Positions 1 to 64,000 of a DNA stretch of 64,000 bases are shown here, piece after piece. The DNA lies in contig NZ_MWQN01000001.1 in NCBI RefSeq assembly GCF_002024165.1, positions 6,696,001 to 6,760,000 on the forward strand, read 5' to 3'. Numbering within the stretch: position 1 is the first letter of the stretch; every line of letters begins with the position of its first letter. Both the position numbers and the translations under genes were made by a program. Source of the stretch: Embleya scabrispora (GTDB lineage Bacteria; Actinomycetota; Actinomycetes; Streptomycetales; Streptomycetaceae). A model generated the notes under the pieces. That model saw nothing but the letters and a program-made list of their open reading frames with translations, was not told the DNA's origin and made no database searches.

Positions 1-2
1 TC

Positions 3-500
3 GTGGTCTGGCAGGTCGAGGACACCGCGCAGGCCAAGTTCGAGGTGGACGACTTCGAGGAGTTCGTCGCCATCCAGACCGAGACCGCCGTGCGGCACAT
101 CGCCAACAGCTACCCGTACGACGACCACGGCCAGGGCGGCATGTCCCTGCGCGACAACGCCGACGAGATCACCGGCAAGTTGTCCGCCGAGATCGGTGCC
201 CGGGTCGCCTCGGCCGGGGTCAGCGTGGTCGAATCGCGGATCACCCGGCTCGCCTATGCGCCGGAGATCGCCCAGGCGATGTTGCGTCGCCAGCAGGCGG
301 GTGCGGTGGTCGCGGCCCGGCAGCGGATCGTCGAGGGCGCGGTGGGCATGGTCGAACTGGCGCTGAACCGGCTGGAGGAAGGCGACCTGGTGGAACTCGA
401 CGACGACCGCCGGGCGGCCATGGTGAGCAACCTGCTCGTCGTCCTGTGCAGCGAACAGGCCACGCAGCCCGTGGTCAACACGGGCTCCCTCTACGCATAG
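3..500 (+). CDS. SPFH/band 7 domain protein, C-terminal part (cut by window edge)
   Basis: The reading frame is open from the first bases of the window, so the true start lies upstream and only about 165 C-terminal residues are visible. The charged stretch [19 protein letters not shown], followed by a helical segment rich in Ala, Glu and Arg ([19 protein letters not shown], then [24 protein letters not shown]), is typical of the end of a band 7/stomatin (SPFH) domain and its following helix. Such proteins are membrane-anchored scaffolds; the N-terminal membrane anchor would be outside the window. The gene lies 9 bases upstream of a ribbon-helix-helix gene and close to a GPP34 gene in the same direction, which suggests an operon. 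The family call is from recognition of the pattern; the exact role is unknown. Confidence 0.75.
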
Positions 501-509
501 TCGGTCCCC

Positions 510-863
510 GTGACCGAACGGAAGAAGATCCTGCTCCGACTGGATCCGGCCGTGCACGACGCGATCGCCAAGTGGGCGGCCGACGAACTGCGCAGCACCA
601 ACGCCCAGATCGAGTTCCTGCTGCGCCGTGCGCTCGGCGACGCCGGTCGGATGCCGGGCAATGCCGGGCGACCGGCCCGACGGGGCCGACCGCCCAAGCC
701 GACTCCGACGGCGGGCCCGGCTCTCGATCCCGACAACGGCCCCGAGACCGATTCCGATGCCGAGCCCGGGGGAGGCGCCGGTGGCGATCGAGGCGACCCT
801 GGCGGTTCTGGTCGGCGTCGTCGCGACCGTGGCGACGGTGGCGACCTCGAGGCCGCGCCGTGA
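510..863 (+). CDS. small ribbon-helix-helix (Arc/HicB-like) protein with disordered tail
   Basis: A 117-residue protein read from GTG. Residues 1-50 (MTERKKILLRLDPAVHDAIA, then KWAADELRSTNAQIEFLLRR) have the ribbon-helix-helix layout: a short beta strand LLRLDP followed by two helices. The sentence STNAQIEFLLRRAL is typical of the actinobacterial protein that follows an SPFH gene. The rest is low-complexity Gly/Pro/Asp/Arg and probably disordered. It starts 9 bases after the SPFH stop codon, so the two are probably co-transcribed. DNA binding is the family expectation. No toxin partner is next to it, so calling it an antitoxin would be unsupported. Confidence 0.7.
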   Translation: MTERKKILLRLDPAVHDAIAKWAADELRSTNAQIEFLLRRALGDAGRMPGNAGRPARRGRPPKPTPTAGPALDPDNGPETDSDAEPGGGAGGDRGDPGGSGRRRRDRGDGGDLEAAP

Positions 864-910
864 CGACAAACCCGAAGACGACGTGACGCCCTGGCGCCGA
901 GGAGGTCGAC

Positions 911-1558
911 GTGAACCCGTCCCTACCCCAACGATTGTTCCTGCTCGCCTACAGTCCCGAGCGGCAGCGCCTGGTCAGCCGGACCCACCTGGGCGCGACG
1001 CTCCAGGCGGCGGCGCTGTACGAGCTCCGCGAACAGGGCCTGATCCACGACGAGGGCGGCAAGGTCCGGGTGACCGCGACCCGCAGGGGCGGCCCGCACC
1101 CCGGCGCGACTCCCCGGTGTGAGCTGGCCGCCGACCTGCTGGCCAGGATCGGCGAGACCGAACGGGCGCGCCGCTGGCGCCACTGGGTCAACAAGCGCGA
1201 CCGGCAGGCCGTCGACCGGGTCGGCGCGGCGTTGGAGCGGGCGCGGGTGATCCGGTACGAGCAGCACCGGGTCCTCGGCCTGCTCCCGCTCCGACGGATC
1301 GTGCTGCGGCAGACGTCGCTGCGCGGCGCGGCAACGAAGGCGATGTGGGGCGCGCTCAAGGACCGGGCGGCCGAGGTGCCCGACCAGGACGCGGCGCTGG
1401 CCGTACTCGCCTACCACGGCGAACTGCGCGGAGTGCTCGGAGGGCGGGAACGCCGGGCGGCGAAGGGCCGGATCGACGATTTGTCGACCCGTCTCGGCCC
1501 GGTCCCGGGCGCGCTGCGCGAGGCGGTACGAAACGCCAAATCCTCAGCTGCCGGCTGA
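911..1558 (+). CDS. GPP34 (GOLPH3/Vps74-like) family protein
   Basis: A 215-residue protein starting at GTG with GGAGG seven bases upstream. It opens with LPQRLFLLAYSPERQRLV, then a helix with the ATLQAAALYELREQGLI pattern and the RVTATRRG turn, which is the bacterial GPP34 signature; eukaryotic members (GOLPH3) bind phosphatidylinositol-4-phosphate at the Golgi. Bacterial copies are cytoplasmic proteins of roughly this length, common and often multicopy in Streptomyces, and their function is not established. It is the third gene of a probable operon with the SPFH and ribbon-helix-helix genes. Family assignment is firm; function is unknown. Confidence 0.85.
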   Translation: MNPSLPQRLFLLAYSPERQRLVSRTHLGATLQAAALYELREQGLIHDEGGKVRVTATRRGGPHPGATPRCELAADLLARIGETERARRWRHWVNKRDRQAVDRVGAALERARVIRYEQHRVLGLLPLRRIVLRQTSLRGAATKAMWGALKDRAAEVPDQDAALAVLAYHGELRGVLGGRERRAAKGRIDDLSTRLGPVPGALREAVRNAKSSAAG

Positions 1559-1588
1559 CCGGCTTGACGATGTCCGTAGTGTCGGGGA

Positions 1589-2695
1589 ATGACCTCCCGC
1601 ACCACCACCGACGCGCCCGCGCGCGCACCGCACGCCCTCGCCGACCGGTTGTTGCCGGGACCGCGCGGGCGTGCGGTGTTGTTGGTGTTGGCGAGCGCGT
1701 GTTCGATCCAGTTCGGCGCCGCGTTCGCGGCCCGGCTCTTCCCCCAGGTGGGGCCGGCGGGGGCGGTCACGCTGCGCCTGGTGATCGCCGCCGCGCTGCT
1801 GCTTGCCTTCTCCCGGCCCCGGGTGCGCGGGCGTTCGCGGGGCGACTGGCTGGTGGTGGGCGGCCTGGGCGTGATGTTCGCGGGCATGAACATGTGCTTC
1901 TACGAGGCCATCGACCGGCTCCCGCTGGGACCCGCGGTCACGCTGGAGTTCCTGGGCCCGCTCGGCCTGGCGGTGGTGTTGTCCCGTCGACTGCGCGACA
2001 TGGTGTGGATCGTGCTCGCGGCCGGCGGCGTGCTGCTCCTGGGCGGCGGGGGGTTCGGCGGCCTCGACCCGGTCGGGGTGGTGTTCATCCTGGCCGCGGC
2101 GGCTTGCTGGGCGGGCTACATCGTGGTCGCCTCGAAGATCTCCGCGCGCTTCGACGGCATCGAGGGCCTGGCCCTGGGTTTCGTGGTGGCCGCGGTGCTG
2201 GTGACGCCGCTGGGTGTGGCGACGGCCGGCTCCGCGCTGGTCGAGCCGAAGATGCTGGGGCTGGGCGCGTGTGTCGCGCTGCTGTCCTCGGCGCTGCCGT
2301 ACAGCCTCGAGATGCTGGCGATGAAGCACCTGCCGCCGGCCACGTTCGGGTTGCTGGCCAGTCTGGAACCGGCGGTGGCCGGGATGGCCGGCTTCCTGGT
2401 GCTGCACCAGTCGTTGGCGCTTGTGCAGATCGCGGGCATCGCGCTGGTGGTGATCGCCAGCGCGGGTGTCACCCTCGCCCAGTCACCCCGCGAGCCCCGG
2501 CGGACTCGGCAGACTCGGCAGATTCGGCGGACTTGGCAGATCCGGCGACCCCGGCGGCCTCGGTCGATTCCGGGAACGTGCGGTACACCCGGGCCCGGGC
2601 CCGATCCACGAGCAACTCCCGATGCAGGTGCCACCCCCACTCCGGCCGCAACACCGGACGCTTGTGCGGAGTCACCACAACGAACGCCGTCGTGA
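1589..2695 (+). CDS. EamA/RhtA-type drug-metabolite transporter
   Basis: Ten hydrophobic segments in two halves lie between about residues 28 and 300, ending with a helix LVQIAGIALVVIASAGVTLA. This is the two-times-five-helix layout of the EamA family; PVGVVFILAAAACWAGYIV opens the second half. RhtA-like members export amino acids such as threonine and homoserine, but the substrate here is unknown. After about residue 305 the frame continues as an Arg/Pro-rich tail with no family counterpart, running 227 bases into the convergent methyltransferase gene. That tail covers a 9-bp tandem repeat and may not be functionally important. The membrane domain is convincing; the C-terminal end is odd. 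Confidence 0.85.
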   Translation: MTSRTTTDAPARAPHALADRLLPGPRGRAVLLVLASACSIQFGAAFAARLFPQVGPAGAVTLRLVIAAALLLAFSRPRVRGRSRGDWLVVGGLGVMFAGMNMCFYEAIDRLPLGPAVTLEFLGPLGLAVVLSRRLRDMVWIVLAAGGVLLLGGGGFGGLDPVGVVFILAAAACWAGYIVVASKISARFDGIEGLALGFVVAAVLVTPLGVATAGSALVEPKMLGLGACVALLSSALPYSLEMLAMKHLPPATFGLLASLEPAVAGMAGFLVLHQSLALVQIAGIALVVIASAGVTLAQSPREPRRTRQTRQIRRTWQIRRPRRPRSIPGTCGTPGPGPDPRATPDAGATPTPAATPDACAESPQRTPS

Positions 2696-3113
2696 CCTCG
2701 GTCAGCGCGTAGGCCAGCGCCGGCAGCCGCGACTCGGCGAGCAGATGCAGCGCGTAGCTGCACACCACGAGCGAATACGTGCGCCCGGCCAGCGCGCCCG
2801 CCGCGATCTGCTCGAACCGCAACGGCTCGGCCGGCCGCCCGGTCCGCTCCAGGTAGGCGTCGCCCGTGTACGGATCGACGCCCGTCACCTCCCGCGCGCC
2901 CAGGTCACGCAGCGCCAAGGTGGCCTCGCCGCTGCCGCAGGCCAGGTCCAGCACCGAGGCCGACAATCCGGGCTCGGCCGCGAACGGCCCGGTCAGCACC
3001 TCGGCCAGCACCGCCCGCACCCGCGGCTCGTGCGGGTTGCGGTACTCCGCCCCATGGCGGGCGTAGAAACCCTCGGCGCCCAGTTCCTCGTAGGCGGGCC
3101 GAATCTTGTCCAT
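2469..3113 (-). CDS. class I SAM-dependent methyltransferase
   Basis: A 214-residue protein from ATG at 3113 (MDKIRPAYEELGAEGFYARH). An upstream extension of 43 codons is open but has no family-like sequence, so the internal ATG is preferred. Motif I is VLDLACGSGEATLALRDLG, the glycine-rich SAM loop, followed by the acidic residue in VTGVDPYTG; the later SLVVCSYALHLLAES matches motif IV. The substrate is not evident. The C-terminus ends in a Ser-Ala-Glu repeat (ESAESAESAG), the translation of a 9-bp tandem repeat, and overlaps the end of the convergent EamA gene. The neighbouring purB is divergent. Confidence 0.8.
   Translation of the reverse strand: MDKIRPAYEELGAEGFYARHGAEYRNPHEPRVRAVLAEVLTGPFAAEPGLSASVLDLACGSGEATLALRDLGAREVTGVDPYTGDAYLERTGRPAEPLRFEQIAAGALAGRTYSLVVCSYALHLLAESRLPALAYALTEVTTAFVVVTPHKRPVLRPEWGWHLHRELLVDRARARVYRTFPESTEAAGVAGSAKSAESAESAESAGARGVTGRG
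2501..2563. repeat. 9-bp tandem repeat, about 7 units, inside a convergent gene overlap
   Basis: Seven consecutive 9-mers of the form CRGAYTYGG (for example cagactcgg, cagattcgg, cagatccgg) occupy this stretch. The unit is a multiple of three, so both convergent genes stay open across it: it reads as Ser-Ala-Glu repeats in the methyltransferase tail and as Arg/Thr/Gln-rich sequence in the EamA tail. Confidence 0.8.
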
Positions 3114-3314
3114 GCCGTCGATTGTCCCCTTGCCGCCATCCGCGCCATCGGGCGCCTCGGTGGGCAGGGGCGTCGGCGGCGCGGCGCGTACATGATCGGC
3201 GCCACGCCGCGCGACGCGGCCGAACACTCGACACACGCGCACCGGCCCGCCGGACGTGCCCGATCGTGGACGGCCGGTGAGAGCGGGGTCGGCGGCTCGG
3301 TAAACTCCCCGGTC

Positions 3315-4757
3315 GTGACGTCCCAGCCTGTGCGCAAGCCCCGCATTCCGAACGTTCTGGCCAACCGCTACGCCTCCCCGGCGCTGGCCACGCTGTGGTC
3401 CCCCGAGTACAAGGTGGTGCTCGAGCGCCGACTGTGGCTCGCGGTGCTACGCGCCCAGGCCGACCTGGGCATCGACGTGCCCGAGGGCGCGGTCGCCGAC
3501 TACGAGCGGGTGGTGGAGCAGGTCGACCTGGCCTCGATCGCCGAACGCGAGCGGGTCACCCGGCACGACGTCAAGGCCCGGATCGAGGAGTTCAACGCCC
3601 TCGCCGGCCACGAGCACGTGCACAAGGGCATGACCTCGCGCGACCTGACCGAGAACGTCGAGCAGTTGCAGATCCGCTCCTCGCTCGAACTGGTCCGCGA
3701 CCGGGTGGTGGCGCTGCTGGTACGGCTGGCCGAGCTGTCGGCGCAGCACGCCGAGCTGGTCATGGCCGGCCGCTCGCACAACGTCGCCGCGCAGGCGACC
3801 ACGCTGGGCAAGCGGTTCGCGTCGGCGACCGACGAGCTGCTGGTGGCCTACCACCGCCTCGAGGACCTGATCGCCCGCTACCCGCTGCGTGGGATCAAGG
3901 GCCCGGTCGGTACCGCGCAGGACATGCTCGACCTGCTCGGCGGCGACGAGGACAGGCTGGCCGAGCTGGAGGGGCGGGTCGCCGCGCACCTGGGCTTCGA
4001 GCACGCGTTCGTCTCGGTCGGACAGGTCTACCCGCGCTCGCTCGACTACGACGTGGTGACCGCGCTGGTCCAGCTGGCCGCCGCGCCGTCGTCGTTGGCC
4101 AAGACGATCCGGCTGATGGCCGGGCACGAACTGGTCACCGAGGGCTTCCAGCCCGGGCAGGTCGGGTCGTCCGCGATGCCGCACAAGATGAACACGCGTT
4201 CGTGCGAGCGGGTCAACGGCTTCACGGTGATCCTGCGCGGCTACGCCTCGATGGTCGGCGAGTTGGCGGGCGACCAGTGGAACGAGGGCGACGTGTCCTG
4301 CTCGGTGGTGCGGCGGGTGGCACTGCCGGACGCGTTCTTCGCGTTCGACGGGCTGATCGAGACGTTCCTGACCGTGCTGGAGGAGTTCGGCGCGTTCCCG
4401 GCCGTGGTCGCGCGCGAACTCGACCGCTACCTGCCGTTCCTGGCCACGACCAAGGTGCTGATGGCCGCGATCCGCGGCGGGGTGGGGCGCGAGGCCGGAC
4501 ACGAGGTGATCAAGGAGCACGCGGTCGCCTCGGCGCTGGCGCTGCGGGAGGGTGTCGAGCGCAACGAACTGCTCGACCGCCTGGCCGCCGACGAGCGGCT
4601 GCCGCTGGACCGGGCCGCGCTCGACACGCTGCTCGCCGACCGGCTGTCGTTCACCGGCGCGGCGGCGGCCCAGGTGGCCGAGGTGGTCCGCCGGGTGGAG
4701 GCGGTCGCGGAGAAGCACCCGGAGGCGGCGAAGTACCGCCCGGGCGCGATCCTCTAG
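3315..4757 (+). CDS. purB: adenylosuccinate lyase
   Basis: A 480-residue enzyme of the fumarase/aspartase superfamily. It cleaves SAICAR to AICAR and adenylosuccinate to AMP in purine synthesis, in the cytoplasm. The superfamily signature GSSAMPHKMN lies near residue 285 and carries the mobile catalytic serine loop. Upstream, HEHVHKGMTSRDLTEN and AGRSHNVAAQATTLG supply the conserved active-site His and substrate-binding positions. Start GTG at 3315 gives VTSQPVRKPRIPNVLANRYAS, the normal N-terminus for this actinobacterial form; an open frame further upstream is antisense to the methyltransferase and not real. No operon partner is evident. Confidence 0.97.
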   Translation: MTSQPVRKPRIPNVLANRYASPALATLWSPEYKVVLERRLWLAVLRAQADLGIDVPEGAVADYERVVEQVDLASIAERERVTRHDVKARIEEFNALAGHEHVHKGMTSRDLTENVEQLQIRSSLELVRDRVVALLVRLAELSAQHAELVMAGRSHNVAAQATTLGKRFASATDELLVAYHRLEDLIARYPLRGIKGPVGTAQDMLDLLGGDEDRLAELEGRVAAHLGFEHAFVSVGQVYPRSLDYDVVTALVQLAAAPSSLAKTIRLMAGHELVTEGFQPGQVGSSAMPHKMNTRSCERVNGFTVILRGYASMVGELAGDQWNEGDVSCSVVRRVALPDAFFAFDGLIETFLTVLEEFGAFPAVVARELDRYLPFLATTKVLMAAIRGGVGREAGHEVIKEHAVASALALREGVERNELLDRLAADERLPLDRAALDTLLADRLSFTGAAAAQVAEVVRRVEAVAEKHPEAAKYRPGAIL

Positions 4758-4920
4758 GCGCAATCGGACCCGTCGGCGAGCGGTCCGGGGCGCGCGAGGC
4801 GCGGGTCGGGTCGGGTCGTGTGGGCGACCGGCCTCGACCCGCTTGCCGGATCGTGCGGACGCCGATCGCCTGTGCGCACACGGTCTGCGGCGTGACGGCC
4901 ACTGTCGACGGTCCCAGACG

Positions 4921-4958
4921 CACAAGGCGTGCCCCCGTCCTACGGCACCGGCCTTGTG
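4921..4958. terminator. stem-loop between purB and ligB; rest of gap empty
   Basis: Perfect 8-bp arms CACAAGGC (4921-4928) and GCCTTGTG (4951-4958) enclose a 22-base loop in the 446-base gap after purB. No T-run follows, as is usual for actinobacterial terminators. It could end purB transcription or be a structured leader. Nothing else recognisable was seen between 4758 and 5203. Confidence 0.4.
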
Positions 4959-5203
4959 GTTGCGACGCGTCGGCCGGGCGGGAATCGCCGTGTGGGTGGC
5001 CATCGGCGTACCGGTTTTCGGGGCGCGCCGGGGGCGGGGGCCGAGTCGCGTTCCGCGGTGCCGGAGCCGTTGCGGTGGGGTGACCGGGCGAGAGGGCGAT
5101 GGCCATCGGTTTCGGTTGCCCGTGGGCGGGTGATCCGAGGCCGGGGATTGAAATGTGGTCTCGGCGGTCATGGTGGGGGGAGTCGTCGGGAGGAGTGGTG
5201 GGC

Positions 5204-6754
5204 GTGGCGTCGCTGTCGTTTCGTGAGGTGGCCGTCGTGTCCGGGGAGATCGCGGGGGAGTCCGGGCGGACCGCGAAGGCGGAGTTGGTGGCCGGCTGTC
5301 TGCGGCGGGCGGATCCGGCCGAGGCCACCGTGGTGGTCGCCTATCTCGCGGGCACGCTCACCCAGCGGCAGATCGGTGTGGGGCCCGCCATGCTCCGCGC
5401 GCTGCCCCCGCCCGCCGCCGAGCCGTCGTTGACCCTCCTGGAGGTGGATGCCGCGCTGGCCGCGATCGGGGCCACCACCGGCGCCGGCTCGCAGGCCGCC
5501 CGACGGGCCGCGCTCGACGCGCTGTTCGCCCGCGCGACCGAGGTCGAACAGGGCTTTTTGATCGGGCTGTTGGTCGGCGAGGTACGCCAGGGCGCACTGG
5601 ACGGGGTGATGGCGGACGCGATCGCCCGCGCGGCCGAGGTCCCGGCCACGGCGGTACGGCGGGCGCTGATGTTGCGCGGCGCCGCCGGACCGGTGGCAGC
5701 CGCCGCCCTCCAGGGCGGGCGAGCCGCGCTCGACGCGCTCACCCTCGACGTCGGCCGCCCGGTGCGCCCGATGCTCGCCGCCGCCGCACCGGACGTGGCC
5801 GGCGCGCTGGCCAAGCTGCGGGCCAAGGACCCCGCCGCCGAGGTCGCGTTGGAGTGGAAGATCGACGGCATCCGGGTGCAGATCCACCGCGACGGCGATC
5901 GGGTCACGGTGTTCACCCGCAGTCTGGACGACATCACCCCGCGCGTGCCCGAACTGGTCGAGGCGGTAGGCGCGTTGCCGATGCGTACCGCGGTGCTCGA
6001 CGGTGAGGCGATCGCGCTGCGCCCGGACGCTCGGCCGCACCCGTTCCAGATTACCGCCTCCCGGACCGGGACCCGCGACGCGGCGCGGCTGCGGGCCGAG
6101 ACGCCGCTGACGGTGTACCTGTTCGACGTGCTGCACGTGGACGGCGAGGACCTGATCGACCGCCCCGGCGCGGATCGCTGGGCCGCGCTCGCGGACCTGG
6201 CGCCGCCCGAACTCCTGGTGCCCCGGCTGGTCACCGGGGACGACGCGGCGGCGGAGGCGTTCTTCGCCGACGCGGTCGGACGCGGGCACGAGGGGGTGGT
6301 GGTGAAGTCCCTGGACACCCCCTACACGGCGGGTCGGCGCGGCGCCGGCTGGGTCAAGGTCAAACCCCGGCACACCCTCGACCTGGTGGTGCTGGCCGCC
6401 GAGTGGGGCCACGGCCGCCGGAGCGGCACGCTGAGCAATCTGCACCTGGGCGCGCGGGATCCGGGCGGGGACGGGTTCGTGATACTCGGCAAGACGTTCA
6501 AGGGGCTCACCGACGAACTGCTCGCGTGGCAGACCGAGCGGTTGCGGGAACTCGAGGTGCGTCGGGACGACTGGACCGTGTGGGTGCGACCCGAACTCGT
6601 CGTGGAGATCGCCTTCGACGGCTTGCAGACCAGCACCCGCTATCCGGGCGGCCTCGCGCTCCGCTTCGCACGGGTGTTGCGCTACCGGGAGGACAAGACG
6701 CCCGCGGAGGCGGACGACATGGACACGGTCCGGGCGCTCGCGGCCCGGGAGTAG
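5204..6754 (+). CDS. ligB: ATP-dependent DNA ligase (LigB type)
   Basis: A 516-residue ATP-dependent ligase that seals nicks in duplex DNA. The N-terminal DNA-binding domain (about residues 1-190) includes the conserved LAGTLTQRQIGVGPAMLRAL. The adenylation domain follows with motif I EWKIDGIRVQ, where Lys219 is the expected AMP-accepting lysine, then DGEAIAL (motif III), EGVVVKS (motif IV) and GWVKVKP (motif V). The OB domain ends with STRYPGGLALRFARV. Length and order match mycobacterial LigB, an accessory ligase beside the NAD-dependent LigA. Start GTG at 5204 is chosen for the GGGAGG eight bases upstream; an open frame to 5099 has no family match. Confidence 0.93.
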   Translation: MASLSFREVAVVSGEIAGESGRTAKAELVAGCLRRADPAEATVVVAYLAGTLTQRQIGVGPAMLRALPPPAAEPSLTLLEVDAALAAIGATTGAGSQAARRAALDALFARATEVEQGFLIGLLVGEVRQGALDGVMADAIARAAEVPATAVRRALMLRGAAGPVAAAALQGGRAALDALTLDVGRPVRPMLAAAAPDVAGALAKLRAKDPAAEVALEWKIDGIRVQIHRDGDRVTVFTRSLDDITPRVPELVEAVGALPMRTAVLDGEAIALRPDARPHPFQITASRTGTRDAARLRAETPLTVYLFDVLHVDGEDLIDRPGADRWAALADLAPPELLVPRLVTGDDAAAEAFFADAVGRGHEGVVVKSLDTPYTAGRRGAGWVKVKPRHTLDLVVLAAEWGHGRRSGTLSNLHLGARDPGGDGFVILGKTFKGLTDELLAWQTERLRELEVRRDDWTVWVRPELVVEIAFDGLQTSTRYPGGLALRFARVLRYREDKTPAEADDMDTVRALAARE

Positions 6755-6783
6755 GGCCCGCCCGCCGGCCCGACGGACGCCGC

Positions 6784-7551
6784 CTACCCGCGCGGGCGGT
6801 AGAGGGCGTGTGCGTTGTCGTACAGGACGGCGGGGGCCAGGTCCGGCCCGAGCGTGTCGGCGACCAGGTCGAGGTCGGCGTTCCGGAAGGGGCGGGGCGC
6901 GCGGGTCGAGGGCAGGTCGGTGCCGGCGAGGAGGGCCTGCGGGTCGACGGCGGCGACGGCGCGCAGTGTCGTGGGTACGTCCGCGTCGAACCGGCCGAAG
7001 CCGGTGGCCTTGACCCGGGCGCCGTGTTCGACCAGACGCAGCAGATGCGGCAGCCCCTCCCGGGACAGGCCCAGGTGGTCGATGCTCACCCTCGGCAGCG
7101 CGGTCAACACCGGCAGCAGGTCGGGCAGATCCCGGGCGTCGAGGTACAGCTCGGCATGCCAGCCGGCGATCTCGTGGACCCGGCGGGCGAGTCGGTCCAG
7201 GTGGTCGAGAGTCGCCGAGCCGCCGCGCCGGACGTTGAACCGGATCGCCCGCACACCGGCCGCGTCCAGCTCGGCGATCCGCCCGTCGGGGACGTCGGGC
7301 GGCAGTTGGGTCACCCCGACGAAGGCGGGGCCGAGTCGGGCCAGCGCGTCGAGGAGGTAGGTCTGGTCGAAGCCCTGGAAGGAGCCGGACACCACCGCGC
7401 CGCCGGTCACGCCGAGCGGGACGGCGCGGGCCAGGTAGTCGGCCGTGGTGAAGGTCGGCGGCAGGTAGCCGTGGTTGGCGACGAGCGGGAAACGCGGGTC
7501 GACGATGTGCAGGTGTGCGTCGAACACGCGACGAGTGGGCCATTCGGACAC
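6784..7551 (-). CDS. amidohydrolase-family metal-dependent hydrolase (TIM barrel)
   Basis: A 255-residue protein from GTG at 7551 with GGAGG upstream; a longer frame to 7647 lacks a site. RVFDAHLHIVDPRFPL provides the HxH metal ligands at the end of the first barrel strand, VSIDHLGL a later His, and LLAGTDLPSTR the strand-8 Asp. This is the amidohydrolase-2 family (2-pyrone-4,6-dicarboxylate lactonase / L-fuconolactonase type); the substrate is not predictable. It is divergent from a MarR gene, with two operator-like palindromes between them, so the MarR protein probably controls it. Confidence 0.85.
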   Translation of the reverse strand: MSEWPTRRVFDAHLHIVDPRFPLVANHGYLPPTFTTADYLARAVPLGVTGGAVVSGSFQGFDQTYLLDALARLGPAFVGVTQLPPDVPDGRIAELDAAGVRAIRFNVRRGGSATLDHLDRLARRVHEIAGWHAELYLDARDLPDLLPVLTALPRVSIDHLGLSREGLPHLLRLVEHGARVKATGFGRFDADVPTTLRAVAAVDPQALLAGTDLPSTRAPRPFRNADLDLVADTLGPDLAPAVLYDNAHALYRPRG

Positions 7552-7633
7552 GGCGGTGCCTCCGTCGGCTACGGGAATGCCGCATACCGTACCCGGGCGC
7601 CGGACGAGCGAGACGGATTCACCGGCCGGAGAA

Positions 7634-7677
7634 GTTGTCGAATGCAACTAACTTCTTCTATGGTTGTGGAACGCAAC
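7634..7677. promoter_or_regulatory. two palindromic operators between amidohydrolase and MarR genes
   Basis: Two 15-bp sites, GTTGTCGAATGCAAC (7634-7648) and GTTGTGGAACGCAAC (7663-7677), both of the form GTTG-N7-CAAC, lie 29 bp apart centre to centre in the divergent promoter region. The paired layout upstream of a MarR gene suggests autoregulation and control of the divergent hydrolase. This is inferred from symmetry and position only. Confidence 0.65.
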
Positions 7678-7733
7678 AGATTCGCCGCGGCGCGGGCGTA
7701 CGACCGCCCGCACGCAGGAAGGAGCGAGCCGCC

Positions 7734-8213
7734 ATGGCCACCAGGGAAGCCTGCCGGCACCTGCTCACCGAGTTGGAAGGCATCGTCGGCGTACACCGCG
7801 GCCTCGCCAAGGCCGTCCCGCCCGGCAGCCTGCCGCCCGGCTCCGCGGTCCTGTTCGTCCTCGGCCGCGGTGCCGAACCGCTGCGCGCCGGGCGCGTGGC
7901 CGAACTCCTGGACCTGGACATGTCCGTGGTCAGCCGACACCTCGCGCACCTGGTCGAACACGGCTGGGTGACCCGCCGCCCGGACCCGCGCGACGGCCGG
8001 TCGGTGCTGCTCGGACTCACCCCGGAGGGGCGCGCCGTGGTCGACCGGGCCACCGAGAGCTGCCTCGCGGTGATCGCCGAGCGGCTGGCCGACTGGCCGG
8101 ACGAGGACGCCGAGCGCCTGTCCGAACTCCTGGGCCGGTTGAAGGCGGGCTTCGGAGTGAAAGCGGGCTTCGGACACCGGGCCGAACCGGTGCCGACGGC
8201 CGTGTCACACTGA
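7734..8213 (+). CDS. MarR-family transcriptional regulator
   Basis: A 159-residue winged-helix regulator from ATG at 7734 with AGGAAGGAG upstream. The recognition helix lies in RVAELLDLDMSVVSRHLAHL and the wing in GWVTRRPDPRDGRSVLLGLTPEGR, the standard MarR DxR(D/S)xR wing signature. MarR dimers bind short palindromes and are usually released by small phenolic ligands. It is the first gene of a likely operon with the downstream GNAT gene, 5 bases away, and mug. The GTTG-N7-CAAC pair upstream is the probable operator. The ligand is unknown. Confidence 0.92.
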   Translation: MATREACRHLLTELEGIVGVHRGLAKAVPPGSLPPGSAVLFVLGRGAEPLRAGRVAELLDLDMSVVSRHLAHLVEHGWVTRRPDPRDGRSVLLGLTPEGRAVVDRATESCLAVIAERLADWPDEDAERLSELLGRLKAGFGVKAGFGHRAEPVPTAVSH

Positions 8214-8218
8214 CCCGC

Positions 8219-9043
8219 ATGCCGAAGTCCGCCGCGGAACTGCGCGCGCATCTGGAGATCTTCTACGACGCGGTGCCCCGCCGGTTCACCCGCACCGAGG
8301 CGATCGGCGCGCTGACGCTGTTCGTCCGGGAGGGCGAGGGGTGGCCCTACTATGCCCGACCCACGCTCGGCGCCCTCGCCGAGCCCACCGTCGCGGACGT
8401 GCGCGCGGTGCGGGCGCGGCAGAGAGAGTTGAAAGTGCCCGAGACGTTCGAATGGGTCCACGAGACCACCCCCGCACTGCGGGCGGCCGCGATCGAGGCC
8501 GAACTGCATGTCCACGAGCACCCGCTGATGGTGCTCGACCCGGACGAACATCCGCCCGCCCGCCCGGGTCTGCCGGACCTGGTGACGCTGCGGCAGATCC
8601 GCGCGGACGCCACCGACCTCGCGATCGTGCACAGCGTCGCGGCGGTCGGTTTCGCCAACCCCGGCACCGCGCCCGGCTCCGACGGGCCCGCCGAGCGGGA
8701 CACCATCGCACTCGGCCAGGACCCGGGCCTGCTGTCCTACCTCAACGAGCGGTTGCGCAGCGGCGAGACGGTGATGTTCGCGGCGTACAGCCCGGCCGGA
8801 CCACTGTGCGTGGGCAGCTACCAGCACCTGCACGACACGACCGAGATCGTCGGCGTGGCCACCCTCCCGGCGGCCCGGCGCAGCGGCCTCGCGGCGGCGG
8901 TGACGTGGGAGTTGGCCCGGCACGCGCTGGACAGCGGGAGCGAGACGGTGTTCCTGAGCGCGGGGGACGAGGATGTCGCGCGGGTATACGATCGGATCGG
9001 CTTCCGGTCGGTGGGCACGGCGCTGATCGCGGAGGCGCCGTGA
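8219..9043 (+). CDS. GNAT-family acetyltransferase
   Basis: A 274-residue protein from ATG at 8219, five bases after the MarR stop, so probably translated from the same message. The C-terminal half has the GNAT acetyl-CoA-binding layout: EIVGVATLPAARRSGLAAAVT, where RRSGLA is the pyrophosphate-binding loop, then VFLSAGDEDVARVYDRIGF, the strand-helix that closes the fold. The N-terminal half is a longer actinobacterial extension without a clear motif. The acceptor substrate is unknown. Its stop overlaps the GTG of mug by four bases. Confidence 0.85.
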   Translation: MPKSAAELRAHLEIFYDAVPRRFTRTEAIGALTLFVREGEGWPYYARPTLGALAEPTVADVRAVRARQRELKVPETFEWVHETTPALRAAAIEAELHVHEHPLMVLDPDEHPPARPGLPDLVTLRQIRADATDLAIVHSVAAVGFANPGTAPGSDGPAERDTIALGQDPGLLSYLNERLRSGETVMFAAYSPAGPLCVGSYQHLHDTTEIVGVATLPAARRSGLAAAVTWELARHALDSGSETVFLSAGDEDVARVYDRIGFRSVGTALIAEAP

Positions 9044-9732
9044 GCCGGAGGGACGAGGCGGAAGCGGACCGGGCGCGGGCGGCCGAGGCCGACGCGGGCA
9101 AGGCGGAGGCGGGCAGGGCCGGCGCGAAGACCGATGCCGCCGCGTCGATCGTGCTGCCGATCCCGCCCGGACGCAATCCCACCGCCGACGAGTTGGCCGC
9201 CGCGCACGGTCGGAGCATCCCGGATGTGATCGCGCCGAACCTGCGGGTGTTGTTCTGCGGCATCAACCCCGGGCTTTGGTCGGGCGCCACCGGGCGGCAC
9301 TTCGCCCGTCCCGGCAACCGGTTCTGGCCGGCCCTGTACGCCTCGGGCTTCACGCCGCGCCTGATCGAGCCCGCCGCGCAGCGCGAGTTGACCACGCTCG
9401 GCCTCGGCATCACCAACGTGGTGGCCCGAACCACCGCGCGCGCCGACGAGTTGACGAAGGAGGAGTATCGGGCCGGTGGCCTGGCGCTCACCGCCAAGGT
9501 ACGCCGGTACCGACCGGCCTGGTTGGCGGTCCTCGGCATCGGCGCATACCGAACCGGCTTCGGCCGCCCCAAGGCGGTGGTCGGCCGCCAACCGGAGACG
9601 ATCGACGACACCGGAATCTGGGTACTCCCCAACCCCAGCGGCCTGAACGCCCACTGGACGGCCGCAGCCCTGGCCGAGGCCTTCACCCACCTCCGCACCA
9701 CCGCCTACCCACCACCGGGCACGACCGAGTAG
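9040..9732 (+). CDS. mug: G/U mismatch-specific uracil-DNA glycosylase (Mug/TDG type)
   Basis: A 230-residue protein starting with GTG in a 4-base GTGA overlap with the preceding acetyltransferase. The family 2 uracil-DNA glycosylase motifs are clear: VLFCGINPGLWSGATG (motif 1, with the catalytic Asn of GINPG), HFARPGNRFWPAL, and VLPNPSGLNAHW (motif 2, DNA-intercalating loop). It removes uracil or ethenocytosine from mismatches in base excision repair. The first 45 residues are an Ala/Glu/Lys-rich extension not found in E. coli Mug and probably disordered. Coupling to a MarR gene and an acetyltransferase is unexplained. Confidence 0.93.
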   Translation: MSRRDEAEADRARAAEADAGKAEAGRAGAKTDAAASIVLPIPPGRNPTADELAAAHGRSIPDVIAPNLRVLFCGINPGLWSGATGRHFARPGNRFWPALYASGFTPRLIEPAAQRELTTLGLGITNVVARTTARADELTKEEYRAGGLALTAKVRRYRPAWLAVLGIGAYRTGFGRPKAVVGRQPETIDDTGIWVLPNPSGLNAHWTAAALAEAFTHLRTTAYPPPGTTE

Positions 9733-9768
9733 AACGCGGCGTGGGTCGGGTGCGGGCATGCGTCGGCC

Positions 9769-9892
9769 GGGCGGCACAGGCGACACGAGCCGCTGCCCGG
9801 CCGAAGCGCAAGGCGCCGGGGTCGGTCCGCGCGTTGGCCGGGCGGCACAGCAACACGAGCCGCTGCCCGAAGCGCAAGGCGCCAGGGTCGGC
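9769..9892. repeat. two imperfect copies of a 71-bp repeat downstream of mug
   Basis: The sequence beginning GGGCGGCACAG occurs at 9769 and again at 9840, each followed by CACGAGCCGCTGCCC, GAAGCGCAAGGCGCC and GGGTCGG; the second copy is four bases shorter. No convincing gene covers 9733-10486; frames open across it are low-complexity Arg/Pro/Gly. Confidence 0.6.
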
Positions 9893-10058
9893 CCGCCGTC
9901 CGGCGCCGTGGCCCGGACAACCGAGCGCTGTGTGGAACACGAGGGCGGCGCCAGGCGCGGCGTGGGTCGGTCGCGGGAGCTTCGACCGGGCGCGGGAATC
10001 CGCGGGCGAGGCGCGCGTATGCAGCCGCCACGCGGCGCCTGAGCCGTGCGCACGGCCC

Positions 10059-10299
10059 GACCCGAGAGCCCGGTCCGGGTCGAGCGCCCGCCGGTCGACC
10101 GGGGCATGGAGCCGGCGTGCGGCGTCCGACCCGAGAGCCCGGTCCGGGTCGAGCGCCCGCCGGTCGACCGGGGCATGGAGCCGGCGTGCGGCGTCCGACC
10201 CGAGAGCCCGGTCCGGGTCGAGCGCCCGCCGGTCGACCGGGGCATGGAGCCGGTGTGCGGCGTCCGACCCGAGAGTCCGGTCCGGGTCGAGCGCCCGCC
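10059..10299. repeat. 69-bp tandem repeat, 3.5 units
   Basis: GACCCGAGAGCCCGGTCCGG restarts at 10059, 10128, 10197 and 10266, exactly 69 bases apart. The first three units are nearly identical and the last is partial. The unit is 23 codons, so several frames stay open on both strands; the + frame reads a repeat starting PESPVRVERPPVDRGMEPAC. No start with a ribosome binding site or flanking domain supports translation, so this is treated as a minisatellite. Confidence 0.85.
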
Positions 10300-10486
10300 C
10301 CGGGCCGAGTCGGGTGCCCGGTCGGGGCGTCATGGTCCGACCCGCGCGCGGGGCCACACCGGGCCGCTCGCCGGGTGCGGCGGCGCTCGGCGCCGGCGAC
10401 CCGACCCGGGGGCGGGGCCGTCAATCGACCGAGTGGCATCACTCGGTTGGTGGTTACTTCGCGCCCCCTCGTGCGGTTGGATCGGC

Positions 10487-10675
10487 ATGAAGATCCTGCG
10501 GGCACCGTTCGGGCCGTGGCCCACCGAGACGTTCGAGACTCCCGTCTACGAGGCGCTGGTCGCCGAATGGCGCGACTCGGGCCGGGAGGTGCCCCGGCCG
10601 ACGGACCGACCGCAGGGCAGCCCGCCCCGGCACGCCCGCCCGCCCGGACCGGGCCCGCGCACGCGCCGCCCGTGA
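10487..10675 (+). CDS. small hypothetical protein (62 aa)
   Basis: An ATG at 10487 opens a 62-residue frame whose first 40 residues look like a real protein (MKILRAPFGPWPTETFETPV, then YEALVAEWRDSGREVPR, a probable amphipathic helix). The remainder is Pro/Arg-rich. No family is recognised and the upstream GGTTGGATCGGC is only a weak ribosome binding site. It lies between two repeat-rich, gene-poor stretches. It may be a small conserved actinobacterial protein or a chance frame. Confidence 0.4.
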   Translation: MKILRAPFGPWPTETFETPVYEALVAEWRDSGREVPRPTDRPQGSPPRHARPPGPGPRTRRP

Positions 10676-11324
10676 CCCGGCCACCCGGCACGGTCCGAGC
10701 CCGGGGCGGCCCGGTAGATGGAGCGACCGCGGGGGAGTCCGGCACCTGCCTCACGGGTGGGCCCGCGCACGCATCGGCCGTGAGCCGCCTTCGTGGCGCG
10801 ATCCGGTCCGGGGGTGCCCCGGCCGACGGACCTACCGTGGCGACGCGGCACGCCCGCCCGCGTCGAGGCCGCGCACCCGGCAGCCGGCTCCTCGATCCGG
10901 GCCCGGAGACGCCCCTGCCCGTCCCGACCCGAAGGCCGGGGTCGCCGATTCGTCCCCGCGCATCCGGCCCGGCCGCGACGCGATGTGCTTCTTGTCACGC
11001 GTCCTTCGACACGCCCGGCGAGGAAGGGATTTGCCGGCCGATCGGCGCGCCGGCCGACGCGCCATCCGCCGTAGATCCGGTCCGGTCCCCGCCGCGCACT
11101 CGCCGCCCCCGTGCCCGTTCCGCGCAGCCCGCGCAGGGCCGGTGGGCCCGGACGGCCGCCGGGAGCGCGGGTGTTCGGGGCGCTCGACGCGCGTCGCATT
11201 GCTCGCCGGCCGTACCATCCGGGCACGTCTCCGGCGAACCGTGACACGCCGGGAATCGGGACGCGACACAACACCTGGGGGTGCGACGACCACCCCGCCA
11301 CTACATATATGCTCTGCGACGCAG
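10676..11324. other. gene-poor stretch upstream of the riboswitch
   Basis: About 650 bases of very GC-rich sequence in which every open frame is low-complexity Arg/Pro/Gly and none has a believable start. The last 100 bases (from about 11225) become less GC-rich and probably hold the promoter of the riboswitch-nrdAB transcript. No hexamer pair could be chosen with confidence. Confidence 0.5.
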
Positions 11325-11475
11325 CTGGTTCGCCCGACCGAAGTTTCCGGGAAGGCGAGGCAAGAGGGAATCCGGTGCGAGGCCGGAACTGCCCCCGCAG
11401 CGGTGAGCGGGAACAAAAGTCGTCATAGAGCGCCGGACGCCGAAGGGCGTACGGGAAGCGACGGCCACTAGGCAC
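11325..11475 (+). promoter_or_regulatory. cobalamin (adenosylcobalamin) riboswitch
   Basis: The conserved core GGGAATCCGGTGCGAGGCCG (11366-11385) runs on into GAACTGCCCCCGCAGCGGTGA, the hallmark of cobalamin riboswitches. The 5' GAAGGCGAGGCAAGA and the 3' partner CGGGAAGCGACGGCCACTAGG fit the closing B12-box region. It lies 130 bases upstream of nrdA on the same strand. In Streptomyces coelicolor the class Ia nrdABS operon is known to be shut off by coenzyme B12 through such a riboswitch while the B12-dependent class II enzyme takes over; the same logic is inferred here. The outer boundaries are approximate. Confidence 0.93.
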
Positions 11476-11549
11476 TTCGCGGACCACCGAGCACACGCCG
11501 TGCCCGGCGGTGCCCCGGCATGCCCGCGAGTCCGAATACCTGCCGGCTG

Positions 11550-11569
11550 CCCACGCCTTCGGGCGTGGG
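11550..11569 (+). promoter_or_regulatory. UUCG-capped hairpin, probable riboswitch expression platform
   Basis: CCCACGCC-TTCG-GGCGTGGG is a perfect 8-bp stem with a UUCG tetraloop, located between the riboswitch core and the nrdA start at 11606. Its place fits the switching or terminator element of the leader, or a hairpin that masks ribosome access. No T-run follows. Confidence 0.6.
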
Positions 11570-11605
11570 GTCACCTGTACGTACGAGCTCGCGAGGAGAG
11601 AGCAC

Positions 11606-13957
11606 GTGACCGTTGTGGACAGCGTGGGCGCGACCCGGATGCGGGTCGACGAGAGCCCCGAGGACCGCCTTGCCACCCTGGTGCGCACCCAGGCGCGCGA
11701 TCTGCCGGAGGTCGATCCGGATCGGGTCGTCCGCCGGGTCGTCGCGGGTCTGAACGAGGGCGCGGACCGCGGCGCGGCGGCCGACCTGGCCGTGCGCACC
11801 GCCGCCGAGCTGATCGCCGAGGAGCCCGCCTACTCGCGGCTCGCCGCGCGCCTGCTGGCCGGCCGGATCGCCGACGAGGCCGCCGAGGCAGGCGTCGCCT
11901 CCTTCAGCGCCGGCATCGCGCTCGGTCACCGCGAGGGCGTCATCGGCGCGGAGACCGCGGCGTTCGTCGCCGCGCACGCCGCCGAGCTGGACGCCGCCGT
12001 CGACGCCGACGGCGACCGCCGCTTCGAGTACTTCGGCCTGCGCACCGTCTACGACCGCTACCTGCTGCGCCACCCCGTCTCGCGCAAGGTGGTCGAGACC
12101 CCGCAGCACTTCCTGCTGCGCGTGGCGTGCGGCCTGTCCAAGGAGCCCGGCGAGGCCATCGGCTTCTACCGGCTGATGTCCTCGCTGGCCTACCTGCCCA
12201 GCTCCCCGACGTTGTTCAACTCCGGCACCGTGCACACCCAGATGTCCTCGTGCTACCTGCTCGACTCGCCCAAGGACGAGCTGGAGTCGATCTACGACAT
12301 GTACGGGCGGATCGCCCGGCTGTCGAAGTTCGCCGGCGGCATCGGCGTGGCCTGGTCGCGGGTGCGCTCGCGCGGCTCGCTGATCCGGGGCACCAACGGG
12401 CACTCCAACGGCATCGTGCCGTGGCTGAAGACCCTCGACTCGTCGGTGGCGGCGGTCAACCAGGGCGGCCGGCGCAAGGGCGCGGCCTGCGTGTACCTGG
12501 AGACCTGGCACCCCGACATCCTGGAGTTCCTCGAACTGCGCGAGAACACCGGCGAGGACGCGCGTCGCGCGCACAACCTCAACCTGGCCAACTGGGTGCC
12601 GGACCTGTTCATGCGGCGCGTCGAGGAGGACGGCGTCTGGTCGCTGTTCGACCCGAACGAGCTGCCGGAGCTGCCCGACCTGTGGGGCGCCGAGTTCGAC
12701 AAGGTGTACGAAGCCGCCGAGCGCGACGGCCGGTTCGTCCGGCAGATGCCCGCCCGCGACCTGTACGCCCGGATGATGCGCACCCTCGCGCAGACCGGCA
12801 ACGGCTGGATGACCTTCAAGGACGCCGCCAACCGGACCTGCAACCAGGCCGCCGAGCCGGGCAACGTGGTGCACCTGTCCAACCTGTGCACCGAGATCCT
12901 GGAGGTCACCAGCGACGGCGAGACCGCCGTATGCAACCTCGGCTCGGTCAACCTCGGCGCGCACGTGGTCCCCGGCGAGGGCATGGACTGGGACAAGCTG
13001 CGCGCCACGGTGCGCACCGCGGTGATCTTCCTCGACCGCGTGATCGACATCAACTACTACCCGACCGACCAGGCCGCCGCGTCCAACCCGCGCTGGCGCC
13101 CGGTGGGCCTGGGACTGATGGGCCTGCAGGACGTGTTCTTCACGCTCGGCCTGCCGTTCGACTCGGCCGAGGCACGCGAGTTGTCCACGCTCATCTCCGA
13201 GGAGATCTACCTCACCGCGCTGGAGACCTCCTCGGCGCTCGCCGAGGTACACGGCCCGCACCCGGCCTACGCCCAGACGCACGCGGCGCGCGGCCGGCTC
13301 CAGCCGGACCTGTGGGAGGGCGTGTACCCGACGCAGACCAAGCGCTGGGACGCGCTGCGCACCCGCGTGGCCGAGCACGGGCTGCGCAACTCGCTGCTCG
13401 TGGCGATCGCGCCGACCGCGACCATCGCCTCCATCGCGGGCGCCTACGAGTGCATCGAGCCGCAGGTGTCCAACCTGTTCAAGCGCGAGACGCTGTCCGG
13501 CGAGTTCCTGCAGATCAACGGCTACCTGGTGCGCGAGCTCAAGGCCCGCGGCCTGTGGACCCCCGAGGTGCGCGACCGGATCAAGCGCGCCGAGGGCTCG
13601 GTCCAGGGCATCGCCGAACTGCCGGAAGACGTACGGGAGTTGTACCGCACCGCGTGGGAGCTGCCGCAGCGCGCGCTGATCGACCTGGCGGCGGCCCGCT
13701 CGCCGTACATCGACCAGTCGCAGTCGCTGAACCTGTTCATGGCCGACCCGACCATCGGCAAGCTGTCCTCGATGTACCGCTACGCGTGGTCCACCGGTCT
13801 CAAGACCACGTACTACCTGCGCTCGCGCCCCGCGACGCGCATCCAGCAGGCGACCGTGCCCGCGCAGGCGTCCGCCGCGCCGGTCGAGGAGATCTCGGAC
13901 CTCGAGGTCATCGCCTGCTCGCTGGAGAACCCCGAAGCATGTGAGGCGTGCACGTGA
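11606..13957 (+). CDS. nrdA: class Ia ribonucleotide reductase, large (alpha) subunit
   Basis: A 783-residue catalytic subunit that reduces ribonucleoside diphosphates to deoxy forms. An N-terminal ATP-cone-like region (about 15-105) precedes the ten-stranded barrel. MSSCYLLD holds one redox cysteine. NLCTE at 426-430 is the active-site N-x-C-x-E, with Cys428 as thiyl radical and Glu430 as general base, and AVCNLGSVNLG follows. The C-terminal CEAC (Cys779/Cys782) is the shuttle pair re-reduced by thioredoxin. Start GTG at 11606 follows GAGGAGAG; an upstream open frame reads into the riboswitch leader. It overlaps nrdB by four bases. Expression should fall when B12 is plentiful. Confidence 0.96.
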   Translation: MTVVDSVGATRMRVDESPEDRLATLVRTQARDLPEVDPDRVVRRVVAGLNEGADRGAAADLAVRTAAELIAEEPAYSRLAARLLAGRIADEAAEAGVASFSAGIALGHREGVIGAETAAFVAAHAAELDAAVDADGDRRFEYFGLRTVYDRYLLRHPVSRKVVETPQHFLLRVACGLSKEPGEAIGFYRLMSSLAYLPSSPTLFNSGTVHTQMSSCYLLDSPKDELESIYDMYGRIARLSKFAGGIGVAWSRVRSRGSLIRGTNGHSNGIVPWLKTLDSSVAAVNQGGRRKGAACVYLETWHPDILEFLELRENTGEDARRAHNLNLANWVPDLFMRRVEEDGVWSLFDPNELPELPDLWGAEFDKVYEAAERDGRFVRQMPARDLYARMMRTLAQTGNGWMTFKDAANRTCNQAAEPGNVVHLSNLCTEILEVTSDGETAVCNLGSVNLGAHVVPGEGMDWDKLRATVRTAVIFLDRVIDINYYPTDQAAASNPRWRPVGLGLMGLQDVFFTLGLPFDSAEARELSTLISEEIYLTALETSSALAEVHGPHPAYAQTHAARGRLQPDLWEGVYPTQTKRWDALRTRVAEHGLRNSLLVAIAPTATIASIAGAYECIEPQVSNLFKRETLSGEFLQINGYLVRELKARGLWTPEVRDRIKRAEGSVQGIAELPEDVRELYRTAWELPQRALIDLAAARSPYIDQSQSLNLFMADPTIGKLSSMYRYAWSTGLKTTYYLRSRPATRIQQATVPAQASAAPVEEISDLEVIACSLENPEACEACT

Positions 13958-14952
13958 GCCTGCTCGATCCCGGAATGAACCTCACGCTGCGCCCGATGCA
14001 GTACCCGGACTTCTACGAGAAGTACCGCGCGGCGATCCGCAACACGTGGACGGTCGAAGAGGTCGACCTGCACAGCGACCTCGCCGACCTGGACAAGCTC
14101 AGCCCGGCGGAGCGGCACCTCGTGCAGCGCCTGGTCGCGTTCTTCGCGACCGGCGACACGATCGTGGCGAACAACCTGGTGCTGAACCTGTACCGGCACA
14201 TCAACTCGCCCGAGGGCCGGCTGTACCTGTCGCGGCAGCTCTTCGAAGAGGCCGTCCATGTGCAGTTCTACCTGACGCTGCTCGACACCTACATGCCCGA
14301 CCACGAGGAGCGCGAGCAGGCGTTCGCCGCGGTCGAGCACATCCCGTCGATCCGGCGCAAGGCGGAGTTCTGCTTCCGCTGGATCGACTCGGCGATGGGC
14401 CTGGACCGGCTCGAATCGCGGGACGACCGGCGGCAGTTCCTGCTCAACCTGATCTGCTTCGCGGCGTGCATCGAAGGGCTGTTCTTCTACGGCGCCTTCG
14501 CCTACGTGTACTTCCTGCGCTCGCGCGGGCTGCTCAACGGCCTCGCCTCGGGCACCAACTGGGTCTTCCGCGACGAGTCCGCGCACATGGACTTCGCGTT
14601 CTCCGTGGTCGAGACGGTGCGGGCCGAGGAGCCCGACCTGTTCGACGACGAGCTCGCCGAGGACGTTCGGCGGATGCTGGCCGAGGCGGTGGACGCGGAG
14701 ACGGCGTTCGCCGAGGACCTGCTCCAGGGCGGGGTGTCCGGGATGACCGTCGCCGACATGCGCTCCTACCTGGAGCACGTGGCCGACCGGCGGCTCGCCC
14801 AGCTGGGCATGGCGCCGGTGTACGGCTCGGCGAACCCGTTCGGCTTCATGGAACTCCAGGACGTGCAGGAGTTGTCGAACTTCTTCGAGCGGCGGGTGTC
14901 CGCCTATCAGGTCGCGGTCACCGGATCGGTCTCCTTCGACGAGGACTTCTGA
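13954..14952 (+). CDS. nrdB: class Ia ribonucleotide reductase, small (beta) subunit
   Basis: A 332-residue diiron protein that generates the radical used by NrdA. Ligand sequences are present: FEEAVHVQFY gives Glu99, His102 and, four residues on, Tyr106, the spacing of E. coli Glu115-His118-Tyr122, so the radical tyrosine is kept. ACIEGLFFYGAFAY and FRDESAHMDF supply the second Glu and the ExxH pair. The C-terminus FFERRVSAYQVAVTGSVSF carries the tyrosine-containing tail that docks on NrdA. The GTG at 13954 forms a GTGA overlap with nrdA; GTG at 13948 is an alternative. Unlike the published S. coelicolor operon, no nrdS regulator follows. Confidence 0.95.
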   Translation: MSLLDPGMNLTLRPMQYPDFYEKYRAAIRNTWTVEEVDLHSDLADLDKLSPAERHLVQRLVAFFATGDTIVANNLVLNLYRHINSPEGRLYLSRQLFEEAVHVQFYLTLLDTYMPDHEEREQAFAAVEHIPSIRRKAEFCFRWIDSAMGLDRLESRDDRRQFLLNLICFAACIEGLFFYGAFAYVYFLRSRGLLNGLASGTNWVFRDESAHMDFAFSVVETVRAEEPDLFDDELAEDVRRMLAEAVDAETAFAEDLLQGGVSGMTVADMRSYLEHVADRRLAQLGMAPVYGSANPFGFMELQDVQELSNFFERRVSAYQVAVTGSVSFDEDF

Positions 14953-14978
14953 CCCGGGTCCGCGTGCCCGGGTACACC

Positions 14979-15019
14979 ACCGCCGTGCCGTCCCGATTCC
15001 GGGGCGGCACGGCGGTTTC
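14979..15019. terminator. strong terminator between nrdB and convergent XRE gene
   Basis: ACCGCCGTGCCG (14979-14990) pairs perfectly with CGGCACGGCGGT (15005-15016) around a 14-base loop, followed by TTTCG. It sits 27 bases after the nrdB stop and faces a convergent gene ending at 15061, so it probably serves both directions. Confidence 0.85.
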
Positions 15020-15060
15020 GCGCGTTTCGGGGCGGCCGGCCCGCTCGGCCCGCGCAGGGC

Positions 15061-15860
15061 TCACGCGCGCTCGGCGGCGCGGCGGCGCAGCGCGGTCGCG
15101 GTCGCCTCGTCGGCGGGCAGGAACGCCTCGAGGTGGAGTTCGGACACGGTGACGTCGGTCGCCGTCGCGAACGAGGTGATCGTGGTGAGCAGGCGCAACT
15201 CGACCCCGCTCGCCGTGTCGCACAACCGCAGCGGCACCGCGAAGCCGAGGTGGTCGGGGCCCGGTTCCGCGTTCGGGACGTAGCCGCGCAGCTCCTCGAT
15301 GAACGTGTCGAGCAGCGGATCGGGGCTGCGCAGCGCCCGGGCCCGCATGTTCTCCAGGATGTGATGGCCCCACGCGCCCAGGTTCTCCACCCGCGCCGCC
15401 ATGCCCGCGGATGCAGCATCAGCCGCAACATGTTCATCGGCTGCCCGAGCAGCTCCGGGGCCGCGCCGTCGGTGAGCACGTCGATCGCCGCGTTGGCCGC
15501 CACGATCTGCCCGTACGGCCGCAGCACCATCGCCGGATAGGGCAGATGGCCCTCGATCACCGCGCTCAGCGCCTCCTGGACCGGCCGCATCATCGGGGCG
15601 TCCCAATCGGACTCGGGGAACACCGGCGCGAAGCCGGCGGTGTGCAACAGCGCGTTGCGCTCGCGCAGGGACAGTTCGAGGGATTCGGCGAGCCGGATGA
15701 TCATGGTCCGGCCGGGCCGGGACCGACCGCTCTCGATGAAGCTCAGATGCCGCTGGGAGGTTTCCGCGCGGGCGGCGAGCTCCAGTTGGCTCAACCGCCG
15801 AGCGGTACGCCAGCGCCGCAGTTCGGCGGGGAATTCCGGGCCGTGGGTGATCGTGCTCAT
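15061..15860 (-). pseudogene. XRE regulator with MmyB-like ligand domain, single-base frameshift
   Basis: Residues 1-75 from ATG at 15860 form a clear XRE helix-turn-helix (RRWRTARRLSQLELAARAET, then SQRHLSFIESGRSRPGRTMI). A MmyB-like C-terminal domain follows (LPYPAMVLRPYGQIVAANAA, then PMNMLRLMLHP). At about 15404-15406 the frame breaks: the expected continuation GMAARVENLGAWGHHILENM is intact but in the next frame and runs to the stop at 15061. Restoring one C on the + strand (CCC to CCCC) rejoins the halves into about 266 residues, the usual family length. It is divergent from a quinone-reductase-like gene that such regulators often control. It is either a recent mutation or a sequencing error. 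Confidence 0.85.
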
Positions 15861-15893
15861 GGGGCAGTTCTAGGCAGGTGCGGGGACCCCGGG

Positions 15894-15913
15894 CAATTCC
15901 CTCGCGGGAATTG
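15894..15913. promoter_or_regulatory. 20-bp palindrome between the XRE gene and the divergent reductase gene
   Basis: CAATTCCCTCGCGGGAATTG has perfect 8-bp arms around TCGC. It is midway in the 146-base divergent intergenic space, so it is the probable operator of the XRE/MmyB-type regulator for both genes. The AT-rich arms stand out against the surrounding GC-rich DNA. Confidence 0.65.
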
Positions 15914-16006
15914 TCCTGTCGGGCGGGTCGCTCGGAGGATCGTCCCCACGGCCCGCCGAGCGGCGGGATCGTCGCACCGTCCACGCAACGCGGAAGAGGC
16001 ACCACC

Positions 16007-17020
16007 ATGAAGAGCTACCACCTGCGGCCGGGCGCGGGAATCGACGGACTCACCGTGCGGGAGCACGACGAGCCCGCGCCGGGTCCGGGTCGGGTCCTGG
16101 TCCGGGTCCGGGCCTCCTCGATCAGCCTGCGCGAACTGCTCGTCCTGGCCGGCAACTATCCGCTGCCCGTGTCGCCCGACATCGTCCCGGGCTGTGCCGG
16201 GGTCGGCGAGGTGGTCGCGGTCGGGCCCGGGGTGACCCGGGTGGCACCGGGGGACCGGGTCGCCGCCACCGTCTTCCCGGACTGGATCGACGGGCCGTTC
16301 GGCCTGGATCTCGCGGCCCAACTGGGCAGTTCGCGCGACGGCGTGTTCACCGAGTTCGCGCTCGCGGACGAGCGGGCGCTCGTGCACATCCCCGCGCACC
16401 TGTCCTTCGCCGAGGCCGCCACCCTCCCGCTGACAGCGGTGACGGCGTGGAACGCGCTGACCGGCGGCCGGGCGCCGATGCCGGGGGAGACCGTGCTCAC
16501 CCTCGGCACCGGGGGTGTGTCGTTGTTCGCGGTGCAGTTCGCCAAGCGGTCCGGCGCCCGGGTGATCGCCACCACGTCCGGCCCGGACAAGGCGGAGCAC
16601 CTGCGGGCGCTCGGGGCCGACGAGGTGGTCGACTACCGGCAGCACCCCCGATGGGGCGAGGAGGTGCGGCGGCGTACCGGCGGGCTCGGGGTGGACCGCG
16701 TCGTCGACGTCGTGGGGGACCTGTCCCAGTCGCTCGCGGCGACCGCGCTCGGCGGCGAGATCGCCTTCGTCGGGCACTGGTTGGGCTCGGACGCCCCGGG
16801 TCGCACGCCGTCCCCCGGCGACTTCTTCACGGCCGGCGCGGTGCTGCGTCCGCTCGCGGTGGGCAGCCGGGCGGCGTTCGAGACGATGAACCGCGCGCTG
16901 GACGTGTGGCAGGCGCGGCCGACGATCCACCGCGAGTTCGGCTTCGACGAGATCCCGCAAGCGCTGCGCCACCACGCCGAGGGCGGCTTCGTGGGCGCCG
17001 TGGTCGTGAACCACGGCTGA
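16007..17020 (+). CDS. zinc-independent MDR-family NAD(P)H oxidoreductase (quinone reductase-like)
   Basis: A 337-residue medium-chain dehydrogenase/reductase from ATG at 16007 (GGAAGAGG upstream). The GroES-like N-domain has RASSISLRELLVLAGNYPLP and IVPGCAGVGEVVAVGPGV. The Rossmann domain has VLTLGTGGVSLFAVQFAKRS followed by ADEVVDYR. No Cys/His catalytic zinc ligands are visible at the usual positions (RASSISLRELL lacks the Cys), consistent with the quinone oxidoreductase/enoyl reductase branch. Subfamily members are commonly divergent from MmyB-type XRE regulators and may act on aldehydes or quinones; the substrate is unknown. Confidence 0.88.
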   Translation: MKSYHLRPGAGIDGLTVREHDEPAPGPGRVLVRVRASSISLRELLVLAGNYPLPVSPDIVPGCAGVGEVVAVGPGVTRVAPGDRVAATVFPDWIDGPFGLDLAAQLGSSRDGVFTEFALADERALVHIPAHLSFAEAATLPLTAVTAWNALTGGRAPMPGETVLTLGTGGVSLFAVQFAKRSGARVIATTSGPDKAEHLRALGADEVVDYRQHPRWGEEVRRRTGGLGVDRVVDVVGDLSQSLAATALGGEIAFVGHWLGSDAPGRTPSPGDFFTAGAVLRPLAVGSRAAFETMNRALDVWQARPTIHREFGFDEIPQALRHHAEGGFVGAVVVNHG

Positions 17021-17124
17021 CCGACGATCCGTCGGGTACGGCCGCCCCCGGTCGCCCCGGCCGGCGCGCGGTGGTGGGCGAAACCCCGTTGGTCCGGGCG
17101 ATCGCTGCGCGCACAATGGCGCGC

Positions 17125-17502
17125 ATGGCCATTTCCCTGCATCACATCGTCATCGACGCACACGACCTGCCCGGACTCGCTCGTTTTTGGGCCGAAGTAT
17201 TGGGTTGGCGGGTGTTGTCCGAACGCGAGCGCGAGGTGGTCATCGGCACCGAGCCGGGAGCGCCCGTCGGCATCTGCTTCATGCCGGTGACGGACGTGAA
17301 GACGGTCAAGAACCGACTGCACCTCGACCTGACCCCCGGCGCCGGTCCCGGCGAGCGGGACGCGGAGATCGAGCGGCTGATCGCGCTCGGTGCCCGCCGC
17401 GTCGACGTCGGCCAGACCGGCACCGAGTCGTGGACGGTGCTCGCCGACCCGGAGGGCAACGAGTTCTGCGTGGTCCGGGCGAAGGCGACGTTGATCGGGT
17501 GA
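17125..17502 (+). CDS. VOC-family (glyoxalase/dioxygenase fold) protein
   Basis: A 125-residue protein starting MAISLHHIVIDAHDLPGLAR, the usual opening of the actinobacterial glyoxalase-like family: two beta-alpha-beta-beta-beta modules. LHLDLTPGAGPGERDAEIER and VLADPEGNEFCVVR give the second metal-side strand pattern, with Glu in GNEFCV as the typical last ligand. ATG at 17116 is an alternative start nine bases upstream. The reaction is not predictable; many members are resistance or detoxification proteins. Single gene; the two flanking genes on either side are unrelated. Confidence 0.85.
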   Translation: MAISLHHIVIDAHDLPGLARFWAEVLGWRVLSEREREVVIGTEPGAPVGICFMPVTDVKTVKNRLHLDLTPGAGPGERDAEIERLIALGARRVDVGQTGTESWTVLADPEGNEFCVVRAKATLIG

Positions 17503-17639
17503 CCGGTCGGCCGGGGGATCGGTCCGTGCCGGGGAGGAGGGCCGCCGGGTGGTCGGCGGGGCACGGAAGGGGTCACTGCCCGGGGCGTTCGCGAGCGGTG
17601 CGCGGGTGCGGGCCGATGCGTTCGCCCCGGCTCGGTGGG

Positions 17640-17795
17640 TCAGGCCGAGGTGGTCGGGGGGTTGCCGGGGCCGCTGTTGCCGCCGCGACGGCGGGTGAGT
17701 CGGTCGCGCAGGTGCCGCTTGCCCTGCTCGACCTGGCGCGGATTGCGGCGGATGTACCCCTGGATCTTCTTCACGGTCTTCGACAGCGCACTCAT
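17640..17795 (-). CDS. small basic helical protein (51 aa), conserved-type hypothetical
   Basis: A 51-residue protein, MSALSKTVKKIQGYIRRNPR then QVEQGKRHLRDRLTRRR, ending in a Gly/Pro/Ser tail. The start is set by an excellent ribosome binding site, GGGAGGG, nine bases before ATG at 17795. The sequence is strongly basic and predicted as one or two amphipathic helices, resembling short proteins seen widely in Streptomyces without known function. Binding to nucleic acid or membrane is possible but unproven. It is divergent from the MOSC gene, 186 bases away. Confidence 0.65.
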   Translation of the reverse strand: MSALSKTVKKIQGYIRRNPRQVEQGKRHLRDRLTRRRGGNSGPGNPPTTSA

Positions 17796-17981
17796 GTCGT
17801 GGTCCCTCCCTGATGCCCGAAAAGCGGGCGTCGGCGTCCCCGAGGGCGCCGATAACAGGTGTTTGCCCCGGTCTGGACCGGGATACGCGGTACGGTCGGG
17901 CCGAATCCCCCGGAACACCCCGGGAAAACGGCCGAATCGGCCCGCCGGGGCCCGTCGGAGGCGAGCCGGTAGCCTGCCGGT

Positions 17982-18677
17982 ATGTCTCACGTCCTCTCCG
18001 TGAACCTGGCCCACCCGCGCGCCAACCCGGTGAAGGCCGGGGTCGATCTGACCGGTATCGACAAGCGGCCGGTCGACCACGCGGTCGCCGTGCGAGCGCC
18101 GGGGCCCAAGTACGGCGGCCGGGGCAGCGGACTGGTCGGCGACGAAATCTACGACCGGCAGAACCACGGCGGCAACGACCAGGCGGTATACGCCTATGCC
18201 CGGGAGAACCTGGACATGTGGGCGGCCGATCTGGGCCGCGAACTCGCCAACGGCGGCTTCGGCGAGAACCTGACCACGACCGACCTCGACGTGGAGGCGG
18301 CCCTGATCGGCGAGCGCTGGCGGGTCGGCGGCGCGGCGGGTCCGCTGTTGGAGGTCTCCGTCCCGCGCATACCGTGCGCGACCTTCGCACACTGGCTGGA
18401 CGAGCGGCGGTGGGTGCGCCGATTCACCCAACGCGCCCTGCCCGGAACCTACTTGCGGGTGCTCGAATCGGGCGAGGTGCGCGCGGGGGATCCGATCACC
18501 GTGGTCTCCCGGCCCGACCACGACCTCACGGTCGGGGTGTGCTTTCGGGCGCTGACCATCGAGCCCGACCTGCTGCCCCGGCTGATCGACGTCGAGGAAC
18601 TGCCGGGCGAGGCGCGCGAGGTGGCCCGGAAGCGCACCGGGGTGATCCCGGTGCGGTTCGTCTCCGACGGCGAGTGA
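17982..18677 (+). CDS. MOSC domain protein (YiiM-like)
   Basis: A 231-residue protein with a YiiM-type MOSC domain: RAPGPKYGGRGSGLVGDEIY, QNHGGNDQAVYAYARENLDM, NGGFGENLTTTDLD, then VPRIPCATFAHWLDE with the conserved cysteine expected to contact the molybdenum cofactor or carry sulfur. The C-terminal LTIEPDLLPRLIDVEELPGE fits the YiiM helical (3-alpha) domain. Such proteins reduce N-hydroxylated compounds or transfer sulfur; the physiological substrate is unknown. Start ATG at 17982. It converges on the amidase gene with only three bases between stops. Confidence 0.88.
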   Translation: MSHVLSVNLAHPRANPVKAGVDLTGIDKRPVDHAVAVRAPGPKYGGRGSGLVGDEIYDRQNHGGNDQAVYAYARENLDMWAADLGRELANGGFGENLTTTDLDVEAALIGERWRVGGAAGPLLEVSVPRIPCATFAHWLDERRWVRRFTQRALPGTYLRVLESGEVRAGDPITVVSRPDHDLTVGVCFRALTIEPDLLPRLIDVEELPGEAREVARKRTGVIPVRFVSDGE

Positions 18678-18680
18678 CCG

Positions 18681-20108
18681 CTACCGCCCACCGACGAACG
18701 TCGGCGGGACGCGGTCGCGCCAGGGCAGGGCCTGTTCGAGCAGCGCGGCGACCCGAATGAGGGTGTCCTCGCGGCCGAACGGGGCGACCAGTTGCACGCC
18801 GATCGGCAGGCCGTCGGCGCTGTGCCCCAGCGGAAGGCTGATCGCGGGCTGGCCGGTGACGTTGAAGAGCGCCGTGAACGGGCCGTAGGCGAAGATCGTC
18901 TCCAGCCAACCCCGGACCGAGTGTTTCGGGTCGTCGAAGTCCAACGTGCCGTGCGGCGCCGGGAGTTGCCCCAGGGTCGGGGTGATCAGCAGGTCGTGAT
19001 CGGCGAAGAAGGCCCCGACCGAGCGGGACACCCGGTTGTGCGCGTCGAACGCGGCGATCAGGTCGAGCGCGGTCACCGCGTGGACGTCGTGCAGGATCCG
19101 CCGGGTGACCGCCTCCAGCCTGGCCGGGTCCGGCGGGCGGGGCGCGCCGAGCAGCGGGGCGGCGACGAACGACACCACCTCCGCCACCATGCCGTCGAGC
19201 AGGCTCTCCCAGTCGACCACCGGGCTCGCCTCGTCGACGCGATGGCCGAGTTTGCCCAGCAGCCCGGCGACCGCCGTGGCCGCCCCCGCCGCTTCGGGGT
19301 CGACGGGGACGCCGGACCAGGCACGGGTGGTCACACCGATCCGCAACGACGGTACTTCGGCGCCGAGTTCGGCGGCGTAGGGCCGCAACGGGGTGGGCGC
19401 GCCGTACTTGTCGCCCGGCGCCGGGCCGGAAACCGCGTCGAGCAGATGTGCGGTGTCGCGCACGGTGCGGGTGAGCGCGAAGTTGTACGAGATCCCGAAG
19501 AACGACTCGCCCAGGTCGGGGCCGCACGGGGTGCGCCCCCGGGTGGGCTTGAGCCCGACCAGCCCGCAGGCCGAGGCGGGGACACGGATCGAGCCCGCCC
19601 CGTCGGTGGCGTGCGCGACCGGTACCGCGCCGGCGGCGACCAGGGCCGCCGTGCCGCCGCTGGAGCCGCCGGCGCCGCGCTCCGGATCCCACGGGTTGCG
19701 GGTGATGCCGTACTTGACCGACTCGGTCGCGAAGCTGATCGCCATCTCCGGCGCGGTGGTCAGCCCGAGGGTGACGAGGCCGGCGGCCCGGAAGCGGGTC
19801 ATCAGCTCGCTGTCGTGCGGCACGACCACCCCGGGCAGCGCGCGGCTGCCCAGGAAGAAGGGGACATCGGCCGCGACCGGCCCGGAGTCCTTGATCAGGA
19901 ACGGCACGCCGGCGAACGGCGCGTCCGGGTCGGGGGAGCGGTCGAGGGCCGGCTCGAACACGGGCAGCGCGAGCCCGTTCAGCTCGGCGTTCGCGCCCTC
20001 GATCGCCTCCCGAGCGGCCTGCTCGACCTCGGCCGCGGTGACCTCGCCGCTGCGGATCAGGTCACGCAGGCCGATCGCGTCGTACCGGGCGTACTCGTCG
20101 AGCCGCAT
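18681..20108 (-). CDS. amidase signature family hydrolase
   Basis: A 475-residue amidase of the Ser-cisSer-Lys class. The catalytic lysine is in FAGVPFLIKDSGPVAADVPF, the Gly/Ser-rich signature is ERGAGGSSGGTAALVAAGAV, and the nucleophilic serine is in HATDGAGSIRVPASACGLVG, leading to LKPTRGRTPCGP. The closing VTGQPAISLPLGHSADGLPI is also typical. Closest in pattern to 6-aminohexanoate-cyclic-dimer hydrolase (NylA)-like amidases, but the true substrate cannot be read from sequence. Cytoplasmic. The LysE exporter gene ends 29 bases upstream of its start, so the two may be co-transcribed. Confidence 0.9.
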   Translation of the reverse strand: MRLDEYARYDAIGLRDLIRSGEVTAAEVEQAAREAIEGANAELNGLALPVFEPALDRSPDPDAPFAGVPFLIKDSGPVAADVPFFLGSRALPGVVVPHDSELMTRFRAAGLVTLGLTTAPEMAISFATESVKYGITRNPWDPERGAGGSSGGTAALVAAGAVPVAHATDGAGSIRVPASACGLVGLKPTRGRTPCGPDLGESFFGISYNFALTRTVRDTAHLLDAVSGPAPGDKYGAPTPLRPYAAELGAEVPSLRIGVTTRAWSGVPVDPEAAGAATAVAGLLGKLGHRVDEASPVVDWESLLDGMVAEVVSFVAAPLLGAPRPPDPARLEAVTRRILHDVHAVTALDLIAAFDAHNRVSRSVGAFFADHDLLITPTLGQLPAPHGTLDFDDPKHSVRGWLETIFAYGPFTALFNVTGQPAISLPLGHSADGLPIGVQLVAPFGREDTLIRVAALLEQALPWRDRVPPTFVGGR

Positions 20109-20136
20109 ACCGCTCCGCTCCTGGGATGCCGATGGG

Positions 20137-20781
20137 TCAGGCCGTGGCGGGGTGGCTCCGGTCGGTGGCCAGCTTGACCGCGAGGCCGCCGAGCACGGTG
20201 CCCATGACGTAGCGCTGGATGCGCAGCCACGACGGCCGCTTGGTCAGGAAGATCGCGATCGAGCCGGCCGCGAGGACCAGGACGCCGTTCACCGTCAGAC
20301 TGATCAGGATCTGGATGGTGCCGAGCACGAACCCTTGAAGCAGCACGTGCCCGGCCTTCGGGTCGACGAACTGCGGGATCAGCGAGAGGTACATGATCGC
20401 GGCCTTGGGGTTCAGCAGGTTGGTCAGCAGCCCCATGGTGAACAGCCGCCGGTTGGAGTCCGGCGCCAACTCCTGCGGGGAGAACGCCGAGACGCCACCG
20501 GGCCGCAGCGCCTGCCAGGCGAGCCAGCCGAGGTAGGCGGCACCGGCCAGCTTGACCGCGAGGTAGAGCTCCGGCACGACCAGGAACACCGCGGACAGGC
20601 CGAGGTTGGCCATCGACATGTAGATCATGAACCCGAGCGCCACACCGAGCAGCGACACCATGCCGGCGCGGCGGCCCTGGGTGATGCTGCGCGAGGTCAC
20701 GTACATCATGTTGGGCCCGGGAGTGAGCACCATCCCCAGCGCCACGGCGCTGACTCCGACTATCGCGCTTGTCTCGATCAC
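20137..20781 (-). CDS. LysE/RhtB-family exporter
   Basis: A 214-residue membrane protein with six hydrophobic segments. The family signature GMVLTPGPNMMYVTSRSITQ lies in helix 1 and the following loop, then GRRAGMVSLLGVALGFMIYM, and GLLTNLLNPKAAIMYLSLIP opens helix 4. LysE/RhtB proteins export amino acids or small amines. It lies upstream of and in line with the amidase gene, so it could export the amidase product; that is a guess. On its 5' side is the remnant of a caspase-family gene. Confidence 0.92.
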   Translation of the reverse strand: MIETSAIVGVSAVALGMVLTPGPNMMYVTSRSITQGRRAGMVSLLGVALGFMIYMSMANLGLSAVFLVVPELYLAVKLAGAAYLGWLAWQALRPGGVSAFSPQELAPDSNRRLFTMGLLTNLLNPKAAIMYLSLIPQFVDPKAGHVLLQGFVLGTIQILISLTVNGVLVLAAGSIAIFLTKRPSWLRIQRYVMGTVLGGLAVKLATDRSHPATA

Positions 20782-20842
20782 ACGTGCCCCCGCTGTCGCA
20801 CCACCGGCCGCCTGTCACTTGCGATCCGCAATTCTGTCGCCT

Positions 20843-21482
20843 TCAGGCGTTTCCCGGCAACCGGATTGTCCCCGGCTGCCCCGGCCGCAGCCCATCCCCG
20901 GCAATCCCGAGCCGCCGGGCGTGTGCGCGGCGGGTGAAATACGAGCCCGGGTCGTGGACATGCTCCACGCCGCGCCCGCGCGGTTCGAGGTGCGCGGTCG
21001 GGTCGGAGGCTTCGCCCGCCGCCCGGCCGTCCGGCCCGATCGCGGCCGCCGGGTCGAAGGCGGGGTTCGGGAAGGACCCGGGCTGGTTCGACGGGTCGGT
21101 GACCGCGCATGCGGCACGTTGCGCGTGCCCCGCCATGACGAATGCCCGGTTGATCCGGTCGGCGAACGAGTTCGTCCGCGCCGAGCCCGGCATGGCACGC
21201 GTCGACAATGACAGCACGTCACGGATCGGCGATTGGGCCAGGATCGCCGCCAGGTTCGACATCAACCGCCGTCAACCCGCCCGCCGCGCACCAGGTCGCC
21301 GGCGCGTTCTCGAACTCGTCGGTGTCCGGGGCGCGGGACACCTCGGCCGGCACCCGCTCGTGGCCCATCGCCCCGAACAGGTCCACGATCCGCCCGACAT
21401 CCCGGCGCGCGCCGCGCGGTTCGCCGAGTTCGCGACAGTGGCGCGTGCCGGCCGCGGCCGGATATCGGCGCGGTTCGCTCAC
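20843..21482 (-). pseudogene. decayed caspase-family (peptidase C14-like) gene
   Basis: GTG at 21482 overlaps the stop of the upstream hydrolase (GTGA) and begins VSEPRRYPAAAGTRHCRELG, then RRDVGRIVDLFGAMGHERVP and DTDEFENAPATWCAAGGLTA, the opening of actinobacterial caspase-like effectors. The part that should carry the catalytic His (YYxGHG) is missing. The frame then changes: MSNLAAILAQSPIRDVL in one frame; IVDACHAG, the catalytic Cys motif (DACHAG at 21203-21186), in another; then ADRINRAFVMAGHAQRAACA and RGRGVEHVHDPGSYFT in the first again. The downstream effector domain is gone before the LysE gene. Assignment is from memory of the family; multiple frameshifts and deletions make it a ruin. 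Confidence 0.7.
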
Positions 21483-22420
21483 TCGCCCGACCCGGTGCCG
21501 CCCGTCGCCCACCGCAGTGCCTCGGCTCGCGCGTCGAATCGGTCCGACTCGTCCGCGCGCAACCCGGCCGCGATCGCCGTCCCCGTCTCCAGCGCCGTCA
21601 GGTAGCGCGTCGCGTCGCGCATGTGGCTGCCGTTGTGGACCACCAGGTCCGTCATCCGCTCACCGAAGGTGTGCCGCAACTCGCGCACCACGGCGACGAC
21701 ATCGCCCGAGTCGGCGATGTTGGTCCAGGCCCGCAGGCCCTGCGGCCACCACCCCATGCCCTCGATCGGGGCCGGTCGCAGCCGATCGTGCACCAACGCG
21801 CGCATCCCCAGCGGCGAGCCCAGCGTGACCAGCGTGTCCACCCGGTGTGAGGTGTTGCACAGCGTCTCGTAGGCCACCACCGACCCGAGCGAATGGGCCA
21901 CCACCACCCGGGTCTCCGGGGTGATCCGCGCCGCGACCCGGGCCCGGGCCCGCGTCCGGATGTCCTCGTCGGTGAGATAGCGGACCATCTGCTTCACGTC
22001 GCCGATCAGCGCCCGGTCCGGCACGCCGGTCAGGAAGCGCGCACCGGTCAACGCGTCCAGGGCCGCCCGCACCGCCTTCGGCCGCACCGCCCGCGAGCAG
22101 ACCGCGCCGCGCGTACCGCCGGAGTCCGGGCCCGGCACACCCGGATCGACCCGCGCGGCCTCCGCCCACCACGCCATCAGCAGGTCGAACTCGTCGTCGT
22201 CCACCACGTCGGCCGCGTCGAAGGGCTCGTCCCCCGGCGACCGCGTCCCCGCAGGCCGGAACAGGTCGGCGTAGAACGCGACCCCGACCTCCTCGGCCGT
22301 CGGCACCGGCCCGCCGGCCAGGCGGGTCCCGCCCCGCAGTTCGGGCACCACGTCACGAGCGAGCGAGTCCTCGCTCAGGTACTGCCTGCCGACGCCGTGT
22401 ACAAAAACGACCTTGTTCAC
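21479..22420 (-). CDS. alpha/beta hydrolase, likely partner of the decayed caspase gene
   Basis: A 313-residue protein from GTG at 22420 (VNKVVFVHGVGRQYLSEDSL) with GGGGGT upstream. VHGVG supplies the oxyanion loop, VVVAHSLGSVVAYETL the nucleophile elbow (Ser in AHSLGS), NIADSGDVV a candidate acid position, and VVHNGSHMRDA the His region. This is the cytoplasmic hydrolase type that in actinomycetes often precedes caspase- or trypsin-like effector genes. Its GTGA overlap with the caspase remnant fits such a pair. It appears intact while its partner is ruined, so whether it still has a role is open. Confidence 0.8.
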   Translation of the reverse strand: MNKVVFVHGVGRQYLSEDSLARDVVPELRGGTRLAGGPVPTAEEVGVAFYADLFRPAGTRSPGDEPFDAADVVDDDEFDLLMAWWAEAARVDPGVPGPDSGGTRGAVCSRAVRPKAVRAALDALTGARFLTGVPDRALIGDVKQMVRYLTDEDIRTRARARVAARITPETRVVVAHSLGSVVAYETLCNTSHRVDTLVTLGSPLGMRALVHDRLRPAPIEGMGWWPQGLRAWTNIADSGDVVAVVRELRHTFGERMTDLVVHNGSHMRDATRYLTALETGTAIAAGLRADESDRFDARAEALRWATGGTGSGE

Positions 22421-22498
22421 AGACCCCCCTGATGTCTGCGGCAAGCCTAGCCGGCGGCATGGGGCCGGTGGTCCGAAAGCCGGGGCTACGCTGGGCGG

Positions 22499-23302
22499 GT
22501 GATCCGCGTCGACCCTCCCGAGGAAGGCTTCGTCTTCGTGCGCGAGGCGAGCCCCGGGCCGATGGCCGGCGCGGCCGTCGGGCGCCGGGTCGCCAAGGCG
22601 GACTTCGCGCCGCCGTGCATCGTGGTCGACCGGGAGTTGTCGAGCGTGATCGTCGGCGGGTGGCCGGGCCGGCTGTACCGGGTCGCGGTGACCCCGCCCG
22701 CGACGGACGCCGAGCGTGCGGCGCTGACGCAGGCCAACGAGGGGCTGCGCCAACCCGCCCGGTACATCAGGGCGTTCACGGTGGACGTGCTCGCCGAGTG
22801 GCCCGCGTCCGCGTTGTTCGGACCGCACGGCGCGGCGGTGGTGGCCGTCCTCGACGCGGCCCGCGCGCTCACCCCGCGGGCCGCCGCCCGGCTCGCGGCG
22901 GCCTCGACCCCGGGCGCCGCCGCCCGCTACGGCGCGGCCTGGAATCGCTGGCTCACCGGTGAGCCGAACGCCGCGCCCTACCTCGACCGCGACCACCGCC
23001 ACACGCTCGCCATCCCCGGCGCGGGTCCGGCCGATTCGCCGATCGGCAAGGGTTTCCTGGCGGTGTCCGCCGCGGTCCGGGCCGCCGCGCGCGATCGCGG
23101 CGGCCCGACGGCGTTCGAGACGGAGTACGACGAGGACGACGGGCAGAGCGAGGAGGTGATGGCCCACCCGTGGTCGCACGCGCTGGGCCCGCTGCTGCAC
23201 GCCGCGATGGCGCTCGGCGCGCCCCACCTGATGTCGGACGCGGACCGGGACGCGCTCACCGCCCCCTGGCGCGCGACCACCGCCGACCGCCCGCCCCGCT
23301 GA
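22499..23302 (+). CDS. hypothetical protein (267 aa)
   Basis: A 267-residue frame from GTG at 22499 with codon use like its neighbours. It begins MIRVDPPEEGFVFVREASPG and has a beta-rich first 90 residues (CIVVDRELSSVIVGGWPGRL), then Ala-rich helices. No known domain, signal peptide or membrane segment was recognised. An acidic patch EYDEDDGQSEEV precedes a final helical part. It is divergent from the alpha/beta hydrolase with 78 bases between starts, so the two may share a promoter region. Function unknown. Confidence 0.7.
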   Translation: MIRVDPPEEGFVFVREASPGPMAGAAVGRRVAKADFAPPCIVVDRELSSVIVGGWPGRLYRVAVTPPATDAERAALTQANEGLRQPARYIRAFTVDVLAEWPASALFGPHGAAVVAVLDAARALTPRAAARLAAASTPGAAARYGAAWNRWLTGEPNAAPYLDRDHRHTLAIPGAGPADSPIGKGFLAVSAAVRAAARDRGGPTAFETEYDEDDGQSEEVMAHPWSHALGPLLHAAMALGAPHLMSDADRDALTAPWRATTADRPPR

Positions 23303-23339
23303 CCCGCGCGAACGCGACACCGGGCCGACCCGACCTCCG

Positions 23340-23810
23340 CTAACCCGCCCTCCCCGAACCCAACCGCGCCCCGACCGCCGCGACGAAGGCGTCCGCCTCC
23401 GCGACCGGGCCCGGACCGAGGTTGAGATGGGTGTCCGCGTTCCAGGCACCGAGCACCGTGACCCGCGCGCGGGTGAACATGTCCAGGCTCTCCTCCAGGA
23501 CGAAGTAGCGCGGCTCGCCCCCCACATCCGGCCCCAGGAGCAGGGCGAAGTGCGCCTCCGGCGGATGCAGCGCGGGCGGGAAGCGCACCAGCAGGGCGGT
23601 TCCGGCGCCCAGCGGCACGTGCGACAGGGCCAGTCCGTCGACGGGCAGCCGCTGCTCCTCGGGCAGTTCGCCGCCGACGCCGATCCACAGGTCCGCCGTC
23701 CGCGTGTTCAGTTCGTCGAGCGGCGCGGCGAGCAGCCCGGCGGCGTTGCGCAGCGCGATCGAGCGAAAGACCACGTGGGCGAATCGGTAGTGGTGCGGTC
23801 GGGTGCTCAT
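23340..23810 (-). CDS. hypothetical protein (156 aa)
   Basis: A 156-residue protein from ATG at 23810 (MSTRPHHYRFAHVVFRSIAL). A longer frame to 23900 exists, but the internal ATG fits the protein-like sequence better. It looks like a compact alpha/beta protein with repeated short strands (ALLVRFPPALHPPEAHFALL, then RYFVLEESLDMFTRARVTVL). No motif, signal peptide or membrane segment was found and no family recognised. It converges on the 22499-23302 gene with 37 bases between stops. Confidence 0.6.
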   Translation of the reverse strand: MSTRPHHYRFAHVVFRSIALRNAAGLLAAPLDELNTRTADLWIGVGGELPEEQRLPVDGLALSHVPLGAGTALLVRFPPALHPPEAHFALLLGPDVGGEPRYFVLEESLDMFTRARVTVLGAWNADTHLNLGPGPVAEADAFVAAVGARLGSGRAG

Positions 23811-23911
23811 CCGTGGCCTTTCGGGTGGGTCGTCGAGGGTTCGACCGTCGGGCCGGCCAGCGGGAAAAAACCCGTGGCCGGTTCGGCGTTCATCCGTCAT
23901 CCTGTTCCGCG

Positions 23912-24274
23912 ATGGGAATGATGGACAGCATGGCCGCCAAGGTGGCGCGCGGCGCCACCGTCGAGTTTCGCCCGCGCGGGACCTCCATGGCCCCGCTTAT
24001 TCGCAGTCGCCAACTCGTGACCGTCGCGCCGGTGGACCCGGCCCGTCTCGCTCTCGGTGACATCGTCTTGGCCAGGGTCGCGGGAAAGATGTACCTGCAC
24101 CTGGTCTCCGCACTCGATGTCACCCGTTCGCGCGTCCAGATCAGCAACAATCGCGGCCGGACCAACGGCTGGACCTCGTATGCCCGCGTCTACGGGATCT
24201 GTGTGTCCGTGGACGGCGTACCGCGTCCCGGTGCCGGCCGCAAGGTCCGCGAGCCGGTGCCCGCGGACGGGTGA
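23912..24274 (+). CDS. S24/S26-like peptidase-fold protein (small)
   Basis: About 120 residues from ATG at 23912 (MGMMDSM; ATG at 23918 or 23921 are alternatives). VEFRPRGTSMAPLIRSRQLV contains the GxSMxP box that holds the catalytic serine in signal peptidase I and LexA-type S24/S26 peptidases, followed by ARLALGDIVLARVAGKMYLH, the standard next strand pair. The catalytic lysine position is not obvious (K of GKMYLH is a candidate) and there is no transmembrane anchor, so it is neither a normal signal peptidase nor a LexA. Stand-alone proteins of this type occur in Streptomyces with unknown role. Confidence 0.65.
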   Translation: MGMMDSMAAKVARGATVEFRPRGTSMAPLIRSRQLVTVAPVDPARLALGDIVLARVAGKMYLHLVSALDVTRSRVQISNNRGRTNGWTSYARVYGICVSVDGVPRPGAGRKVREPVPADG

Positions 24275-24489
24275 GTGCCGCCGCACCGACCGGAGTCCGG
24301 CTCGTGGCGGAAGTGCTGAGGAGGAACCACTCCCGCCACGGGCCGGGCGGCACGACCGCCGGAAGGCGATCCACCGCGCCCCGGGACCTCGGTCCCGATG
24401 ATCGACACGCGTGTCCCGCCCGTCCGGTTGCCGGAATTCGGCGTGGCCCGGTGGATTCGTCCGCGGCGCGGCCAGGTAGAGATGCAGCC

Positions 24490-26175
24490 ATGAAGAAGCT
24501 GATCAATTCCGCGCGCGATGTCGTCCCCGAGATGTTGGAGGGGCTGGCGCTGGCCAACCCCGGCATCGCCCTGCTCGACGGCGCGAACGTCGCGTTGCGC
24601 GCGGACGCGCGGGCGTACGCGCGGAGCGGCCGGGTCGCGGTGATCTCCGGCGGCGGCGCCGGCCACGAGCCCGCGCACGCGGGATACGTCGGGCCCGGGA
24701 TGTTGACCGCCGCCGTGTCGGGGGACGTGTTCACCTCCCCGGCCACCGACACGATCCTCGCCGCGATCCGCACCGTCGCCGGCCCGGCCGGGGTGCTGCT
24801 CGTGGTCAAGTCGTACACCGGCGACCGGCTCAACTTCGGCCTCGCCGCCGAGTTGGCCCGGGCCGAGGGGATCGCGGTCGAGGTCGTGGTGGTCGCCGAC
24901 GACGTGGCGCTGACCGCGGGGGAGGACACCGCCGGACGGCGCGGAATCGCCGGCACCGTGTTCGTGCACAAGGTCGCGGGAGCGGCGGCGGAGGCGGGCG
25001 CGACGCTGGCCGAGGTCCGGGCGGAGGCCGAGGCGGCGGCCGGCGCGATCGGCACGATGGGCGTCGCGCTCAGCCCGTGCACGGTGCCGGCCGCCGGGCA
25101 GCCCGGCTTCGAACTCGGCGAGGACGAGGTCGAGTTGGGCCTGGGCATCCACGGCGAGGCGGGGGTACGCCGGGCCAAGATCGCCCCCGCGGACACGTTC
25201 GTGGCCGAACTCCTGGACCGGATCGTGACCGAGACCGGCCTCGGCGCCGGCGACCGGGTCGCGCTGCTGGTCAACAACCTCGGCGGCACCCCGACCATGG
25301 AACTGGACATCGTGCTGCGCGGCGCCGTACGCGACCTGGCCGGCCGGGGGCTGATCCTGGAGCGGGCCTGGCGCGGCTCGTTCCTGACCGCCCTGGAGAT
25401 GGCCGGCGTCTCGCTGTCCCTGCTCCGGGTCGACGACGCCCGGCTCGCCCGCCTCGACGCGGCGACCTCCGCGCCCGCCTGGCCGACACCGGTGGTGGGC
25501 CGGGTGGGCGAGGTCACCGTGCTGCCGGCGGCGCCCGCTCCCGGCACCGCCGACGCCGGCACCGTGCTGACCGAGCCGACCCCGCTCACCCGGGCCGTCG
25601 AGGCGGCGTGCGCGGCGCTGACCGAGGCCGAGCCGCACCTGACCGAGCTGGACCGGGTCGTCGGAGACGGCGACCTGGGCATCAGCCTGGCGCGCGGCGC
25701 CGAGGCCGTCCGGCGCGAGTTGCCCGGCTACGGCGGCGGCGACCCGGCCGCCGTGCTGCGCGGGCTCGCCGACACCGTACGACGCGCGCTCGGCGGCACC
25801 TCCGGGCCGCTGTACTCGGTGCTCCTGCTGCGCGCGGCGGGCGCGGTGGAGGCCGACCCGTCACCGCGCGGGTGGCGCGAGGCCGTGGCCGCCGGCGCCC
25901 GCGCGATCGGCGAACTCGGCGGCGCCCGGGTCGGCGACCGCACCATGCTGGACGCCCTCGTACCCGCCGGCGAGGCCCTGGTCGGCGGTGCGAGCCTGGC
26001 CGAGGCGATCGACGCGGCCGCGGCCGGCACCGAGGAGACGGCGACCCACATCGCCCGCCGGGGCCGCAGCAGCTACCTCGGCGACCGGGCGATCGGCACG
26101 GTCGACCCGGGCGCGGAGGCGGTGGTGATCTGGCTCCGCGCGGTCGCCGACGCCCTGGACGCGGAGGACGAGTAG
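24490..26175 (+). CDS. dihydroxyacetone kinase, DhaK-DhaL fusion (ATP-dependent)
   Basis: A 561-residue two-domain kinase phosphorylating dihydroxyacetone (glycerone) to its phosphate. The DhaK domain (1-330) has VISGGGAGHEPAHAGYVGPG and GDVFTSPA for substrate binding, VLLVVKSYTGDRLNFGLA, and LGLGIHGEAGV, where His221 is the residue that binds dihydroxyacetone covalently. The DhaL domain (about 365-561) has LDRVVGDGDLGISLARGAEA, with the paired Asp that bind Mg-ATP, and ALGGTSGPLYSVLL. Fusion of K and L in one chain marks the ATP-using form, not the PTS form. Start ATG at 24490. Followed by a strong bidirectional terminator. Confidence 0.95.
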   Translation: MKKLINSARDVVPEMLEGLALANPGIALLDGANVALRADARAYARSGRVAVISGGGAGHEPAHAGYVGPGMLTAAVSGDVFTSPATDTILAAIRTVAGPAGVLLVVKSYTGDRLNFGLAAELARAEGIAVEVVVVADDVALTAGEDTAGRRGIAGTVFVHKVAGAAAEAGATLAEVRAEAEAAAGAIGTMGVALSPCTVPAAGQPGFELGEDEVELGLGIHGEAGVRRAKIAPADTFVAELLDRIVTETGLGAGDRVALLVNNLGGTPTMELDIVLRGAVRDLAGRGLILERAWRGSFLTALEMAGVSLSLLRVDDARLARLDAATSAPAWPTPVVGRVGEVTVLPAAPAPGTADAGTVLTEPTPLTRAVEAACAALTEAEPHLTELDRVVGDGDLGISLARGAEAVRRELPGYGGGDPAAVLRGLADTVRRALGGTSGPLYSVLLLRAAGAVEADPSPRGWREAVAAGARAIGELGGARVGDRTMLDALVPAGEALVGGASLAEAIDAAAAGTEETATHIARRGRSSYLGDRAIGTVDPGAEAVVIWLRAVADALDAEDE

Positions 26176-26189
26176 GACACCGCCGCCGC

Positions 26190-26226
26190 CCGGGTGCCGC
26201 GGCCCGGATCCGGCCGCGGCACCCGG
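26190..26226. terminator. bidirectional terminator between dhaKL and the peptide operon
   Basis: Perfect 15-bp arms, CCGGGTGCCGCGGCC (26190-26204) and GGCCGCGGCACCCGG (26212-26226), around a 7-base loop. It lies between two convergent stops (26175 and 26232) and probably ends transcription from both sides. Confidence 0.85.
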
Positions 26227-26231
26227 TGTGG

Positions 26232-27233
26232 TCAGGCCCCGTCCGCGAGCGCCCGCAGGGTGTCGTACGCGACCTGGATGAAGGGCCCCCGATCCCCCGT
26301 CGCCCGGTTCACCAGCGCGGCGAGTGCGACCCCGGCCTGCGGGCTGAAGCCCACGAACGTGGTGAACCCGCGCGTCGCGCCGCCGTGGAAGATCAGATCG
26401 TGCCCCCGACGCACCCGCAGGTTCCACACCAGACACAGCCGATCCCCGCCGCCGGGGCAGATCAGCCGAGGCCGCCGTACGTCCACCAACGCGCGGGCGA
26501 GCGAGGCGGGTCGCACCCCGGACGGATCCAGGTGCGCGGCCAGATACCGGGTCACGTCCGTCCCGCTGCTGCGCAGCGCGCCCGCCGCGGGCAGCCCCGG
26601 CATGTCCCACGGCGGCCGGGGCCGACCGCGCAGATACCCCGTCAGCTGCGGCCCGTTCGGGTCGCACGTGGTCATCGTCAACCCCAGCGGCACCCCGAGC
26701 CGGGCCACCACCAGGTCCGGATAGGGCATGCCGGCGGCGCGGGCGAGCGCGTGTCCGAGCAGTGCCACGCCCAGGTTGGAGTACAGCACCCGGGTGCCCG
26801 GGCGCGCGTGCGGTCGGGTTCGGCCGAGCAGGGCGAACAGGCGCCGCTCGGTGTAGCCCGCGTACGGGTTCGAGTACCACGCGGGCAACGCGGAGCGCAC
26901 CGTGCCGGGCGGCAGCCGGGGCAGCCCGGAGGTGTGCGTGGCCAGGTGCAGCAGTGTGACGGCCGAGGACCAGCGCGGCCGGGCGCCGGGCGGCAGGTAG
27001 GTGATCAGCGGATCGTCGAGGCGGGCCTCGCCGCGCGCCACCGCGTCGGCCAGCAGCAGCGCGGTGAACGTCTTGGTCACCGAGCCCAGTTCGAACCGGG
27101 AGTCGGCGTCCACCGCGGTCCCCCGGCACACCACCGACGACTCGCCCGCCCGGACCGTGCCCACGACCAGCGCGCCGGCCGAGGGCACGGTCCGCAACAG
27201 CGGCGCCAACAACCGTGCGGGCGACTCGCTCAC
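26232..27233 (-). CDS. serine hydrolase, class C beta-lactamase/esterase fold, cytoplasmic
   Basis: A 333-residue protein starting with GTG at 27233 in a 4-base GTGA overlap with the gene before it. RFELGSVTKTFTALLLADAV holds the S-x-x-K nucleophile and lysine (Ser51, Lys54), RVLYSNLGVALLGHAL the Y-x-N motif, and the HGGATRGFTTFVGF segment the third (KTG-like HxG) motif. No signal peptide, so it acts in the cytoplasm, unlike secreted beta-lactamases or DD-peptidases. It is the last gene of an operon headed by a small peptide gene; an esterase, peptidase or acyl-transfer role in that pathway is possible but inferred only from position. Confidence 0.88.
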   Translation of the reverse strand: MSESPARLLAPLLRTVPSAGALVVGTVRAGESSVVCRGTAVDADSRFELGSVTKTFTALLLADAVARGEARLDDPLITYLPPGARPRWSSAVTLLHLATHTSGLPRLPPGTVRSALPAWYSNPYAGYTERRLFALLGRTRPHARPGTRVLYSNLGVALLGHALARAAGMPYPDLVVARLGVPLGLTMTTCDPNGPQLTGYLRGRPRPPWDMPGLPAAGALRSSGTDVTRYLAAHLDPSGVRPASLARALVDVRRPRLICPGGGDRLCLVWNLRVRRGHDLIFHGGATRGFTTFVGFSPQAGVALAALVNRATGDRGPFIQVAYDTLRALADGA

Positions 27234-28159
27234 GCGGGCACGGGGGCCGCCGTGGTCCCCAGGGAGCGCGCCAGTGTGATGGTGCCGGCCACGATCGCCA
27301 CCACGGCGGTGTGCTCGTGGTCCTTGAACGCCTGCTTCGGGTCCTCGTCGATCGGGTCCGCGTCGCGCGGCAGCAGTCCGTCCTCGTGCTGTGCCGCCGC
27401 GAGCCGGTCCCAGCCCCGCGCGTCGCAGACCGGCTCGGTCAGACACGCGTCGACCGCCAACAGTTCGCCGACGAGGTCGAACTGCGACACCTCGGCCCAG
27501 ATGTCCACCCACACCGGCAACCAGAGCCGCAGATAGTCCTGGATCTCGGCGGGCAGCAGTTCGGGATGCGCCCCCCAGTCGGTGACGTGGAACACCGTGT
27601 GGGTCACGCAGTACGCGGTCATCCAGTCGATCAGCCACGGTTCGGGGGTCAGGCCCAACCAGGTGTCGGCGGCGAGCGCGGTCCAGTCGAATCGGCGGTT
27701 CGACCCGGCGACCCGGCTCGCGTTGGCCACCGCGAGTCGCCGGTTGGGCATCAGTTCGATCCCCTGTACCGAGCGCAAGTCGGCCAGGTGCTCCTGCAAC
27801 AGGTCCATCGGCTCGTGCCGCAGCCCCGCCCGGGCGAAGTGCGCGTACGTCTCCAGCGGATCGGTGATCAGGGGGTGCCGGAGTTGGCGCTCGTAGAGGA
27901 AGTTCCCGCACTGGAACTGCTCCCACGCGAAGCCGATCAGGTTGCGTGCGGTGGCCAGGTCGCTCGGCCCGGCGACCCCCTCGCGCAACATCAGGGAGGT
28001 GGCCAGCGCGGTCTCGCCGAGCGGTTTGTACGCGCCGTCGCGGTCGTTGAAGTCGACGATGGTGTGCGTGGGCAGGGTGCCGAACTCGGCGTTGTCGTGC
28101 AGCCAGCGCAGCGCCCGCGAGCCGATGGTGTGCGCGGTCTTGAGCACGTCGGCGTTCAT
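27230..28159 (-). CDS. unknown helical protein, DUF6895-like, in the peptide operon
   Basis: A 309-residue protein from ATG at 28159, overlapping the stop of the preceding gene (ATGA). It is rich in Trp, His and Leu helices: SRALRWLHDNAEFGTLPTHT, FAWEQFQCGNFLYERQLRHP, AYCVTHTVFHVTDWGAHPEL. Repeated helices with conserved His/Trp suggest an alpha/alpha barrel like terpene cyclases or LanC-type enzymes, but no full catalytic motif of either is seen. I recall similar proteins being labelled DUF6895, which an HMM search should test. It overlaps the following serine hydrolase by four bases, so all members are translated from one message. Function unknown; a peptide-tailoring role is inferred. Confidence 0.75.
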   Translation of the reverse strand: MNADVLKTAHTIGSRALRWLHDNAEFGTLPTHTIVDFNDRDGAYKPLGETALATSLMLREGVAGPSDLATARNLIGFAWEQFQCGNFLYERQLRHPLITDPLETYAHFARAGLRHEPMDLLQEHLADLRSVQGIELMPNRRLAVANASRVAGSNRRFDWTALAADTWLGLTPEPWLIDWMTAYCVTHTVFHVTDWGAHPELLPAEIQDYLRLWLPVWVDIWAEVSQFDLVGELLAVDACLTEPVCDARGWDRLAAAQHEDGLLPRDADPIDEDPKQAFKDHEHTAVVAIVAGTITLARSLGTTAAPVPA

Positions 28160-28893
28160 GAGCCCTCCAGCCCGGTCACGTGTTGGGCGATGCGGGTGTC
28201 GAGCACGGTACGGGTGCTGCCGCCGCCGAACAGCCGGACGTGGCGCAGCAGCGGCGCGAGGTCCAGCGGTACGGGGATGCCGTCGGCGGCCACCCAGGCG
28301 AGCCAGCGGGCGATCCGGGCGGCGGTGCGGTAGTCGCGGCGCAACATCGCCCGCACCAGTCCCCGGGACAGGGCCTCGACGCCTTCGCGGGCGGCGGTGT
28401 GGATGGGCCCGTCCAGGCCGGGCAGGGCCAGGGAGGACAGTTGGGCCATCCGTACCGACCAGGTCTGCCAGGACGTCGCGTCGGCGACCTGGGCGCCGTC
28501 GCCGGGGACGGGTACGTCCACGGTCAGGCCGAAGCGGGTCAGTGTGCGGGCGGTGGCCCAGTCGCGCCAGGTGACGATCCAGGCGGTGTCGGGCGTAGCG
28601 CCCACCGCGTCGGGCGGGAACACGGCGAACGCCCTGGCGGCGGCCTCGGCCCGATCGGTCGGGACGGGGGTGCCGCACAGGATGTGGGGGGCGAGCGCGT
28701 CGGAGCCCAGGACCCGCAGGCCGGGCAGGTCGGCGTCGGGGTCGAGGGTTTGTGCGGTGTGCAGGTCGGCGGCGGCGAATCCGGCGGGGACGACCGCGCC
28801 CCCGGCGTCCATGAGGACGCCGAGGGCCTGGCCTGCCACTCGCTCGACCGCCGCCGTGTAGTCCTCGTGAGGCGAGGTGCCGGCGAAGGGCAT
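28156..28893 (-). CDS. unknown protein (245 aa) in the peptide operon
   Basis: The frame opens with TTG at 28905, but ATG at 28893 (MPFAGTSPHEDYTAAVERVA) has GGAAAG about 12 bases upstream and is preferred. The protein is mostly helical: first half with GVLMDAGGAVVPAGFAAADL and APHILCGTPVPTDRAEAAAR, second half with RAMLRRDYRTAARIARWLAW and PLLRHVRLFGGG. No known enzyme motif, signal peptide or membrane segment is visible. It starts 54 bases after the small peptide gene and overlaps the next gene by four bases (ATGA). Function unknown; co-expression with the peptide and two other genes suggests a role in making, binding or processing it. Confidence 0.7.
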   Translation of the reverse strand: MPFAGTSPHEDYTAAVERVAGQALGVLMDAGGAVVPAGFAAADLHTAQTLDPDADLPGLRVLGSDALAPHILCGTPVPTDRAEAAARAFAVFPPDAVGATPDTAWIVTWRDWATARTLTRFGLTVDVPVPGDGAQVADATSWQTWSVRMAQLSSLALPGLDGPIHTAAREGVEALSRGLVRAMLRRDYRTAARIARWLAWVAADGIPVPLDLAPLLRHVRLFGGGSTRTVLDTRIAQHVTGLEGS

Positions 28894-28947
28894 GGTGGTG
28901 TTCAACTTTCCGTCGGAACCGGTGGTGTCACGGACGATTCGTCCGGG

Positions 28948-29127
28948 TCACCGCTCCTTCGGGGGCTTCGGGGACAGGAGCAAGCCGGCCAGCAGCAGGC
29001 CGACGCTGCCGAAGTCCTCCGGCACGAACAGAGGAGCGTCGCTGATGGTCGTCTCCTGCTCGATCATGAGCGTCGCGACGGTACCGGCGTGAACCGGCGT
29101 GGACTGACGAACGTGCTGAGTAAGCAT
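28948..29127 (-). CDS. small peptide (59 aa), candidate precursor of a ribosomal peptide
   Basis: ATG at 29127 follows GAGGGAG at eight bases and opens a 59-residue peptide. The first half is polar, leader-like (MLTQHVRQST, later MIEQETTISDA); then LFVPEDFGSV leads into a hydrophobic Gly/Leu run (residues 41-51, SVGLLLAGLLL), ending basic and Pro-rich (SPKPPKER). It has no Cys, so it is not a normal lanthipeptide, thiopeptide or sactipeptide core. It heads a leftward operon with two unknown proteins and a cytoplasmic serine hydrolase, the usual layout of a RiPP precursor. Alternatives are a membrane-active bacteriocin-like peptide or a small regulatory peptide. No recognised family. Confidence 0.65.
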   Translation of the reverse strand: MLTQHVRQSTPVHAGTVATLMIEQETTISDAPLFVPEDFGSVGLLLAGLLLSPKPPKER

Positions 29128-29210
29128 CGGGTGCTCCCTCGTGGTGACCTCATCGCCGGGCTCGGCGATGCCCCGTGTCTTCGACCATAGGCACTTTTTG
29201 TCCGGCTTTG

Positions 29211-29229
29211 CACCATTTGATGATTGGTG
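29211..29229. promoter_or_regulatory. inverted repeat and promoter region of the peptide operon
   Basis: The 235-base gap upstream of the peptide gene is locally AT-rich. CACCA-N9-TGGTG spans 29211-29229, and on the minus strand TATGGT about 40 bases further downstream could be a -10 hexamer; no good -35 was identified. The repeat is short, so this is a weak operator candidate. Confidence 0.35.
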
Positions 29230-29362
29230 TCGGTCGCCGTTTGTTTGGGGTGCGCGGGTGCGTACGGGGGTGCGTGGGGGAGTGTCCGCCGTCGGGCCGG
29301 ATTCGAGAGGCGGCGGCGGATCGGGTCGGCGAATCGGGGCCCACCAGCGGTTTTCGGGGAAC

Positions 29363-30256
29363 TCAGGGCTCGATGCGGGCCAGGCTGCCGGTCTCCAGGG
29401 CGACCCAGATCGCGCCGTCGGGGCCCTGGGCGAGGCCGTGCGGTTCGGCGGCGGCTCCGGGCAAGTCGTACTCCGTCAGAGTGCCCTTCGCGGTGAGGCG
29501 GCCGACCCGGTTCGCGGCCCATTCGGTGAACCAGCAGTGGCCGGCGGCGTCCAGCGCCACCGCGTGCGGGCGAGACTCCCGGTCCGGCAGCGGGAATTCG
29601 GTGAACTCGCCGGACACCGTGCGGCGACCGATCGCGCCCGCGCCGATCTCGGTGAACCACACCGAGCCGTCGGGGCCGGCCGCGATTCCGACCGGGGCCG
29701 CGCCCGGGGTGGGCAGCGGGTATACGGTCACCGCGCCGGTCGTGGTGATCCGGCCGAGCGCGTTCGCGGCGTTGAGGGTGAACCACAGCGCGCCGTCGGC
29801 GCCGGGAGTGATCGCCGACGGGAACGCGGCCGGGATCGGCAGGTCGAACGTGGTGACCGCGCCGCCCGGATCGATCCGGGCGATGCGGTTCGCGGCGGTC
29901 TCGGTGAACCACATCGCCCCGTCGGGGCCGCGGGTGATCCCGTAGGGCCCGGAATCGGCGGTGGGCAGGTCGAAGTGGGTCACCGCGCCGGTCGGGTCGA
30001 TCCGGCCGATGCGGTGGGCCCTGTACTGGGTGAACCACAGCGCGTCGTCGGGGCCCGTGACGAGCACGGTCGGGCCGCAGGCCGGGTCGCCGAGATCGTG
30101 GATCGTGGTCTGCCCGCCGGCGGGGTCCAGGCGGCCGATGCGACCGGCGTGCACCAGGGTGAACCACAGGGCGCCGTCCGGGCCGACGGCGATCGAGTAC
30201 GGGCCGGACTCGCGGTCGGCGACCGGGAGTCCGGTGATCGCGGCGGGGGTGGTCAT
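29363..30256 (-). CDS. virginiamycin B lyase-like beta-propeller protein
   Basis: A 297-residue protein made of about seven repeats of roughly 42 residues, each with the signature GxDGxxWFTxxxxxxIGRxD (for example GPDGAMWFTETAANRIARID), the seven-bladed propeller of the Vgb family. Streptogramin B lyase opens type B streptogramins without hydrolysis; the motif PHAVALDAAGHCWFTEWAAN contains the His expected in the catalytic region, and later Glu/His positions are plausibly kept. No signal peptide. It is divergent from a TetR gene with two operator palindromes between, the arrangement of an inducible resistance gene. Many homologues have other or unknown activities, so resistance is inferred. 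Confidence 0.85.
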   Translation of the reverse strand: MTTPAAITGLPVADRESGPYSIAVGPDGALWFTLVHAGRIGRLDPAGGQTTIHDLGDPACGPTVLVTGPDDALWFTQYRAHRIGRIDPTGAVTHFDLPTADSGPYGITRGPDGAMWFTETAANRIARIDPGGAVTTFDLPIPAAFPSAITPGADGALWFTLNAANALGRITTTGAVTVYPLPTPGAAPVGIAAGPDGSVWFTEIGAGAIGRRTVSGEFTEFPLPDRESRPHAVALDAAGHCWFTEWAANRVGRLTAKGTLTEYDLPGAAAEPHGLAQGPDGAIWVALETGSLARIEP

Positions 30257-30310
30257 CCGGGCCTTCTCTCGTTCGGTGCGACGCGGGCGGGGGTGTCTTG
30301 CGAGCGGGTA

Positions 30311-30376
30311 AATGCAACTTGTTGCGTTAAGATGAGTATGACGGACGGAGGCTTGCTAATGCAACCGGGTTGCTTT
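30311..30376. promoter_or_regulatory. two TetR-type operators between vgb-like and TetR genes
   Basis: AATGCAAC-TT-GTTGCGTT (30311-30328, one mismatch) and GCAACC-G-GGTTGC (30361-30373, within 30358-30376) are palindromes sharing the half-site GCAAC. They lie in the 131-base divergent gap; the second is just upstream of the preferred TetR start codon. Probable autoregulatory operators that also control the lyase. Confidence 0.65.
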
Positions 30377-30387
30377 TGGGATGTCGG

Positions 30388-31020
30388 GTGAGTGGTAGGG
30401 GTGAGGCGCGGCCCGGGGGGCGCACCGCGCGGACCCGGGACGCGGTGCGGCGGGCGACGCTGGCCGAGTTGGCGGACAAGGGCTTCGACGGGCTGACCGT
30501 GGAGGCGGTGGCGGTGCGCTCGGGGGTGCACAAGACGACGGTGTACCGGCGCTGGCGCAACGCGGCCGGGTTGGCCGCCGACGCGCTCGACCTCGCGGCG
30601 GAGGAGCCGTGGCCGCTGCCCGACACCGGCGTGCTCCGCGACGATCTGCGGGCGATCACCGCGATGGTGGTGTCGGGTTTCGAGGACCCCGCGCGCGGGC
30701 CGATCGCCCGGGCCCTCGTGGGGGCGGCGGTGCGGGATCCGACCACGGGCGCCGCGCTGCACGGCTTTTTGGTCGGTCGGCTCGCCCAGGCCGAGGTGGT
30801 GGTGCAACGGGCGGTCGCGCGCGGGGAGTTGCCGGTGGGCACCGATGCGGGCGAGGTGGTGCGCGCGGCCGTCGGCGCGCTGTACTACCGGCTGTTCATC
30901 ACGCACGAGCCGGTCGACACCGGCCAGGCACGACGCGCGGCCGACGCAGCGGAGACAGCGGCCCGCGCCGGCGTCTTCGTCCACGACGACCCGGCCGGCG
31001 CATCCGACGACTCCACCTGA
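30388..31020 (+). CDS. TetR/AcrR-family regulator
   Basis: About 210 residues from GTG at 30388 (TTG at 30370 is possible but lies inside an operator). The N-terminal helix-turn-helix is typical: TRDAVRRATLAELADKGFDG, LTVEAVAVRSGVHKTTVYRR, then WRNAAGLAADALDLAAEE. The C-terminal part is a TetR_C-like ligand domain with GPIARALVGAAVRDPTTGAA. It is divergent from the virginiamycin B lyase-like gene, so it probably represses that gene until a drug or related ligand binds. No other nearby target is apparent. Confidence 0.92.
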   Translation: MSGRGEARPGGRTARTRDAVRRATLAELADKGFDGLTVEAVAVRSGVHKTTVYRRWRNAAGLAADALDLAAEEPWPLPDTGVLRDDLRAITAMVVSGFEDPARGPIARALVGAAVRDPTTGAALHGFLVGRLAQAEVVVQRAVARGELPVGTDAGEVVRAAVGALYYRLFITHEPVDTGQARRAADAAETAARAGVFVHDDPAGASDDST

Positions 31021-31158
31021 TGTCGGCTCCGGCGGTCAGGGTGTCGAGGGGTCGGGCGCGCCGCGCTTCTCGGCTCGTTACCGACGACGTGGAGATGGGC
31101 CGACGGCTGCCTCGGGTTGGTGGGTTGTTTTTGGTGGGTGGTGATGGGTGAGTGGGGG

Positions 31159-31962
31159 TCAGCAGAATTCGTCGAGTAGGCGGTAGAACCGCAACCGTTG
31201 TGGGGCGAGGGTGTCCTCGGGGTCGTAGCGGGCCAGGAAGCGGGCCGCGTGTTCGGCGGAGTATTGGCCGTGGTCGTCGTCGAGGAGGCTGCGGGTGAGC
31301 AGGGCCGGGTCGGCGTGGCGGTCGGTGCGGCCCAGGCGGCCGAGGTCGATCAGGCCGGTCACCCGCGCGGTGTCCGGGTCGAGGAGCACATTGGGCGGGC
31401 AGTAGTCGCCGTGGCCGACCACGAGGTCTTCGGTGGGCGGGACGGTCGCGAGCAACTCGGCGAGGAGTTCGGCGCCCGTGTGGCCCGCCCGATCCTCGTC
31501 CAGGTCGTCGAGATCGACCAGGCCGGCCGCGATCGCCTGCTCGGCCGCGGGCACCGTGACCGCGAGTGTGCGGTCGAACGGGCAGTCGGCGACGGGCAGT
31601 CGGTGCAGGTCGCGGGCCAGGTCGGCGAGCGCGTCCACGACCGCGTCGCGCCGCTCGGCCGGCCACCGGTCGGCGGCCGAGCGTCCGGCCACGGCCCGGG
31701 TGAGCAGCCAGCCGCCGGCGTCGTCCACCTCGTGGTCCAGGATCTCGGCGACCGGCAGCCCCTGTTTCGCCGCCCAGATGCCCCGGGCCGCCTCGGCGGA
31801 GATGTGGAAACCGGAATCCGGGTGCTCGTTGGGTGTGCCGATCTTGAGATACAGCTCCTCGCCGCCGCGGCCGCGCAGTCGGTACACCCCCGCTCCGGAC
31901 ATGCCGTCGGTGACCGGTTCCCGGGTGTACGCCGCGAAGCGACGTCGAAGATCGTCCCTCAT
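31159..31962 (-). CDS. APH(3')-like aminoglycoside phosphotransferase family kinase
   Basis: A 267-residue kinase from ATG at 31962, the start that gives a normal APH length; a frame 30 codons longer is open. ELYLKIGTPNEHPDSGFHIS supplies the ATP-binding lysine, VVGHGDYCPPNVLLDPD the catalytic H-G-D-x-x-x-x-N (Brenner) motif, and TGLIDLGRLGRTDRHADPAL the Mg-binding D-x-G plus APH-type tail. The pattern is that of APH(3') enzymes that phosphorylate kanamycin/neomycin-type drugs, but resistance cannot be claimed from sequence alone. The 138 bases before the TetR gene end hold nothing recognisable. Confidence 0.87.
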   Translation of the reverse strand: MRDDLRRRFAAYTREPVTDGMSGAGVYRLRGRGGEELYLKIGTPNEHPDSGFHISAEAARGIWAAKQGLPVAEILDHEVDDAGGWLLTRAVAGRSAADRWPAERRDAVVDALADLARDLHRLPVADCPFDRTLAVTVPAAEQAIAAGLVDLDDLDEDRAGHTGAELLAELLATVPPTEDLVVGHGDYCPPNVLLDPDTARVTGLIDLGRLGRTDRHADPALLTRSLLDDDHGQYSAEHAARFLARYDPEDTLAPQRLRFYRLLDEFC

Positions 31963-32023
31963 CCCGGCATCCTCACCCGGACGGCGGGTCGCCCGCCGGC
32001 GGATTTTTCCGGACGCGACGGGG

Positions 32024-33121
32024 TCACAGCTCGAACCAGCCGGTGCGTACATGCCAGTGTCGGCCGGCGCGCAGGTGGTCGCCGATCGCGCGTTGCAGGG
32101 ACGTGTCCCGGGGCAGGGACGGGACGGGCAGGCCGGGGTCGCCGAAGACGAAGCCGATCGGCGCGGTGTCCTCCGGGCGCGGTCCGGTCGGGTCGGAGTA
32201 CAGGTGGAAGCGGCGCTGGAAGCGGATGATGTTGGACTCGGGCGGCAGGTACTCGCGCAACTGCGGGTCGAGCAGCCACGAACCGCACACCGCGACCGCG
32301 TAGCGCTCCTCCGGGTAGTGGCGCGGGAAGAACGCGCGGGCGAGGTCCAGCGACTCGTCGCACGCCGCCGGTGACATCGGGCCGAGGAAATCCGGGATGT
32401 GCAACTCCAGCGCGGGGTCGTCGGGCCCGTGGTCGAGCCCGAACGCCGTGGCGCTCGCCGCCGCCCGATCGCGCATCGTCGAGCGCTGGAACTGGAGCCG
32501 GCCGAGCTGGTACAGCTCGCCGCGGAAGTGGTAGCCGGGCCAGTGCCGCGCGCTCAGCCCGCCGGAGCCGTGCCTGCGCCGATGCAGCGCCAGGTGCCGG
32601 CCCAGGTCGGCGAGGGTGCGGCGGGACACCTCGGGCGGGATGCCGAGCGCGCGGTGGTGGGCCAGTACGTGCGGGAGCGCGGCGACGTACACGTACACGT
32701 GGAACCACCGCCCCGCCCCGCCCGCCGCGGCCGGCAGCGGGGGGACGGGGCGGCGCCGCGTCGGTGTTCCCAGGTCGGCCACCAGCACCCGGACGGCCCG
32801 CTCGAACAGCTCGCGCAGCACGGGATCGGCGAGCAGCGCGGACCGGGTGGAGAGCAGTTCGTTGACGTCCTCGTGCGGGACGGACAGGTCCAGGAGCACT
32901 GCGGCGAGCCGGTCGCCGGCGGGCAATCCGACCTCGACGCGGGCGTCGGCCCCGGCCTCGGCCTCGGTCAATTCCGCCACCCAGGCCGCCACCGGCTCGT
33001 CCGCGCGCAGCAGCGCCGCGGTGTCCGGCACCGTCGTGGGCGTGGCGGTTGGGAGTTGCGGATGCGGGCGACCCGGCTCCGCGCCGCCCTCGGCCCGGCG
33101 GCCCCGCCGGCGGCCGATCAC
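32024..33121 (-). CDS. acyltransferase-domain protein (N-acyltransferase NAT_N/GNAT_C-like)
   Basis: A 365-residue protein from GTG at 33121, in a 4-base GTGA overlap with the stop of the preceding GNAT gene. An N-terminal helical part includes VNELLSTRSALLADPVLREL. The central and C-terminal part has WFHVYVYVAALPHVLAHHRA, ARHWPGYHFRGELYQLGRLQ, LELHIPDFLGPMSPAACDES and ERYAVAVCGSWLLDPQLREY. These are the recurrent sentences of actinobacterial proteins labelled acyltransferase domain-containing (NAT_N plus GNAT_C). The acyl donor and acceptor are unknown. Tight coupling to a second GNAT gene suggests the pair acts together. Confidence 0.75.
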   Translation of the reverse strand: MIGRRRGRRAEGGAEPGRPHPQLPTATPTTVPDTAALLRADEPVAAWVAELTEAEAGADARVEVGLPAGDRLAAVLLDLSVPHEDVNELLSTRSALLADPVLRELFERAVRVLVADLGTPTRRRPVPPLPAAAGGAGRWFHVYVYVAALPHVLAHHRALGIPPEVSRRTLADLGRHLALHRRRHGSGGLSARHWPGYHFRGELYQLGRLQFQRSTMRDRAAASATAFGLDHGPDDPALELHIPDFLGPMSPAACDESLDLARAFFPRHYPEERYAVAVCGSWLLDPQLREYLPPESNIIRFQRRFHLYSDPTGPRPEDTAPIGFVFGDPGLPVPSLPRDTSLQRAIGDHLRAGRHWHVRTGWFEL

Positions 33122-33702
33122 GCGACGGAGGCGCGCAGGTCGATCGAGTAGAAGTACTTGTCGTAGCGGCGCGCGCCGACCGCGACGAAGTCGTGCAGCC
33201 GGCCGTACTCGACGAAGCCGAGCGAGCGGTACAGCCGCAGCGCGCCGACGTTGTCGCCCCGGGCGTCGAGGGTGAGGATCTCCACCGCCGCGGCCCGCGC
33301 GTCGTCGAGCAACGCCTCGGTGAGCAGCCGGCCGATGCCGCGACCGTGCGCGGGCAGCGCCACCGCGAGCTTCTCCAGGTCGGCGTTGGGCCGGTGGGTC
33401 GGCCGGGTGTAGCGCCGCCAGTAGCCGAAGCCGAGCAGTTCCTCGCCCGCGTACGCGAACCGCAGCGCGGCGTCGCCCGAGCGCTGCGCCTCGGCGAGGC
33501 CGGTGAGCAGGTCGCCCACCTCGACGAGGTCCGGCGGATCCACCCAGCCGAGTGCGGCGCCGTCGCGGATCAACTCGGTCAGGATCGCCCGCAGCGGCTC
33601 GACCGCGGACGCGGCGGCCTCGGCTCCGCGCAGCACGACGGGTCGGGGGTCCGGGGCCGGGTCGGTGCGCGCGGCCTGGTTCGGTTTCGGGTTCGGCGTC
33701 AC
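33118..33702 (-). CDS. GNAT-family N-acetyltransferase
   Basis: A 194-residue protein from GTG at 33702. LEKLAVALPAHGRGIGRLLT contains the Q/RxxGxG/A pyrophosphate loop (HGRGIG) for acetyl-CoA, then EILTLDARGDNVGALRLYRS and LGFVEYGRLHDFVAVG, the closing strand and alpha4. The first 20 residues are Pro/Arg-rich and may be a false extension. No clear ribosome binding site lies upstream, so a leaderless message is possible. Translationally coupled to the acyltransferase-domain gene downstream. Confidence 0.85.
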   Translation of the reverse strand: MTPNPKPNQAARTDPAPDPRPVVLRGAEAAASAVEPLRAILTELIRDGAALGWVDPPDLVEVGDLLTGLAEAQRSGDAALRFAYAGEELLGFGYWRRYTRPTHRPNADLEKLAVALPAHGRGIGRLLTEALLDDARAAAVEILTLDARGDNVGALRLYRSLGFVEYGRLHDFVAVGARRYDKYFYSIDLRASVA

Positions 33703-33774
33703 GCGGACAAGGCTATTGAGTCGGCGCCGAGTACGGGGAGCGGGCTCGGGCCGGGAATCCGGCAGACTGTGCCC

Positions 33775-34518
33775 GTGAGTGGAACCGTTTTGGTCCTCGG
33801 AGGCCGCAGCGAGATCGGGGTGGCGGTCGCGGAGCGGCTGATCGCCCGCGGGGCGCGAACCGTCGTGCTGGCGGCGCGGCGCAGTCACGACCTCGACGAC
33901 GAGGAGGCGCGGCTGATCAAGGCCGGCGCCCGGCGGGTGGATCGGGTCGAGTTCGACGCGGACGACCTCGCCACGCATCGGCCGATGCTGGACGAGGTGA
34001 TCGCCCGGCACGGGGCCCTGGACGTCGTGGTCACCGCGTTCGGCATCCTGGGCGATCAGCGGCGGGCCGAGGTCGACGCGGCGCACGCGGTCGCGGTGGT
34101 GCACACCGATTACACCGCGCATGTGAGCGTGCTGACCCATCTCGCCGCCGTGTTGCGCGCGCAGGGGCACGGCCGGCTGGTGGTCTTCTCGTCGGTGGCC
34201 GGGGTCCGGGTGCGGCGGGCGAACTACGTGTACGGCTCGGCCAAGGCCGGTCTGGACGGCTTCGCGAGCGGTCTGGCCGACGCGCTCGCGGGCAGCGGGG
34301 TACGGCTGTTGCTGGTCCGGCCGGGGTTCGTGGTGGGTCGGATGACCCGGGGCATGTCGCCGGCGCCGCTGTCCAGCACGCCGGAGCAGGTGGCGGACGC
34401 GACCGTGCGGGCGCTGGTGCGGGGCCGCGGCGAGGTGTGGGTGCCGGGCACGCTGCGGCCGGTGTTCGCCGGGATGCGGGTGCTGCCTCGGGCGCTGTGG
34501 CGGCGGTTGCCGCGCTGA
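33775..34518 (+). CDS. short-chain dehydrogenase/reductase, DprE2-like
   Basis: A 247-residue Rossmann enzyme from GTG at 33775. TVLVLGGRSEIGVAVAERLI is the variant glycine-rich NAD(P) loop (GGxSEIG) seen in DprE2-type reductases, VVTAFGILGD replaces the usual NAG, the active-site Ser is in LVVFSSVAGVRVRR, and YVYGSAKAGLDGFA holds the catalytic Tyr-x-x-x-Lys. DprE2 makes decaprenylphosphoryl-arabinose for arabinan walls; outside mycobacteria, homologues have unknown substrates and no DprE1 oxidase gene is adjacent here. It is divergent from the GNAT gene, 72 bases apart. Confidence 0.85.
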   Translation: MSGTVLVLGGRSEIGVAVAERLIARGARTVVLAARRSHDLDDEEARLIKAGARRVDRVEFDADDLATHRPMLDEVIARHGALDVVVTAFGILGDQRRAEVDAAHAVAVVHTDYTAHVSVLTHLAAVLRAQGHGRLVVFSSVAGVRVRRANYVYGSAKAGLDGFASGLADALAGSGVRLLLVRPGFVVGRMTRGMSPAPLSSTPEQVADATVRALVRGRGEVWVPGTLRPVFAGMRVLPRALWRRLPR

Positions 34519-34570
34519 GCGGTGGGCGGTGCGGTGCGCGGTGCGTCGTGGGCGGGGTCGGCGGGTGGGG

Positions 34571-35089
34571 TCAGAACAGGGGCGAGTCGGTTTCGATCGT
34601 GGTCACGAAGTCGTCGAGGGCCTGGAAGACTTCCCACTCCGGGCGGCCCGAGGCGCTCGCGAGGAGCGTGATCAGGTCCTGTTCCAGGGCGGCCACCCGC
34701 TTTCCCTTCCAGACCTTGTCGGACAGGCCGACCAGGAGTTCGTCCGGGTCGGTCGGGTTCCAGGCCGCGTGGGTGCGGGCGAAGCGGGCCCGGGACGGGG
34801 ACACCCCGTGGGCGGTGAGCAGGTCGTAGCCGGCCTGCTCGTGGCACGAACCCGGCCCGGACAACTCCTCCGGGTGCAGGGTCTTCCCGATGTCGTGGGT
34901 GGCGGCGCCGAACAGCACCGCGTCGCGGTCGAAGGCCAGTTCCGGGAAGGCCGCCGCGACCCAGTCGCACAACCGGCACGCGACGTCGTGCACGATGCGC
35001 AGATGTTCGACCAGGCGGGGGCAGGGGGTGAGTTGATCCAGCAGGGTGATCACTTCGGCGGGCAGCGGACGGAGCTTGGCGGAGGTCAC
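34571..35089 (-). CDS. HD-domain phosphohydrolase-like protein
   Basis: A 172-residue protein from GTG at 35089. LVEHLRIVHDVACRLCDWVA supplies the first His region, VLFGAATHDIGKTLHPEELS the HD pair with the usual DIGK continuation, and CHEQAGYDLLTAHGVSPSRA a third His; the later FARTHAAWNP fits the outer helix. HD proteins hydrolyse phosphate esters or nucleotides using divalent metals. Size and motif match small stand-alone HD proteins, some acting on nucleotides; the substrate is unknown. The L,D-transpeptidase gene ends 29 bases upstream of its start in the same direction. Confidence 0.85.
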   Translation of the reverse strand: MTSAKLRPLPAEVITLLDQLTPCPRLVEHLRIVHDVACRLCDWVAAAFPELAFDRDAVLFGAATHDIGKTLHPEELSGPGSCHEQAGYDLLTAHGVSPSRARFARTHAAWNPTDPDELLVGLSDKVWKGKRVAALEQDLITLLASASGRPEWEVFQALDDFVTTIETDSPLF

Positions 35090-35118
35090 CCGGACAGGGT
35101 AAGAGCCCTGCCGCGGGG

Positions 35119-35859
35119 TCAGGAAGCGGGGCCGTCCTGGGCCAGCGCGGGGCCGTCGCCGAGCACCGCGACCGGGTGCGCGGCCGGGTCGAGGTCGCGC
35201 AGCAGCGACACCAGCGCCTCGGGGGGCAGGGTGACGCAGCCGTGGGTGGCGCCGCCGTGGTCGATGTGCAGCCAGATGTCGCCGCCGAACGCGTCGCCGC
35301 GCGGGCGGACCGGGTCCAGCGGCGAGGTCCCGGGCATCCGGTTGTAGTCGATGGCGATCACGTGGTCGAAGGTGCCCGCCAGGGGCTCGCCGGCGAAGCC
35401 GGTGCCGTCGATCGCGAAGTCGTCGGAGCGGTCGTAGGACAGCCGGGTGCCGGGGTCGGGGCGCAGGCCGCCGGCGTCGGTCAGGGTGTACACGCCGATC
35501 GGCGAGCGCAGGTCGTTCTCGTGGTGGTCGAAGGTCCAGCCTTCCCGGCCGTTGTGCGCGGGCCACGTGTCCCGGGCCCGCCAGCCGTCAAACTCGCGCG
35601 TCCAGAACGAGGCGGTGCCGGAGTCCGCGTTCCGGTCGTCGCCGATCACCAGCAACAACTGGGTGGTCTCGGGCGGGATTTGCCCGGCCAGGTGGGCGCC
35701 GATGGGGGCGGGGAGGGGGACGCCGGTTCGGCCGGGGGCGGTCGGGAGCGTGGCGGGGGAGCCCGGGGCGCCGGCGGATGCGTTCCGGGCCGAGGACAGG
35801 CCGGAGAGGGCAAGTGCGGCGGGGACGGCCAGGAAGAGCGAGCGGCGGGGGATGGTCAT
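35119..35859 (-). CDS. secreted L,D-transpeptidase (YkuD family) with Tat-type signal
   Basis: A 246-residue protein from ATG at 35859. The N-terminus MTIPRRSLFLAVPAALALSG has a twin-arginine and a hydrophobic core, so export by Tat is likely; the mature part starts after about residue 30. The YkuD catalytic motif is DIWLHIDHGGATHGCVTLPP, with Cys208 as nucleophile. Such enzymes form 3-3 cross-links in peptidoglycan or attach proteins to it. Upstream NDLRSPIGVYTLTDAGGLRP fits the strand before the active site. GGAGG sits directly before the ATG and a further GGGGG 12 bases up. Confidence 0.9.
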   Translation of the reverse strand: MTIPRRSLFLAVPAALALSGLSSARNASAGAPGSPATLPTAPGRTGVPLPAPIGAHLAGQIPPETTQLLLVIGDDRNADSGTASFWTREFDGWRARDTWPAHNGREGWTFDHHENDLRSPIGVYTLTDAGGLRPDPGTRLSYDRSDDFAIDGTGFAGEPLAGTFDHVIAIDYNRMPGTSPLDPVRPRGDAFGGDIWLHIDHGGATHGCVTLPPEALVSLLRDLDPAAHPVAVLGDGPALAQDGPAS

Positions 35860-36070
35860 TCCTCCACGACTACCCCCTTCGCGCGAGTCATTCGGGCAGC
35901 GCGGGCGGTGTGTTCGCGGGTGCCACTCGGTCGGGTGGTGTTCGGGGCCACTCGATGGTGGGCGTGATGCGGGCCGGCCGGCCGGGCAGGGCGCGGGGCG
36001 TGGGCGTGGGGTGTGGTTGGGTTCCGGTGTTCGGGTTGGCCCGGGTGGTGTGGGTGTGGAAAGGGACGGA

Positions 36071-37000
36071 ATGCGGGTCGGAGTGATCGGGGTCGGGCGG
36101 ATCGGGGGGTTCCACGCCCGGGCGTTGAGCGGGATCGCGGCGGTCGAGCGGGTCGTGGTGGCGGATGTGGATCGGGGGCGGGCCGAGGAGTTCGCCAGGG
36201 CGGCCGGGGTCGCGGCGGTCGGGCTCGACGAGGTGTTCGCGGCGGTGGACGCCGTGGTGATCGCCGCGCCGACCTCGGCGCACGTCGAGCTGCTGCGGGC
36301 GGCGGCGGACGCGAAGTTGCCGATCCTGTGCGAGAAGCCGATCGCGCTCGACCCGATCGTCGCGCGTGAGGCGGTGGCGTATGTGGAGGCGCGCGGCGCC
36401 GGGTTGCAGGTGGGCTTCCAGCGCCGATTCGACCCGATGTACGTCGCGGCGCGGGCGGCGGTCGAGGCCGGCGCGCTCGGCACGCTGACCCGGGTGCACG
36501 CGGTGAGCGTGGATCGCCGGCCGCCGCCGGCGGCGTTCGTGCCGACCTCGGGCGGTATCTACCGGGACACGCACATCCACGACTTCGACATCGTGCCGTG
36601 GGTGACGGGTGTGCCGATCGTCGAGGTGACCGCGATCGGGGCGAACCGTGGCGCGGCGGTGTTCCGGGAGCACGACGACGTCGACGTGTCGGCGGTGTTG
36701 TTCCGGCTCGCCGACGGCACGCTCGGCACCGCGCACGCGGGTCGGCGGCACGAGCCGGGCTACGACGTGCGGCTGGAACTGGCCGGCACCGCCGGGACCC
36801 ACGCGTGCGGCGGCGTCACCGAGGGCGACTTCCTGACCCGCTTCGGCGACGCCTACCGCGCGGAGCTGGCCGCGTTCGTGGCGATGGCCGCCGGCCGGAT
36901 CGCCGGCCCCTGCTCGGGCGCCGACGCGCTCGCGGCGCAGGCCGTGGCCGAGGCGTGTGTGGTGTCCCGGCGCGAGGGGCGCACGGTTCGGGTGGGGTGA
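36071..37000 (+). CDS. Gfo/Idh/MocA-family oxidoreductase, inositol 2-dehydrogenase-like
   Basis: A 309-residue enzyme from ATG at 36071. MRVGVIGVGRIGGFHARALS is the NAD-binding loop, LPILCEKPIALDPIVAREAV holds the signature E-K-P lysine, and GGIYRDTHIHDFDIVPWVTG the catalytic His-x-x-D-x-D pattern (DTHIHDFD) typical of myo-inositol dehydrogenase (IolG)-like members. It should oxidise or reduce a sugar or polyol with NAD(P). Shorter than classical IolG by about 30 residues and not next to other iol genes, so the substrate stays open. Followed by a bidirectional terminator. Confidence 0.88.
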   Translation: MRVGVIGVGRIGGFHARALSGIAAVERVVVADVDRGRAEEFARAAGVAAVGLDEVFAAVDAVVIAAPTSAHVELLRAAADAKLPILCEKPIALDPIVAREAVAYVEARGAGLQVGFQRRFDPMYVAARAAVEAGALGTLTRVHAVSVDRRPPPAAFVPTSGGIYRDTHIHDFDIVPWVTGVPIVEVTAIGANRGAAVFREHDDVDVSAVLFRLADGTLGTAHAGRRHEPGYDVRLELAGTAGTHACGGVTEGDFLTRFGDAYRAELAAFVAMAAGRIAGPCSGADALAAQAVAEACVVSRREGRTVRVG

Positions 37001-37013
37001 GGCCACCGCCTGG

Positions 37014-37047
37014 GCCGGAGCCCCCGGACGGGGCCGAGGGCTCCGGC
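37014..37047. terminator. bidirectional terminator between the oxidoreductase and map genes
   Basis: Perfect 10-bp arms GCCGGAGCCC (37014-37023) and GGGCTCCGGC (37038-37047) around a 14-base loop, between convergent stops at 37000 and 37058. Confidence 0.8.
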
Positions 37048-37057
37048 GGGGCGTGGT

Positions 37058-37825
37058 TCAGGGCAGCGTCAGGATCTGCGGGCCGTCCTCGGTGATCGCG
37101 ATGGTGTGTTCGATGTGCGCGGCGCGGGAGCCGTCGGCGGTGTGGAACGTCCAGCCGTCCCGGGCGGTGTAGCACGCGTCCTTGCCGCCGGCGAGCAACA
37201 TCGGCTCCAGGGCCAAGGTTAGGCCGGGGCGCAGCGGCATGCCGCGTCCGGGGCGGCCCTCGTTCTGTACGTGCGGGTCCTCGTGCATCGTGCGGCCGAT
37301 GCCGTGGCCGCCCCAGTCGCGCGGCATGCCGTAGCCGGCCCCGCGGGCGACCGCGCCGATCGCGGCGGAGATGTCGCTCAACCGGCCGCCGGGTACGGCC
37401 GCCGCGATGCCGGCTTCCAGCGCGCGCCGGGTGTCGGCGATCAGCGTCAGGTCCTTCGGGCGCGGCGTGCCGACGGTGAAGGTGATCGCGGCGTCGCCGG
37501 TCCAACCGCGCAGGGTCGCGCCGCAATCGATGCTCACCAGGTCGCCGTCGCGCAGCCGGTAGTCGGTCGGGATGCCGTGCACCACGGCGTCGTTGACCGA
37601 GGCGCAGATCACGCCCGGGAACGGGACGGGTGCGAACGACGGCCGGTAGCCCAGGAACGGGGACGTGGCCCCGGCCTCGCGCAGGATCGTGTGCGCGACC
37701 TCGTCCAGTTCCTTCAGCGACACGCCGATGGCGGCGGCCTTGCGGGTCGCCTCCAGGGCCTGCCCCACGACTGCCCCGGCCTCGCGCATCGCGGCGATTT
37801 CGGCTCGGGTCTTGATTTCGACCAC
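37058..37825 (-). CDS. map: type I methionine aminopeptidase
   Basis: A 255-residue metalloprotease that removes the initiator methionine from new proteins. The five metal ligands are visible: Asp in VSIDCGATLRGWTGDAAITF (first and second Asp), His in DWGGHGIGRTMHEDP, Glu in LTLALEPMLLAGG, and Glu in HIEHTIAI; FPGVICASVNDAVVHGIP holds the substrate-binding His. Start GTG at 37825 with GAGGAGGGG upstream. It is a second-copy type map outside the ribosomal-protein operon, divergent from a small HTH gene with a palindrome between them, suggesting dedicated regulation. Confidence 0.95.
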   Translation of the reverse strand: MVEIKTRAEIAAMREAGAVVGQALEATRKAAAIGVSLKELDEVAHTILREAGATSPFLGYRPSFAPVPFPGVICASVNDAVVHGIPTDYRLRDGDLVSIDCGATLRGWTGDAAITFTVGTPRPKDLTLIADTRRALEAGIAAAVPGGRLSDISAAIGAVARGAGYGMPRDWGGHGIGRTMHEDPHVQNEGRPGRGMPLRPGLTLALEPMLLAGGKDACYTARDGWTFHTADGSRAAHIEHTIAITEDGPQILTLP

Positions 37826-37849
37826 GGGTCCCCTCCTCGACCAATTCTT

Positions 37850-37859
37850 ATACCGGTAT
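37850..37859. promoter_or_regulatory. palindrome between map and the HTH gene
   Basis: ATACCGGTAT, a perfect 10-bp palindrome within TTATACCGGTATTA, lies in the 47-base divergent gap. The position overlaps any promoter for map or for the HTH gene, so binding by the small HTH protein would affect both. Inferred from symmetry and location. Confidence 0.55.
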
Positions 37860-37872
37860 TAGTATCACGGTC

Positions 37873-38139
37873 ATGGTGCGAACCCCACTGACCCCACTGG
37901 AACGAGCGCGCGGCCTGCAACTGGGCGCGCTCCTGCGCGGCGCGCGCGGCGAGCGCAGCATCGGCCACGTCGCCGTCGCGGCCGGACTGTCACCGGAGAC
38001 GCTGCGCAAGATCGAGACCGGCCGGGCGCCGACCCCCGCGTTCTTCACGATCGCGGCGCTGGCCGCGGAGCTGGGACTGTCGCTGGACGAGGTCGCGGCG
38101 GTGTGCGCGATCCCCGATCCGGACGCGCTTTCCGCCTAG
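37873..38139 (+). CDS. small XRE-family HTH regulator
   Basis: An 88-residue protein that is almost entirely one lambda-repressor-like HTH domain: RGLQLGALLRGARGERSIGH, VAVAAGLSPETLRKIETGRA, then FFTIAALAAELGLSLDEVAA. It begins at ATG 37873. No ligand domain is attached. It is divergent from map with 47 bases between, a pairing I recall from other Streptomyces genomes, and a palindrome lies between the starts; control of the map gene is therefore the simplest idea. Its stop is seven bases from the end of the convergent TetR gene. Confidence 0.88.
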   Translation: MVRTPLTPLERARGLQLGALLRGARGERSIGHVAVAAGLSPETLRKIETGRAPTPAFFTIAALAAELGLSLDEVAAVCAIPDPDALSA

Positions 38140-38145
38140 GTTTGG

Positions 38146-38853
38146 TCAGCGCGCCGGGCGGAGCAGCGTTTCGATGTTCTGTACGAGCAGGTCGATCGTG
38201 AAGGCGAACTGTTCGTCGACCGAGTCCACCGGGGCCGCCGCGGCGACGCGGGTGGTGGTGGGCAGGTCGGCGGGCGGGTCCGCCGGGAGCCAGGCGGCGG
38301 GGGCGGCGTCCCAGGTCGGCGGGTCGAGGCCGGCCGGCGGCGCGTCGTGCCAGGCGTCGTTGAGCCGGACGAAGGCCGCGACGCGCAGGACCAGTTCGCG
38401 GAAGATCCGGTTCGCGGTCGCCGGATCCAGGCCGATGGCGACCAGGAAGGTCAGGATCGCCTCGTTGTTGCGCAGCGTGCGGGGGTGCACGGCGGCGGTC
38501 AGGTTCTCGTCGACGGCGATGGTCACCGCGCGCGGGTGCAGGCGGTACCACGCGCGCATCGCGGCACACAGCTCGCGCACGCCGTCGGCGGGTCGGGCCG
38601 GGTCCAGGGGCGGGATCCGCCAGTCGGACTGCCAGGCCAGCGCGGCCAGTTCGAGCACGGCGCGGCGGTCGGCGGCGTAGTTGTACAGCGCGCGCGGCGA
38701 CACGCCCAGGTGTGCCGCGAGTGAGCGCATGGTCAACTCGGCCCCGCCGTCGCGCGCGACCAGCTCCAGCGCGGCGCGGCCGATGCCCTCGCGGGTGAGG
38801 GTGGGCCGCCCGCCGCGATGGGTGGGGCGCTTGCGGGTGGGGCCGGTGGACAT
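38146..38853 (-). CDS. TetR-family regulator with TetR_C-type ligand domain
   Basis: A 235-residue protein from ATG at 38853 (MSTGPTRKRPTHRGGRPTLT). The HTH is REGIGRAALELVARDGGAEL, then TMRSLAAHLGVSPRALYNYA. The C-terminal domain (RAWYRLHPRAVTIAVDENLT, AILTFLVAIGLDPATANRIF) resembles TetR_C_1 of tetracycline-type repressors. It starts 38 bases after the stop of the DHA2 exporter gene in the same direction, so it is the second gene of an exporter-regulator operon and probably represses it. The inducing compound is unknown. Confidence 0.9.
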   Translation of the reverse strand: MSTGPTRKRPTHRGGRPTLTREGIGRAALELVARDGGAELTMRSLAAHLGVSPRALYNYAADRRAVLELAALAWQSDWRIPPLDPARPADGVRELCAAMRAWYRLHPRAVTIAVDENLTAAVHPRTLRNNEAILTFLVAIGLDPATANRIFRELVLRVAAFVRLNDAWHDAPPAGLDPPTWDAAPAAWLPADPPADLPTTTRVAAAAPVDSVDEQFAFTIDLLVQNIETLLRPAR

Positions 38854-38891
38854 GGGGCCACAATAGGCGCCGCCGCCCGCCCGCTCCGGGC

Positions 38892-40460
38892 CTATCCCTC
38901 GTCGGCGGGGTGCAGATCGCGCTGCCGGACCAGGGCCAGGGCGAGGGCCGCGGTGGTCAGGGCCAGTGCGGCGACGGTGTACATCACCGTCGAGGCGCCC
39001 GCCGCGTACGCGTGGTCGATCGCCGCCGACACGGCCTCGCCGGCGTGGGCCGGCGTCGCCTCGCGGATCCGGTCCGTGTCCCCGTTGTGTGCGGCGGCCA
39101 CGATCTCGGCGCGGATCGGGTCCGGTACGCCCGCCGGCGTACCGAACTCCGCGTCGAATCGAGCCGAGAACGGTACGCCCAGCACGGCGATGCCCACCGC
39201 CGCGCCGATCGGGAACAGTCCGTTCGCCGTCCCGGAGGCCATTCCGGCGCGCTCGACCGGCACCGTGTTCACCGCGATCGACATCACCGGGCTCGATGCG
39301 AGGCCACCGCCGACGCCCCAGACGAACAGGCCGGGCAGCAGTGCCGGCCAGGACGCGTCGGGGACGAACACCAGGCCCATCAGCAGCGCGCCGAGCGCGA
39401 GGCCGGCGAAGCCCGCCGCGATGACGTGTGCCGCCGCGAAGCGCTCTTGCAACCGGCCGGAGACCAGGCCCAGGGACAGCTGTGGGACGAAGATCGGCAG
39501 CAGGAGCAGCCCGGACTCCAGCGGCGACAGGTCCAGCGCGCCCTGGAAGTAGAGCAGGAAGTACACCGACGAGCCGACCGTCACGAAGCGGGACAGGAAC
39601 GAGATCGACAGCGCGCCGACGAAGGTTGGGATCCGGAACAGCGTCAGGTCCAACATCGGTGCCGCCGCCCGCCGTTCGACAACGACGAAGCCGGCCAGCA
39701 GGAGCGCGACGCCGGCGAAGCCGCCCAGCGTCGCGGGTGCGGTCCAGCCCACCGCGTCGCCGCGCGTGACGGTCAGGTTCAGCAGCCCCCACATGAGCAC
39801 GAGCGCCGCCGCGCCCAGCCGGTCGATCGGCCCGGCCTGCGGCGCCGGCCGGACCCGGGGCAGCCTCGCCGCGGCCAGGGCGAACGCGAGGATCCCGATC
39901 GGGACGTTGACCAGGAACATCCATCGCCAGTTCGCCACGTCCACGAGCAGCCCGCCGAGCAGCGGGGCCACCGCCGCGCAGGCGCCCAGGGTCGAGCCCC
40001 ACGTCGCGATGGCCATGTTGCGGCGTTGACCCCGGTACGCCTGAGCGATCAGCGGTAGTCCGGTGGCGAGCAACATCGCCGCGCCGATGCCCTGGAGGCC
40101 GCGAAAACCGTCCAGGACCAGGATGTTCGGGGCCAGTCCGCAGGCGAGCGAGGACAGCGTGAACAGGGCGATACCGGCCAGGAATACCGGCCGCCGGCCG
40201 ATCCGGTCGGACACGCTGCCGGCGGTCTGCAGGAACGCGCCGAAGGTCAGCGAGTAGGCCACGATCACCCATTGCAGGCCGGTCAGCGAGCCGTTCAGGT
40301 CGTCCTGGATGCGGGGCAGTCCGACCGAGACCATCGTGATGTCCACGACCAGGAGCACCGAGGCGACGGTGACCAGGATCAGCACGAGCCGCGCGTTCTT
40401 GTCGGCGTCGGTCGTGTCGGTCGGATGCGCGGCGAGATCCGCACGTGCGTCCTCGGCCAT
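38892..40460 (-). CDS. MFS exporter, DHA2 (EmrB/QacA) family
   Basis: A 522-residue membrane protein with about 14 hydrophobic helices. Motif A-like SVSDRIGRRPVFLAGIALFT follows helix 2; LDGFRGLQGIGAAMLLATGL (motif B) and the antiporter motif C in TLGACAAVAPLLGGLLVDVA mark a proton-coupled drug exporter. Helix 1 has the DHA2-type VDITMVSVGLPRIQDDL with the acidic Asp. Start ATG at 40460. Its upstream region carries an iron-box-like site, raising the possibility that the exported compound is a siderophore or otherwise iron-linked. A TetR gene follows in the same operon. Confidence 0.92.
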   Translation of the reverse strand: MAEDARADLAAHPTDTTDADKNARLVLILVTVASVLLVVDITMVSVGLPRIQDDLNGSLTGLQWVIVAYSLTFGAFLQTAGSVSDRIGRRPVFLAGIALFTLSSLACGLAPNILVLDGFRGLQGIGAAMLLATGLPLIAQAYRGQRRNMAIATWGSTLGACAAVAPLLGGLLVDVANWRWMFLVNVPIGILAFALAAARLPRVRPAPQAGPIDRLGAAALVLMWGLLNLTVTRGDAVGWTAPATLGGFAGVALLLAGFVVVERRAAAPMLDLTLFRIPTFVGALSISFLSRFVTVGSSVYFLLYFQGALDLSPLESGLLLLPIFVPQLSLGLVSGRLQERFAAAHVIAAGFAGLALGALLMGLVFVPDASWPALLPGLFVWGVGGGLASSPVMSIAVNTVPVERAGMASGTANGLFPIGAAVGIAVLGVPFSARFDAEFGTPAGVPDPIRAEIVAAAHNGDTDRIREATPAHAGEAVSAAIDHAYAAGASTVMYTVAALALTTAALALALVRQRDLHPADEG

Positions 40461-40481
40461 GCGGCCACCCCCGGGATCGTG

Positions 40482-40500
40482 AAGTAAGGCTTGCCTAAGT
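40482..40500 (-). promoter_or_regulatory. iron-box-like (DmdR/IdeR-type) operator upstream of the exporter
   Basis: On the minus strand ACTTAGGCAAGCCTTACTT, an imperfect palindrome (TTAGGC-AA-GCCTTA), keeps about 13 of 19 positions of the DtxR/IdeR consensus TTAGGTTAGSCTAACCTAA. It lies 22 bases upstream of the exporter ATG, the place of an operator over the promoter. Such boxes repress siderophore genes when iron is sufficient. Confidence 0.55.
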
Positions 40501-40520
40501 CATCTTGGCGAGGGGTGTAC

Positions 40521-40548
40521 CTTGAAGTCAACATGTGTGAAGTTCAAG
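40521..40548. promoter_or_regulatory. inverted repeat upstream of the phosphotransferase gene
   Basis: CTTGAA (40521-40526) and TTCAAG (40543-40548) are perfect inverted arms about 16 bases apart, in the gap between the divergent exporter and kinase genes. Arms of this kind occur in MerR/SoxR-type operators that span a promoter spacer, but no such regulator gene is nearby. Confidence 0.4.
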
Positions 40549-40630
40549 AGGGGCGGCAGTACCTGGCAGGCTTGTCGTCGGGCGACGCCGCGCCGGCGAG
40601 CGAGCCCGTCGCCGAACAGGAGCCCGATCC

Positions 40631-41506
40631 GTGTCCGAGTCCGAACCGATGCCGCATGCCGAAACCCTCGCCTGGTTGCGGGAGATCGTCGGTGACCTGC
40701 CGGTCGAGCCCATGGGGGTCGGCGCCGCGAACCGGCTCTACACGGTCGGCGATCTGGTCCTGCGGGTCTTCCACGACACGGAACGACTGGCCCGGGACCC
40801 GTGGTACCGCCCCGAGCGGGAGGCCCGCACGCTGCGTCTGCTTGCCGAAACCCCGGTGCCCGCACCGGAGTTGGTCGCGGCGCGATTGGTGGGGGCGGAG
40901 CCGGCGCTGTTGACCACGCGGGTGCCGGGCACGCCGGAGCCGCCGGCGGACCCGGCCGTACTGCTGAGCCGGGCGGCCGAGGTGTTGGCGGCGATCCACG
41001 CGGTCGACGCGAGCGGTGCGGATCCGGTGGAATACGCCACCTACTACGATCCGGCCGTCGACGGGGCGCGGACGGTACCGGCGTGGACCACCCGTCCGCA
41101 CGTGTGGCAGCGCATGTTCGCCGCGCTCGCCGAGGAACCGCCGCGGCCGGCCGCGCCGGGGTTCATCCACCGGGACTTCCACGGCGGGCAACTGCTGTGG
41201 CTGGGCGAGGAGATCGGCGGCGTGGTCGACTGGACCACGGGCTGCGTCGGTCCGCGCGGCGTGGACCTGGCCCGGATGCGGCTCAACCTGGCGCTCACCC
41301 ACGGGGTGGCGGTGGCGGAGGAGTTCCTGCCCGCATATGCGAAGGCCTCCGGTCGTGCGGTGGAGCACCATCCGTACTGGGATCTGCTGGACGCGGGGGA
41401 CGCGCTCCTGGATTGGCCGGAGCCTCGCGCGGGCGCGGAACTGGTCGAATGGCAGCGGTTCGAGGCGTGGGTGGGGCGGGCGGTCAGGGCGTTGGCCCAG
41501 AGGTGA
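40631..41506 (+). CDS. aminoglycoside phosphotransferase-family (APH) protein
   Basis: A 291-residue kinase-fold protein from GTG at 40631. The N-lobe is MGVGAANRLYTVGDLVLRVF, with no lysine in VLRVF at the usual ATP-contact position (Arg instead). The C-lobe has the catalytic PGFIHRDFHGGQLLWLGEEI (H-x-D) and IGGVVDWTTGCVGPRGVDLA (DxG replaced by DWT), then RMRLNLALTHG. This is the broad APH/choline kinase superfamily, acting on small molecules; the substrate is unknown. It is divergent from the DHA2 exporter and followed by a repeat-filled, gene-free stretch. Confidence 0.85.
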   Translation: MSESEPMPHAETLAWLREIVGDLPVEPMGVGAANRLYTVGDLVLRVFHDTERLARDPWYRPEREARTLRLLAETPVPAPELVAARLVGAEPALLTTRVPGTPEPPADPAVLLSRAAEVLAAIHAVDASGADPVEYATYYDPAVDGARTVPAWTTRPHVWQRMFAALAEEPPRPAAPGFIHRDFHGGQLLWLGEEIGGVVDWTTGCVGPRGVDLARMRLNLALTHGVAVAEEFLPAYAKASGRAVEHHPYWDLLDAGDALLDWPEPRAGAELVEWQRFEAWVGRAVRALAQR

Positions 41507-42080
41507 GCACGGGTTGCGGTTGCGCCTGGGTCGGGCCGGGTTTGGTGTGCCCACCCGCTCCACCCGTTGCCTCGTGCGACCACGCTGAGGTTTCGAGGCA
41601 TCGCCGACGCCGACCCGGCCCCGCAGCCGAACCCCTCCGACACGCCGGCCCCCGGACGTGGGTCGCCCCGCGCGCCCCTTCGGCGTCAGCCGTGAGTGGC
41701 GCGGGTTGCGGTTGCGCTTGGGTCGGGTCGGGTTTGGTGTGCCCACCCGCTCCACCCGTTGCCTCGTGCGACCACGCTGAGGTTTCGAGGCATCGCCGAC
41801 GCCGACCCGGCCCCGCAGCCGAACCCCTCCGACACGCCGGCCCCCCGGACGTGGGTCGCCCCGCGCGCCCCTTCGGCGTCAGCCGTGAGTGGCGCGGGTT
41901 GCGGTTGCGCTTGGGTCGGGTCGGGTTTGGTGTGCCCACCCGCTCCACCCGTTGCCTCGTGCGACCACGCTGAGGTTTCGAGGCATCGACAACGCCAACC
42001 GGGCCTCGCAGCCGAACCCCTCCGACACGCCGGCCCCCAGGACGCGGGTCGCCCCGAGCCCCCCTCGGCGCGTCAGCGCC
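41503..42080. repeat. 192-193-bp tandem repeat, three copies
   Basis: A unit beginning GTGAG and continuing GGGTTGCGGTTGCG restarts at about 41503, 41695 and 41888. It contains GTGTGCCCACCCGCTCCACC and ACCACGCTGAGGTTTCGAGG. Copies 1 and 2 are nearly identical; the third diverges toward its end. Period 192-193 bases is not constant modulo three, so frames shift between copies, arguing against translation. No gene is seen in 41507-42754. Confidence 0.85.
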
Positions 42081-42124
42081 CACGACCCGGGCCGCCCACG
42101 CGATCGACGCGCGAAGCGCGGAGA

Positions 42125-42149
42125 GCGGCGGAGCCGCCGCTTGTTTTTT
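42125..42149 (+). terminator. intrinsic terminator with T-run
   Basis: GCGGCG-GAGC-CGCCGC (42125-42140) is a perfect 6-bp hairpin followed at once by TTGTTTTTT. A textbook U-tract is unusual in this GC-rich genome. It would stop rightward transcription coming from the 192-bp repeats or the phosphotransferase gene about 620 bases upstream. Confidence 0.65.
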
Positions 42150-42201
42150 GGGCTGGGCGACCCGGAGCGAAGCGGAGGGGCGCACAGCCGCGAGTGGGGT
42201 G

Positions 42202-42244
42202 CCGCTTTTCTGCGGAGGAGCGAAGCGGGGGAGCAGAAAAGCGG
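42202..42244. repeat. inverted repeat with 12-bp perfect arms
   Basis: CCGCTTTTCTGC (42202-42213) and GCAGAAAAGCGG (42233-42244) enclose a 19-base loop containing GGAGCGAAGCGG, a string that also occurs near 42170. It would form a stable RNA hairpin on either strand. It may be part of a repetitive extragenic element or a small RNA; no family was recognised. Confidence 0.6.
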
Positions 42245-42300
42245 TGCCTCGCGAGCCGGCGCGAAGCGCCCAATAAAGGGCAACGCTGCGGCCACGTCTT

Positions 42301-42659
42301 GGGCTTCCCGTGTCGCTCGCGTCGCGTCTTGGGCTTCTCGTGTTGCTTGCGTTGTGTCTTGGGCTTCTCGTGTTGCTTGCGTTGTGTCTTGGGCTTCTCG
42401 TGTCGCTTGCGTTGCGTCTTGGGCTTCTCGTGTCGCTTGCGTTGCGTCTTGGGCTTCCCGTGTCGCTCGCGTCGCGACTGGGGCTTCCCGTCTCGCTCGC
42501 GTCGCGACTGGGGCTTCCCGTCTCGCTCGCGTCGCGACTGGGGCTTCCCGTGTCGCTCACGTTGCGTCTTGGGCTTCCCGTGTCGCTCGCGTCGCGCCTC
42601 GGGCTTCCCGTCTCGCTCCCGTCGTGCCTCGGGCTCCCGTCTCGCTCCCGTCGCGCCTC
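42301..42659. repeat. 30-bp tandem repeat, 12 units
   Basis: Twelve head-to-tail units begin GGGCTTCYCGTSTYGCTYGC. All are exactly 30 bases except the last (29). Variants fall into runs (TGTTGCTTGCGTTGTG twice, TGTCGCTTGCGTTGCG twice, TCTCGCTCGCGTCGCG twice), as expected from unequal crossing-over. The unit is ten codons, so Leu-rich and Ser/Arg/Asp-rich frames stay open on both strands, but none has a believable start. There are no spacers, so it is not CRISPR. Confidence 0.9.
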
Positions 42660-42754
42660 AAGCTCCCCGCTTCGGCTTGCGTTGGGGCCCCTGTCGACGA
42701 CGTCGCTCGCATTGTGGCCTCGGTTGTCTGTTGCGACGGGGATTCGCCCGGAGG

Positions 42755-44361
42755 CTAGGCGACCGGGTGTTTTGTGGGCTCGGGGGATCGGGCTTCCTGG
42801 GCGGCTTCCTGCTCTTGGGCTTTCCCTGTGCGGTTCGGGAGGATCAGGGCGACCAGGACTGTGCCGGCTGCCAGGATGATTCCGCCGATCAGGCTGGTGT
42901 GGGCCACCGCCTGGGTGAAGGCGTGGTCGGCGGCCTGGACCAGGGCCTGGGCCTGCTGGGGGCCGGCGACGTGGCCCACCTGTTCCGCCGCGGCCAGGGC
43001 GCCACCGATCGAGTCCTGGGCCACGCTCATCGCCTCCGGCGGCAGCTTGCCGTCGACGGCCTTGGTCAGCTCCGACTCGTACGAGGTGGCCAGCACCGAG
43101 CCCAGGATCGCGATGCCGAGGGCGCCGCCGAGTTCCACCGCGGTGTCGTTCACGCCGCCACCCGCGCCCAGTTCGTTCTCCGGGAACGAGCCCATGATCG
43201 CCTCCGTGCAGGGCGACACGCTCAGCCCGATCGCGAGGCCGAGCAGGAGCAGCGGGGCGAGGAAGTCGGTGTAGCCGGAGCCGTCCGAGACCCGGGTCAT
43301 CAGCAGCACCCGAGGGTGCCGAGGGCCATCCCGCCGGTCACCGTCACCCGCATGCCGAGCCGAGGGGTGAGCTGCCCGGTGGCGATCGCGCCCAGGCAGA
43401 CCGCGCCGGCCAGCGGGAGCAGTCGTACGCCGGTCTCCAGCGGGGTGTAGCCGAGCACGAACTGGAGGTGCTGGGTGAGGAAGTAGATCGCGCCGAAGGT
43501 GCCCAGGAAGAACAGCAGTACGGCGAGCATCGACCCGGAGAAGACCCGCTCGCCGAACTTGCGCAGATCGAAGATCGGGCGCGGGTGCCGCAGTTCCCAG
43601 CCGATGAACGAGCCGAGCCCCAGGACGAAGAGGACCAGCGCGGTCACCGGGCCGGTGCCCCAGCCGAAGTGCGGGCCCTCGATGATCGCGTACACCAGCG
43701 AGCCGAGCGTGACGATGGACAGCGCGCCCCCGACCAGGTCGAGCCGGCCGTAGTCGTGCGCCTTCGACGGCGGGACCACGAACAGCGCGGCGACCACGGC
43801 GATCAGCGCGACGGGCACGTTGATCAGGAAGGTCGAACCCCACGCGTGGCGCTCCAGGAGCCAGCCGGCGATCAGCGGGCCGAGCGCGATCGCCAGGCCC
43901 GAGGTCGCGGTCCACGCGGTGATCGCCCTGGCCCGCTCGCTGCGCGGGAAGGAGGCGACCAGCAGGGACAGGGTCGCGGGCATGATCACCGCCGCGCCCA
44001 GGCCCATTCCCGCGCGGGCGATGATCACGCCGCTGGTCGAGTGCACCAGGGAACCGGCGACGGAGCCCGCGGCGAACACCACCAGGCCGGTGATGAGCGC
44101 GCCGCGCCGGCTGTACTTGTCGCCGATCGCGCCGAGCACGAGCATCAGCGCCGCGTACGGGACGGTGTAGGCGTCGATCACCCATTGCAGGTCGCGGCTG
44201 GACAGGCCCAGGTCGCGGGTCATGTCGGGGGCCGCCACGATCAGCGAGGTGTTGGCCATGACGATGATCAGCAGGCTCAGGCAGAGCACGCCCAGGGCCC
44301 ACCAGCGGCGGGGGTACGGCCGGTCCATGCGATCGACCGGCGTGGTGGCGAAGACGGACAT
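42755..44361 (-). pseudogene. MFS exporter (DHA2 family), single-base frameshift
   Basis: From ATG at 44361 the protein has the DHA2 layout: SLIVAAPDMTRDLGLSSRDL, LVLGAIGDKYSRRGALITGL (motif A), GMGLGAAVIMPATLSLLVAS (motif B) and TSGLAIALGPLIAGWLLERH (motif C). After TGGMALGTLG the frame stops at 43300, but the next frame continues VLLMTRVSDGSGYTDFLAPL, then NDTAVELGGALGIAILGSVL, to a stop at 42755. Adding one C at 43309-43311 on the + strand restores about 535 residues and 14 helices. A TetR gene is divergent, with paired operators between. It is either recently broken or a sequencing error; the rest is intact. Confidence 0.85.
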
Positions 44362-44402
44362 CGAACGCCTTTCTGGGCGGGCGGCCGGCGCAGCCGCAGT
44401 AA

Positions 44403-44447
44403 TTGCACAACGATGTGCAACTTAGTTGATTGCACATGGCTGTGCAA
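44403..44447. promoter_or_regulatory. two 18-bp TetR operators between the exporter and TetR genes
   Basis: TTGCACAACGATGTGCAA (44403-44420) and TTGCACATGGCTGTGCAA (44430-44447) are near-perfect palindromes sharing TTGCACA/TGTGCAA, 27 bp apart centre to centre. They lie in the divergent promoter region and are the probable binding sites of the TetR protein encoded at 44562. Confidence 0.8.
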
Positions 44448-44561
44448 ATATCGTGGAACGAGTCGGGTGAATCGGGCGATTCGCTGCGTCGGAGCGGAGT
44501 GTCGGTGCCGACGGGCCCGGATCTCTGGCAGGCTCCAGGTCACCCCAGGGAGGAACGCGCG

Positions 44562-45428
44562 ATGGAGACGAGACCGGGCGTCGGACGGATTCCGGCCGGT
44601 GCCGCAGCGATCGGTGACGCGCCCGGGGCGCCCACGGCCCCGAGTACGCCGCCGCGTCGGCGCAACGCGCAGTCGAATCGGGAACGGATCCTGGCGGTGG
44701 CCCGCGGCGAACTGATCCGCGACGCCGACGCGTCGATGGACGACATCGCACGCGCGGCGGGGGTGGTACGGCGCACCGTGTACGGGCACTTCCCGAGCCG
44801 GGAGGCGCTGATCGCCGGTCTCGCCGAGGAGGCGCGACGGGACATCCTGGCCGCGGTCGAGGGGGCGCGGCGGGCGGGCGACTCGCCCGAGGAGGCGGTG
44901 GCGCGGTTCGATCTCGCCGCGTGGGAGGGCGGGGAGCGTTATCGGCTGCTGATCAGCTTCGCCCAGCGCAACCTGGAGGACGGCGGAATCCCGGCCATGC
45001 TGGCACCGGTCCGGGAGCGCTCGATCGAGCTGATCACGGCCGGGCAGCGCAGCGGCGTGTTCGCCGACCACCTGCCCGCGTCGGTGCTCGCGCTCGCGCT
45101 GGAGGGGATGTGCGTCGCGCTCCTCCAAGCGGCCGAGACCGACATCGTGGTCACCGCCGAGGACCAGGCGGTGGCGGCCTTGGTGGCCCTCGGCGTACCG
45201 GCCCCCGAGCGGTCGAGGTGGTCGCCCGAGTGGTCGCGACCAACCAGGCCTGACCCGAATCGGCCGGCCGCCCTCACCGCCCGCCCTCACCGCCCGCCCT
45301 CACCGCCCGCCCCCGGCGGGTCGTTCGTGGTGTGGATCAGGCGTGGGTCAGCGCATGTCGGTGATCAGGGCCGGCAGGTCTCGCATCGACTTGAAGACGG
45401 TGGTGGTCGGGCCCTCCAGCAGGTGTGA
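44562..45428 (+). CDS. TetR-family regulator of the divergent exporter
   Basis: Start ATG at 44562 follows AGGGAGGA. A disordered 45-residue Pro/Ala leader precedes the HTH: NRERILAVARGELIRDADAS, then MDDIARAAGVVRRTVYGHFP and SREALIAGLAEEARRDILAA. The ligand domain ends near residue 225 (VAALVALGVPAPERSRWSPE); the frame then continues about 60 residues as Pro/Arg-rich sequence and overlaps the convergent HAD gene by 81 bases, so the natural end may be odd. It is divergent from the frameshifted exporter, with two palindromic operators between, so it should repress that gene and itself. Confidence 0.88.
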   Translation: METRPGVGRIPAGAAAIGDAPGAPTAPSTPPRRRNAQSNRERILAVARGELIRDADASMDDIARAAGVVRRTVYGHFPSREALIAGLAEEARRDILAAVEGARRAGDSPEEAVARFDLAAWEGGERYRLLISFAQRNLEDGGIPAMLAPVRERSIELITAGQRSGVFADHLPASVLALALEGMCVALLQAAETDIVVTAEDQAVAALVALGVPAPERSRWSPEWSRPTRPDPNRPAALTARPHRPPSPPAPGGSFVVWIRRGSAHVGDQGRQVSHRLEDGGGRALQQV

Positions 45429-46010
45429 GGGGACCAGGTCGCCCGCGTAGGCGAACGAGCGCATGCCTGCCGCGCGGGCGGCGCGTAGGCCGTTGAGGCT
45501 GTCCTCGACGACGACGCAGTGTTCCGGGGAGACGCCCATGCGGGCTGCGGCGTGCAGGAAGACGTCGGGGGCGGGCTTGCCGTGAGCGACCTCGGTCGCG
45601 CTGAATATCCGGCCCGCGAAGCGATCGTGGAGGCCGGTGCGGCCGAGGGTGTGGGCCATCTTGTCGTGGCTGCCGCTGGAGGCCACGCACGTGGGCAGAC
45701 CCAGGTCGGCGAGGGTGTCCACGGCGTACTCGATGCCCTCGACCGGACTCAGGCCCGCGTCCACCTCGTCCCGATGCCGCGCCTCGAAGCCCCGGGTCCA
45801 CTCGGCGGCCACATCCGGCCCGACCCGCTCGGCGATCTGCTCGGCGATCGCCGCCGACGAACGGCCCACGAACCGCTCGATCACGTCGGCGGGGGTCAGC
45901 GGCCAGCCGTGCTCGGCGCCCAGCGCCACGTGCACCCGGATGGCGATCGGCTCGCTGTCCACGAGGACGCCGTCACAGTCGAAGATGACAAGTCCGACAG
46001 AGTTGATCAT
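45348..46010 (-). CDS. HAD-superfamily phosphatase/phosphoglucomutase-like protein
   Basis: A 220-residue protein from ATG at 46010. LVIFDCDGVLVDSEPIAIRV is HAD motif I (nucleophile Asp and acid Asp of DxDG), LPTCVASSGSHDKMAHTLGR is motif II, and HGKPAPDVFLHAAARMGVSP with CVVVEDSLNGLRAARAAGMR gives the motif III Lys and motif IV Asp. The C1 cap between motifs I and II is helical, as in beta-phosphoglucomutase and 2-deoxyglucose-6-phosphatase (YcjU/YniC type). It dephosphorylates or isomerises a sugar phosphate; the substrate is undetermined. Confidence 0.9.
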   Translation of the reverse strand: MINSVGLVIFDCDGVLVDSEPIAIRVHVALGAEHGWPLTPADVIERFVGRSSAAIAEQIAERVGPDVAAEWTRGFEARHRDEVDAGLSPVEGIEYAVDTLADLGLPTCVASSGSHDKMAHTLGRTGLHDRFAGRIFSATEVAHGKPAPDVFLHAAARMGVSPEHCVVVEDSLNGLRAARAAGMRSFAYAGDLVPSHLLEGPTTTVFKSMRDLPALITDMR

Positions 46011-46092
46011 GAACGGGAGCATAGGGCGTGCGTGCCGGCCCCGACCCCCGGCCACGACCCCGTCCCACGACCCCGTCCCCGTTCCCGTTGCG

Positions 46093-47715
46093 CTACGCGC
46101 CGGGGACCCGAGCGAGCAGTGGCGCCGTATCGGTGCCCGCCGGCAGGGTGCCGAAGGCGTGGCCGCCCTCGCGGGCCAACCGCGTCGCGCAGAACGCGTC
46201 GGCCGCCGGGCTCGCGTACCGCACGAGCAGCGCGCCCTGGAGCAGCACCGCCATCGACTCCACGATCCGCCGGGCCCGGAACTCCGCCTCGCTCGGATCG
46301 GCCAACTCCTTGCGCAGCGCCGCGGCCGCCGCGTCGAGCCGGCGATCCTCCCCGGCGACCGCGCCGATCTCGGCGAAGTACGCGTCCACGCACGCCGGTT
46401 CGCGCGCCATCGCGCGCAACGCGTCGAGCGCGGCGACATTGCCGGAGCCCTCCCAGACGGACACCAACGGCGCCTCCCGGTACAGCCGGGGCAGCCCCGA
46501 CTCCTCGACGTAGCCGTTGCCGCCCAGGCACTCCAACGCCTCGGCCGCGTGCATCGGACCGCGCTTGCACACCCAGTACTTCGACACCGCGACCGCGATC
46601 CGGCGAAACGCCGCCTCGGCCGGATCCCCGCGCAGCGCCCGGTCGGCCGCGCCGGCGAGCCGCATCGCCACCGTGGTCGCCGCCTCGGACTCGATCACCA
46701 GGTCGGCCAGCACGTTGCGCATCAGCGGCTGGTGGATCAGCGCCGCGCCGAACGCCCACCGGTGCGCCGCGTGGTGCGCCGCGCGGACCGCGCCGACCCG
46801 CATTCCGACGGCCGCGCCGATCACGCAGTCGAGCCGGGTGGCGTTGACCATGGTGACGATGGTCCGCACCCCCTCGCCCTCGGCGCCGACGAGGCGGGCG
46901 TAGGCGCCCTCGTACTCGATCTCGGCCGACGCGTTCGACCGGTTGCCGAGCTTGTCCTTGAGTCGCATCAGCCGGAACGTGTTGCGCGTGCCGTCCGGGA
47001 GCACCCTGGGCACCAGGAAGCAGGACAACCCGCCCGGAGCCCGGGCCAGGGTCAGGAACAGGTCGGACATCGGCGCGGAGGTGAACCACTTGTGCCCGGT
47101 CAGCCGGTACGACCCGTCCGCCGTCGCGGCCGCGAGCGTGGTGTTGGTCCGTACGTCGGAGCCGCCCTGCTTCTCGGTCATCGACATGCCGGCCAGCAGC
47201 CCGCGCTTGGCGGCCGGCTCGCGCAACCCGAAGTCGTACGTCCGCTCCGCCAGCAACGGCTCGTAGCGCTCGGCCAGTTCCGGCTCGACCCGGAGCACCG
47301 GCACCGCCGCGTAGGTCATCGACAGCGGACACATGTGCCCCGCCTCGACCTGACCCCACGCGTACAGCTTCGCCGCGCGCGCGACGTGTGCGCCGACCCG
47401 GTCCTCGCGCCACGGGCTTGCGTGCAGGCCGTGTTCGATCGCGACGGTCATCAACTCGTGCCAGGCCGGGTGGAACTCGACCTCGTCGATGCGGTGCCCG
47501 GTGCGGTCGTGGCTGCGCAGGATCGGCTCGTGCTCGTTGGCCAACCGGCCCCACTCCTGCGCCGGTTCGTCCCACGCACGCAGGCCGAGTTCGCGCACCT
47601 CGGCCTCGGCCCAGCCCGCCCGCTCGCGGTGCAGGGCCTCGAACAGGGCCGGGTCGGCGGCTGCCTCCCGCGCGGTCGGAGCCGGGACCTGATTGGTGAC
47701 CTCGTGCGTCGGCAT
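46093..47715 (-). CDS. acyl-CoA dehydrogenase, AidB-like
   Basis: A 540-residue flavoprotein from ATG at 47715. AidB-type features are the extra N-terminal part (HEPILRSHDRTGHRIDEVEF) and GHMCPLSMTYAAVPVLRVEP. The dehydrogenase core has GMSMTEKQGGSDVRTNTTLA (FAD/substrate loop) and GSYRLTGHKWFTSAPMSDLF, and the C-terminal helices have ALECLGGNGYVEESGLPRLY and REAPLVSVWEGSGNVAALDA, the last being the usual catalytic-loop region. E. coli AidB is an alkylation-response protein that binds DNA and has weak dehydrogenase activity; whether this one acts in repair or in acyl-CoA oxidation is unknown. Confidence 0.92.
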   Translation of the reverse strand: MPTHEVTNQVPAPTAREAAADPALFEALHRERAGWAEAEVRELGLRAWDEPAQEWGRLANEHEPILRSHDRTGHRIDEVEFHPAWHELMTVAIEHGLHASPWREDRVGAHVARAAKLYAWGQVEAGHMCPLSMTYAAVPVLRVEPELAERYEPLLAERTYDFGLREPAAKRGLLAGMSMTEKQGGSDVRTNTTLAAATADGSYRLTGHKWFTSAPMSDLFLTLARAPGGLSCFLVPRVLPDGTRNTFRLMRLKDKLGNRSNASAEIEYEGAYARLVGAEGEGVRTIVTMVNATRLDCVIGAAVGMRVGAVRAAHHAAHRWAFGAALIHQPLMRNVLADLVIESEAATTVAMRLAGAADRALRGDPAEAAFRRIAVAVSKYWVCKRGPMHAAEALECLGGNGYVEESGLPRLYREAPLVSVWEGSGNVAALDALRAMAREPACVDAYFAEIGAVAGEDRRLDAAAAALRKELADPSEAEFRARRIVESMAVLLQGALLVRYASPAADAFCATRLAREGGHAFGTLPAGTDTAPLLARVPGA

Positions 47716-47834
47716 GTCCGGTAGTCAAGCAGTGCTACGCGTCGGTAACAAGGGTCGCGCGGCCGCGCGGCGCACGTGTCGCAACGCGTGCGGCCGGCCG
47801 TCCCGGGGCGGCCGGCCGTCGATAGGCTCGGGCG

Positions 47835-48662
47835 ATGATCTCCGTAGGCGAACTGATCCATTACCCCGTCAAGGGCTGCGCCGGCATCCCGGTGGAGCGG
47901 ATCTCGCTCACCCCCGCCGGGCTCGCCCACGACCGGGCCTTCATGGTGACCGATCCGGACGGCGTCTTCCGCACCCAGCGACGGGATCCGCTCCTGGCGT
48001 CGATCCGACCGGAGATCGACGCCGACGGTACGCGGCTGACCCTGCACCGGCCGGACGCCGACCCGGTCGCGATCGAGGTGGACACCGACGGCCCGCGCCG
48101 GGACGTGGACCTGTTCGGCAATCCCTATCTGGGCATCGACCAGGGCGACGGCCCGGCCGCGTGGTTGTCGGACGCGCTCGGCGTGCCGAGCCGGCTGGTC
48201 CGGGTACCGCCGGAGCACGACCGGGTGACCGACGGCGCGATACCGGGCACCTGCGGCTACGCGGACAGTTCGCCCCTGCACGTGCTCTCCCGCGCCTCGC
48301 TCGCGCTGCTGAACGCGCGCCTTGCCGAGCGCGGGGAGGCGCCGCTGCCGATGAGCCGCTTCCGGCCGAACGTCGTGGTGGACGGCTGGGCCGAACCGCA
48401 CACCGAGGACCGGATCCGCCGATTCACGCTCGGCGAGGCCGAACTGGGCTACGCCAAGCTCGCGATCCGGTGCGCGGTCACCCTGGTCGACCAGCGGACG
48501 GGGGCCAAGGCCGGCCCGGAACCGCTGCGCACCTTCGCCGGATACCGCCGCGCGCCGCAGGGCGGGGTGGCGTTCGGCGGCAAGTTCGCCGTGCTGCGCC
48601 CCGGCAAGGTGGCGCTGGGCGACGAACTCACGGTCACGGAGTGGGGCGAATCGGAGATGTAG
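47835..48662 (+). CDS. MOSC domain protein with N-terminal beta barrel (mARC-like)
   Basis: A 275-residue protein from ATG at 47835. The MOSC N-terminal domain starts MISVGELIHYPVKGCAGIPV, then LAHDRAFMVTDPDGVFRTQR. The MOSC domain has LHVLSRASLALLNARLAERG, MSRFRPNVVVDGWAEPHTED and AKLAIRCAVTLVDQRTGAKA, the conserved Cys of RCAVTLVD being the expected molybdenum ligand in mARC-type enzymes. These reduce N-hydroxylated compounds with an external electron donor. It is convergent with an XRE-cupin gene, overlapping it by 29 bases. Confidence 0.9.
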   Translation: MISVGELIHYPVKGCAGIPVERISLTPAGLAHDRAFMVTDPDGVFRTQRRDPLLASIRPEIDADGTRLTLHRPDADPVAIEVDTDGPRRDVDLFGNPYLGIDQGDGPAAWLSDALGVPSRLVRVPPEHDRVTDGAIPGTCGYADSSPLHVLSRASLALLNARLAERGEAPLPMSRFRPNVVVDGWAEPHTEDRIRRFTLGEAELGYAKLAIRCAVTLVDQRTGAKAGPEPLRTFAGYRRAPQGGVAFGGKFAVLRPGKVALGDELTVTEWGESEM

Positions 48663-49266
48663 CCGGATCGGCGCGGCCGGGCAGCAGGACGACACCGATG
48701 AAACGCACGGCGCTCGTGCCGTCGTTGCGGTAGGTGTGCGGGCGGTCGGCGGCGAAGCGGGCGCAGGCGTCGGCGGGCACGTCGACGCGGGTGCCCGCCA
48801 CGTCCAGGGTGAGTACGCCGGCCAGGACCGTGAGCAACTCGCGGACGCCCGTACCGTGCGGTGCGCTGACGTGTGCGTCGCCCGGGGCCAGGGTCCAGCG
48901 CCACAGCTCGGCCGACACGGGCGGGTCGCTGCCGATCAACAGGTCGCCGTGGCCGCCGTGTTCGCCCCGCCACAGCCGGGTCCCGCCCGCTGCCGGCACC
49001 ACCTCGACGAGGGGAGCGGGCGCCCCGTCGACCAGACCGGTGAGCGGCAGGCCGAGGGCGTCGGCGATCCGGGCCAGGGTGAGCACACCCGGGTTGCCCC
49101 GGCCCTGCTCGACGCCCACGAGCGCGCCCTTGCTCAGGCCGCTGCGGGCCGCGAGCGCCTCCAGGGACCATCCGTGCGCGGTGCGCGCGGCGCGTACGTT
49201 GGCCGCGATCGCCCGGCTGACCGCCGGTCGACCGGGATCGGCCGACTGGTCATTATTCTGCTCCAT
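48634..49266 (-). CDS. XRE-cupin transcriptional regulator
   Basis: A 210-residue protein from ATG at 49266. The first 75 residues are an XRE HTH (RAARTAHGWSLEALAARSGL, SKGALVGVEQGRGNPGVLTL, ARIADALGLPLTGLVDG). The C-terminal half is a single cupin barrel (WRWTLAPGDAHVSAPHGTGV, LLTVLAGVLTLDVAGTRVDV, DRPHTYRNDGTSAVRFIGVV) that would sense a small ligand. An 18-bp palindrome lies three bases upstream of its start codon, so it probably represses itself and the divergent B3/B4 gene, a pairing common in Proteobacteria and Actinobacteria. The end overlaps the convergent MOSC gene. Confidence 0.9.
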   Translation of the reverse strand: MEQNNDQSADPGRPAVSRAIAANVRAARTAHGWSLEALAARSGLSKGALVGVEQGRGNPGVLTLARIADALGLPLTGLVDGAPAPLVEVVPAAGGTRLWRGEHGGHGDLLIGSDPPVSAELWRWTLAPGDAHVSAPHGTGVRELLTVLAGVLTLDVAGTRVDVPADACARFAADRPHTYRNDGTSAVRFIGVVLLPGRADPATSPIRPTP

Positions 49267-49268
49267 GC

Positions 49269-49286
49269 GGTCTACTGTAGTGGACC
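49269..49286. promoter_or_regulatory. 18-bp palindromic operator of the XRE-cupin regulator
   Basis: GGTCTACTGTAGTGGACC is a near-perfect palindrome (arms GGTCYACTG/AGTRGACC) starting three bases upstream of the XRE-cupin ATG, within the gap to the divergent B3/B4 gene. Its symmetry and position point to autoregulation. Confidence 0.75.
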
Positions 49287-49356
49287 GCGGCCTGGCTGCG
49301 GTCGCCGTGGTGCCGGGCCCGGCCGCAGGTCGCCGTCTTCCGAGGAGAACCCGAAC

Positions 49357-50028
49357 GTGCTCACGTCCATCACCATCGACCCCGCCGTCCACGCGCTGCG
49401 CCCCGACGCGGTGGTGCTCGCGCTGGTGGCCACGGGTCTGCCCGGCGGCCCGAGCGACGACGAATCGCGGGCGGCGCTGGCCGAGGCGACCCTGACGCTG
49501 CCCGCCGGCCCGCCCGAGGAGCACCCGAACGTGGCCGCGTGGCGGGAGGCGTACCGGGCCTTCGGCGCCAAGCCGCAACGCACCCGCTGCTCGGTGGAGG
49601 CGCTGATGCGCCGCGGCGGGCTGCCGGAGGTCAACCGCCTGGTCGACCTGTACAACGCGGTCTCGGTGCGCCACGTGCTCCCGGTCGGCGGCGAGGACCT
49701 GGCCCGCTACCGCGGTGCGGCCCGGCTGATCCGGGCCGAGGGCACCGAGCCGTTCGAGGTCCTCGAGGCGGGGGAGCCGGCGATCGACCACCCCGCGCCG
49801 GGAGAGGTGGTCTGGCGCGACGACGAGGGCGTCACGTGCCGTCGGTGGAACTGGCGCCAGTGCGTGCGCACCCGGATCACCGAGCACACCACCGAGGCGC
49901 TGTTCCTGTTCGAGCGCCTGGCGCCGATGACCCTGGACGCGCTGCAGGAGGCGGGCGAGGACCTGACCAAGCGGCTGCGCGACCTGGACCGGGCCGTCCG
50001 GGTCGAAAGCCGCCTTGTCGGAGCCTGA
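49357..50028 (+). CDS. stand-alone B3/B4 domain protein (PheT editing-domain-like)
   Basis: A 223-residue protein from GTG at 49357 (GAGGAG upstream). The core EEHPNVAAWREAYRAFGAKP, CSVEALMRRGGLPEVNRLVD, and LYNAVSVRHVLPVGGEDLAR is the B3/B4 domain of phenylalanyl-tRNA synthetase beta chain, where it hydrolyses mischarged Tyr-tRNA. HPAPGEVVWRDDEGVTCRRW and RQCVRTRITEHTTEALFLFE form the second half of the domain. Free-standing copies may edit or bind aminoacyl-tRNA or amino-acid-like ligands; the function is unproven. Divergent from, and probably controlled by, the XRE-cupin regulator. Confidence 0.88.
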   Translation: MLTSITIDPAVHALRPDAVVLALVATGLPGGPSDDESRAALAEATLTLPAGPPEEHPNVAAWREAYRAFGAKPQRTRCSVEALMRRGGLPEVNRLVDLYNAVSVRHVLPVGGEDLARYRGAARLIRAEGTEPFEVLEAGEPAIDHPAPGEVVWRDDEGVTCRRWNWRQCVRTRITEHTTEALFLFERLAPMTLDALQEAGEDLTKRLRDLDRAVRVESRLVGA

Positions 50029-50154
50029 GCCGGTCGATGCCTCAACCGGTCGGTCCTCAACCGGTCGGAGCCGGAGCCGGTCGGAGCCGCAGCCGGCCGA
50101 GGCCCGAACCGATCGGGTCCGGAGTCGGCCGGGGCCCGACAGTCGGGACCCGAC

Positions 50155-50580
50155 CTAGACCGACGGAGGCAGCGGGCCGACGTACACCCACGCGCCCTCG
50201 TGCCGGACGAAGCGGCTGTGCTCGCGCACCGCACCCCGGTTGCCGCGTTCGAGGTAGGTCGCGGTGAACTCGACCGTGCCCTCCTGGTGGAACGAGCCGC
50301 CGTCGGTGCTCCCGTGCACTTCCAGGCCCAGCCAGCGGGTGCGGTCGTCGAGGCCGACCCGGTCCGGCCGCGTGTCCGGGTGCCAGGTGCGCAGCAGGTA
50401 GGGCTCGTCGCCGACGACGAAGGCGCTGTAGCGCGAGCGCATCAGCGACTCGGCGGTGGGCGCGGGGGAACCCGCGTGGCGGGCGCCGCAGCACTCGCGA
50501 TAGGTCGCGGACAGGCCGCAGGGGCAGGGCGAGGCGGCGGTGACGGCGTCCGGTCGGGGCCGCGGGGTGCGTCGGGGCAT
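50155..50580 (-). CDS. YchJ-family protein with SEC-C zinc motif
   Basis: A 141-residue protein from ATG at 50580. ASPCPCGLSATYRECCGARH is the SEC-C type zinc-binding motif (CxC...CC), then PTAESLMRSRYSAFVVGDEP and YLLRTWHPDTRPDRV, the YchJ (UPF0225) NTF2-like domain, ending in TVEFTATYLERGNRGAVREH and EGAWVYVG. Function is not established. The 126 bases between it and the B3/B4 gene hold short GGTCGGAGCC-type repeats only. Confidence 0.92.
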   Translation of the reverse strand: MPRRTPRPRPDAVTAASPCPCGLSATYRECCGARHAGSPAPTAESLMRSRYSAFVVGDEPYLLRTWHPDTRPDRVGLDDRTRWLGLEVHGSTDGGSFHQEGTVEFTATYLERGNRGAVREHSRFVRHEGAWVYVGPLPPSV

Positions 50581-50649
50581 GACCCGATTCTGGCCCATCC
50601 GGTGGGTGCGGAAGCCGGGGGCCACGTCGCGGGCCCGGTCGGGCGCGCG

Positions 50650-51219
50650 TCAGGCGGGCGCCCGACAGGGACCCGGCAGCAGGTCCCGGATCATCGCCTC
50701 CCACTCGTCGGTGCTCGGCGGCGCGTCGGTGAGCAGGGCCTGGATGAGCAGCCCGTCCAGGGCGCCGACGAAGACCCGGACCCGAACCGGATCACCGCTG
50801 AAGCGCAGCGCGAAGTCGGTGACGGCGGCCGTCCAGTGGTCGGTCGACTCGCGCAACTCCGGCCGGCGGGCGGCGAGCAGGAACAACTCGTACTCGGCCA
50901 CCAGTCGGCCGGGGGCGGTGCAGATGTGCCGGAGGTGCTCGGCCAGCGCGCGCCGGGGGTCGCCGGGGGTGTCGACCAGCCCCCGGATATGCGCCGCGTC
51001 CTCGGTCATACAGGTGGTGAGCGCGGCGGTGAGCAGGTCGTCGACGCCGGCGAAGTAGTACGTGGACGCGCTGGTGGGCAGGCCCGCCTCGCGCGAGACG
51101 GAGCGGTGGCTGACCCCCGCGGCGCCGTCCCGCTCGACCACCCGCAGGGTGGCCTCGATCAGCGCGCGGCGCCGGCGTTCGCCCTTGGCCCGCCGGCCGT
51201 CGACGGCTTCCCCGGTCAG
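50650..51219 (-). CDS. TetR-family regulator, apparent CTG start coupled to the MFS gene
   Basis: The full TetR HTH (GERRRALIEATLRVVERDGA, then AGVSHRSVSREAGLPTSAST and YYFAGVDDLL) is open in frame, but no ATG/GTG/TTG precedes it; the first such codon (GTG 51141) would delete helix 1. The only sensible start is CTG at 51219, forming a CTGA overlap with the stop of the MFS gene and giving TGEAVDGRRAKGERRRAL. That makes 189 residues, the normal length. The ligand domain includes HLRHICTAPGRLVAEYELFL and VFVGALDGLLIQALL. It probably represses its own operon through the palindrome at 52504. Confidence 0.85.
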   Translation of the reverse strand: MTGEAVDGRRAKGERRRRALIEATLRVVERDGAAGVSHRSVSREAGLPTSASTYYFAGVDDLLTAALTTCMTEDAAHIRGLVDTPGDPRRALAEHLRHICTAPGRLVAEYELFLLAARRPELRESTDHWTAAVTDFALRFSGDPVRVRVFVGALDGLLIQALLTDAPPSTDEWEAMIRDLLPGPCRAPA

Positions 51220-52475
51220 TGGGACTCACCTTCTCGTACCGGTGCGGCCTGGGGCAGCGAGCCGCCGTGCGCGACGGTCGTGCCGACCACGCGCGGGGCG
51301 GTGCGCCGCAACACACGGTATCCACCGAGTGCCATCGCGACCGCCACGAGGGCCGCGCCGACCGCGACGCCGAAGCCGGCCCGGGCGCCGAAGTGGTCCA
51401 CGATCAGACCGGACAGCGAGGAGCCGGTGGCCACGCCGATGCCGATGCCGGTGGTGGTCCAGGTCATGCCCTCGGTCAGCCGCGCGGGCGGGACCAGGCG
51501 CTCGACCAGGCTGACCGTGAGGATCATGGTGGGCGAGATGGACATGCCCGCGACGAACACGGTCGCCGCGAGCGCGGGCAGGTTGCCCACGAACAGCAGC
51601 GGCAGGATGGTGACCGCGGTGCCGCCCACGCTGATCAGCAGCATCCGGGGCAGCGGGGCGGCGAACTTGAACGCGCCGAACGCGATCCCGGCGATGCAGG
51701 AGCCGGCCGCGTAAGTGGCCAGCACGAAGCTCGCGTTGCTGCGCTGGCCGTGCTCCTCGGCGAAGGCGATGGTCACCACGTCGACGGTGCCGAAGATGGC
51801 GCCGATCGCGATCAGGGTGACCACGAGCACCTGCAGCCCCCGGATCCGCATGACCGACGTGGTCGGGCCGGCGGCGCGCGGGTGCGGCGGGGGTTCGGTG
51901 CCGCGCTGCACGGTGAACAGCAGCACGCCGACGGCGAAGAAGACGATCGCGGCCAGCGGTCCCGCCTCGGGGAACGCGGAGACCGAGAGTTGCACGGCGA
52001 TGATCGGGCCCAGGATGAAGCACAGCTCGTCGACCACGGACTCGAACGAGAACGCCGTGTGCAGGTGCGCCGAGCCGCGGTACAGGACCAGCCAGCGGGC
52101 GCGGACCATGGCCCCCATGCTGGGCATGCAGCCGGCCGGTACCGCGCACACGAACAGGGTCCACGCGGGGGCGTCGTAGCGGGCGCACAGCAGGAGGGCG
52201 CCCATCGCGAACACGCTGACAGCGGTGGCCGGGGGAAGTATTCGGCCCTGCCCGTAGCGGTCCACGATCCGCGACACCTGCGGCGCGATCAGCGCGGTGG
52301 CCAGGGCGAAGGTGGCCGCCACCGCGCCGGCCAGACCGTATTCGCCGCGCAGTTCGGAGAGCATGGTGACGATGCCGATGCCGGTCATCGAGATGGGCAT
52401 GCGGGCGATGAAGCCGGCCGCCGAGAATCCCTTGGCGCCGGGCGCGGTGAAGATGTCTCGGTAGGGGTTGCGCAC
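51216..52475 (-). CDS. MFS transporter (12-helix)
   Basis: A 419-residue protein from GTG at 52475 (MRNPYRDIFTAPGAKGFSAA). About 12 hydrophobic segments; helix 1-2 has FIARMPISMTGIGIVTMLSE, motif A-like QVSRIVDRYGQGRILPPATA follows, and the second half opens TLIAIGAIFGTVDVVTIAFA. FIARMPISM is typical of actinobacterial MFS proteins beside TetR genes. The substrate is unknown; efflux is likely. Its stop is shared with the CTG start of the TetR gene, and a TetR-like palindrome lies 28 bases upstream of its start. Confidence 0.9.
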   Translation of the reverse strand: MRNPYRDIFTAPGAKGFSAAGFIARMPISMTGIGIVTMLSELRGEYGLAGAVAATFALATALIAPQVSRIVDRYGQGRILPPATAVSVFAMGALLLCARYDAPAWTLFVCAVPAGCMPSMGAMVRARWLVLYRGSAHLHTAFSFESVVDELCFILGPIIAVQLSVSAFPEAGPLAAIVFFAVGVLLFTVQRGTEPPPHPRAAGPTTSVMRIRGLQVLVVTLIAIGAIFGTVDVVTIAFAEEHGQRSNASFVLATYAAGSCIAGIAFGAFKFAAPLPRMLLISVGGTAVTILPLLFVGNLPALAATVFVAGMSISPTMILTVSLVERLVPPARLTEGMTWTTTGIGIGVATGSSLSGLIVDHFGARAGFGVAVGAALVAVAMALGGYRVLRRTAPRVVGTTVAHGGSLPQAAPVREGESH

Positions 52476-52503
52476 GGGAGTTCCCGTCGATAGAAAAATA
52501 AAG

Positions 52504-52519
52504 TGGGACGTTCGTTCCA
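52504..52519. promoter_or_regulatory. TetR-type palindromic operator upstream of the MFS-TetR operon
   Basis: TGGGACGTTCGTTCCA has TGGNACG/CGTNCCA arms (7 of 8 paired) about a 2-base centre. It lies in a locally AT-rich stretch 28 bases before the MFS start, where a promoter is expected. Confidence 0.6.
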
Positions 52520-52651
52520 GTTTCTATCACGGGAGAGGCGGCCGGCAAAGCGGCTTTCTCGGGGTTGTCGCGCGGGAGGCGTCGAGCACGCCGAGCCGGC
52601 CCGGGCGCGGTGACCGTCGGCCGCCGCGCCCGGGATGTCGGAATCGGGTGG

Positions 52652-54111
52652 TCAGGCCGGGTCGACGGTCCAGTCCGGGTGACCCGGCATCGGCGGGGTC
52701 TTGGCGCCGTACAGCCACGGGTCAGGAAGGGGGCGAGGTCGCGGTGGGCGACCTGTGAGGCGAGCCTCACGTAGTCGGCGGTGCTTGCGGCGCGGCCCCT
52801 GAAGCGGGTGGTCCAGGCCCGTTCGATCCGGGCGAAGGTGTCCGCGCCGACCTCGTTGCGCAGCGCGTAGAAGACCAGCGCCGAGCCGTCGTAGCGCATG
52901 CGCTTGAACAGGTTCGGCTCGGTGGGCTCGGCCGGCGCGCCGGTGTCCCGGCGCCAGATGTCGTGTTGCCGGTACGCCTCGCGCATCAGCGCCTCCAGGT
53001 TGGCGCCGCCGTTCTCCTCGCTGTAGACGCGTTCGTAGTAGCGGGCGTGGCCCTCGCTCAGCCACAGGTCGGACCAGCGCTCGATGGCCACGCTGTCGCC
53101 GGTCCACTGGTGCACCAGCTCGTGCACCATGTTGCGTTCGGCGTTGATCCTGTCGCCGAGCAGATCGCCCTTCGGGACCAGGGACAACCCCTGGGTCTCC
53201 AGCGCGACGCCGAGGTCGGTGTGCGCGACGAGCAGGCCGTAGCTGTCGAACGGGTACGGGCCGAGCTTGTCGCTCACCCAGGCCAGGTGTCGCGGGGTCA
53301 GCGAGCGGTACTGCTCGACCCGGTCGACCAGGTCCGGCGGGATCGCGTCGCGCAACCGGGTGCCGTCGGCGGCTTCGCCGTCGATCAGGGTGTACTTGCC
53401 GACGGCGAGTTGGAAGAGCTGGCCGGCCACCGGTTGCCGGCTGTCGTAGGTCCAGCGGGTGCGGCCGGGTGCGGCGGGGCGCTTGCGGACGAGGGTGCCG
53501 TTGGAGAGCGCGGTGAGGTCGTCGGCCGCGGTGATCTCGACCGTGGTGCGGGTGCGCAGGCTCGGGTGGTCGTTGCTCGGGAAGATCATCTTGGCGCCGT
53601 CGGGCTGCGGGTAGATCACCGTGCCGTCGGGGGTGGGGATCCAGCCGAACGTCTCGATGGCGTCGTCGCGGTGGCGCTGCTGGGTGGGGTCGGCGGTGTA
53701 CTCGACCCGGACGGTGAACGAGCGGCCCTTGCGCAGCGGGCGGGCCGGGGTGATCACCAACTCGTCGCCGTCGCGGCGGGTTTCGGCCGGACGGCCGTCG
53801 ACGGTGACCCGGCCGAGGGTGTTGCCCGCGAAGTCGAGGTCGAACCGGGACAGCGCCTGGGTGGCGGTGGCCTCCATGGTGGTGACGGCCGGGAACGCGA
53901 CGCCGGGCGCCTGCCAGTCGAAGGCGAGGGTGTAGTGGTCGGCGCGGTAGCCGCCGTTGCCGCTCAGCGGGAACAGCGGATCGCCGATGCCGGGTGCGCC
54001 CGGGGTGGGCCGGGCGTCGGCGGCGTGGGCCACGGGGGCGACGGCGGTGGTGAGGGTGAGGGCGGTCGCGAGGGCGAGAAGGGATCCGACGGTATGGGGT
54101 CGACGTCTCAT
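52652..54111 (-). pseudogene. secreted M1-family metallopeptidase, frameshift near C-terminus
   Basis: From ATG at 54111, a Sec signal (VGSSLLALATALTLTTAV-like, ending APVAHA) precedes a DHYTLAFDWQAPG M1 N-domain. The zinc motif HELVHQW (His330, His334) is followed 19 residues on by Glu353 in SEGHARYYE, the gluzincin spacing. After SQVAHRDLAPFL the frame goes wrong; the family ending PWLYGAKTPPMPGHPDWTVD lies in the next frame to a stop at 52652. One missing C near 52723 (+ strand) explains it; uncorrected, the frame would run into the MFS gene. About 486 residues when repaired. It is an extracellular aminopeptidase, broken only at the end or misread. Confidence 0.85.
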
Positions 54112-54309
54112 GGGCACCACCCTGTGCCGGCCCGATCGCCCGCGGTAGTGCCCCGCGCCCGGTTTCACCCGGCCGGCCCGGGAGTTCGCCCGAGCGGCGT
54201 GCGCCCGCGGTCGGGCCGGGGTCGGCCCGGGGTGGGTGCGAAGCTCGGACCGCAGCCTGTAGACCTTGTCCGTAGCTGACGAGATATCGGGCAGCACGCT
54301 CGAGCGGGA

Positions 54310-54543
54310 TCAGGCTGTCGGGCCCGGATTCCTCAGACGTACGGGAGCGGGGCGTTCGGCCGCCCAGGCCGTCTCCCATGTGGCGAGAGCGTCTCGGCTG
54401 GCACAGGCGTCCAAAGCACGTAGGAGATCAGTGATGCGCGTGGCCGGACTGCGGTGAACCTTGTTCCAATGATCGTCGGCAACAGCCGCGCCGGGTCGCG
54501 TGGTGAGCAACGCGCGGAAGTCGCCTGGGTCGTCTTCGTTCAA
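54310..54543 (-). CDS. small hypothetical protein (77 aa)
   Basis: A 77-residue frame from TTG at 54543, supported by GAGGG six bases upstream. It begins MNEDDPGDFRALLTTRPGAA and has a helical middle (RITDLLRALDACASRDALAT, then WETAWAAE). No family, signal or membrane segment was recognised. It lies between the M1 peptidase and the helicase module in sequence that is less GC-rich than the rest, with another small unknown gene upstream in the same direction. It could belong to the defence island or be unrelated. Confidence 0.45.
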   Translation of the reverse strand: MNEDDPGDFRALLTTRPGAAVADDHWNKVHRSPATRITDLLRALDACASRDALATWETAWAAERPAPVRLRNPGPTA

Positions 54544-54696
54544 CGGGTACCCTCACAGCACGATCACGAGCGCGGTGGCGCCGGATTCGGAATGCCCCTC
54601 AGTTTCCCAAAGCCTGCGAAGGGCTGGCAACGCGAGGGCGTGCATGACGCCTGTCTCTGCTCCCTCAAGGCCCGGCCGGGACACCACCGCCTCTGT

Positions 54697-54993
54697 TCAG
54701 TGCTCGGCACGCGCGGCCGACACGCTCTGCGGCATGGCCCGCCGTGTCGCTTCGGTAGAGTCGGATGGAGTGCCGAAGTCGTGCTCGATTCTGCGCAAAA
54801 GAGGGCGGATATCCGCGAAGTTCGCACATAAACAGGCTTGTTCGGAAGCGCTGAGTAGGGCGGAAGCCGTCGTGGGCGACCCGAGCCCGTCCATGTCGTT
54901 CACCTGCACGATCTGCTGTCGCCCCAGGCCCCGACACAGCGCAGCCAACCGTGGATACGTCTGTCGACATCCGGGTGAGCCGGCTGCTTCCAT
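54697..54993 (-). CDS. small hypothetical protein (98 aa)
   Basis: A 98-residue frame from ATG at 54993. PRLAALCRGLGRQQIVQVND, SALLSASEQACLCANFADIR and PLLRRIEHDFGTPSDS look like a real helical protein, with no recognised motif. No good ribosome binding site precedes the ATG, so the start is uncertain. The opposite strand has an open frame here too, but with poor composition. It lies about 180 bases downstream of the UvrD-type helicase gene, in the same direction, and might be the third gene of that module. Confidence 0.45.
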   Translation of the reverse strand: MEAAGSPGCRQTYPRLAALCRGLGRQQIVQVNDMDGLGSPTTASALLSASEQACLCANFADIRPLLRRIEHDFGTPSDSTEATRRAMPQSVSAARAEH

Positions 54994-55171
54994 GACGTAG
55001 TGACGGGCCAACCGCACAGGCCGTATGCGTAGTAGGGCATGTGGGCGCCCGAAGCGGAAGGCGGCTGGCCGTTCTGCCGCGTCGAGACCGCAGGAGCGCT
55101 CCGCGGGAAGCGGTGGACGCAACCGACACGCGTTTGATGTGTGGCGGCCCCGTTCGCGCAGAGTATTTGGA

Positions 55172-57520
55172 TCAGGCAACGGCGGAGCCGGAGGGAGGTC
55201 CATCGCCTGAAAGCAATTCGGCAGCGTTATGTGCCTGCGAGGCGCAGCCCTCGGGCAGAAAATCGCTTGCCATGCCGTTCCAGCTGACCACGAGTTCGTC
55301 GCGAGCTCGGGTCGCGGCGACGAACAGCGTGGAGCGTGCCCGTTGCCGTTCCTGACGATAGCGATCGGGATTGGTGCGCCGGAAAGTCTCGATGCTCTGA
55401 TGCGGTACCTGGCCGTCGCTGATGCCGGCGAGAAAGACGCGTTGGAATTCGAGGCCCTTGAAGCGGTGCATGGTGCCGATGCGCACACCGTCCACCTGGC
55501 CCGGACCAATCTTGCCGAGCTCGACGGTGGGGAGCCGGTAAGGGGCACTCTGGAGCGCGAAACTCAGCTGCTCGACAGCCATACCGTCGGGAACGCCGAC
55601 GGCCATCGCCGAGTACGGGGTGCCGTACCGCTCGTGGCGTTCCTTGATCAGAGCGGCGACGGCGCTCATCTCGGTCCGCCAGTCGGGAGCACGCCAGTAC
55701 TGGGGGGCAAGGCCGGTCAGCACGGAGCGGTACCCGTCGAGCGTGTCGACGCCGGCGTCCAGGTCGTCGAACTCGTGCCCGCAGACCAGTTCTCGGGCTC
55801 CGACCAGGATCTGTTGTGTGGTCCGGTAGTTGAGGGTGAGTCGCCGGGAGGCGCGTCCTCTCGTCTCGATGCCCAGGCGGCCGAGAACCACGTGATGGGC
55901 GTAGATTCGCTGGTGGGCGTCGCCGACCAGGAAGATGTCGTTGGCGGCCTGGGGAACCATGGCGCGCAGCATCCGCCAGTGGGACGCCGACAGGTCTTGC
56001 GCCTCGTCCACGACGATGTGCCGGTAGCGGAACCGAGGCGCGACATCGATGCTCGCGTCCTGTCGCGTGCGCCCGACGTTGTGCTGCTCCGACTCGGGAC
56101 GAATCCTCGGTCCGACGGTCGAGCCGTTTACGCGGGCTTCCTCGATGCGTGCCGCCTGATCGGCGACGATCGCGTATGTGGTCGTGCGCGGCTGTTGTGA
56201 CAGGTGCTCGCGATAGGCCTGCATCAGCTCCCAGACTCGGATCCGCTGGGGGCGCTGCAGTTGGCCGCGTCCCCTGCGCTCGGCTCTGTAGTAGAGCTGC
56301 GGCGTGTCACACCGTTGGGCGAGGATGACGTGCTGGAATTCCGAGTCCAGGAAGGCGGCATCGAGGTCGTAGCTGCCGGCTTCCAGGCACACGGTGTGCC
56401 ATAGATCGAGCGCGGCTTGGTCGTCCAGTGGACGACCCGGCGGTTCGTTCCACGCCTCCACCAAGACTTCGCGGGCGAGTTGGTCGATGGATTTCACGTC
56501 GACACGACGGATCAGCTCCGCGCCGCCGAGCAGGCGCAGCCGCTCTTTGAGGTCGGCGGCGAGGTTCGTGTTGTAGGTGGTGAGCAGGACCGGCCGGGTG
56601 TCGCCGGGTGGCAGGCGGTCGACCAGGTGTTTCACGCGATGGAGCGCAACGACCGTTTTCCCGGTTCCGGGGCCTCCGGTGATTTTCGCCGAGCCCTTGA
56701 AGTCGACGCTTGCCAGGCGACGTTGCTCGGGGTGGAGAAAAAGCCGCCATGCCTCGAAGCCTTCGCCGAGCGCGTCCAGCACTGCCGGGTCCTCTGTGTC
56801 GACCTGGGAGACGGGTCGCCGTGCGGCCCGTTCCCAGTCGCCGGGATCGACATGTTCGTCGGTCCGCCAGGCACTGGTGATGTGACGCTGCACGTCATCC
56901 GGGTCCATGCCCGATCGCAGGGCGGTCAACACATCCTTTGTCAGCATCGGCAGGTTTCCGCCGAGCAGGGCGTCCAACTGTCGATCTTCGATGACTTGTC
57001 TCAACGCGGGCAACAGGTGGGCTGCGACGCCCAGTCGCGTCAGGGTGTCGTCGTCGTGCCGTGCGAACAGCGGGACGGGAAGGTCGTGAAGCGGTGCTTG
57101 GGGGGCGGTGGTCTGCGGGGCACCTGACGAGTTGGCACGTTCCGGCAGGGCGAGCACGTTGACGCTTGCCTCGGACTGGTCGACTAGCTCGATGCCGCCG
57201 GACACAGGGCTGATGTCGATGGTGATCCGGGCAAGTTCGTCTCGCGCGAGGGTGCCTTGGCGAAGGGCGAGAACGGTAAGGCGGTTCGCCTCCGTCTCCA
57301 GGAGCAACGCCATGCGCTGTCCGCCGAGTACCGCGAGAATCAGCCGCCCGTTGTCACCGGTAGCGCGGAGGGGGGACATCCGCAGTGAGCGATTGTTGCG
57401 ATCGGCCCGCAGGCGCCGCACGAAGTCGCCTACCGCATCCTTGGCAGCGGGGCCCAATCGACGAAGGTCCTCGTGGGCTTGGGGTGAGACGGTGACTTTC
57501 GTCTTCATGGCCCTGTTCAC
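55172..57520 (-). CDS. UvrD/Rep-type helicase with N-terminal RelE/ParE-like domain
   Basis: A 782-residue protein from GTG at 57520, overlapping the stop of the giant helicase gene by four bases. Residues 5-90 (MKTKVTVSPQAHEDLRRLGP, then GDNGRLILAVLGGQRMALLL) resemble the RelE/ParE toxin fold, here without evident toxin residues. The superfamily 1 helicase follows: Walker A KITGGPGTGKTVVALHRVKH (near 280), LTTYNTNLA, Walker B HIVVDEAQDLSASHWRMLRA (near 504), FLVGDAHQRIY, LTLNYRTTQQI, IGTMHRFKGLEFQRVFLAGI and RSTLFVAATRARDELVVSWN (motif VI). It should unwind DNA with ATP. The fusion and pairing suggest phage defence. Confidence 0.88.
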   Translation of the reverse strand: MNRAMKTKVTVSPQAHEDLRRLGPAAKDAVGDFVRRLRADRNNRSLRMSPLRATGDNGRLILAVLGGQRMALLLETEANRLTVLALRQGTLARDELARITIDISPVSGGIELVDQSEASVNVLALPERANSSGAPQTTAPQAPLHDLPVPLFARHDDDTLTRLGVAAHLLPALRQVIEDRQLDALLGGNLPMLTKDVLTALRSGMDPDDVQRHITSAWRTDEHVDPGDWERAARRPVSQVDTEDPAVLDALGEGFEAWRLFLHPEQRRLASVDFKGSAKITGGPGTGKTVVALHRVKHLVDRLPPGDTRPVLLTTYNTNLAADLKERLRLLGGAELIRRVDVKSIDQLAREVLVEAWNEPPGRPLDDQAALDLWHTVCLEAGSYDLDAAFLDSEFQHVILAQRCDTPQLYYRAERRGRGQLQRPQRIRVWELMQAYREHLSQQPRTTTYAIVADQAARIEEARVNGSTVGPRIRPESEQHNVGRTRQDASIDVAPRFRYRHIVVDEAQDLSASHWRMLRAMVPQAANDIFLVGDAHQRIYAHHVVLGRLGIETRGRASRRLTLNYRTTQQILVGARELVCGHEFDDLDAGVDTLDGYRSVLTGLAPQYWRAPDWRTEMSAVAALIKERHERYGTPYSAMAVGVPDGMAVEQLSFALQSAPYRLPTVELGKIGPGQVDGVRIGTMHRFKGLEFQRVFLAGISDGQVPHQSIETFRRTNPDRYRQERQRARSTLFVAATRARDELVVSWNGMASDFLPEGCASQAHNAAELLSGDGPPSGSAVA

Positions 57521-60500
57521 CCTCCAGCCTTCTCCGCCGTACTTGGTCCCGGCTCCGCGTTCAAGAGCGCGGCCAGTTCGTGGGGCGTCCATGCTCCGCT
57601 GGGTCGCACGAGCCAGCCAGCATGTCGACACTGTGCCATGTAGTCGCCGTCTTGGGCGTCTTCGTCGAGTACGACTCCGATCCGGTGGTCCGGCCATGCG
57701 AGTTCGATCGGGTGCGAAATGCCCGCGACGTCGTACCCGGGGGTCGCCGGATGTACGTCGCCGCGGTCGGCGAGACTCTGGGCAAGTTGCTCGATGCCTG
57801 GATCTCCCATGCGGGAGAGCTCTTCCAAAAGCGCTGCCCACAGCCGAAGTTCGACCTCGCTCGATACCTTTTCAACGGCGCCCGGGGGCTGCTCCGCGGT
57901 CGCGGTTTCCGGTACCTGATCAGTCACCAAGTGCAGGCCGCTCCCGGGAATCTCCAGGCGCAGCGCCGAAAGCAATCCACTCCCGTGTCCGGCCGTGACA
58001 GCCAACAACCGTGCGTCGAATGTGTCGAGGCCGGTGCGGGCGAGTTGCAGTCCGTCGGCGCGGCCCTCCCCCGTCGGGTCGAGGAACTGGAGAATGTTCC
58101 CCCAGCACAGCCATGCCTTCCAGCGCCGCCGGTGTTCCGGCCGGTCGCCGTGCACCGCTTCGGCACGATCGTCCAGCACGGTCAGGGCGCTCCACCGTTG
58201 TCCGTTCGACAGGTCGGCGATCAGGACCAGTGGAAGGCCCGAGGCGTCGCGAGTCGAAATGAGCCTCATGCCCTTCCCACTGACGGACGGCTGCCGCTCG
58301 CCGCGCAGTACCGCTTCGATCCAGGGCACGGCGGTGACCGGATCCGCCTCGACGTGCTCCCCCGGACGCAGGATCGGCAGGAAGGCTCCGACGCACAGCT
58401 TGGCCAGTAGCTGCCATCGAGCGAGGTCCGGATCACGCAGAAAGCCGAGTAGGGACGGAATGGCTCCGGCGTACAGCAACTCGTCGATTTCGGCGGGATC
58501 ACGGCGCTTCCGGGCCCACATGGCCCGGACCCTGCCGCCGGGGGTCTGCTCGTCCGAAACCGGGTACGGCGGCCATGCGGCGTCTGCCACGGGCCCGGCA
58601 AGCAGCCCGGCCAGGGGGTTGGCCGGTGCGCCTGCGGGTTCGCGGTCGTCGTCCGCCCGCTTCCGCTGCCTCGGGCCGTCGGCGAGGCTGTGCTCCCACG
58701 CCATCACATCGTCCCAGGTGATCTGCCAGACCAGGGTCCCGTTCGCGCGCAGTCGGGCGCGCTTGCCCGCGTCGTCGGCGATGCGGTTCGTGGTTGCGGA
58801 TGCGTGCCAGCGGTAGCCGTCGAGGTAGACGGCGATCGGCAGCGGCGGGGCGCCGTCACTCGCGGTGTCCCCGGCGACGGGACGCAGGAGGAGATCGGGC
58901 CGAGTGGACTGCTCCGGCAGATACTTCTGGGCGACGACCTCCCAGCGAACCGGGGAGCCGTCGGGGCGATGCACGGTGAATTGCTTGCCCTGCCGGCCGG
59001 TGGGTGTTTCCTCGTGGCCGTCCACTCCTTGGTCCGGGAGGGAGGCCAGCCAGCGGTCGAGGCAACCGATGAAGCGACGTTCCAGGTCGCTCTCCGCTTG
59101 TTCGGCAAACCGCTGTTCGGCTCCGGCCTGTTCCTTGCGCACACTCCATCCGCTCGCGCCGTCGGCACCGAGGAGGCCGTCGAGCATCCACAGGGCTTCC
59201 TGGCGGTCGACGTGGCGATAGTCGCGCTGCGGGGCATAGCCGAGCAGGCACAGGTGACAGGCGCGGCGCGACCCCGGGCCGCACGGGCAGGCCCGCAATG
59301 CCTTTTGGGCGGCGGCCAGTACGGCACGCAGTTCTGCGCCGTCGCCCTCGGCGAGGCGTTGCAGGTATCCCGTACCGCTGGGCAACGCGTCGTACAGCAC
59401 GAGGTAGTTGCGGGTGAGGCCGGTGTCCCGGTCGGGCGCGGTGCTGGGCGTGGAGCGGATGTGGGCGGGGTCGCCGCCGTAGCGCAGGGCCAGGCCCAGG
59501 TGGAGTGCGGCGGAGAAGGACGCGAGGCGCTCCTCGACGAGGAACGTCGCGGCGGGCAGCAGGATGCGCAGCGCCTCCGTGTGATGCTCGGTGGCGGTGA
59601 TCACGCGCTGGTCCGCCGCGTGCGTGGGCCGGTCCAGCCGCAGCGTTCTGCACCAAGGGCGATGGTGTGCCATGTCGGGCCGCTTGGCGCGGGATTCGCT
59701 CAGCGACTCCTGGACCGGGGTGTGGTTGGGCTCACGGGTGGTGGCGCCGCCGCACTGCGGGCAGACGGTGAAGCCGGTGACCGTGACCGGCGTACCTGCG
59801 AAGGCGGTGTCGGGGCGGCGACCGTGTTTGGCGGCGCCGAGGTTGAAGCGGCGGATGACCGCTTCGCGCGCGTGCTCGACGCCGAACGTGGCGGTGGAGT
59901 GCCGCCAGGTCGCCTTGATCGCGGCCGGGTCGATGTCGACGGCCGTGGCGACGGTGTACGTGCCCCGGCTGCGGTTGTCGTGGTCGTCGATGATCCGTGC
60001 GTCGTCGCGCTTGTCGCGGGCGGTGACCTTGTGCGGGACGATCACCTGATGCAGGGCGCTGTGGTCGCCGATACCTCGGCCGCCACACCGCGGGCAGGCC
60101 GACTTGTCGGCAATGGCATTGGCGGTACGGACGTGTCCGCACTCCTTGCAGACCCGCCACATACGCACCGCGGAGCCTTCGTCGGCACTGGCCGGGTCCG
60201 TGCCCTGGTTGCGGCTCCCGAGGTCGAAGCCGTCCACGACGTGGCGGTATCCCCGCACGTAATAGGCGTTTCCTGGGGCGAGTTCGGTCAGGGCCGCCTC
60301 GGCGGGCCGCTCGTAAACGCGCAGTTCGCTACGCCACCTCGATGCGGGTGCGTCGTCGGTGTCGCTGCCACGTGTCTTCGGGGCGGGTTCCTTGTGCGTG
60401 AGCATCGCCTCCAGGCGCACGCCGTCCTCGACCAGGCTGTAGTTGGGCAGCAGGCCGCATTCGACCAGGAAGCCCTGGGCGCCCGACTGGCCGAGTTCCT

Positions 60501-63500
60501 GGAGCCGCTTGCCGACCCCGATCGCTTCCCGACCGAGGCCGCGCTTTTCGCGGGCCTGGTCTTCGATGTTGTCCTGGAGAGCGTCGGCCGCCTCGTTGAT
60601 CAGCGCACGTCGCCGCACCAGCTCGATCCGTTCGGCCTCCCACGCCTTCTCGGCGTCGCGCAGCGCACGGGCCAGGCCGCCGCCTTCCACGTGGCGCCGC
60701 AACGACTTGCGGGCGTCGTGGGAGACCCCGGAATCGGGTACGCCGTCGATCGTGGGGAACAGGTTCAGGAAGTCCTCGACGAGGTCGGTGCGTTCAGTGA
60801 CCGCCTTGCCGAACACACCGAGCCAGCCGACTCGTCCGAACAGGGCGGTCGCGCGGTCGGGCAGGGGTGGCACGTCGTCGAGTCGCCCGCGCGCGGCCAG
60901 GTCGATCAGGTGGGCGGTGTACTGCCGGCGCAGCAGTTCGCCCGCGGACAGAAAACAGCCGGGCGGCAGGATCGGGCCGGCGATCAGGTGGCGTGGTTCG
61001 GCGAGGTGGTACAGGGCCCGCGGGCTGGTGTCGGCCAAGGAGACCAGGAAGGCGTTGCCGGTGGCCCGGCCCGCCCGGCCCGCCCGTTGGGTGTAGCCGG
61101 CCGTGGTCGGCGGCAGCGATGCCAGGATCACCGCCTCCAACTGGCCGATGTCGATCCCGAGTTCGAGTGTGGGGGTACAGGAGAGGACATTCGGGTCGGT
61201 GTGCAACACGCCTTGTCGAAAGCCTCGTTCGACTTCCTCGCGCTCCTTGCGCTTGAGAACGCCGGTGTGTTCGGCGGCAACCACGCTGTAGGTGTCCGAC
61301 TCGCGGTACAGCCGCCGGTAGTAGTCGGAGCTGTAGTCGCGCGCGGCGCGCCCGTCCGCCGCCGACGAGGGCACGATCAGCGCGCCACCGCAGCGTTTGA
61401 GCGGACACGGAAGTCCGGTCCAGACGGGAACGCGCTCGGGAGGCACGGTCTGCGTCCAGCCGCAGTCCGGGCAGGTCAAGGCGGCGTGTGCGGTTTGGTC
61501 GTCGGCGAGTGGGCGGACGCGGATGTGGCCGGGGGTGAGCCCGTACACGCCGTGGCCTCGGTTTCGGCCCTGTTTGGCGTCCCCCGTGGCTCGATAGGCG
61601 AGTACGCCGATGTCGTCGCCCGCGAGGAGCGGGATCAGTTCGGTGAGGTACCCGGCCGCGGCCGCGGCGTCCAGGCCGAGGCAGCGCAGGGTGAAGTCGA
61701 CGAACCAGCTCTCCCGGGTGTCGACGCGCTCGAAGTCCGTCTTGCCGGAGCCCGCACCGACGAGCACGAACGCCGGTGCCTCGGAGTTGCGGCCGAAGGC
61801 CGGCATGCCCTCCGGGCGTCCGCCCCAGATGGAGTAGCGGCGACGGCCTTCCGCGGTGATGAACGCGTCCAGCCACGCGTGCCGGATACCGCCGCTTTGC
61901 CGTACGTGCTCCAACAGGCCGCGAATATAGCCTTCGAAGCGCCGCAGCCGTTCCGGGCCGGCGGCAGGTAGCGCGTGGCGGGCGGGGACAGTTTCATCCG
62001 GTGCTTCACCGAGCGGAAGTTGGCCCTCCAGATGCTTGAGATACAGGGCCTCGGCCGTCTTCGCCACGCGCTCGGCGTTCGGCACGTGCACCTCGGCCGC
62101 CACCGTGCGGGTCAGCTCCAAGGTGCGCCCCATGCGCGAATTGAGGCCGAACTCCAGGATGGTGTTGAGTGCCAGCCGCTCTCCGACCAGATTCCAGGCA
62201 CTGGGCGAGACGCGTTTCTTGCGTGCCAGAAGAGCCTTCACCTGGTCCACGTCGTGCAGGTCGGGCGGAACGACGGAGGAGAGCAATCGCTCTTCGGAGA
62301 CCGCGGCGCGACTGACCAGCGCGGCGATGAGCTCGTTGAGCGGGATCCCCTCGGTGCCCAGTACCGGATTCTCCCGCGCGCGCGACTCCAACTGCTGGTG
62401 TACGAGGGAGCGCAGGGAGAACTTCCAGGCTCGACTGGCCACGAATCCGGCGCGGTGTGCCGCGTCCTGGACCGAGTCGTTGAAGATCAGCGTGCGCCGG
62501 TGGTCGCGCCCGTGCTTGTCGCGCTTGGGCAACTCGCCACCGGTGAACAGTTGGGTGACCACGACCGAGGCGAGCGGGGCCACTCCGGCGCCGAGGAAGC
62601 GGATGCCCTGGGCCTGGGCACACGCGGGACAGCGATCCTGTTGGGAGTTCGCGTCGGCTTCGGCGTTGTCGAACCAGGCCAGCACGTAGACGCCGTTCTC
62701 GGGGGCGTCGGCGATCCGGTGGTCGTCGAGGAGGACTTCGTCGGGGTCGATCCGACGCAGCGCCTCGCCGTTGTCTTCGAGCACGAGCACGGTCGAGTCG
62801 TGATTGGCCCCACGACGCCCGCGCCGTGTGCGCTGATGGAGGATCGCCCGTGCCTGCTCGGCCGCCTCGGTCGCGGTCGCGGCGACGAGCGCTCGCACGC
62901 GGCCCTTGCCCGCACCGCCGCCCGCGCTGAGTCGGTAGATCTCGTCCGGTGCCGTCACCAGCGAATTCGGGTTGCGCTCGGGGCAGATCGCGCTCCAGCC
63001 GGACCGTCCACAGTGTCGGCAGTACACGGCGGGCAGCCGCCCGGATCGCCGGGCCAGGCGGCGGCGTTCTTCCTGCGGTGAATCGGCTCGCGGCGGGCGG
63101 CCGTTGCCCAACGCCGCAGGGGCCACGTCGACGGCGGTGGCCGCCGCCTGGTCGGCGTCGGACCAGGAGAAGACCGGTGTCGGGGCGACGAAGCGGAGTA
63201 CCCGGGACAGCGCGCGCAGCCACAGGTGTGTCTCGATCATCAGCAGGGGCCGCTCACGCCCGGCGGGGGCGGCGGGGTCGTGGGCCACCGAGATCAACGC
63301 CACGAAGCGGGCCAGCGCGGTGGCCGCGATCTCGGGCTGTCCCGCCGCGGCGGTGCGCCACGCGGAGGTGGGATCGAAGGAGGACAGGGCTTCGACGGCG
63401 GTGAGCGGCGCGTCCACCTCGGCCCGGAGCAGGGCATGGGTCAAGGGGTGCGCGAGCAGTCGACGACCCAACTCACGCGGGTCGACGGCGTCACAACCGA

Positions 63501-64000
63501 CGGTGGCACGGGCGACCGCGTCCAAGCCGGCGGGTGTGCGGGCCGGATCGGGTAGCGCGACCAGTTCGGCGGGGCTGGGCAGCGGCAGGGTCAGATCGAC
63601 GGGAGACAGGAACGCGTCCAGCTCTTGGCGGTCCTCGCCGACGACCGAGTCGTCCGGAAAGCGAACGCCGAACACCTGCGACGCGAAGGTCAGCATGGGA
63701 CGCGGGCCGGCGCCGGTGGCGTCCGGTGCGGGCGCGGCCGACGCCGGCAGACCCTGCGCGGCGCCCAGCGTGGCAGAGGTCGCCACCGGGCAGATCGAGC
63801 CGAGCGGACGCCCGGGCTCGCAGACCCCGACGGTGGCGGCGAGGCGGCGCAGCAGCATCGCCACGTCGGTGCCCTGCGCGCCGTCGTAGGTGTGGAACTC
63901 GTCGATCACGATGTAGGCGAGGTCCGCGTCGCGCCACAGCGGGGCGTCCTGCTGCCGCTGGAGCAGGAGGTCGAGCATTTTGTAGTTGGTGATCAGGATG
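57517..64000 (-). CDS. giant DExH helicase with zinc ribbons, DUF1998/MZB-like and nuclease-like parts (cut by edge)
   Basis: At least 2,160 residues; the frame is open to the window edge and the visible N-terminus ILITNYKMLDLLL is already motif Ib, so Walker A lies outside. DEFHTYDGAQGTDVA is motif II, VATSATLG motif III, and TAGYTQRAGRAGRATGNAFL motif VI (near 966). Zinc pairs occur in YCRHCGRSGWSAIC, CPDCGWTQ, CKECGHVRT with CPRCGG, and CPQCGG. CPCGPGSRRACHLCLLGYAP (near 1,570) is the DUF1998/MZB Cys cluster. VYLDGYRWHA plus KRARLRANGTLVWQITWDD (1,710-1,750) resembles a DUF559-type PD-(D/E)xK nuclease. Size and order recall DruE of Druantia or an MrfA-type helicase. Coupled to the UvrD-type gene. 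Confidence 0.9.
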   Translation of the reverse strand, partial: ILITNYKMLDLLLQRQQDAPLWRDADLAYIVIDEFHTYDGAQGTDVAMLLRRLAATVGVCEPGRPLGSICPVATSATLGAAQGLPASAAPAPDATGAGPRPMLTFASQVFGVRFPDDSVVGEDRQELDAFLSPVDLTLPLPSPAELVALPDPARTPAGLDAVARATVGCDAVDPRELGRRLLAHPLTHALLRAEVDAPLTAVEALSSFDPTSAWRTAAAGQPEIAATALARFVALISVAHDPAAPAGRERPLLMIETHLWLRALSRVLRFVAPTPVFSWSDADQAAATAVDVAPAALGNGRPPRADSPQEERRRLARRSGRLPAVYCRHCGRSGWSAICPERNPNSLVTAPDEIYRLSAGGGAGKGRVRALVAATATEAAEQARAILHQRTRRGRRGANHDSTVLVLEDNGEALRRIDPDEVLLDDHRIADAPENGVYVLAWFDNAEADANSQQDRCPACAQAQGIRFLGAGVAPLASVVVTQLFTGGELPKRDKHGRDHRRTLIFNDSVQDAAHRAGFVASRAWKFSLRSLVHQQLESRARENPVLGTEGIPLNELIAALVSRAAVSEERLLSSVVPPDLHDVDQVKALLARKKRVSPSAWNLVGERLALNTILEFGLNSRMGRTLELTRTVAAEVHVPNAERVAKTAEALYLKHLEGQLPLGEAPDETVPARHALPAAGPERLRRFEGYIRGLLEHVRQSGGIRHAWLDAFITAEGRRRYSIWGGRPEGMPAFGRNSEAPAFVLVGAGSGKTDFERVDTRESWFVDFTLRCLGLDAAAAAGYLTELIPLLAGDDIGVLAYRATGDAKQGRNRGHGVYGLTPGHIRVRPLADDQTAHAALTCPDCGWTQTVPPERVPVWTGLPCPLKRCGGALIVPSSAADGRAARDYSSDYYRRLYRESDTYSVVAAEHTGVLKRKEREEVERGFRQGVLHTDPNVLSCTPTLELGIDIGQLEAVILASLPPTTAGYTQRAGRAGRATGNAFLVSLADTSPRALYHLAEPRHLIAGPILPPGCFLSAGELLRRQYTAHLIDLAARGRLDDVPPLPDRATALFGRVGWLGVFGKAVTERTDLVEDFLNLFPTIDGVPDSGVSHDARKSLRRHVEGGGLARALRDAEKAWEAERIELVRRRALINEAADALQDNIEDQAREKRGLGREAIGVGKRLQELGQSGAQGFLVECGLLPNYSLVEDGVRLEAMLTHKEPAPKTRGSDTDDAPASRWRSELRVYERPAEAALTELAPGNAYYVRGYRHVVDGFDLGSRNQGTDPASADEGSAVRMWRVCKECGHVRTANAIADKSACPRCGGRGIGDHSALHQVIVPHKVTARDKRDDARIIDDHDNRSRGTYTVATAVDIDPAAIKATWRHSTATFGVEHAREAVIRRFNLGAAKHGRRPDTAFAGTPVTVTGFTVCPQCGGATTREPNHTPVQESLSESRAKRPDMAHHRPWCRTLRLDRPTHAADQRVITATEHHTEALRILLPAATFLVEERLASFSAALHLGLALRYGGDPAHIRSTPSTAPDRDTGLTRNYLVLYDALPSGTGYLQRLAEGDGAELRAVLAAAQKALRACPCGPGSRRACHLCLLGYAPQRDYRHVDRQEALWMLDGLLGADGASGWSVRKEQAGAEQRFAEQAESDLERRFIGCLDRWLASLPDQGVDGHEETPTGRQGKQFTVHRPDGSPVRWEVVAQKYLPEQSTRPDLLLRPVAGDTASDGAPPLPIAVYLDGYRWHASATTNRIADDAGKRARLRANGTLVWQITWDDVMAWEHSLADGPRQRKRADDDREPAGAPANPLAGLLAGPVADAAWPPYPVSDEQTPGGRVRAMWARKRRDPAEIDELLYAGAIPSLLGFLRDPDLARWQLLAKLCVGAFLPILRPGEHVEADPVTAVPWIEAVLRGERQPSVSGKGMRLISTRDASGLPLVLIADLSNGQRWSALTVLDDRAEAVHGDRPEHRRRWKAWLCWGNILQFLDPTGEGRADGLQLARTGLDTFDARLLAVTAGHGSGLLSALRLEIPGSGLHLVTDQVPETATAEQPPGAVEKVSSEVELRLWAALLEELSRMGDPGIEQLAQSLADRGDVHPATPGYDVAGISHPIELAWPDHRIGVVLDEDAQDGDYMAQCRHAGWLVRPSGAWTPHELAALLNAEPGPSTAEKAGG

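Follow-up and report, generated by a model that had tools for sequence, protein, structure and literature searches.

Four genes on the minus strand of the Embleya scabrispora genome, headed by a reading frame of 59 codons, raise the question whether the short product is the precursor of a modified peptide, and which of the accompanying proteins would act on it. We analyzed this locus within a window of 64,000 nucleotides (contig NZ_MWQN01000001.1, positions 6,696,001 to 6,760,000), to which all coordinates refer. An earlier note on the same DNA had described the genes as an operon with a RiPP-like layout.

Organization and linkage of the cassette

The four reading frames, their coordinates and their junctions were found as the earlier note had given them. 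The putative precursor peptide gene (28948..29127, on the minus strand like all features described here), identified by translation, homologues, profile search and dN/dS, encodes a 59-aa peptide of type I, MLxQ...LMxExEAxxSDAPxYxPE-core-SPKxPK. It is followed after 54 nt by the gene of a 245-aa protein (28156..28893), which shares an ATGA overlap with the gene of a 309-aa DUF6895 protein (27230..28159); a GTGA overlap joins the latter to the gene of a 333-aa serine hydrolase (26232..27233). In 13 of 19 loci (L032-L050, judged by coordinates) the peptide gene and the 245-aa gene overlap by 4 nt. The Shine-Dalgarno sequence of the peptide gene is GAGGGAG (29134..29140) as compared to GAGGAGG in most of 25 aligned relatives, GAGG being invariant in the 25-row alignment. 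Upstream of this ribosome site, alignment points to a 5'-UTR hairpin, CATCGCCG-AGCC-CGGCGATG (29151..29170), with 86.6% of alignment cells paired and a covariation score of 0.480 in comparison to a shuffled mean of 0.341 (0 of 500 shuffles as high). An Rfam search of 28900-29400 gave nothing beyond a chance-level match (14.6 bits, gathering score 45).

The genes of the peptide, the 245-aa protein, the DUF6895 protein (one or two copies) and the PF00144 hydrolase are conserved as a unit, which occurs in different neighborhoods. A profile of the peptide only gave matches in 48 of 200 genomes of the window's family, and 45 of the 48 sit 716-1082 bp from DUF6895. Of the three unlinked matches, one is a peptide and 245-aa gene pair that lacks the enzymes, one belongs to a decayed cassette and one lies on a contig fragment. 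Using tblastn, the peptide was present at 48 of the first 50 loci, the window's own place included. All three protein genes lie on one strand in 56 of 71 long loci examined, the full set is missing at 15, and an upstream peptide gene was found in 56 of 56 complete cassettes. L063 has neither the hydrolase nor a recognizable peptide; at L057 a pattern search located the peptide. dN/dS was below 1 in all 20 selected peptide pairs (range 0.07-0.60). The earlier note had made its reading depend on the peptide being tied to the other genes in relatives and on its frame being kept there; both are the case.

DUF6895 as such was found in 101 of the 200 genomes. A second family of the same class also carries the cassette; three of the five loci there encode a peptide of a third type. 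In one annotated record the genes of the cassette are labelled as hypothetical proteins and serine hydrolase.

The loci fall into groups with differing neighborhoods and one plasmid record carries the cassette, which, together with the small hydrophobic peptide, would suit a defence or toxin-antitoxin unit built around a toxic peptide. We consider this very improbable: PADLOC matched none of the four cassette proteins (E up to 0.01), and the presence of conserved enzymes that retain their active-site residues is at odds with a simple toxin-antitoxin pair. Pfam analysis of the ten flanking products (21479 to 34170) agreed with the earlier note in finding no YcaO, Lan enzyme, radical SAM or lasso enzyme; neither a transporter nor a dedicated leader protease nor an NRPS was detected among them.

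Conserved flanks and variable core of the peptide

The peptide had previously been divided into a leader-like half and a hydrophobic core with a basic Pro-rich end. Entropy profiles do show a conserved leader and a variable core, but the peptide has three parts instead of two. The leader comprises residues 1-36 (29020..29127), with M21, E23, E25, S29, A31, P32 and P36 invariant in 25 aligned peptides. The core EDFGSVGLLLAGLLL covers the 15 residues 37-51 (28975..29019) and was delimited by segmentation, from which we infer the exact leader/core boundary. The basic Pro-rich end is present as the follower SPKPPKER (residues 52-59; 28951..28974), but it is conserved and does not belong to the variable core, with S52, P53 and P56 identical in all 25 type I peptides of the alignment. 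The expectation that the leader is conserved more than the core holds for parts of the leader, and likewise for parts of the follower. In general, cores are 8-16 residues long, variable, Leu/Ala/Gly-rich and mostly hydrophobic, and the follower consists of conserved Pro/Lys. In type II peptides the cores AALALTSSSSNLLL, GGGLLLAGLLLI and AYLALLAGGGALLL vary between constant REC and SPPTPRPK, and a fourth form with a poly-Gly core occurs at L062.

SP was found in 112 and AP in 3 of 115 peptides; these figures are fixed by the search pattern, which demands SP or AP, and are therefore no evidence for the motif. Independent of the pattern is the invariance of S52-P53 in the 25 aligned peptides. The motif is not universal, since type III peptides carry Sxx or Exx at the site, the L062 peptide carries SVG and the L059 peptide has no comparable site. 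At L154, where both enzymes are lost, the peptide is also without SP (one case). The window peptide contains no Cys, as had been noted before. Cys is absent from 68 of 75 type I peptides and present in 40 of 40 of type II, whose pattern requires it.

A hydrophobic stretch between constant flanks could also form a docking element, so that the peptide would be a small structural or regulatory partner (anchor, activator or subunit) of an operon that makes or degrades something else. Purifying selection across the whole peptide, as in a partner protein, and the lack of a transporter gene in the scanned flanks would agree with this. We regard it as unlikely, given that the core varies next to nearly fixed flanks, especially in type II, up to the poly-Gly core of L062. 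A membrane-spanning helix takes about 18-20 residues, for which a core of 8-16 residues is short.

An even number of core residues is present in 113 of the 115 pattern-matched peptides and in 85 of 87 distinct core strings, a count that leaves out the pattern-unmatched peptides, i.e. type III (L064, L065, L112, L113, L115), L059, L062 and L154; the lengths of leader and follower do not behave in this way. The two exceptions include the peptide of the window, whose core has 15 residues. The pattern is post hoc, as it was noticed after the entropy and segmentation step. The peptide set was then enlarged: cores were even in 64 of 65 peptides of the first batch and in 49 of 50 newly added ones. 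Minimum changes were counted by a quick method on trees of the 245-aa protein. The core requires at least 12 length changes in type I and 1 in type II with 2 parity changes, the leader 33 length and 22 parity changes, and the follower 23 and 19. Core parity gave a Fisher p of 0.0027 against the leader and 0.0002 against the follower, and 0.011 in a plain binomial test at one half. Since the core is even while leader and follower are not, core length hints at a two-residue register, e.g. D,L alternation. An even-length rule is in any case a concrete, unusual and directly testable constraint.

The three proteins encoded downstream

The window's 245-aa protein has no match in Pfam or NCBIfam, Pfam matched none of 17 members of its group, and no sequence relative was found in the PDB at E up to 10. 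Its predicted structure is poor (pLDDT 55.3) and the Foldseek list obtained from the model was unusable. We therefore assign it no fold, and the proposed role as an accessory or recognition protein is a guess. The protein is not detectably related to DUF6895 (hhalign probability 0.9%).

The 309-aa protein had been described as DUF6895-like and is indeed a member of this family (PF21836, E 1.4e-80, 271.2 bits against a curated cut-off of 23.8, residues 14-292), the sole Pfam family matched. Of 75 cassette sequences, 72 or 73 retain each of E49, H187, E232 and H283, as do all four aligned DUF6895 proteins from outside cassettes and, in tandem arrangements, every sequence of either copy (15 of 15 each); D194 is less constant, being present in 14 of 15 sequences of one tandem copy and in 12 of 15 of the other. 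The predicted structure (pLDDT 78.5) is all-helical and resembles an (alpha/alpha) barrel. Foldseek gave no match for this model at E <=0.001, and no sequence relative was found among solved structures at E up to 10. In VIA-align, (alpha/alpha) barrel enzymes reached Z values of at most 13.8, which is weak support for the fold since, as the tool warns, predominantly helical models that have no clear match typically reach a best Z of 14. Glycoside hydrolases, type II terpene cyclases and cellobiose 2-epimerase appear alike among the best 50 matches listed (Z 13.8 to 10.5), and the fold therefore leaves the reaction unfixed. In contexts other than the cassette, DUF6895 adjoins a P450 gene at L142 and a methyltransferase gene at L144.

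The reference list of PMC13352647 names a paper (Shi et al., ACS Catal. 2026) that, by its title, reports an epimerase of lasso peptides from the DUF6895 family. The statement that no known maturase is present is therefore not quite right. From this report and the PF21836 match, the protein is a candidate peptide epimerase. It is possible, though rather unlikely in our view, that the peptide is a modified precursor but DUF6895 has a function other than epimerization in this cassette, with the hydrolase acting simply as a peptidase that removes follower or leader. The model resembles several enzyme kinds equally, one family member need not represent all, and P450 and methyltransferase contexts exist. 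On the other side, the Glu/His set is retained in nearly all aligned sequences inside and outside cassettes, and peptide epimerization is the only reaction that we found reported for the family, in the source cited above.

The 333-aa protein was confirmed as a serine hydrolase with SxxK (PF00144, E 3.3e-51; S51/K54, Y151/N153, H283), and inspection by eye revealed no N-terminal signal peptide, in agreement with the cytoplasmic location proposed before. Active-site residues are well kept (S51, K54 and Y151 each in 56 of 57 sequences, N153 in 51 and H283 in 55). PF00144 spans residues 36-314 of 333, with no second domain above cut-off. The NCBIfam equivalogs bla_class_C (95.5 vs 415 bits) and AmpH (123.7 vs 266) stayed below cut-off. 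As its profile matches class C beta-lactamase structures best, a plain hydrolytic or unrelated role is conceivable. PBP-type thioesterases of non-ribosomal peptides (SurE, PenA, Ulm16) are described as having Ser/Lys/Asn/His catalytic residues and as coupling a C-terminal D-residue to an N-terminal L-residue (PMC11735501). Because these enzymes act on a C-terminal D-residue and the cassette hydrolase, of class C beta-lactamase/PBP fold, carries the SxxK/YxN/HxG set, we link it to D-residues as a candidate peptidase or transpeptidase.

A proposed pathway and its relation to known systems

Taken together, we infer a peptide-modifying role of the cassette. Whether the four genes make up a self-contained RiPP-type pathway not described before, with DUF6895 generating D-residues and the hydrolase cleaving or cyclizing the product near LL/SP, appears to us evenly balanced. 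The 245-aa protein would bind leader or follower and present the core, and DUF6895 would invert one or more core alpha-carbons, its conserved Glu and His residues serving as acid and base. The hydrolase might then form an acyl-enzyme on a D-residue beside the LL/SP junction, expel the SP follower and either hydrolyze or cyclize the product. No transporter or leader protease was seen beside the cassette, and the product would therefore be exported by general routes or kept in the cell. We are least sure of the choice between hydrolysis and cyclization and of the number of inverted residues.

A ribosomal precursor gene conserved beside the same enzymes, its kept frame and a conserved leader next to a variable core, here with a conserved follower too, agree with the RiPP-like reading, of which the maturase statement and the two-part peptide call for correction. 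Neither a lasso cyclase nor a leader protease, as for a lasso peptide, occurs among the window's four cassette proteins and ten flanking products; a lanthipeptide is not indicated either, with no Cys in the peptide and no Lan enzyme in the scanned flanks. Literature searches on DUF6895, RiPP epimerases and beta-lactamase/PBP-type enzymes with RiPP, covering titles and the start of abstracts, found no description of the cassette; an earlier prediction may stand in supplements, which lay outside this scope, for instance in that of a machine-learning RiPP screen (PMC7794033), of which a word search covered the main text. If the RiPP reading holds, a pathway for peptides that is widespread in the window's family has so far escaped description. 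In it, a peptide epimerase and a serine enzyme dependent on D-residues would act together on a ribosomal substrate, and a route from short genes to D-residue-containing or cyclic peptides could result.

A more specific version, which we consider quite doubtful, is that the cassettes make ribosomal D,L-alternating hydrophobic peptides. These would be mostly 12- or 14-residue Leu/Ala/Gly-rich chains, with DUF6895 inverting every second residue and the PF00144 enzyme releasing the chain or closing it head-to-tail after a D-residue; lengths would therefore shift almost only in steps of two. If true, linear gramicidin or even-numbered cyclic D,L-peptides would have a ribosomal counterpart here, formed by stand-alone enzymes with no radical chemistry. 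The products of proteusin epimerases and linear gramicidin share a neutral hydrophobic core, and D/L alternation would account for an even register. Unlike in these systems, no radical SAM enzyme or NRPS is present in the window's scanned flanks, and alternation is a conjecture here.

MslH belongs to another family than DUF6895. The MslH-type lasso peptide epimerase is, like the candidate role of DUF6895, a peptide epimerase for a RiPP (PMC10406935), whereas the window protein matches PF21836 only. With the reported DUF6895 lasso epimerase the window protein shares the Pfam family name, and that enzyme likewise acts in ribosomal-peptide modification (Shi et al., as cited in PMC13352647). In contrast, the window has no lasso cyclase or lasso protease in the ten flanking products, and its DUF6895 is tied to the 245-aa protein and the PF00144 hydrolase. 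Unlike the PBP-type thioesterases, the cassette hydrolase has no C-terminal lipocalin-like domain (PF00144 only), and its substrate would be ribosomal, no NRPS being found in the scanned flanks. It resembles them, as they are described in PMC11735501, in being a PBP-type serine enzyme with a Ser/Lys/Asn/His active site (S51, K54, N153, H283).

A conserved four-gene cassette

The putative precursor peptide of 59 aa is read from a frame on the minus strand (29127-28948), followed on that strand by the frame of a 245-aa protein (28893-28156), a DUF6895 protein of 309 aa (28159-27230; PF21836, E 1.4e-80) and a serine hydrolase of 333 aa (27233-26232; PF00144, E 3.3e-51). ATGA and GTGA overlaps join the last three genes in the window sequence, and coordinates and frames bear out the four-gene layout with these overlaps described in the earlier note. 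Searches of Pfam and NCBIfam gave no match for the peptide or for the 245-aa protein. Ten flanking products (21479-34170) include a Dak kinase, a virginiamycin B lyase family protein, a TetR-type regulator, an APH-type phosphotransferase and GNAT proteins; Pfam detected no known RiPP enzyme and no transporter among these ten, as the earlier note had claimed for known RiPP enzyme genes. The virginiamycin B lyase family gene (29363-30256, minus strand; PF24684, E 5.1e-134) lies immediately upstream of the cassette. A counterpart is found at the same place in the Embleya hyalina locus (L032) and, by eye, in another related locus, L087. L032 is the closest named locus to the window, with 89% identity in DUF6895.

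A DUF6895 search found matches in 101 of 200 genomes of the window's family. In total 71 long loci were inspected, of which 19 come from named genomes, 51 from further genomes and one is the window. The 245-aa gene, one or two DUF6895 copies and the hydrolase gene lie on one strand in this order in 56 of them (18 from the named set, 37 from the further set, and the window). All 56 complete loci carry an upstream peptide gene, 55 found by ORF listing and that of L057 by pattern search. Most of the 15 loci without the full set had been chosen as distant DUF6895 matches or suspected remnants; L049 has just a partial DUF6895, with no peptide, 245-aa protein or hydrolase found beside it. A profile built on the peptide only matched 48 of the 200 family genomes, 45 matches being located 716-1082 bp from DUF6895. 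The three without a nearby DUF6895 are L154 (6429-7439), which retains the peptide and 245-aa genes and has lost DUF6895 and hydrolase, L155, where decay has left remnants, and the fragmentary contig L156, in which no cassette is recognisable. In a larger draw of 394 genomes, overlapping the first, the peptide profile matched 71. Genes around the cassette vary between locus groups, some close groups having them in common. The four genes recur together, which was the question raised by the earlier note, and the cassette is a true unit.

Peptide types, core length and 5' hairpin

Peptides were divided into a conserved leader, a variable core and a conserved follower. Type I peptides, including that of the window, show the pattern MLxQ...LMxExEAxxSDAPxYxPE(A), a Leu/Ala/Gly core and SPKxPK. 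Type II peptides show ...(Y/F)RDxREC, a core and SPPTPRPK, with a variable middle between nearly constant flanks; every one of the 15 long loci in which DUF6895 is duplicated in tandem carries this type. Type III peptides end in ...EPxEDxxxGxVQNLAxAxAF and come from five loci, three belonging to another family of the class and two to the window's own family. A fourth form, seen once (L062, 6416-6619), has a poly-Gly core, GGGGGWGGGGGGG, very unlike the Leu-rich cores, and then LLLLSVGKPKK. The peptide of L059 is divergent and has no LLSP. For all 20 type I pairs selected, pairwise dN/dS stayed below 1 (0.07-0.60). Judged from its anatomy, the reading of the peptide as a precursor is well supported.

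For 115 unique peptides fitting the type I/II patterns we counted core length between the final anchor of the leader, which is Pro in type I peptides and Cys in type II, and the SP or AP motif. In 113 cases the core length is even, at 8, 10, 12, 14 or 16 residues; even lengths were found for 40 of the 115 leaders and 62 of the followers. The rule was first spotted in batch one (64/65 even), and peptides fetched later conformed to it (49/50). On trees of the 245-aa protein core length changes at least 13 times and its parity only twice, compared with 33 length and 22 parity changes for the leader and 23 and 19 for the follower (Fisher p = 0.0027 against the leader, 0.0002 against the follower; plain binomial 0.011). 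Among the two odd exceptions is the window core with 15 residues, one more than the core in Embleya hyalina (14). The simplest mechanical reading would be processing of the core by the enzyme two residues per step, as an extended strand or as a D/L-alternating chain.

Upstream of the Shine-Dalgarno sequence of type I genes the alignment contains a hairpin with a 7-8 bp stem (window 29151-29170, minus strand). The stem varies by lineage with compensating changes, 86.6% of cells being paired against 19.6-58.1% in slid controls. Cells altered on both sides number 25 vs 10.6 in shuffles, and covariation reaches 0.480 vs 0.341, a score attained by 0 of 500 shuffles and possibly inflated by related sequences. 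Pairs with double changes (4 vs 3.3) and further pair types (11 vs 11.5) show no excess over shuffles. The hairpin may act in cis as an RNA element or serve as an operator.

Wider occurrence of DUF6895 genes

Outside the window's family PF21836 is rare: it was detected in 6 of 396 phylum genomes, all six from that family, and in 30 of 394 class genomes, among them three other families; two of these matches are weak. A 245-aa profile matched 18 of the 394 class genomes, a count that is too low since at least five genomes with the gene by tblastn were missed. Four of 72,556 plasmid records contain a DUF6895 match. In one of these four, plasmid 2 of Kitasatospora fiedleri, the annotation lists the peptide, the 245-aa-type protein and DUF6895 as hypothetical and calls a 108-aa piece serine hydrolase. 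A megaplasmid of the betaproteobacterium Cupriavidus oxalaticus (L158, 5001-5858) carries a DUF6895 relative with 29.6% identity and no detectable cassette partners. The window's own genome has a second, distant DUF6895 gene of 452 aa on a second contig (L083, 8504-9862), beside which 245-aa gene and cassette hydrolase were not detected. In L144 (6420-10610) the order is metallopeptidase-like, 75-aa peptide, methyltransferase, distant DUF6895 (413 aa) and TauD oxygenase, possibly another DUF6895-linked peptide pathway. DUF6895 genes in L141 (7973-10217) and L142 (6567-9778) adjoin ~240-aa proteins that look alike; that of L142 is a Methyltransf_24 protein, and L142 also contains a P450 gene.

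Proposed chemistry and class assignment

The DUF6895 model (pLDDT 78.5) is all-helical and aligns lengthwise with (alpha/alpha) barrel enzymes, with Z from 13.8 to 10.5 among the matches listed, which the tool does not take as proof of kinship for helical folds. They include a cellobiose 2-epimerase as well as GH88/GH105 hydrolases and type II terpene cyclases; Foldseek returned no significant match for the model. Of 75 DUF6895 sequences from cassettes, 72 or 73 retain each of E49, H187, E232 and H283; all four aligned non-cassette proteins have these residues too, as do all 15 sequences of either tandem copy. D194 is likewise kept in the four non-cassette proteins, and in 14/15 and 12/15 of the tandem copies. 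One published DUF6895 enzyme is called an epimerase in lasso peptide modification in a title cited in PMC13352647.

The hydrolase retains S51, K54 and Y151 in 56 of 57 sequences, N153 in 51 and H283 in 55. Its best structural matches are class C beta-lactamase structures, and it stays below the cut-off in every one of the 25 NCBIfam families listed out of 46. PBP-type macrocyclising thioesterases connect a C-terminal D-residue to an N-terminal L-residue, as a passage of PMC11735501 states. A putative epimerase adjoining a PBP-like serine enzyme, together with peptides carrying SP followers, suggests that cleavage or ring closure would take place at a D-residue next to LL/SP. The single case of L154, where both enzymes are gone and AA replaces SP in the peptide, agrees with enzyme action at this site. 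We infer this chemistry from the title of one paper on the family, a weak similarity in fold and the active-site residues. For the RiPP-like layout proposed in the earlier note, the unit is real and the precursor reading is well supported by anatomy; the unit may serve to modify the peptide.

Database searches and literature searches by title and abstract found no described class to fit the cassette, and we file it as a RiPP-type system. We keep it apart from the lasso peptides, the lanthipeptides and the PBP-type thioesterases, for each of which a defining feature was looked for and not found in the window's four cassette proteins and the ten flanking products.
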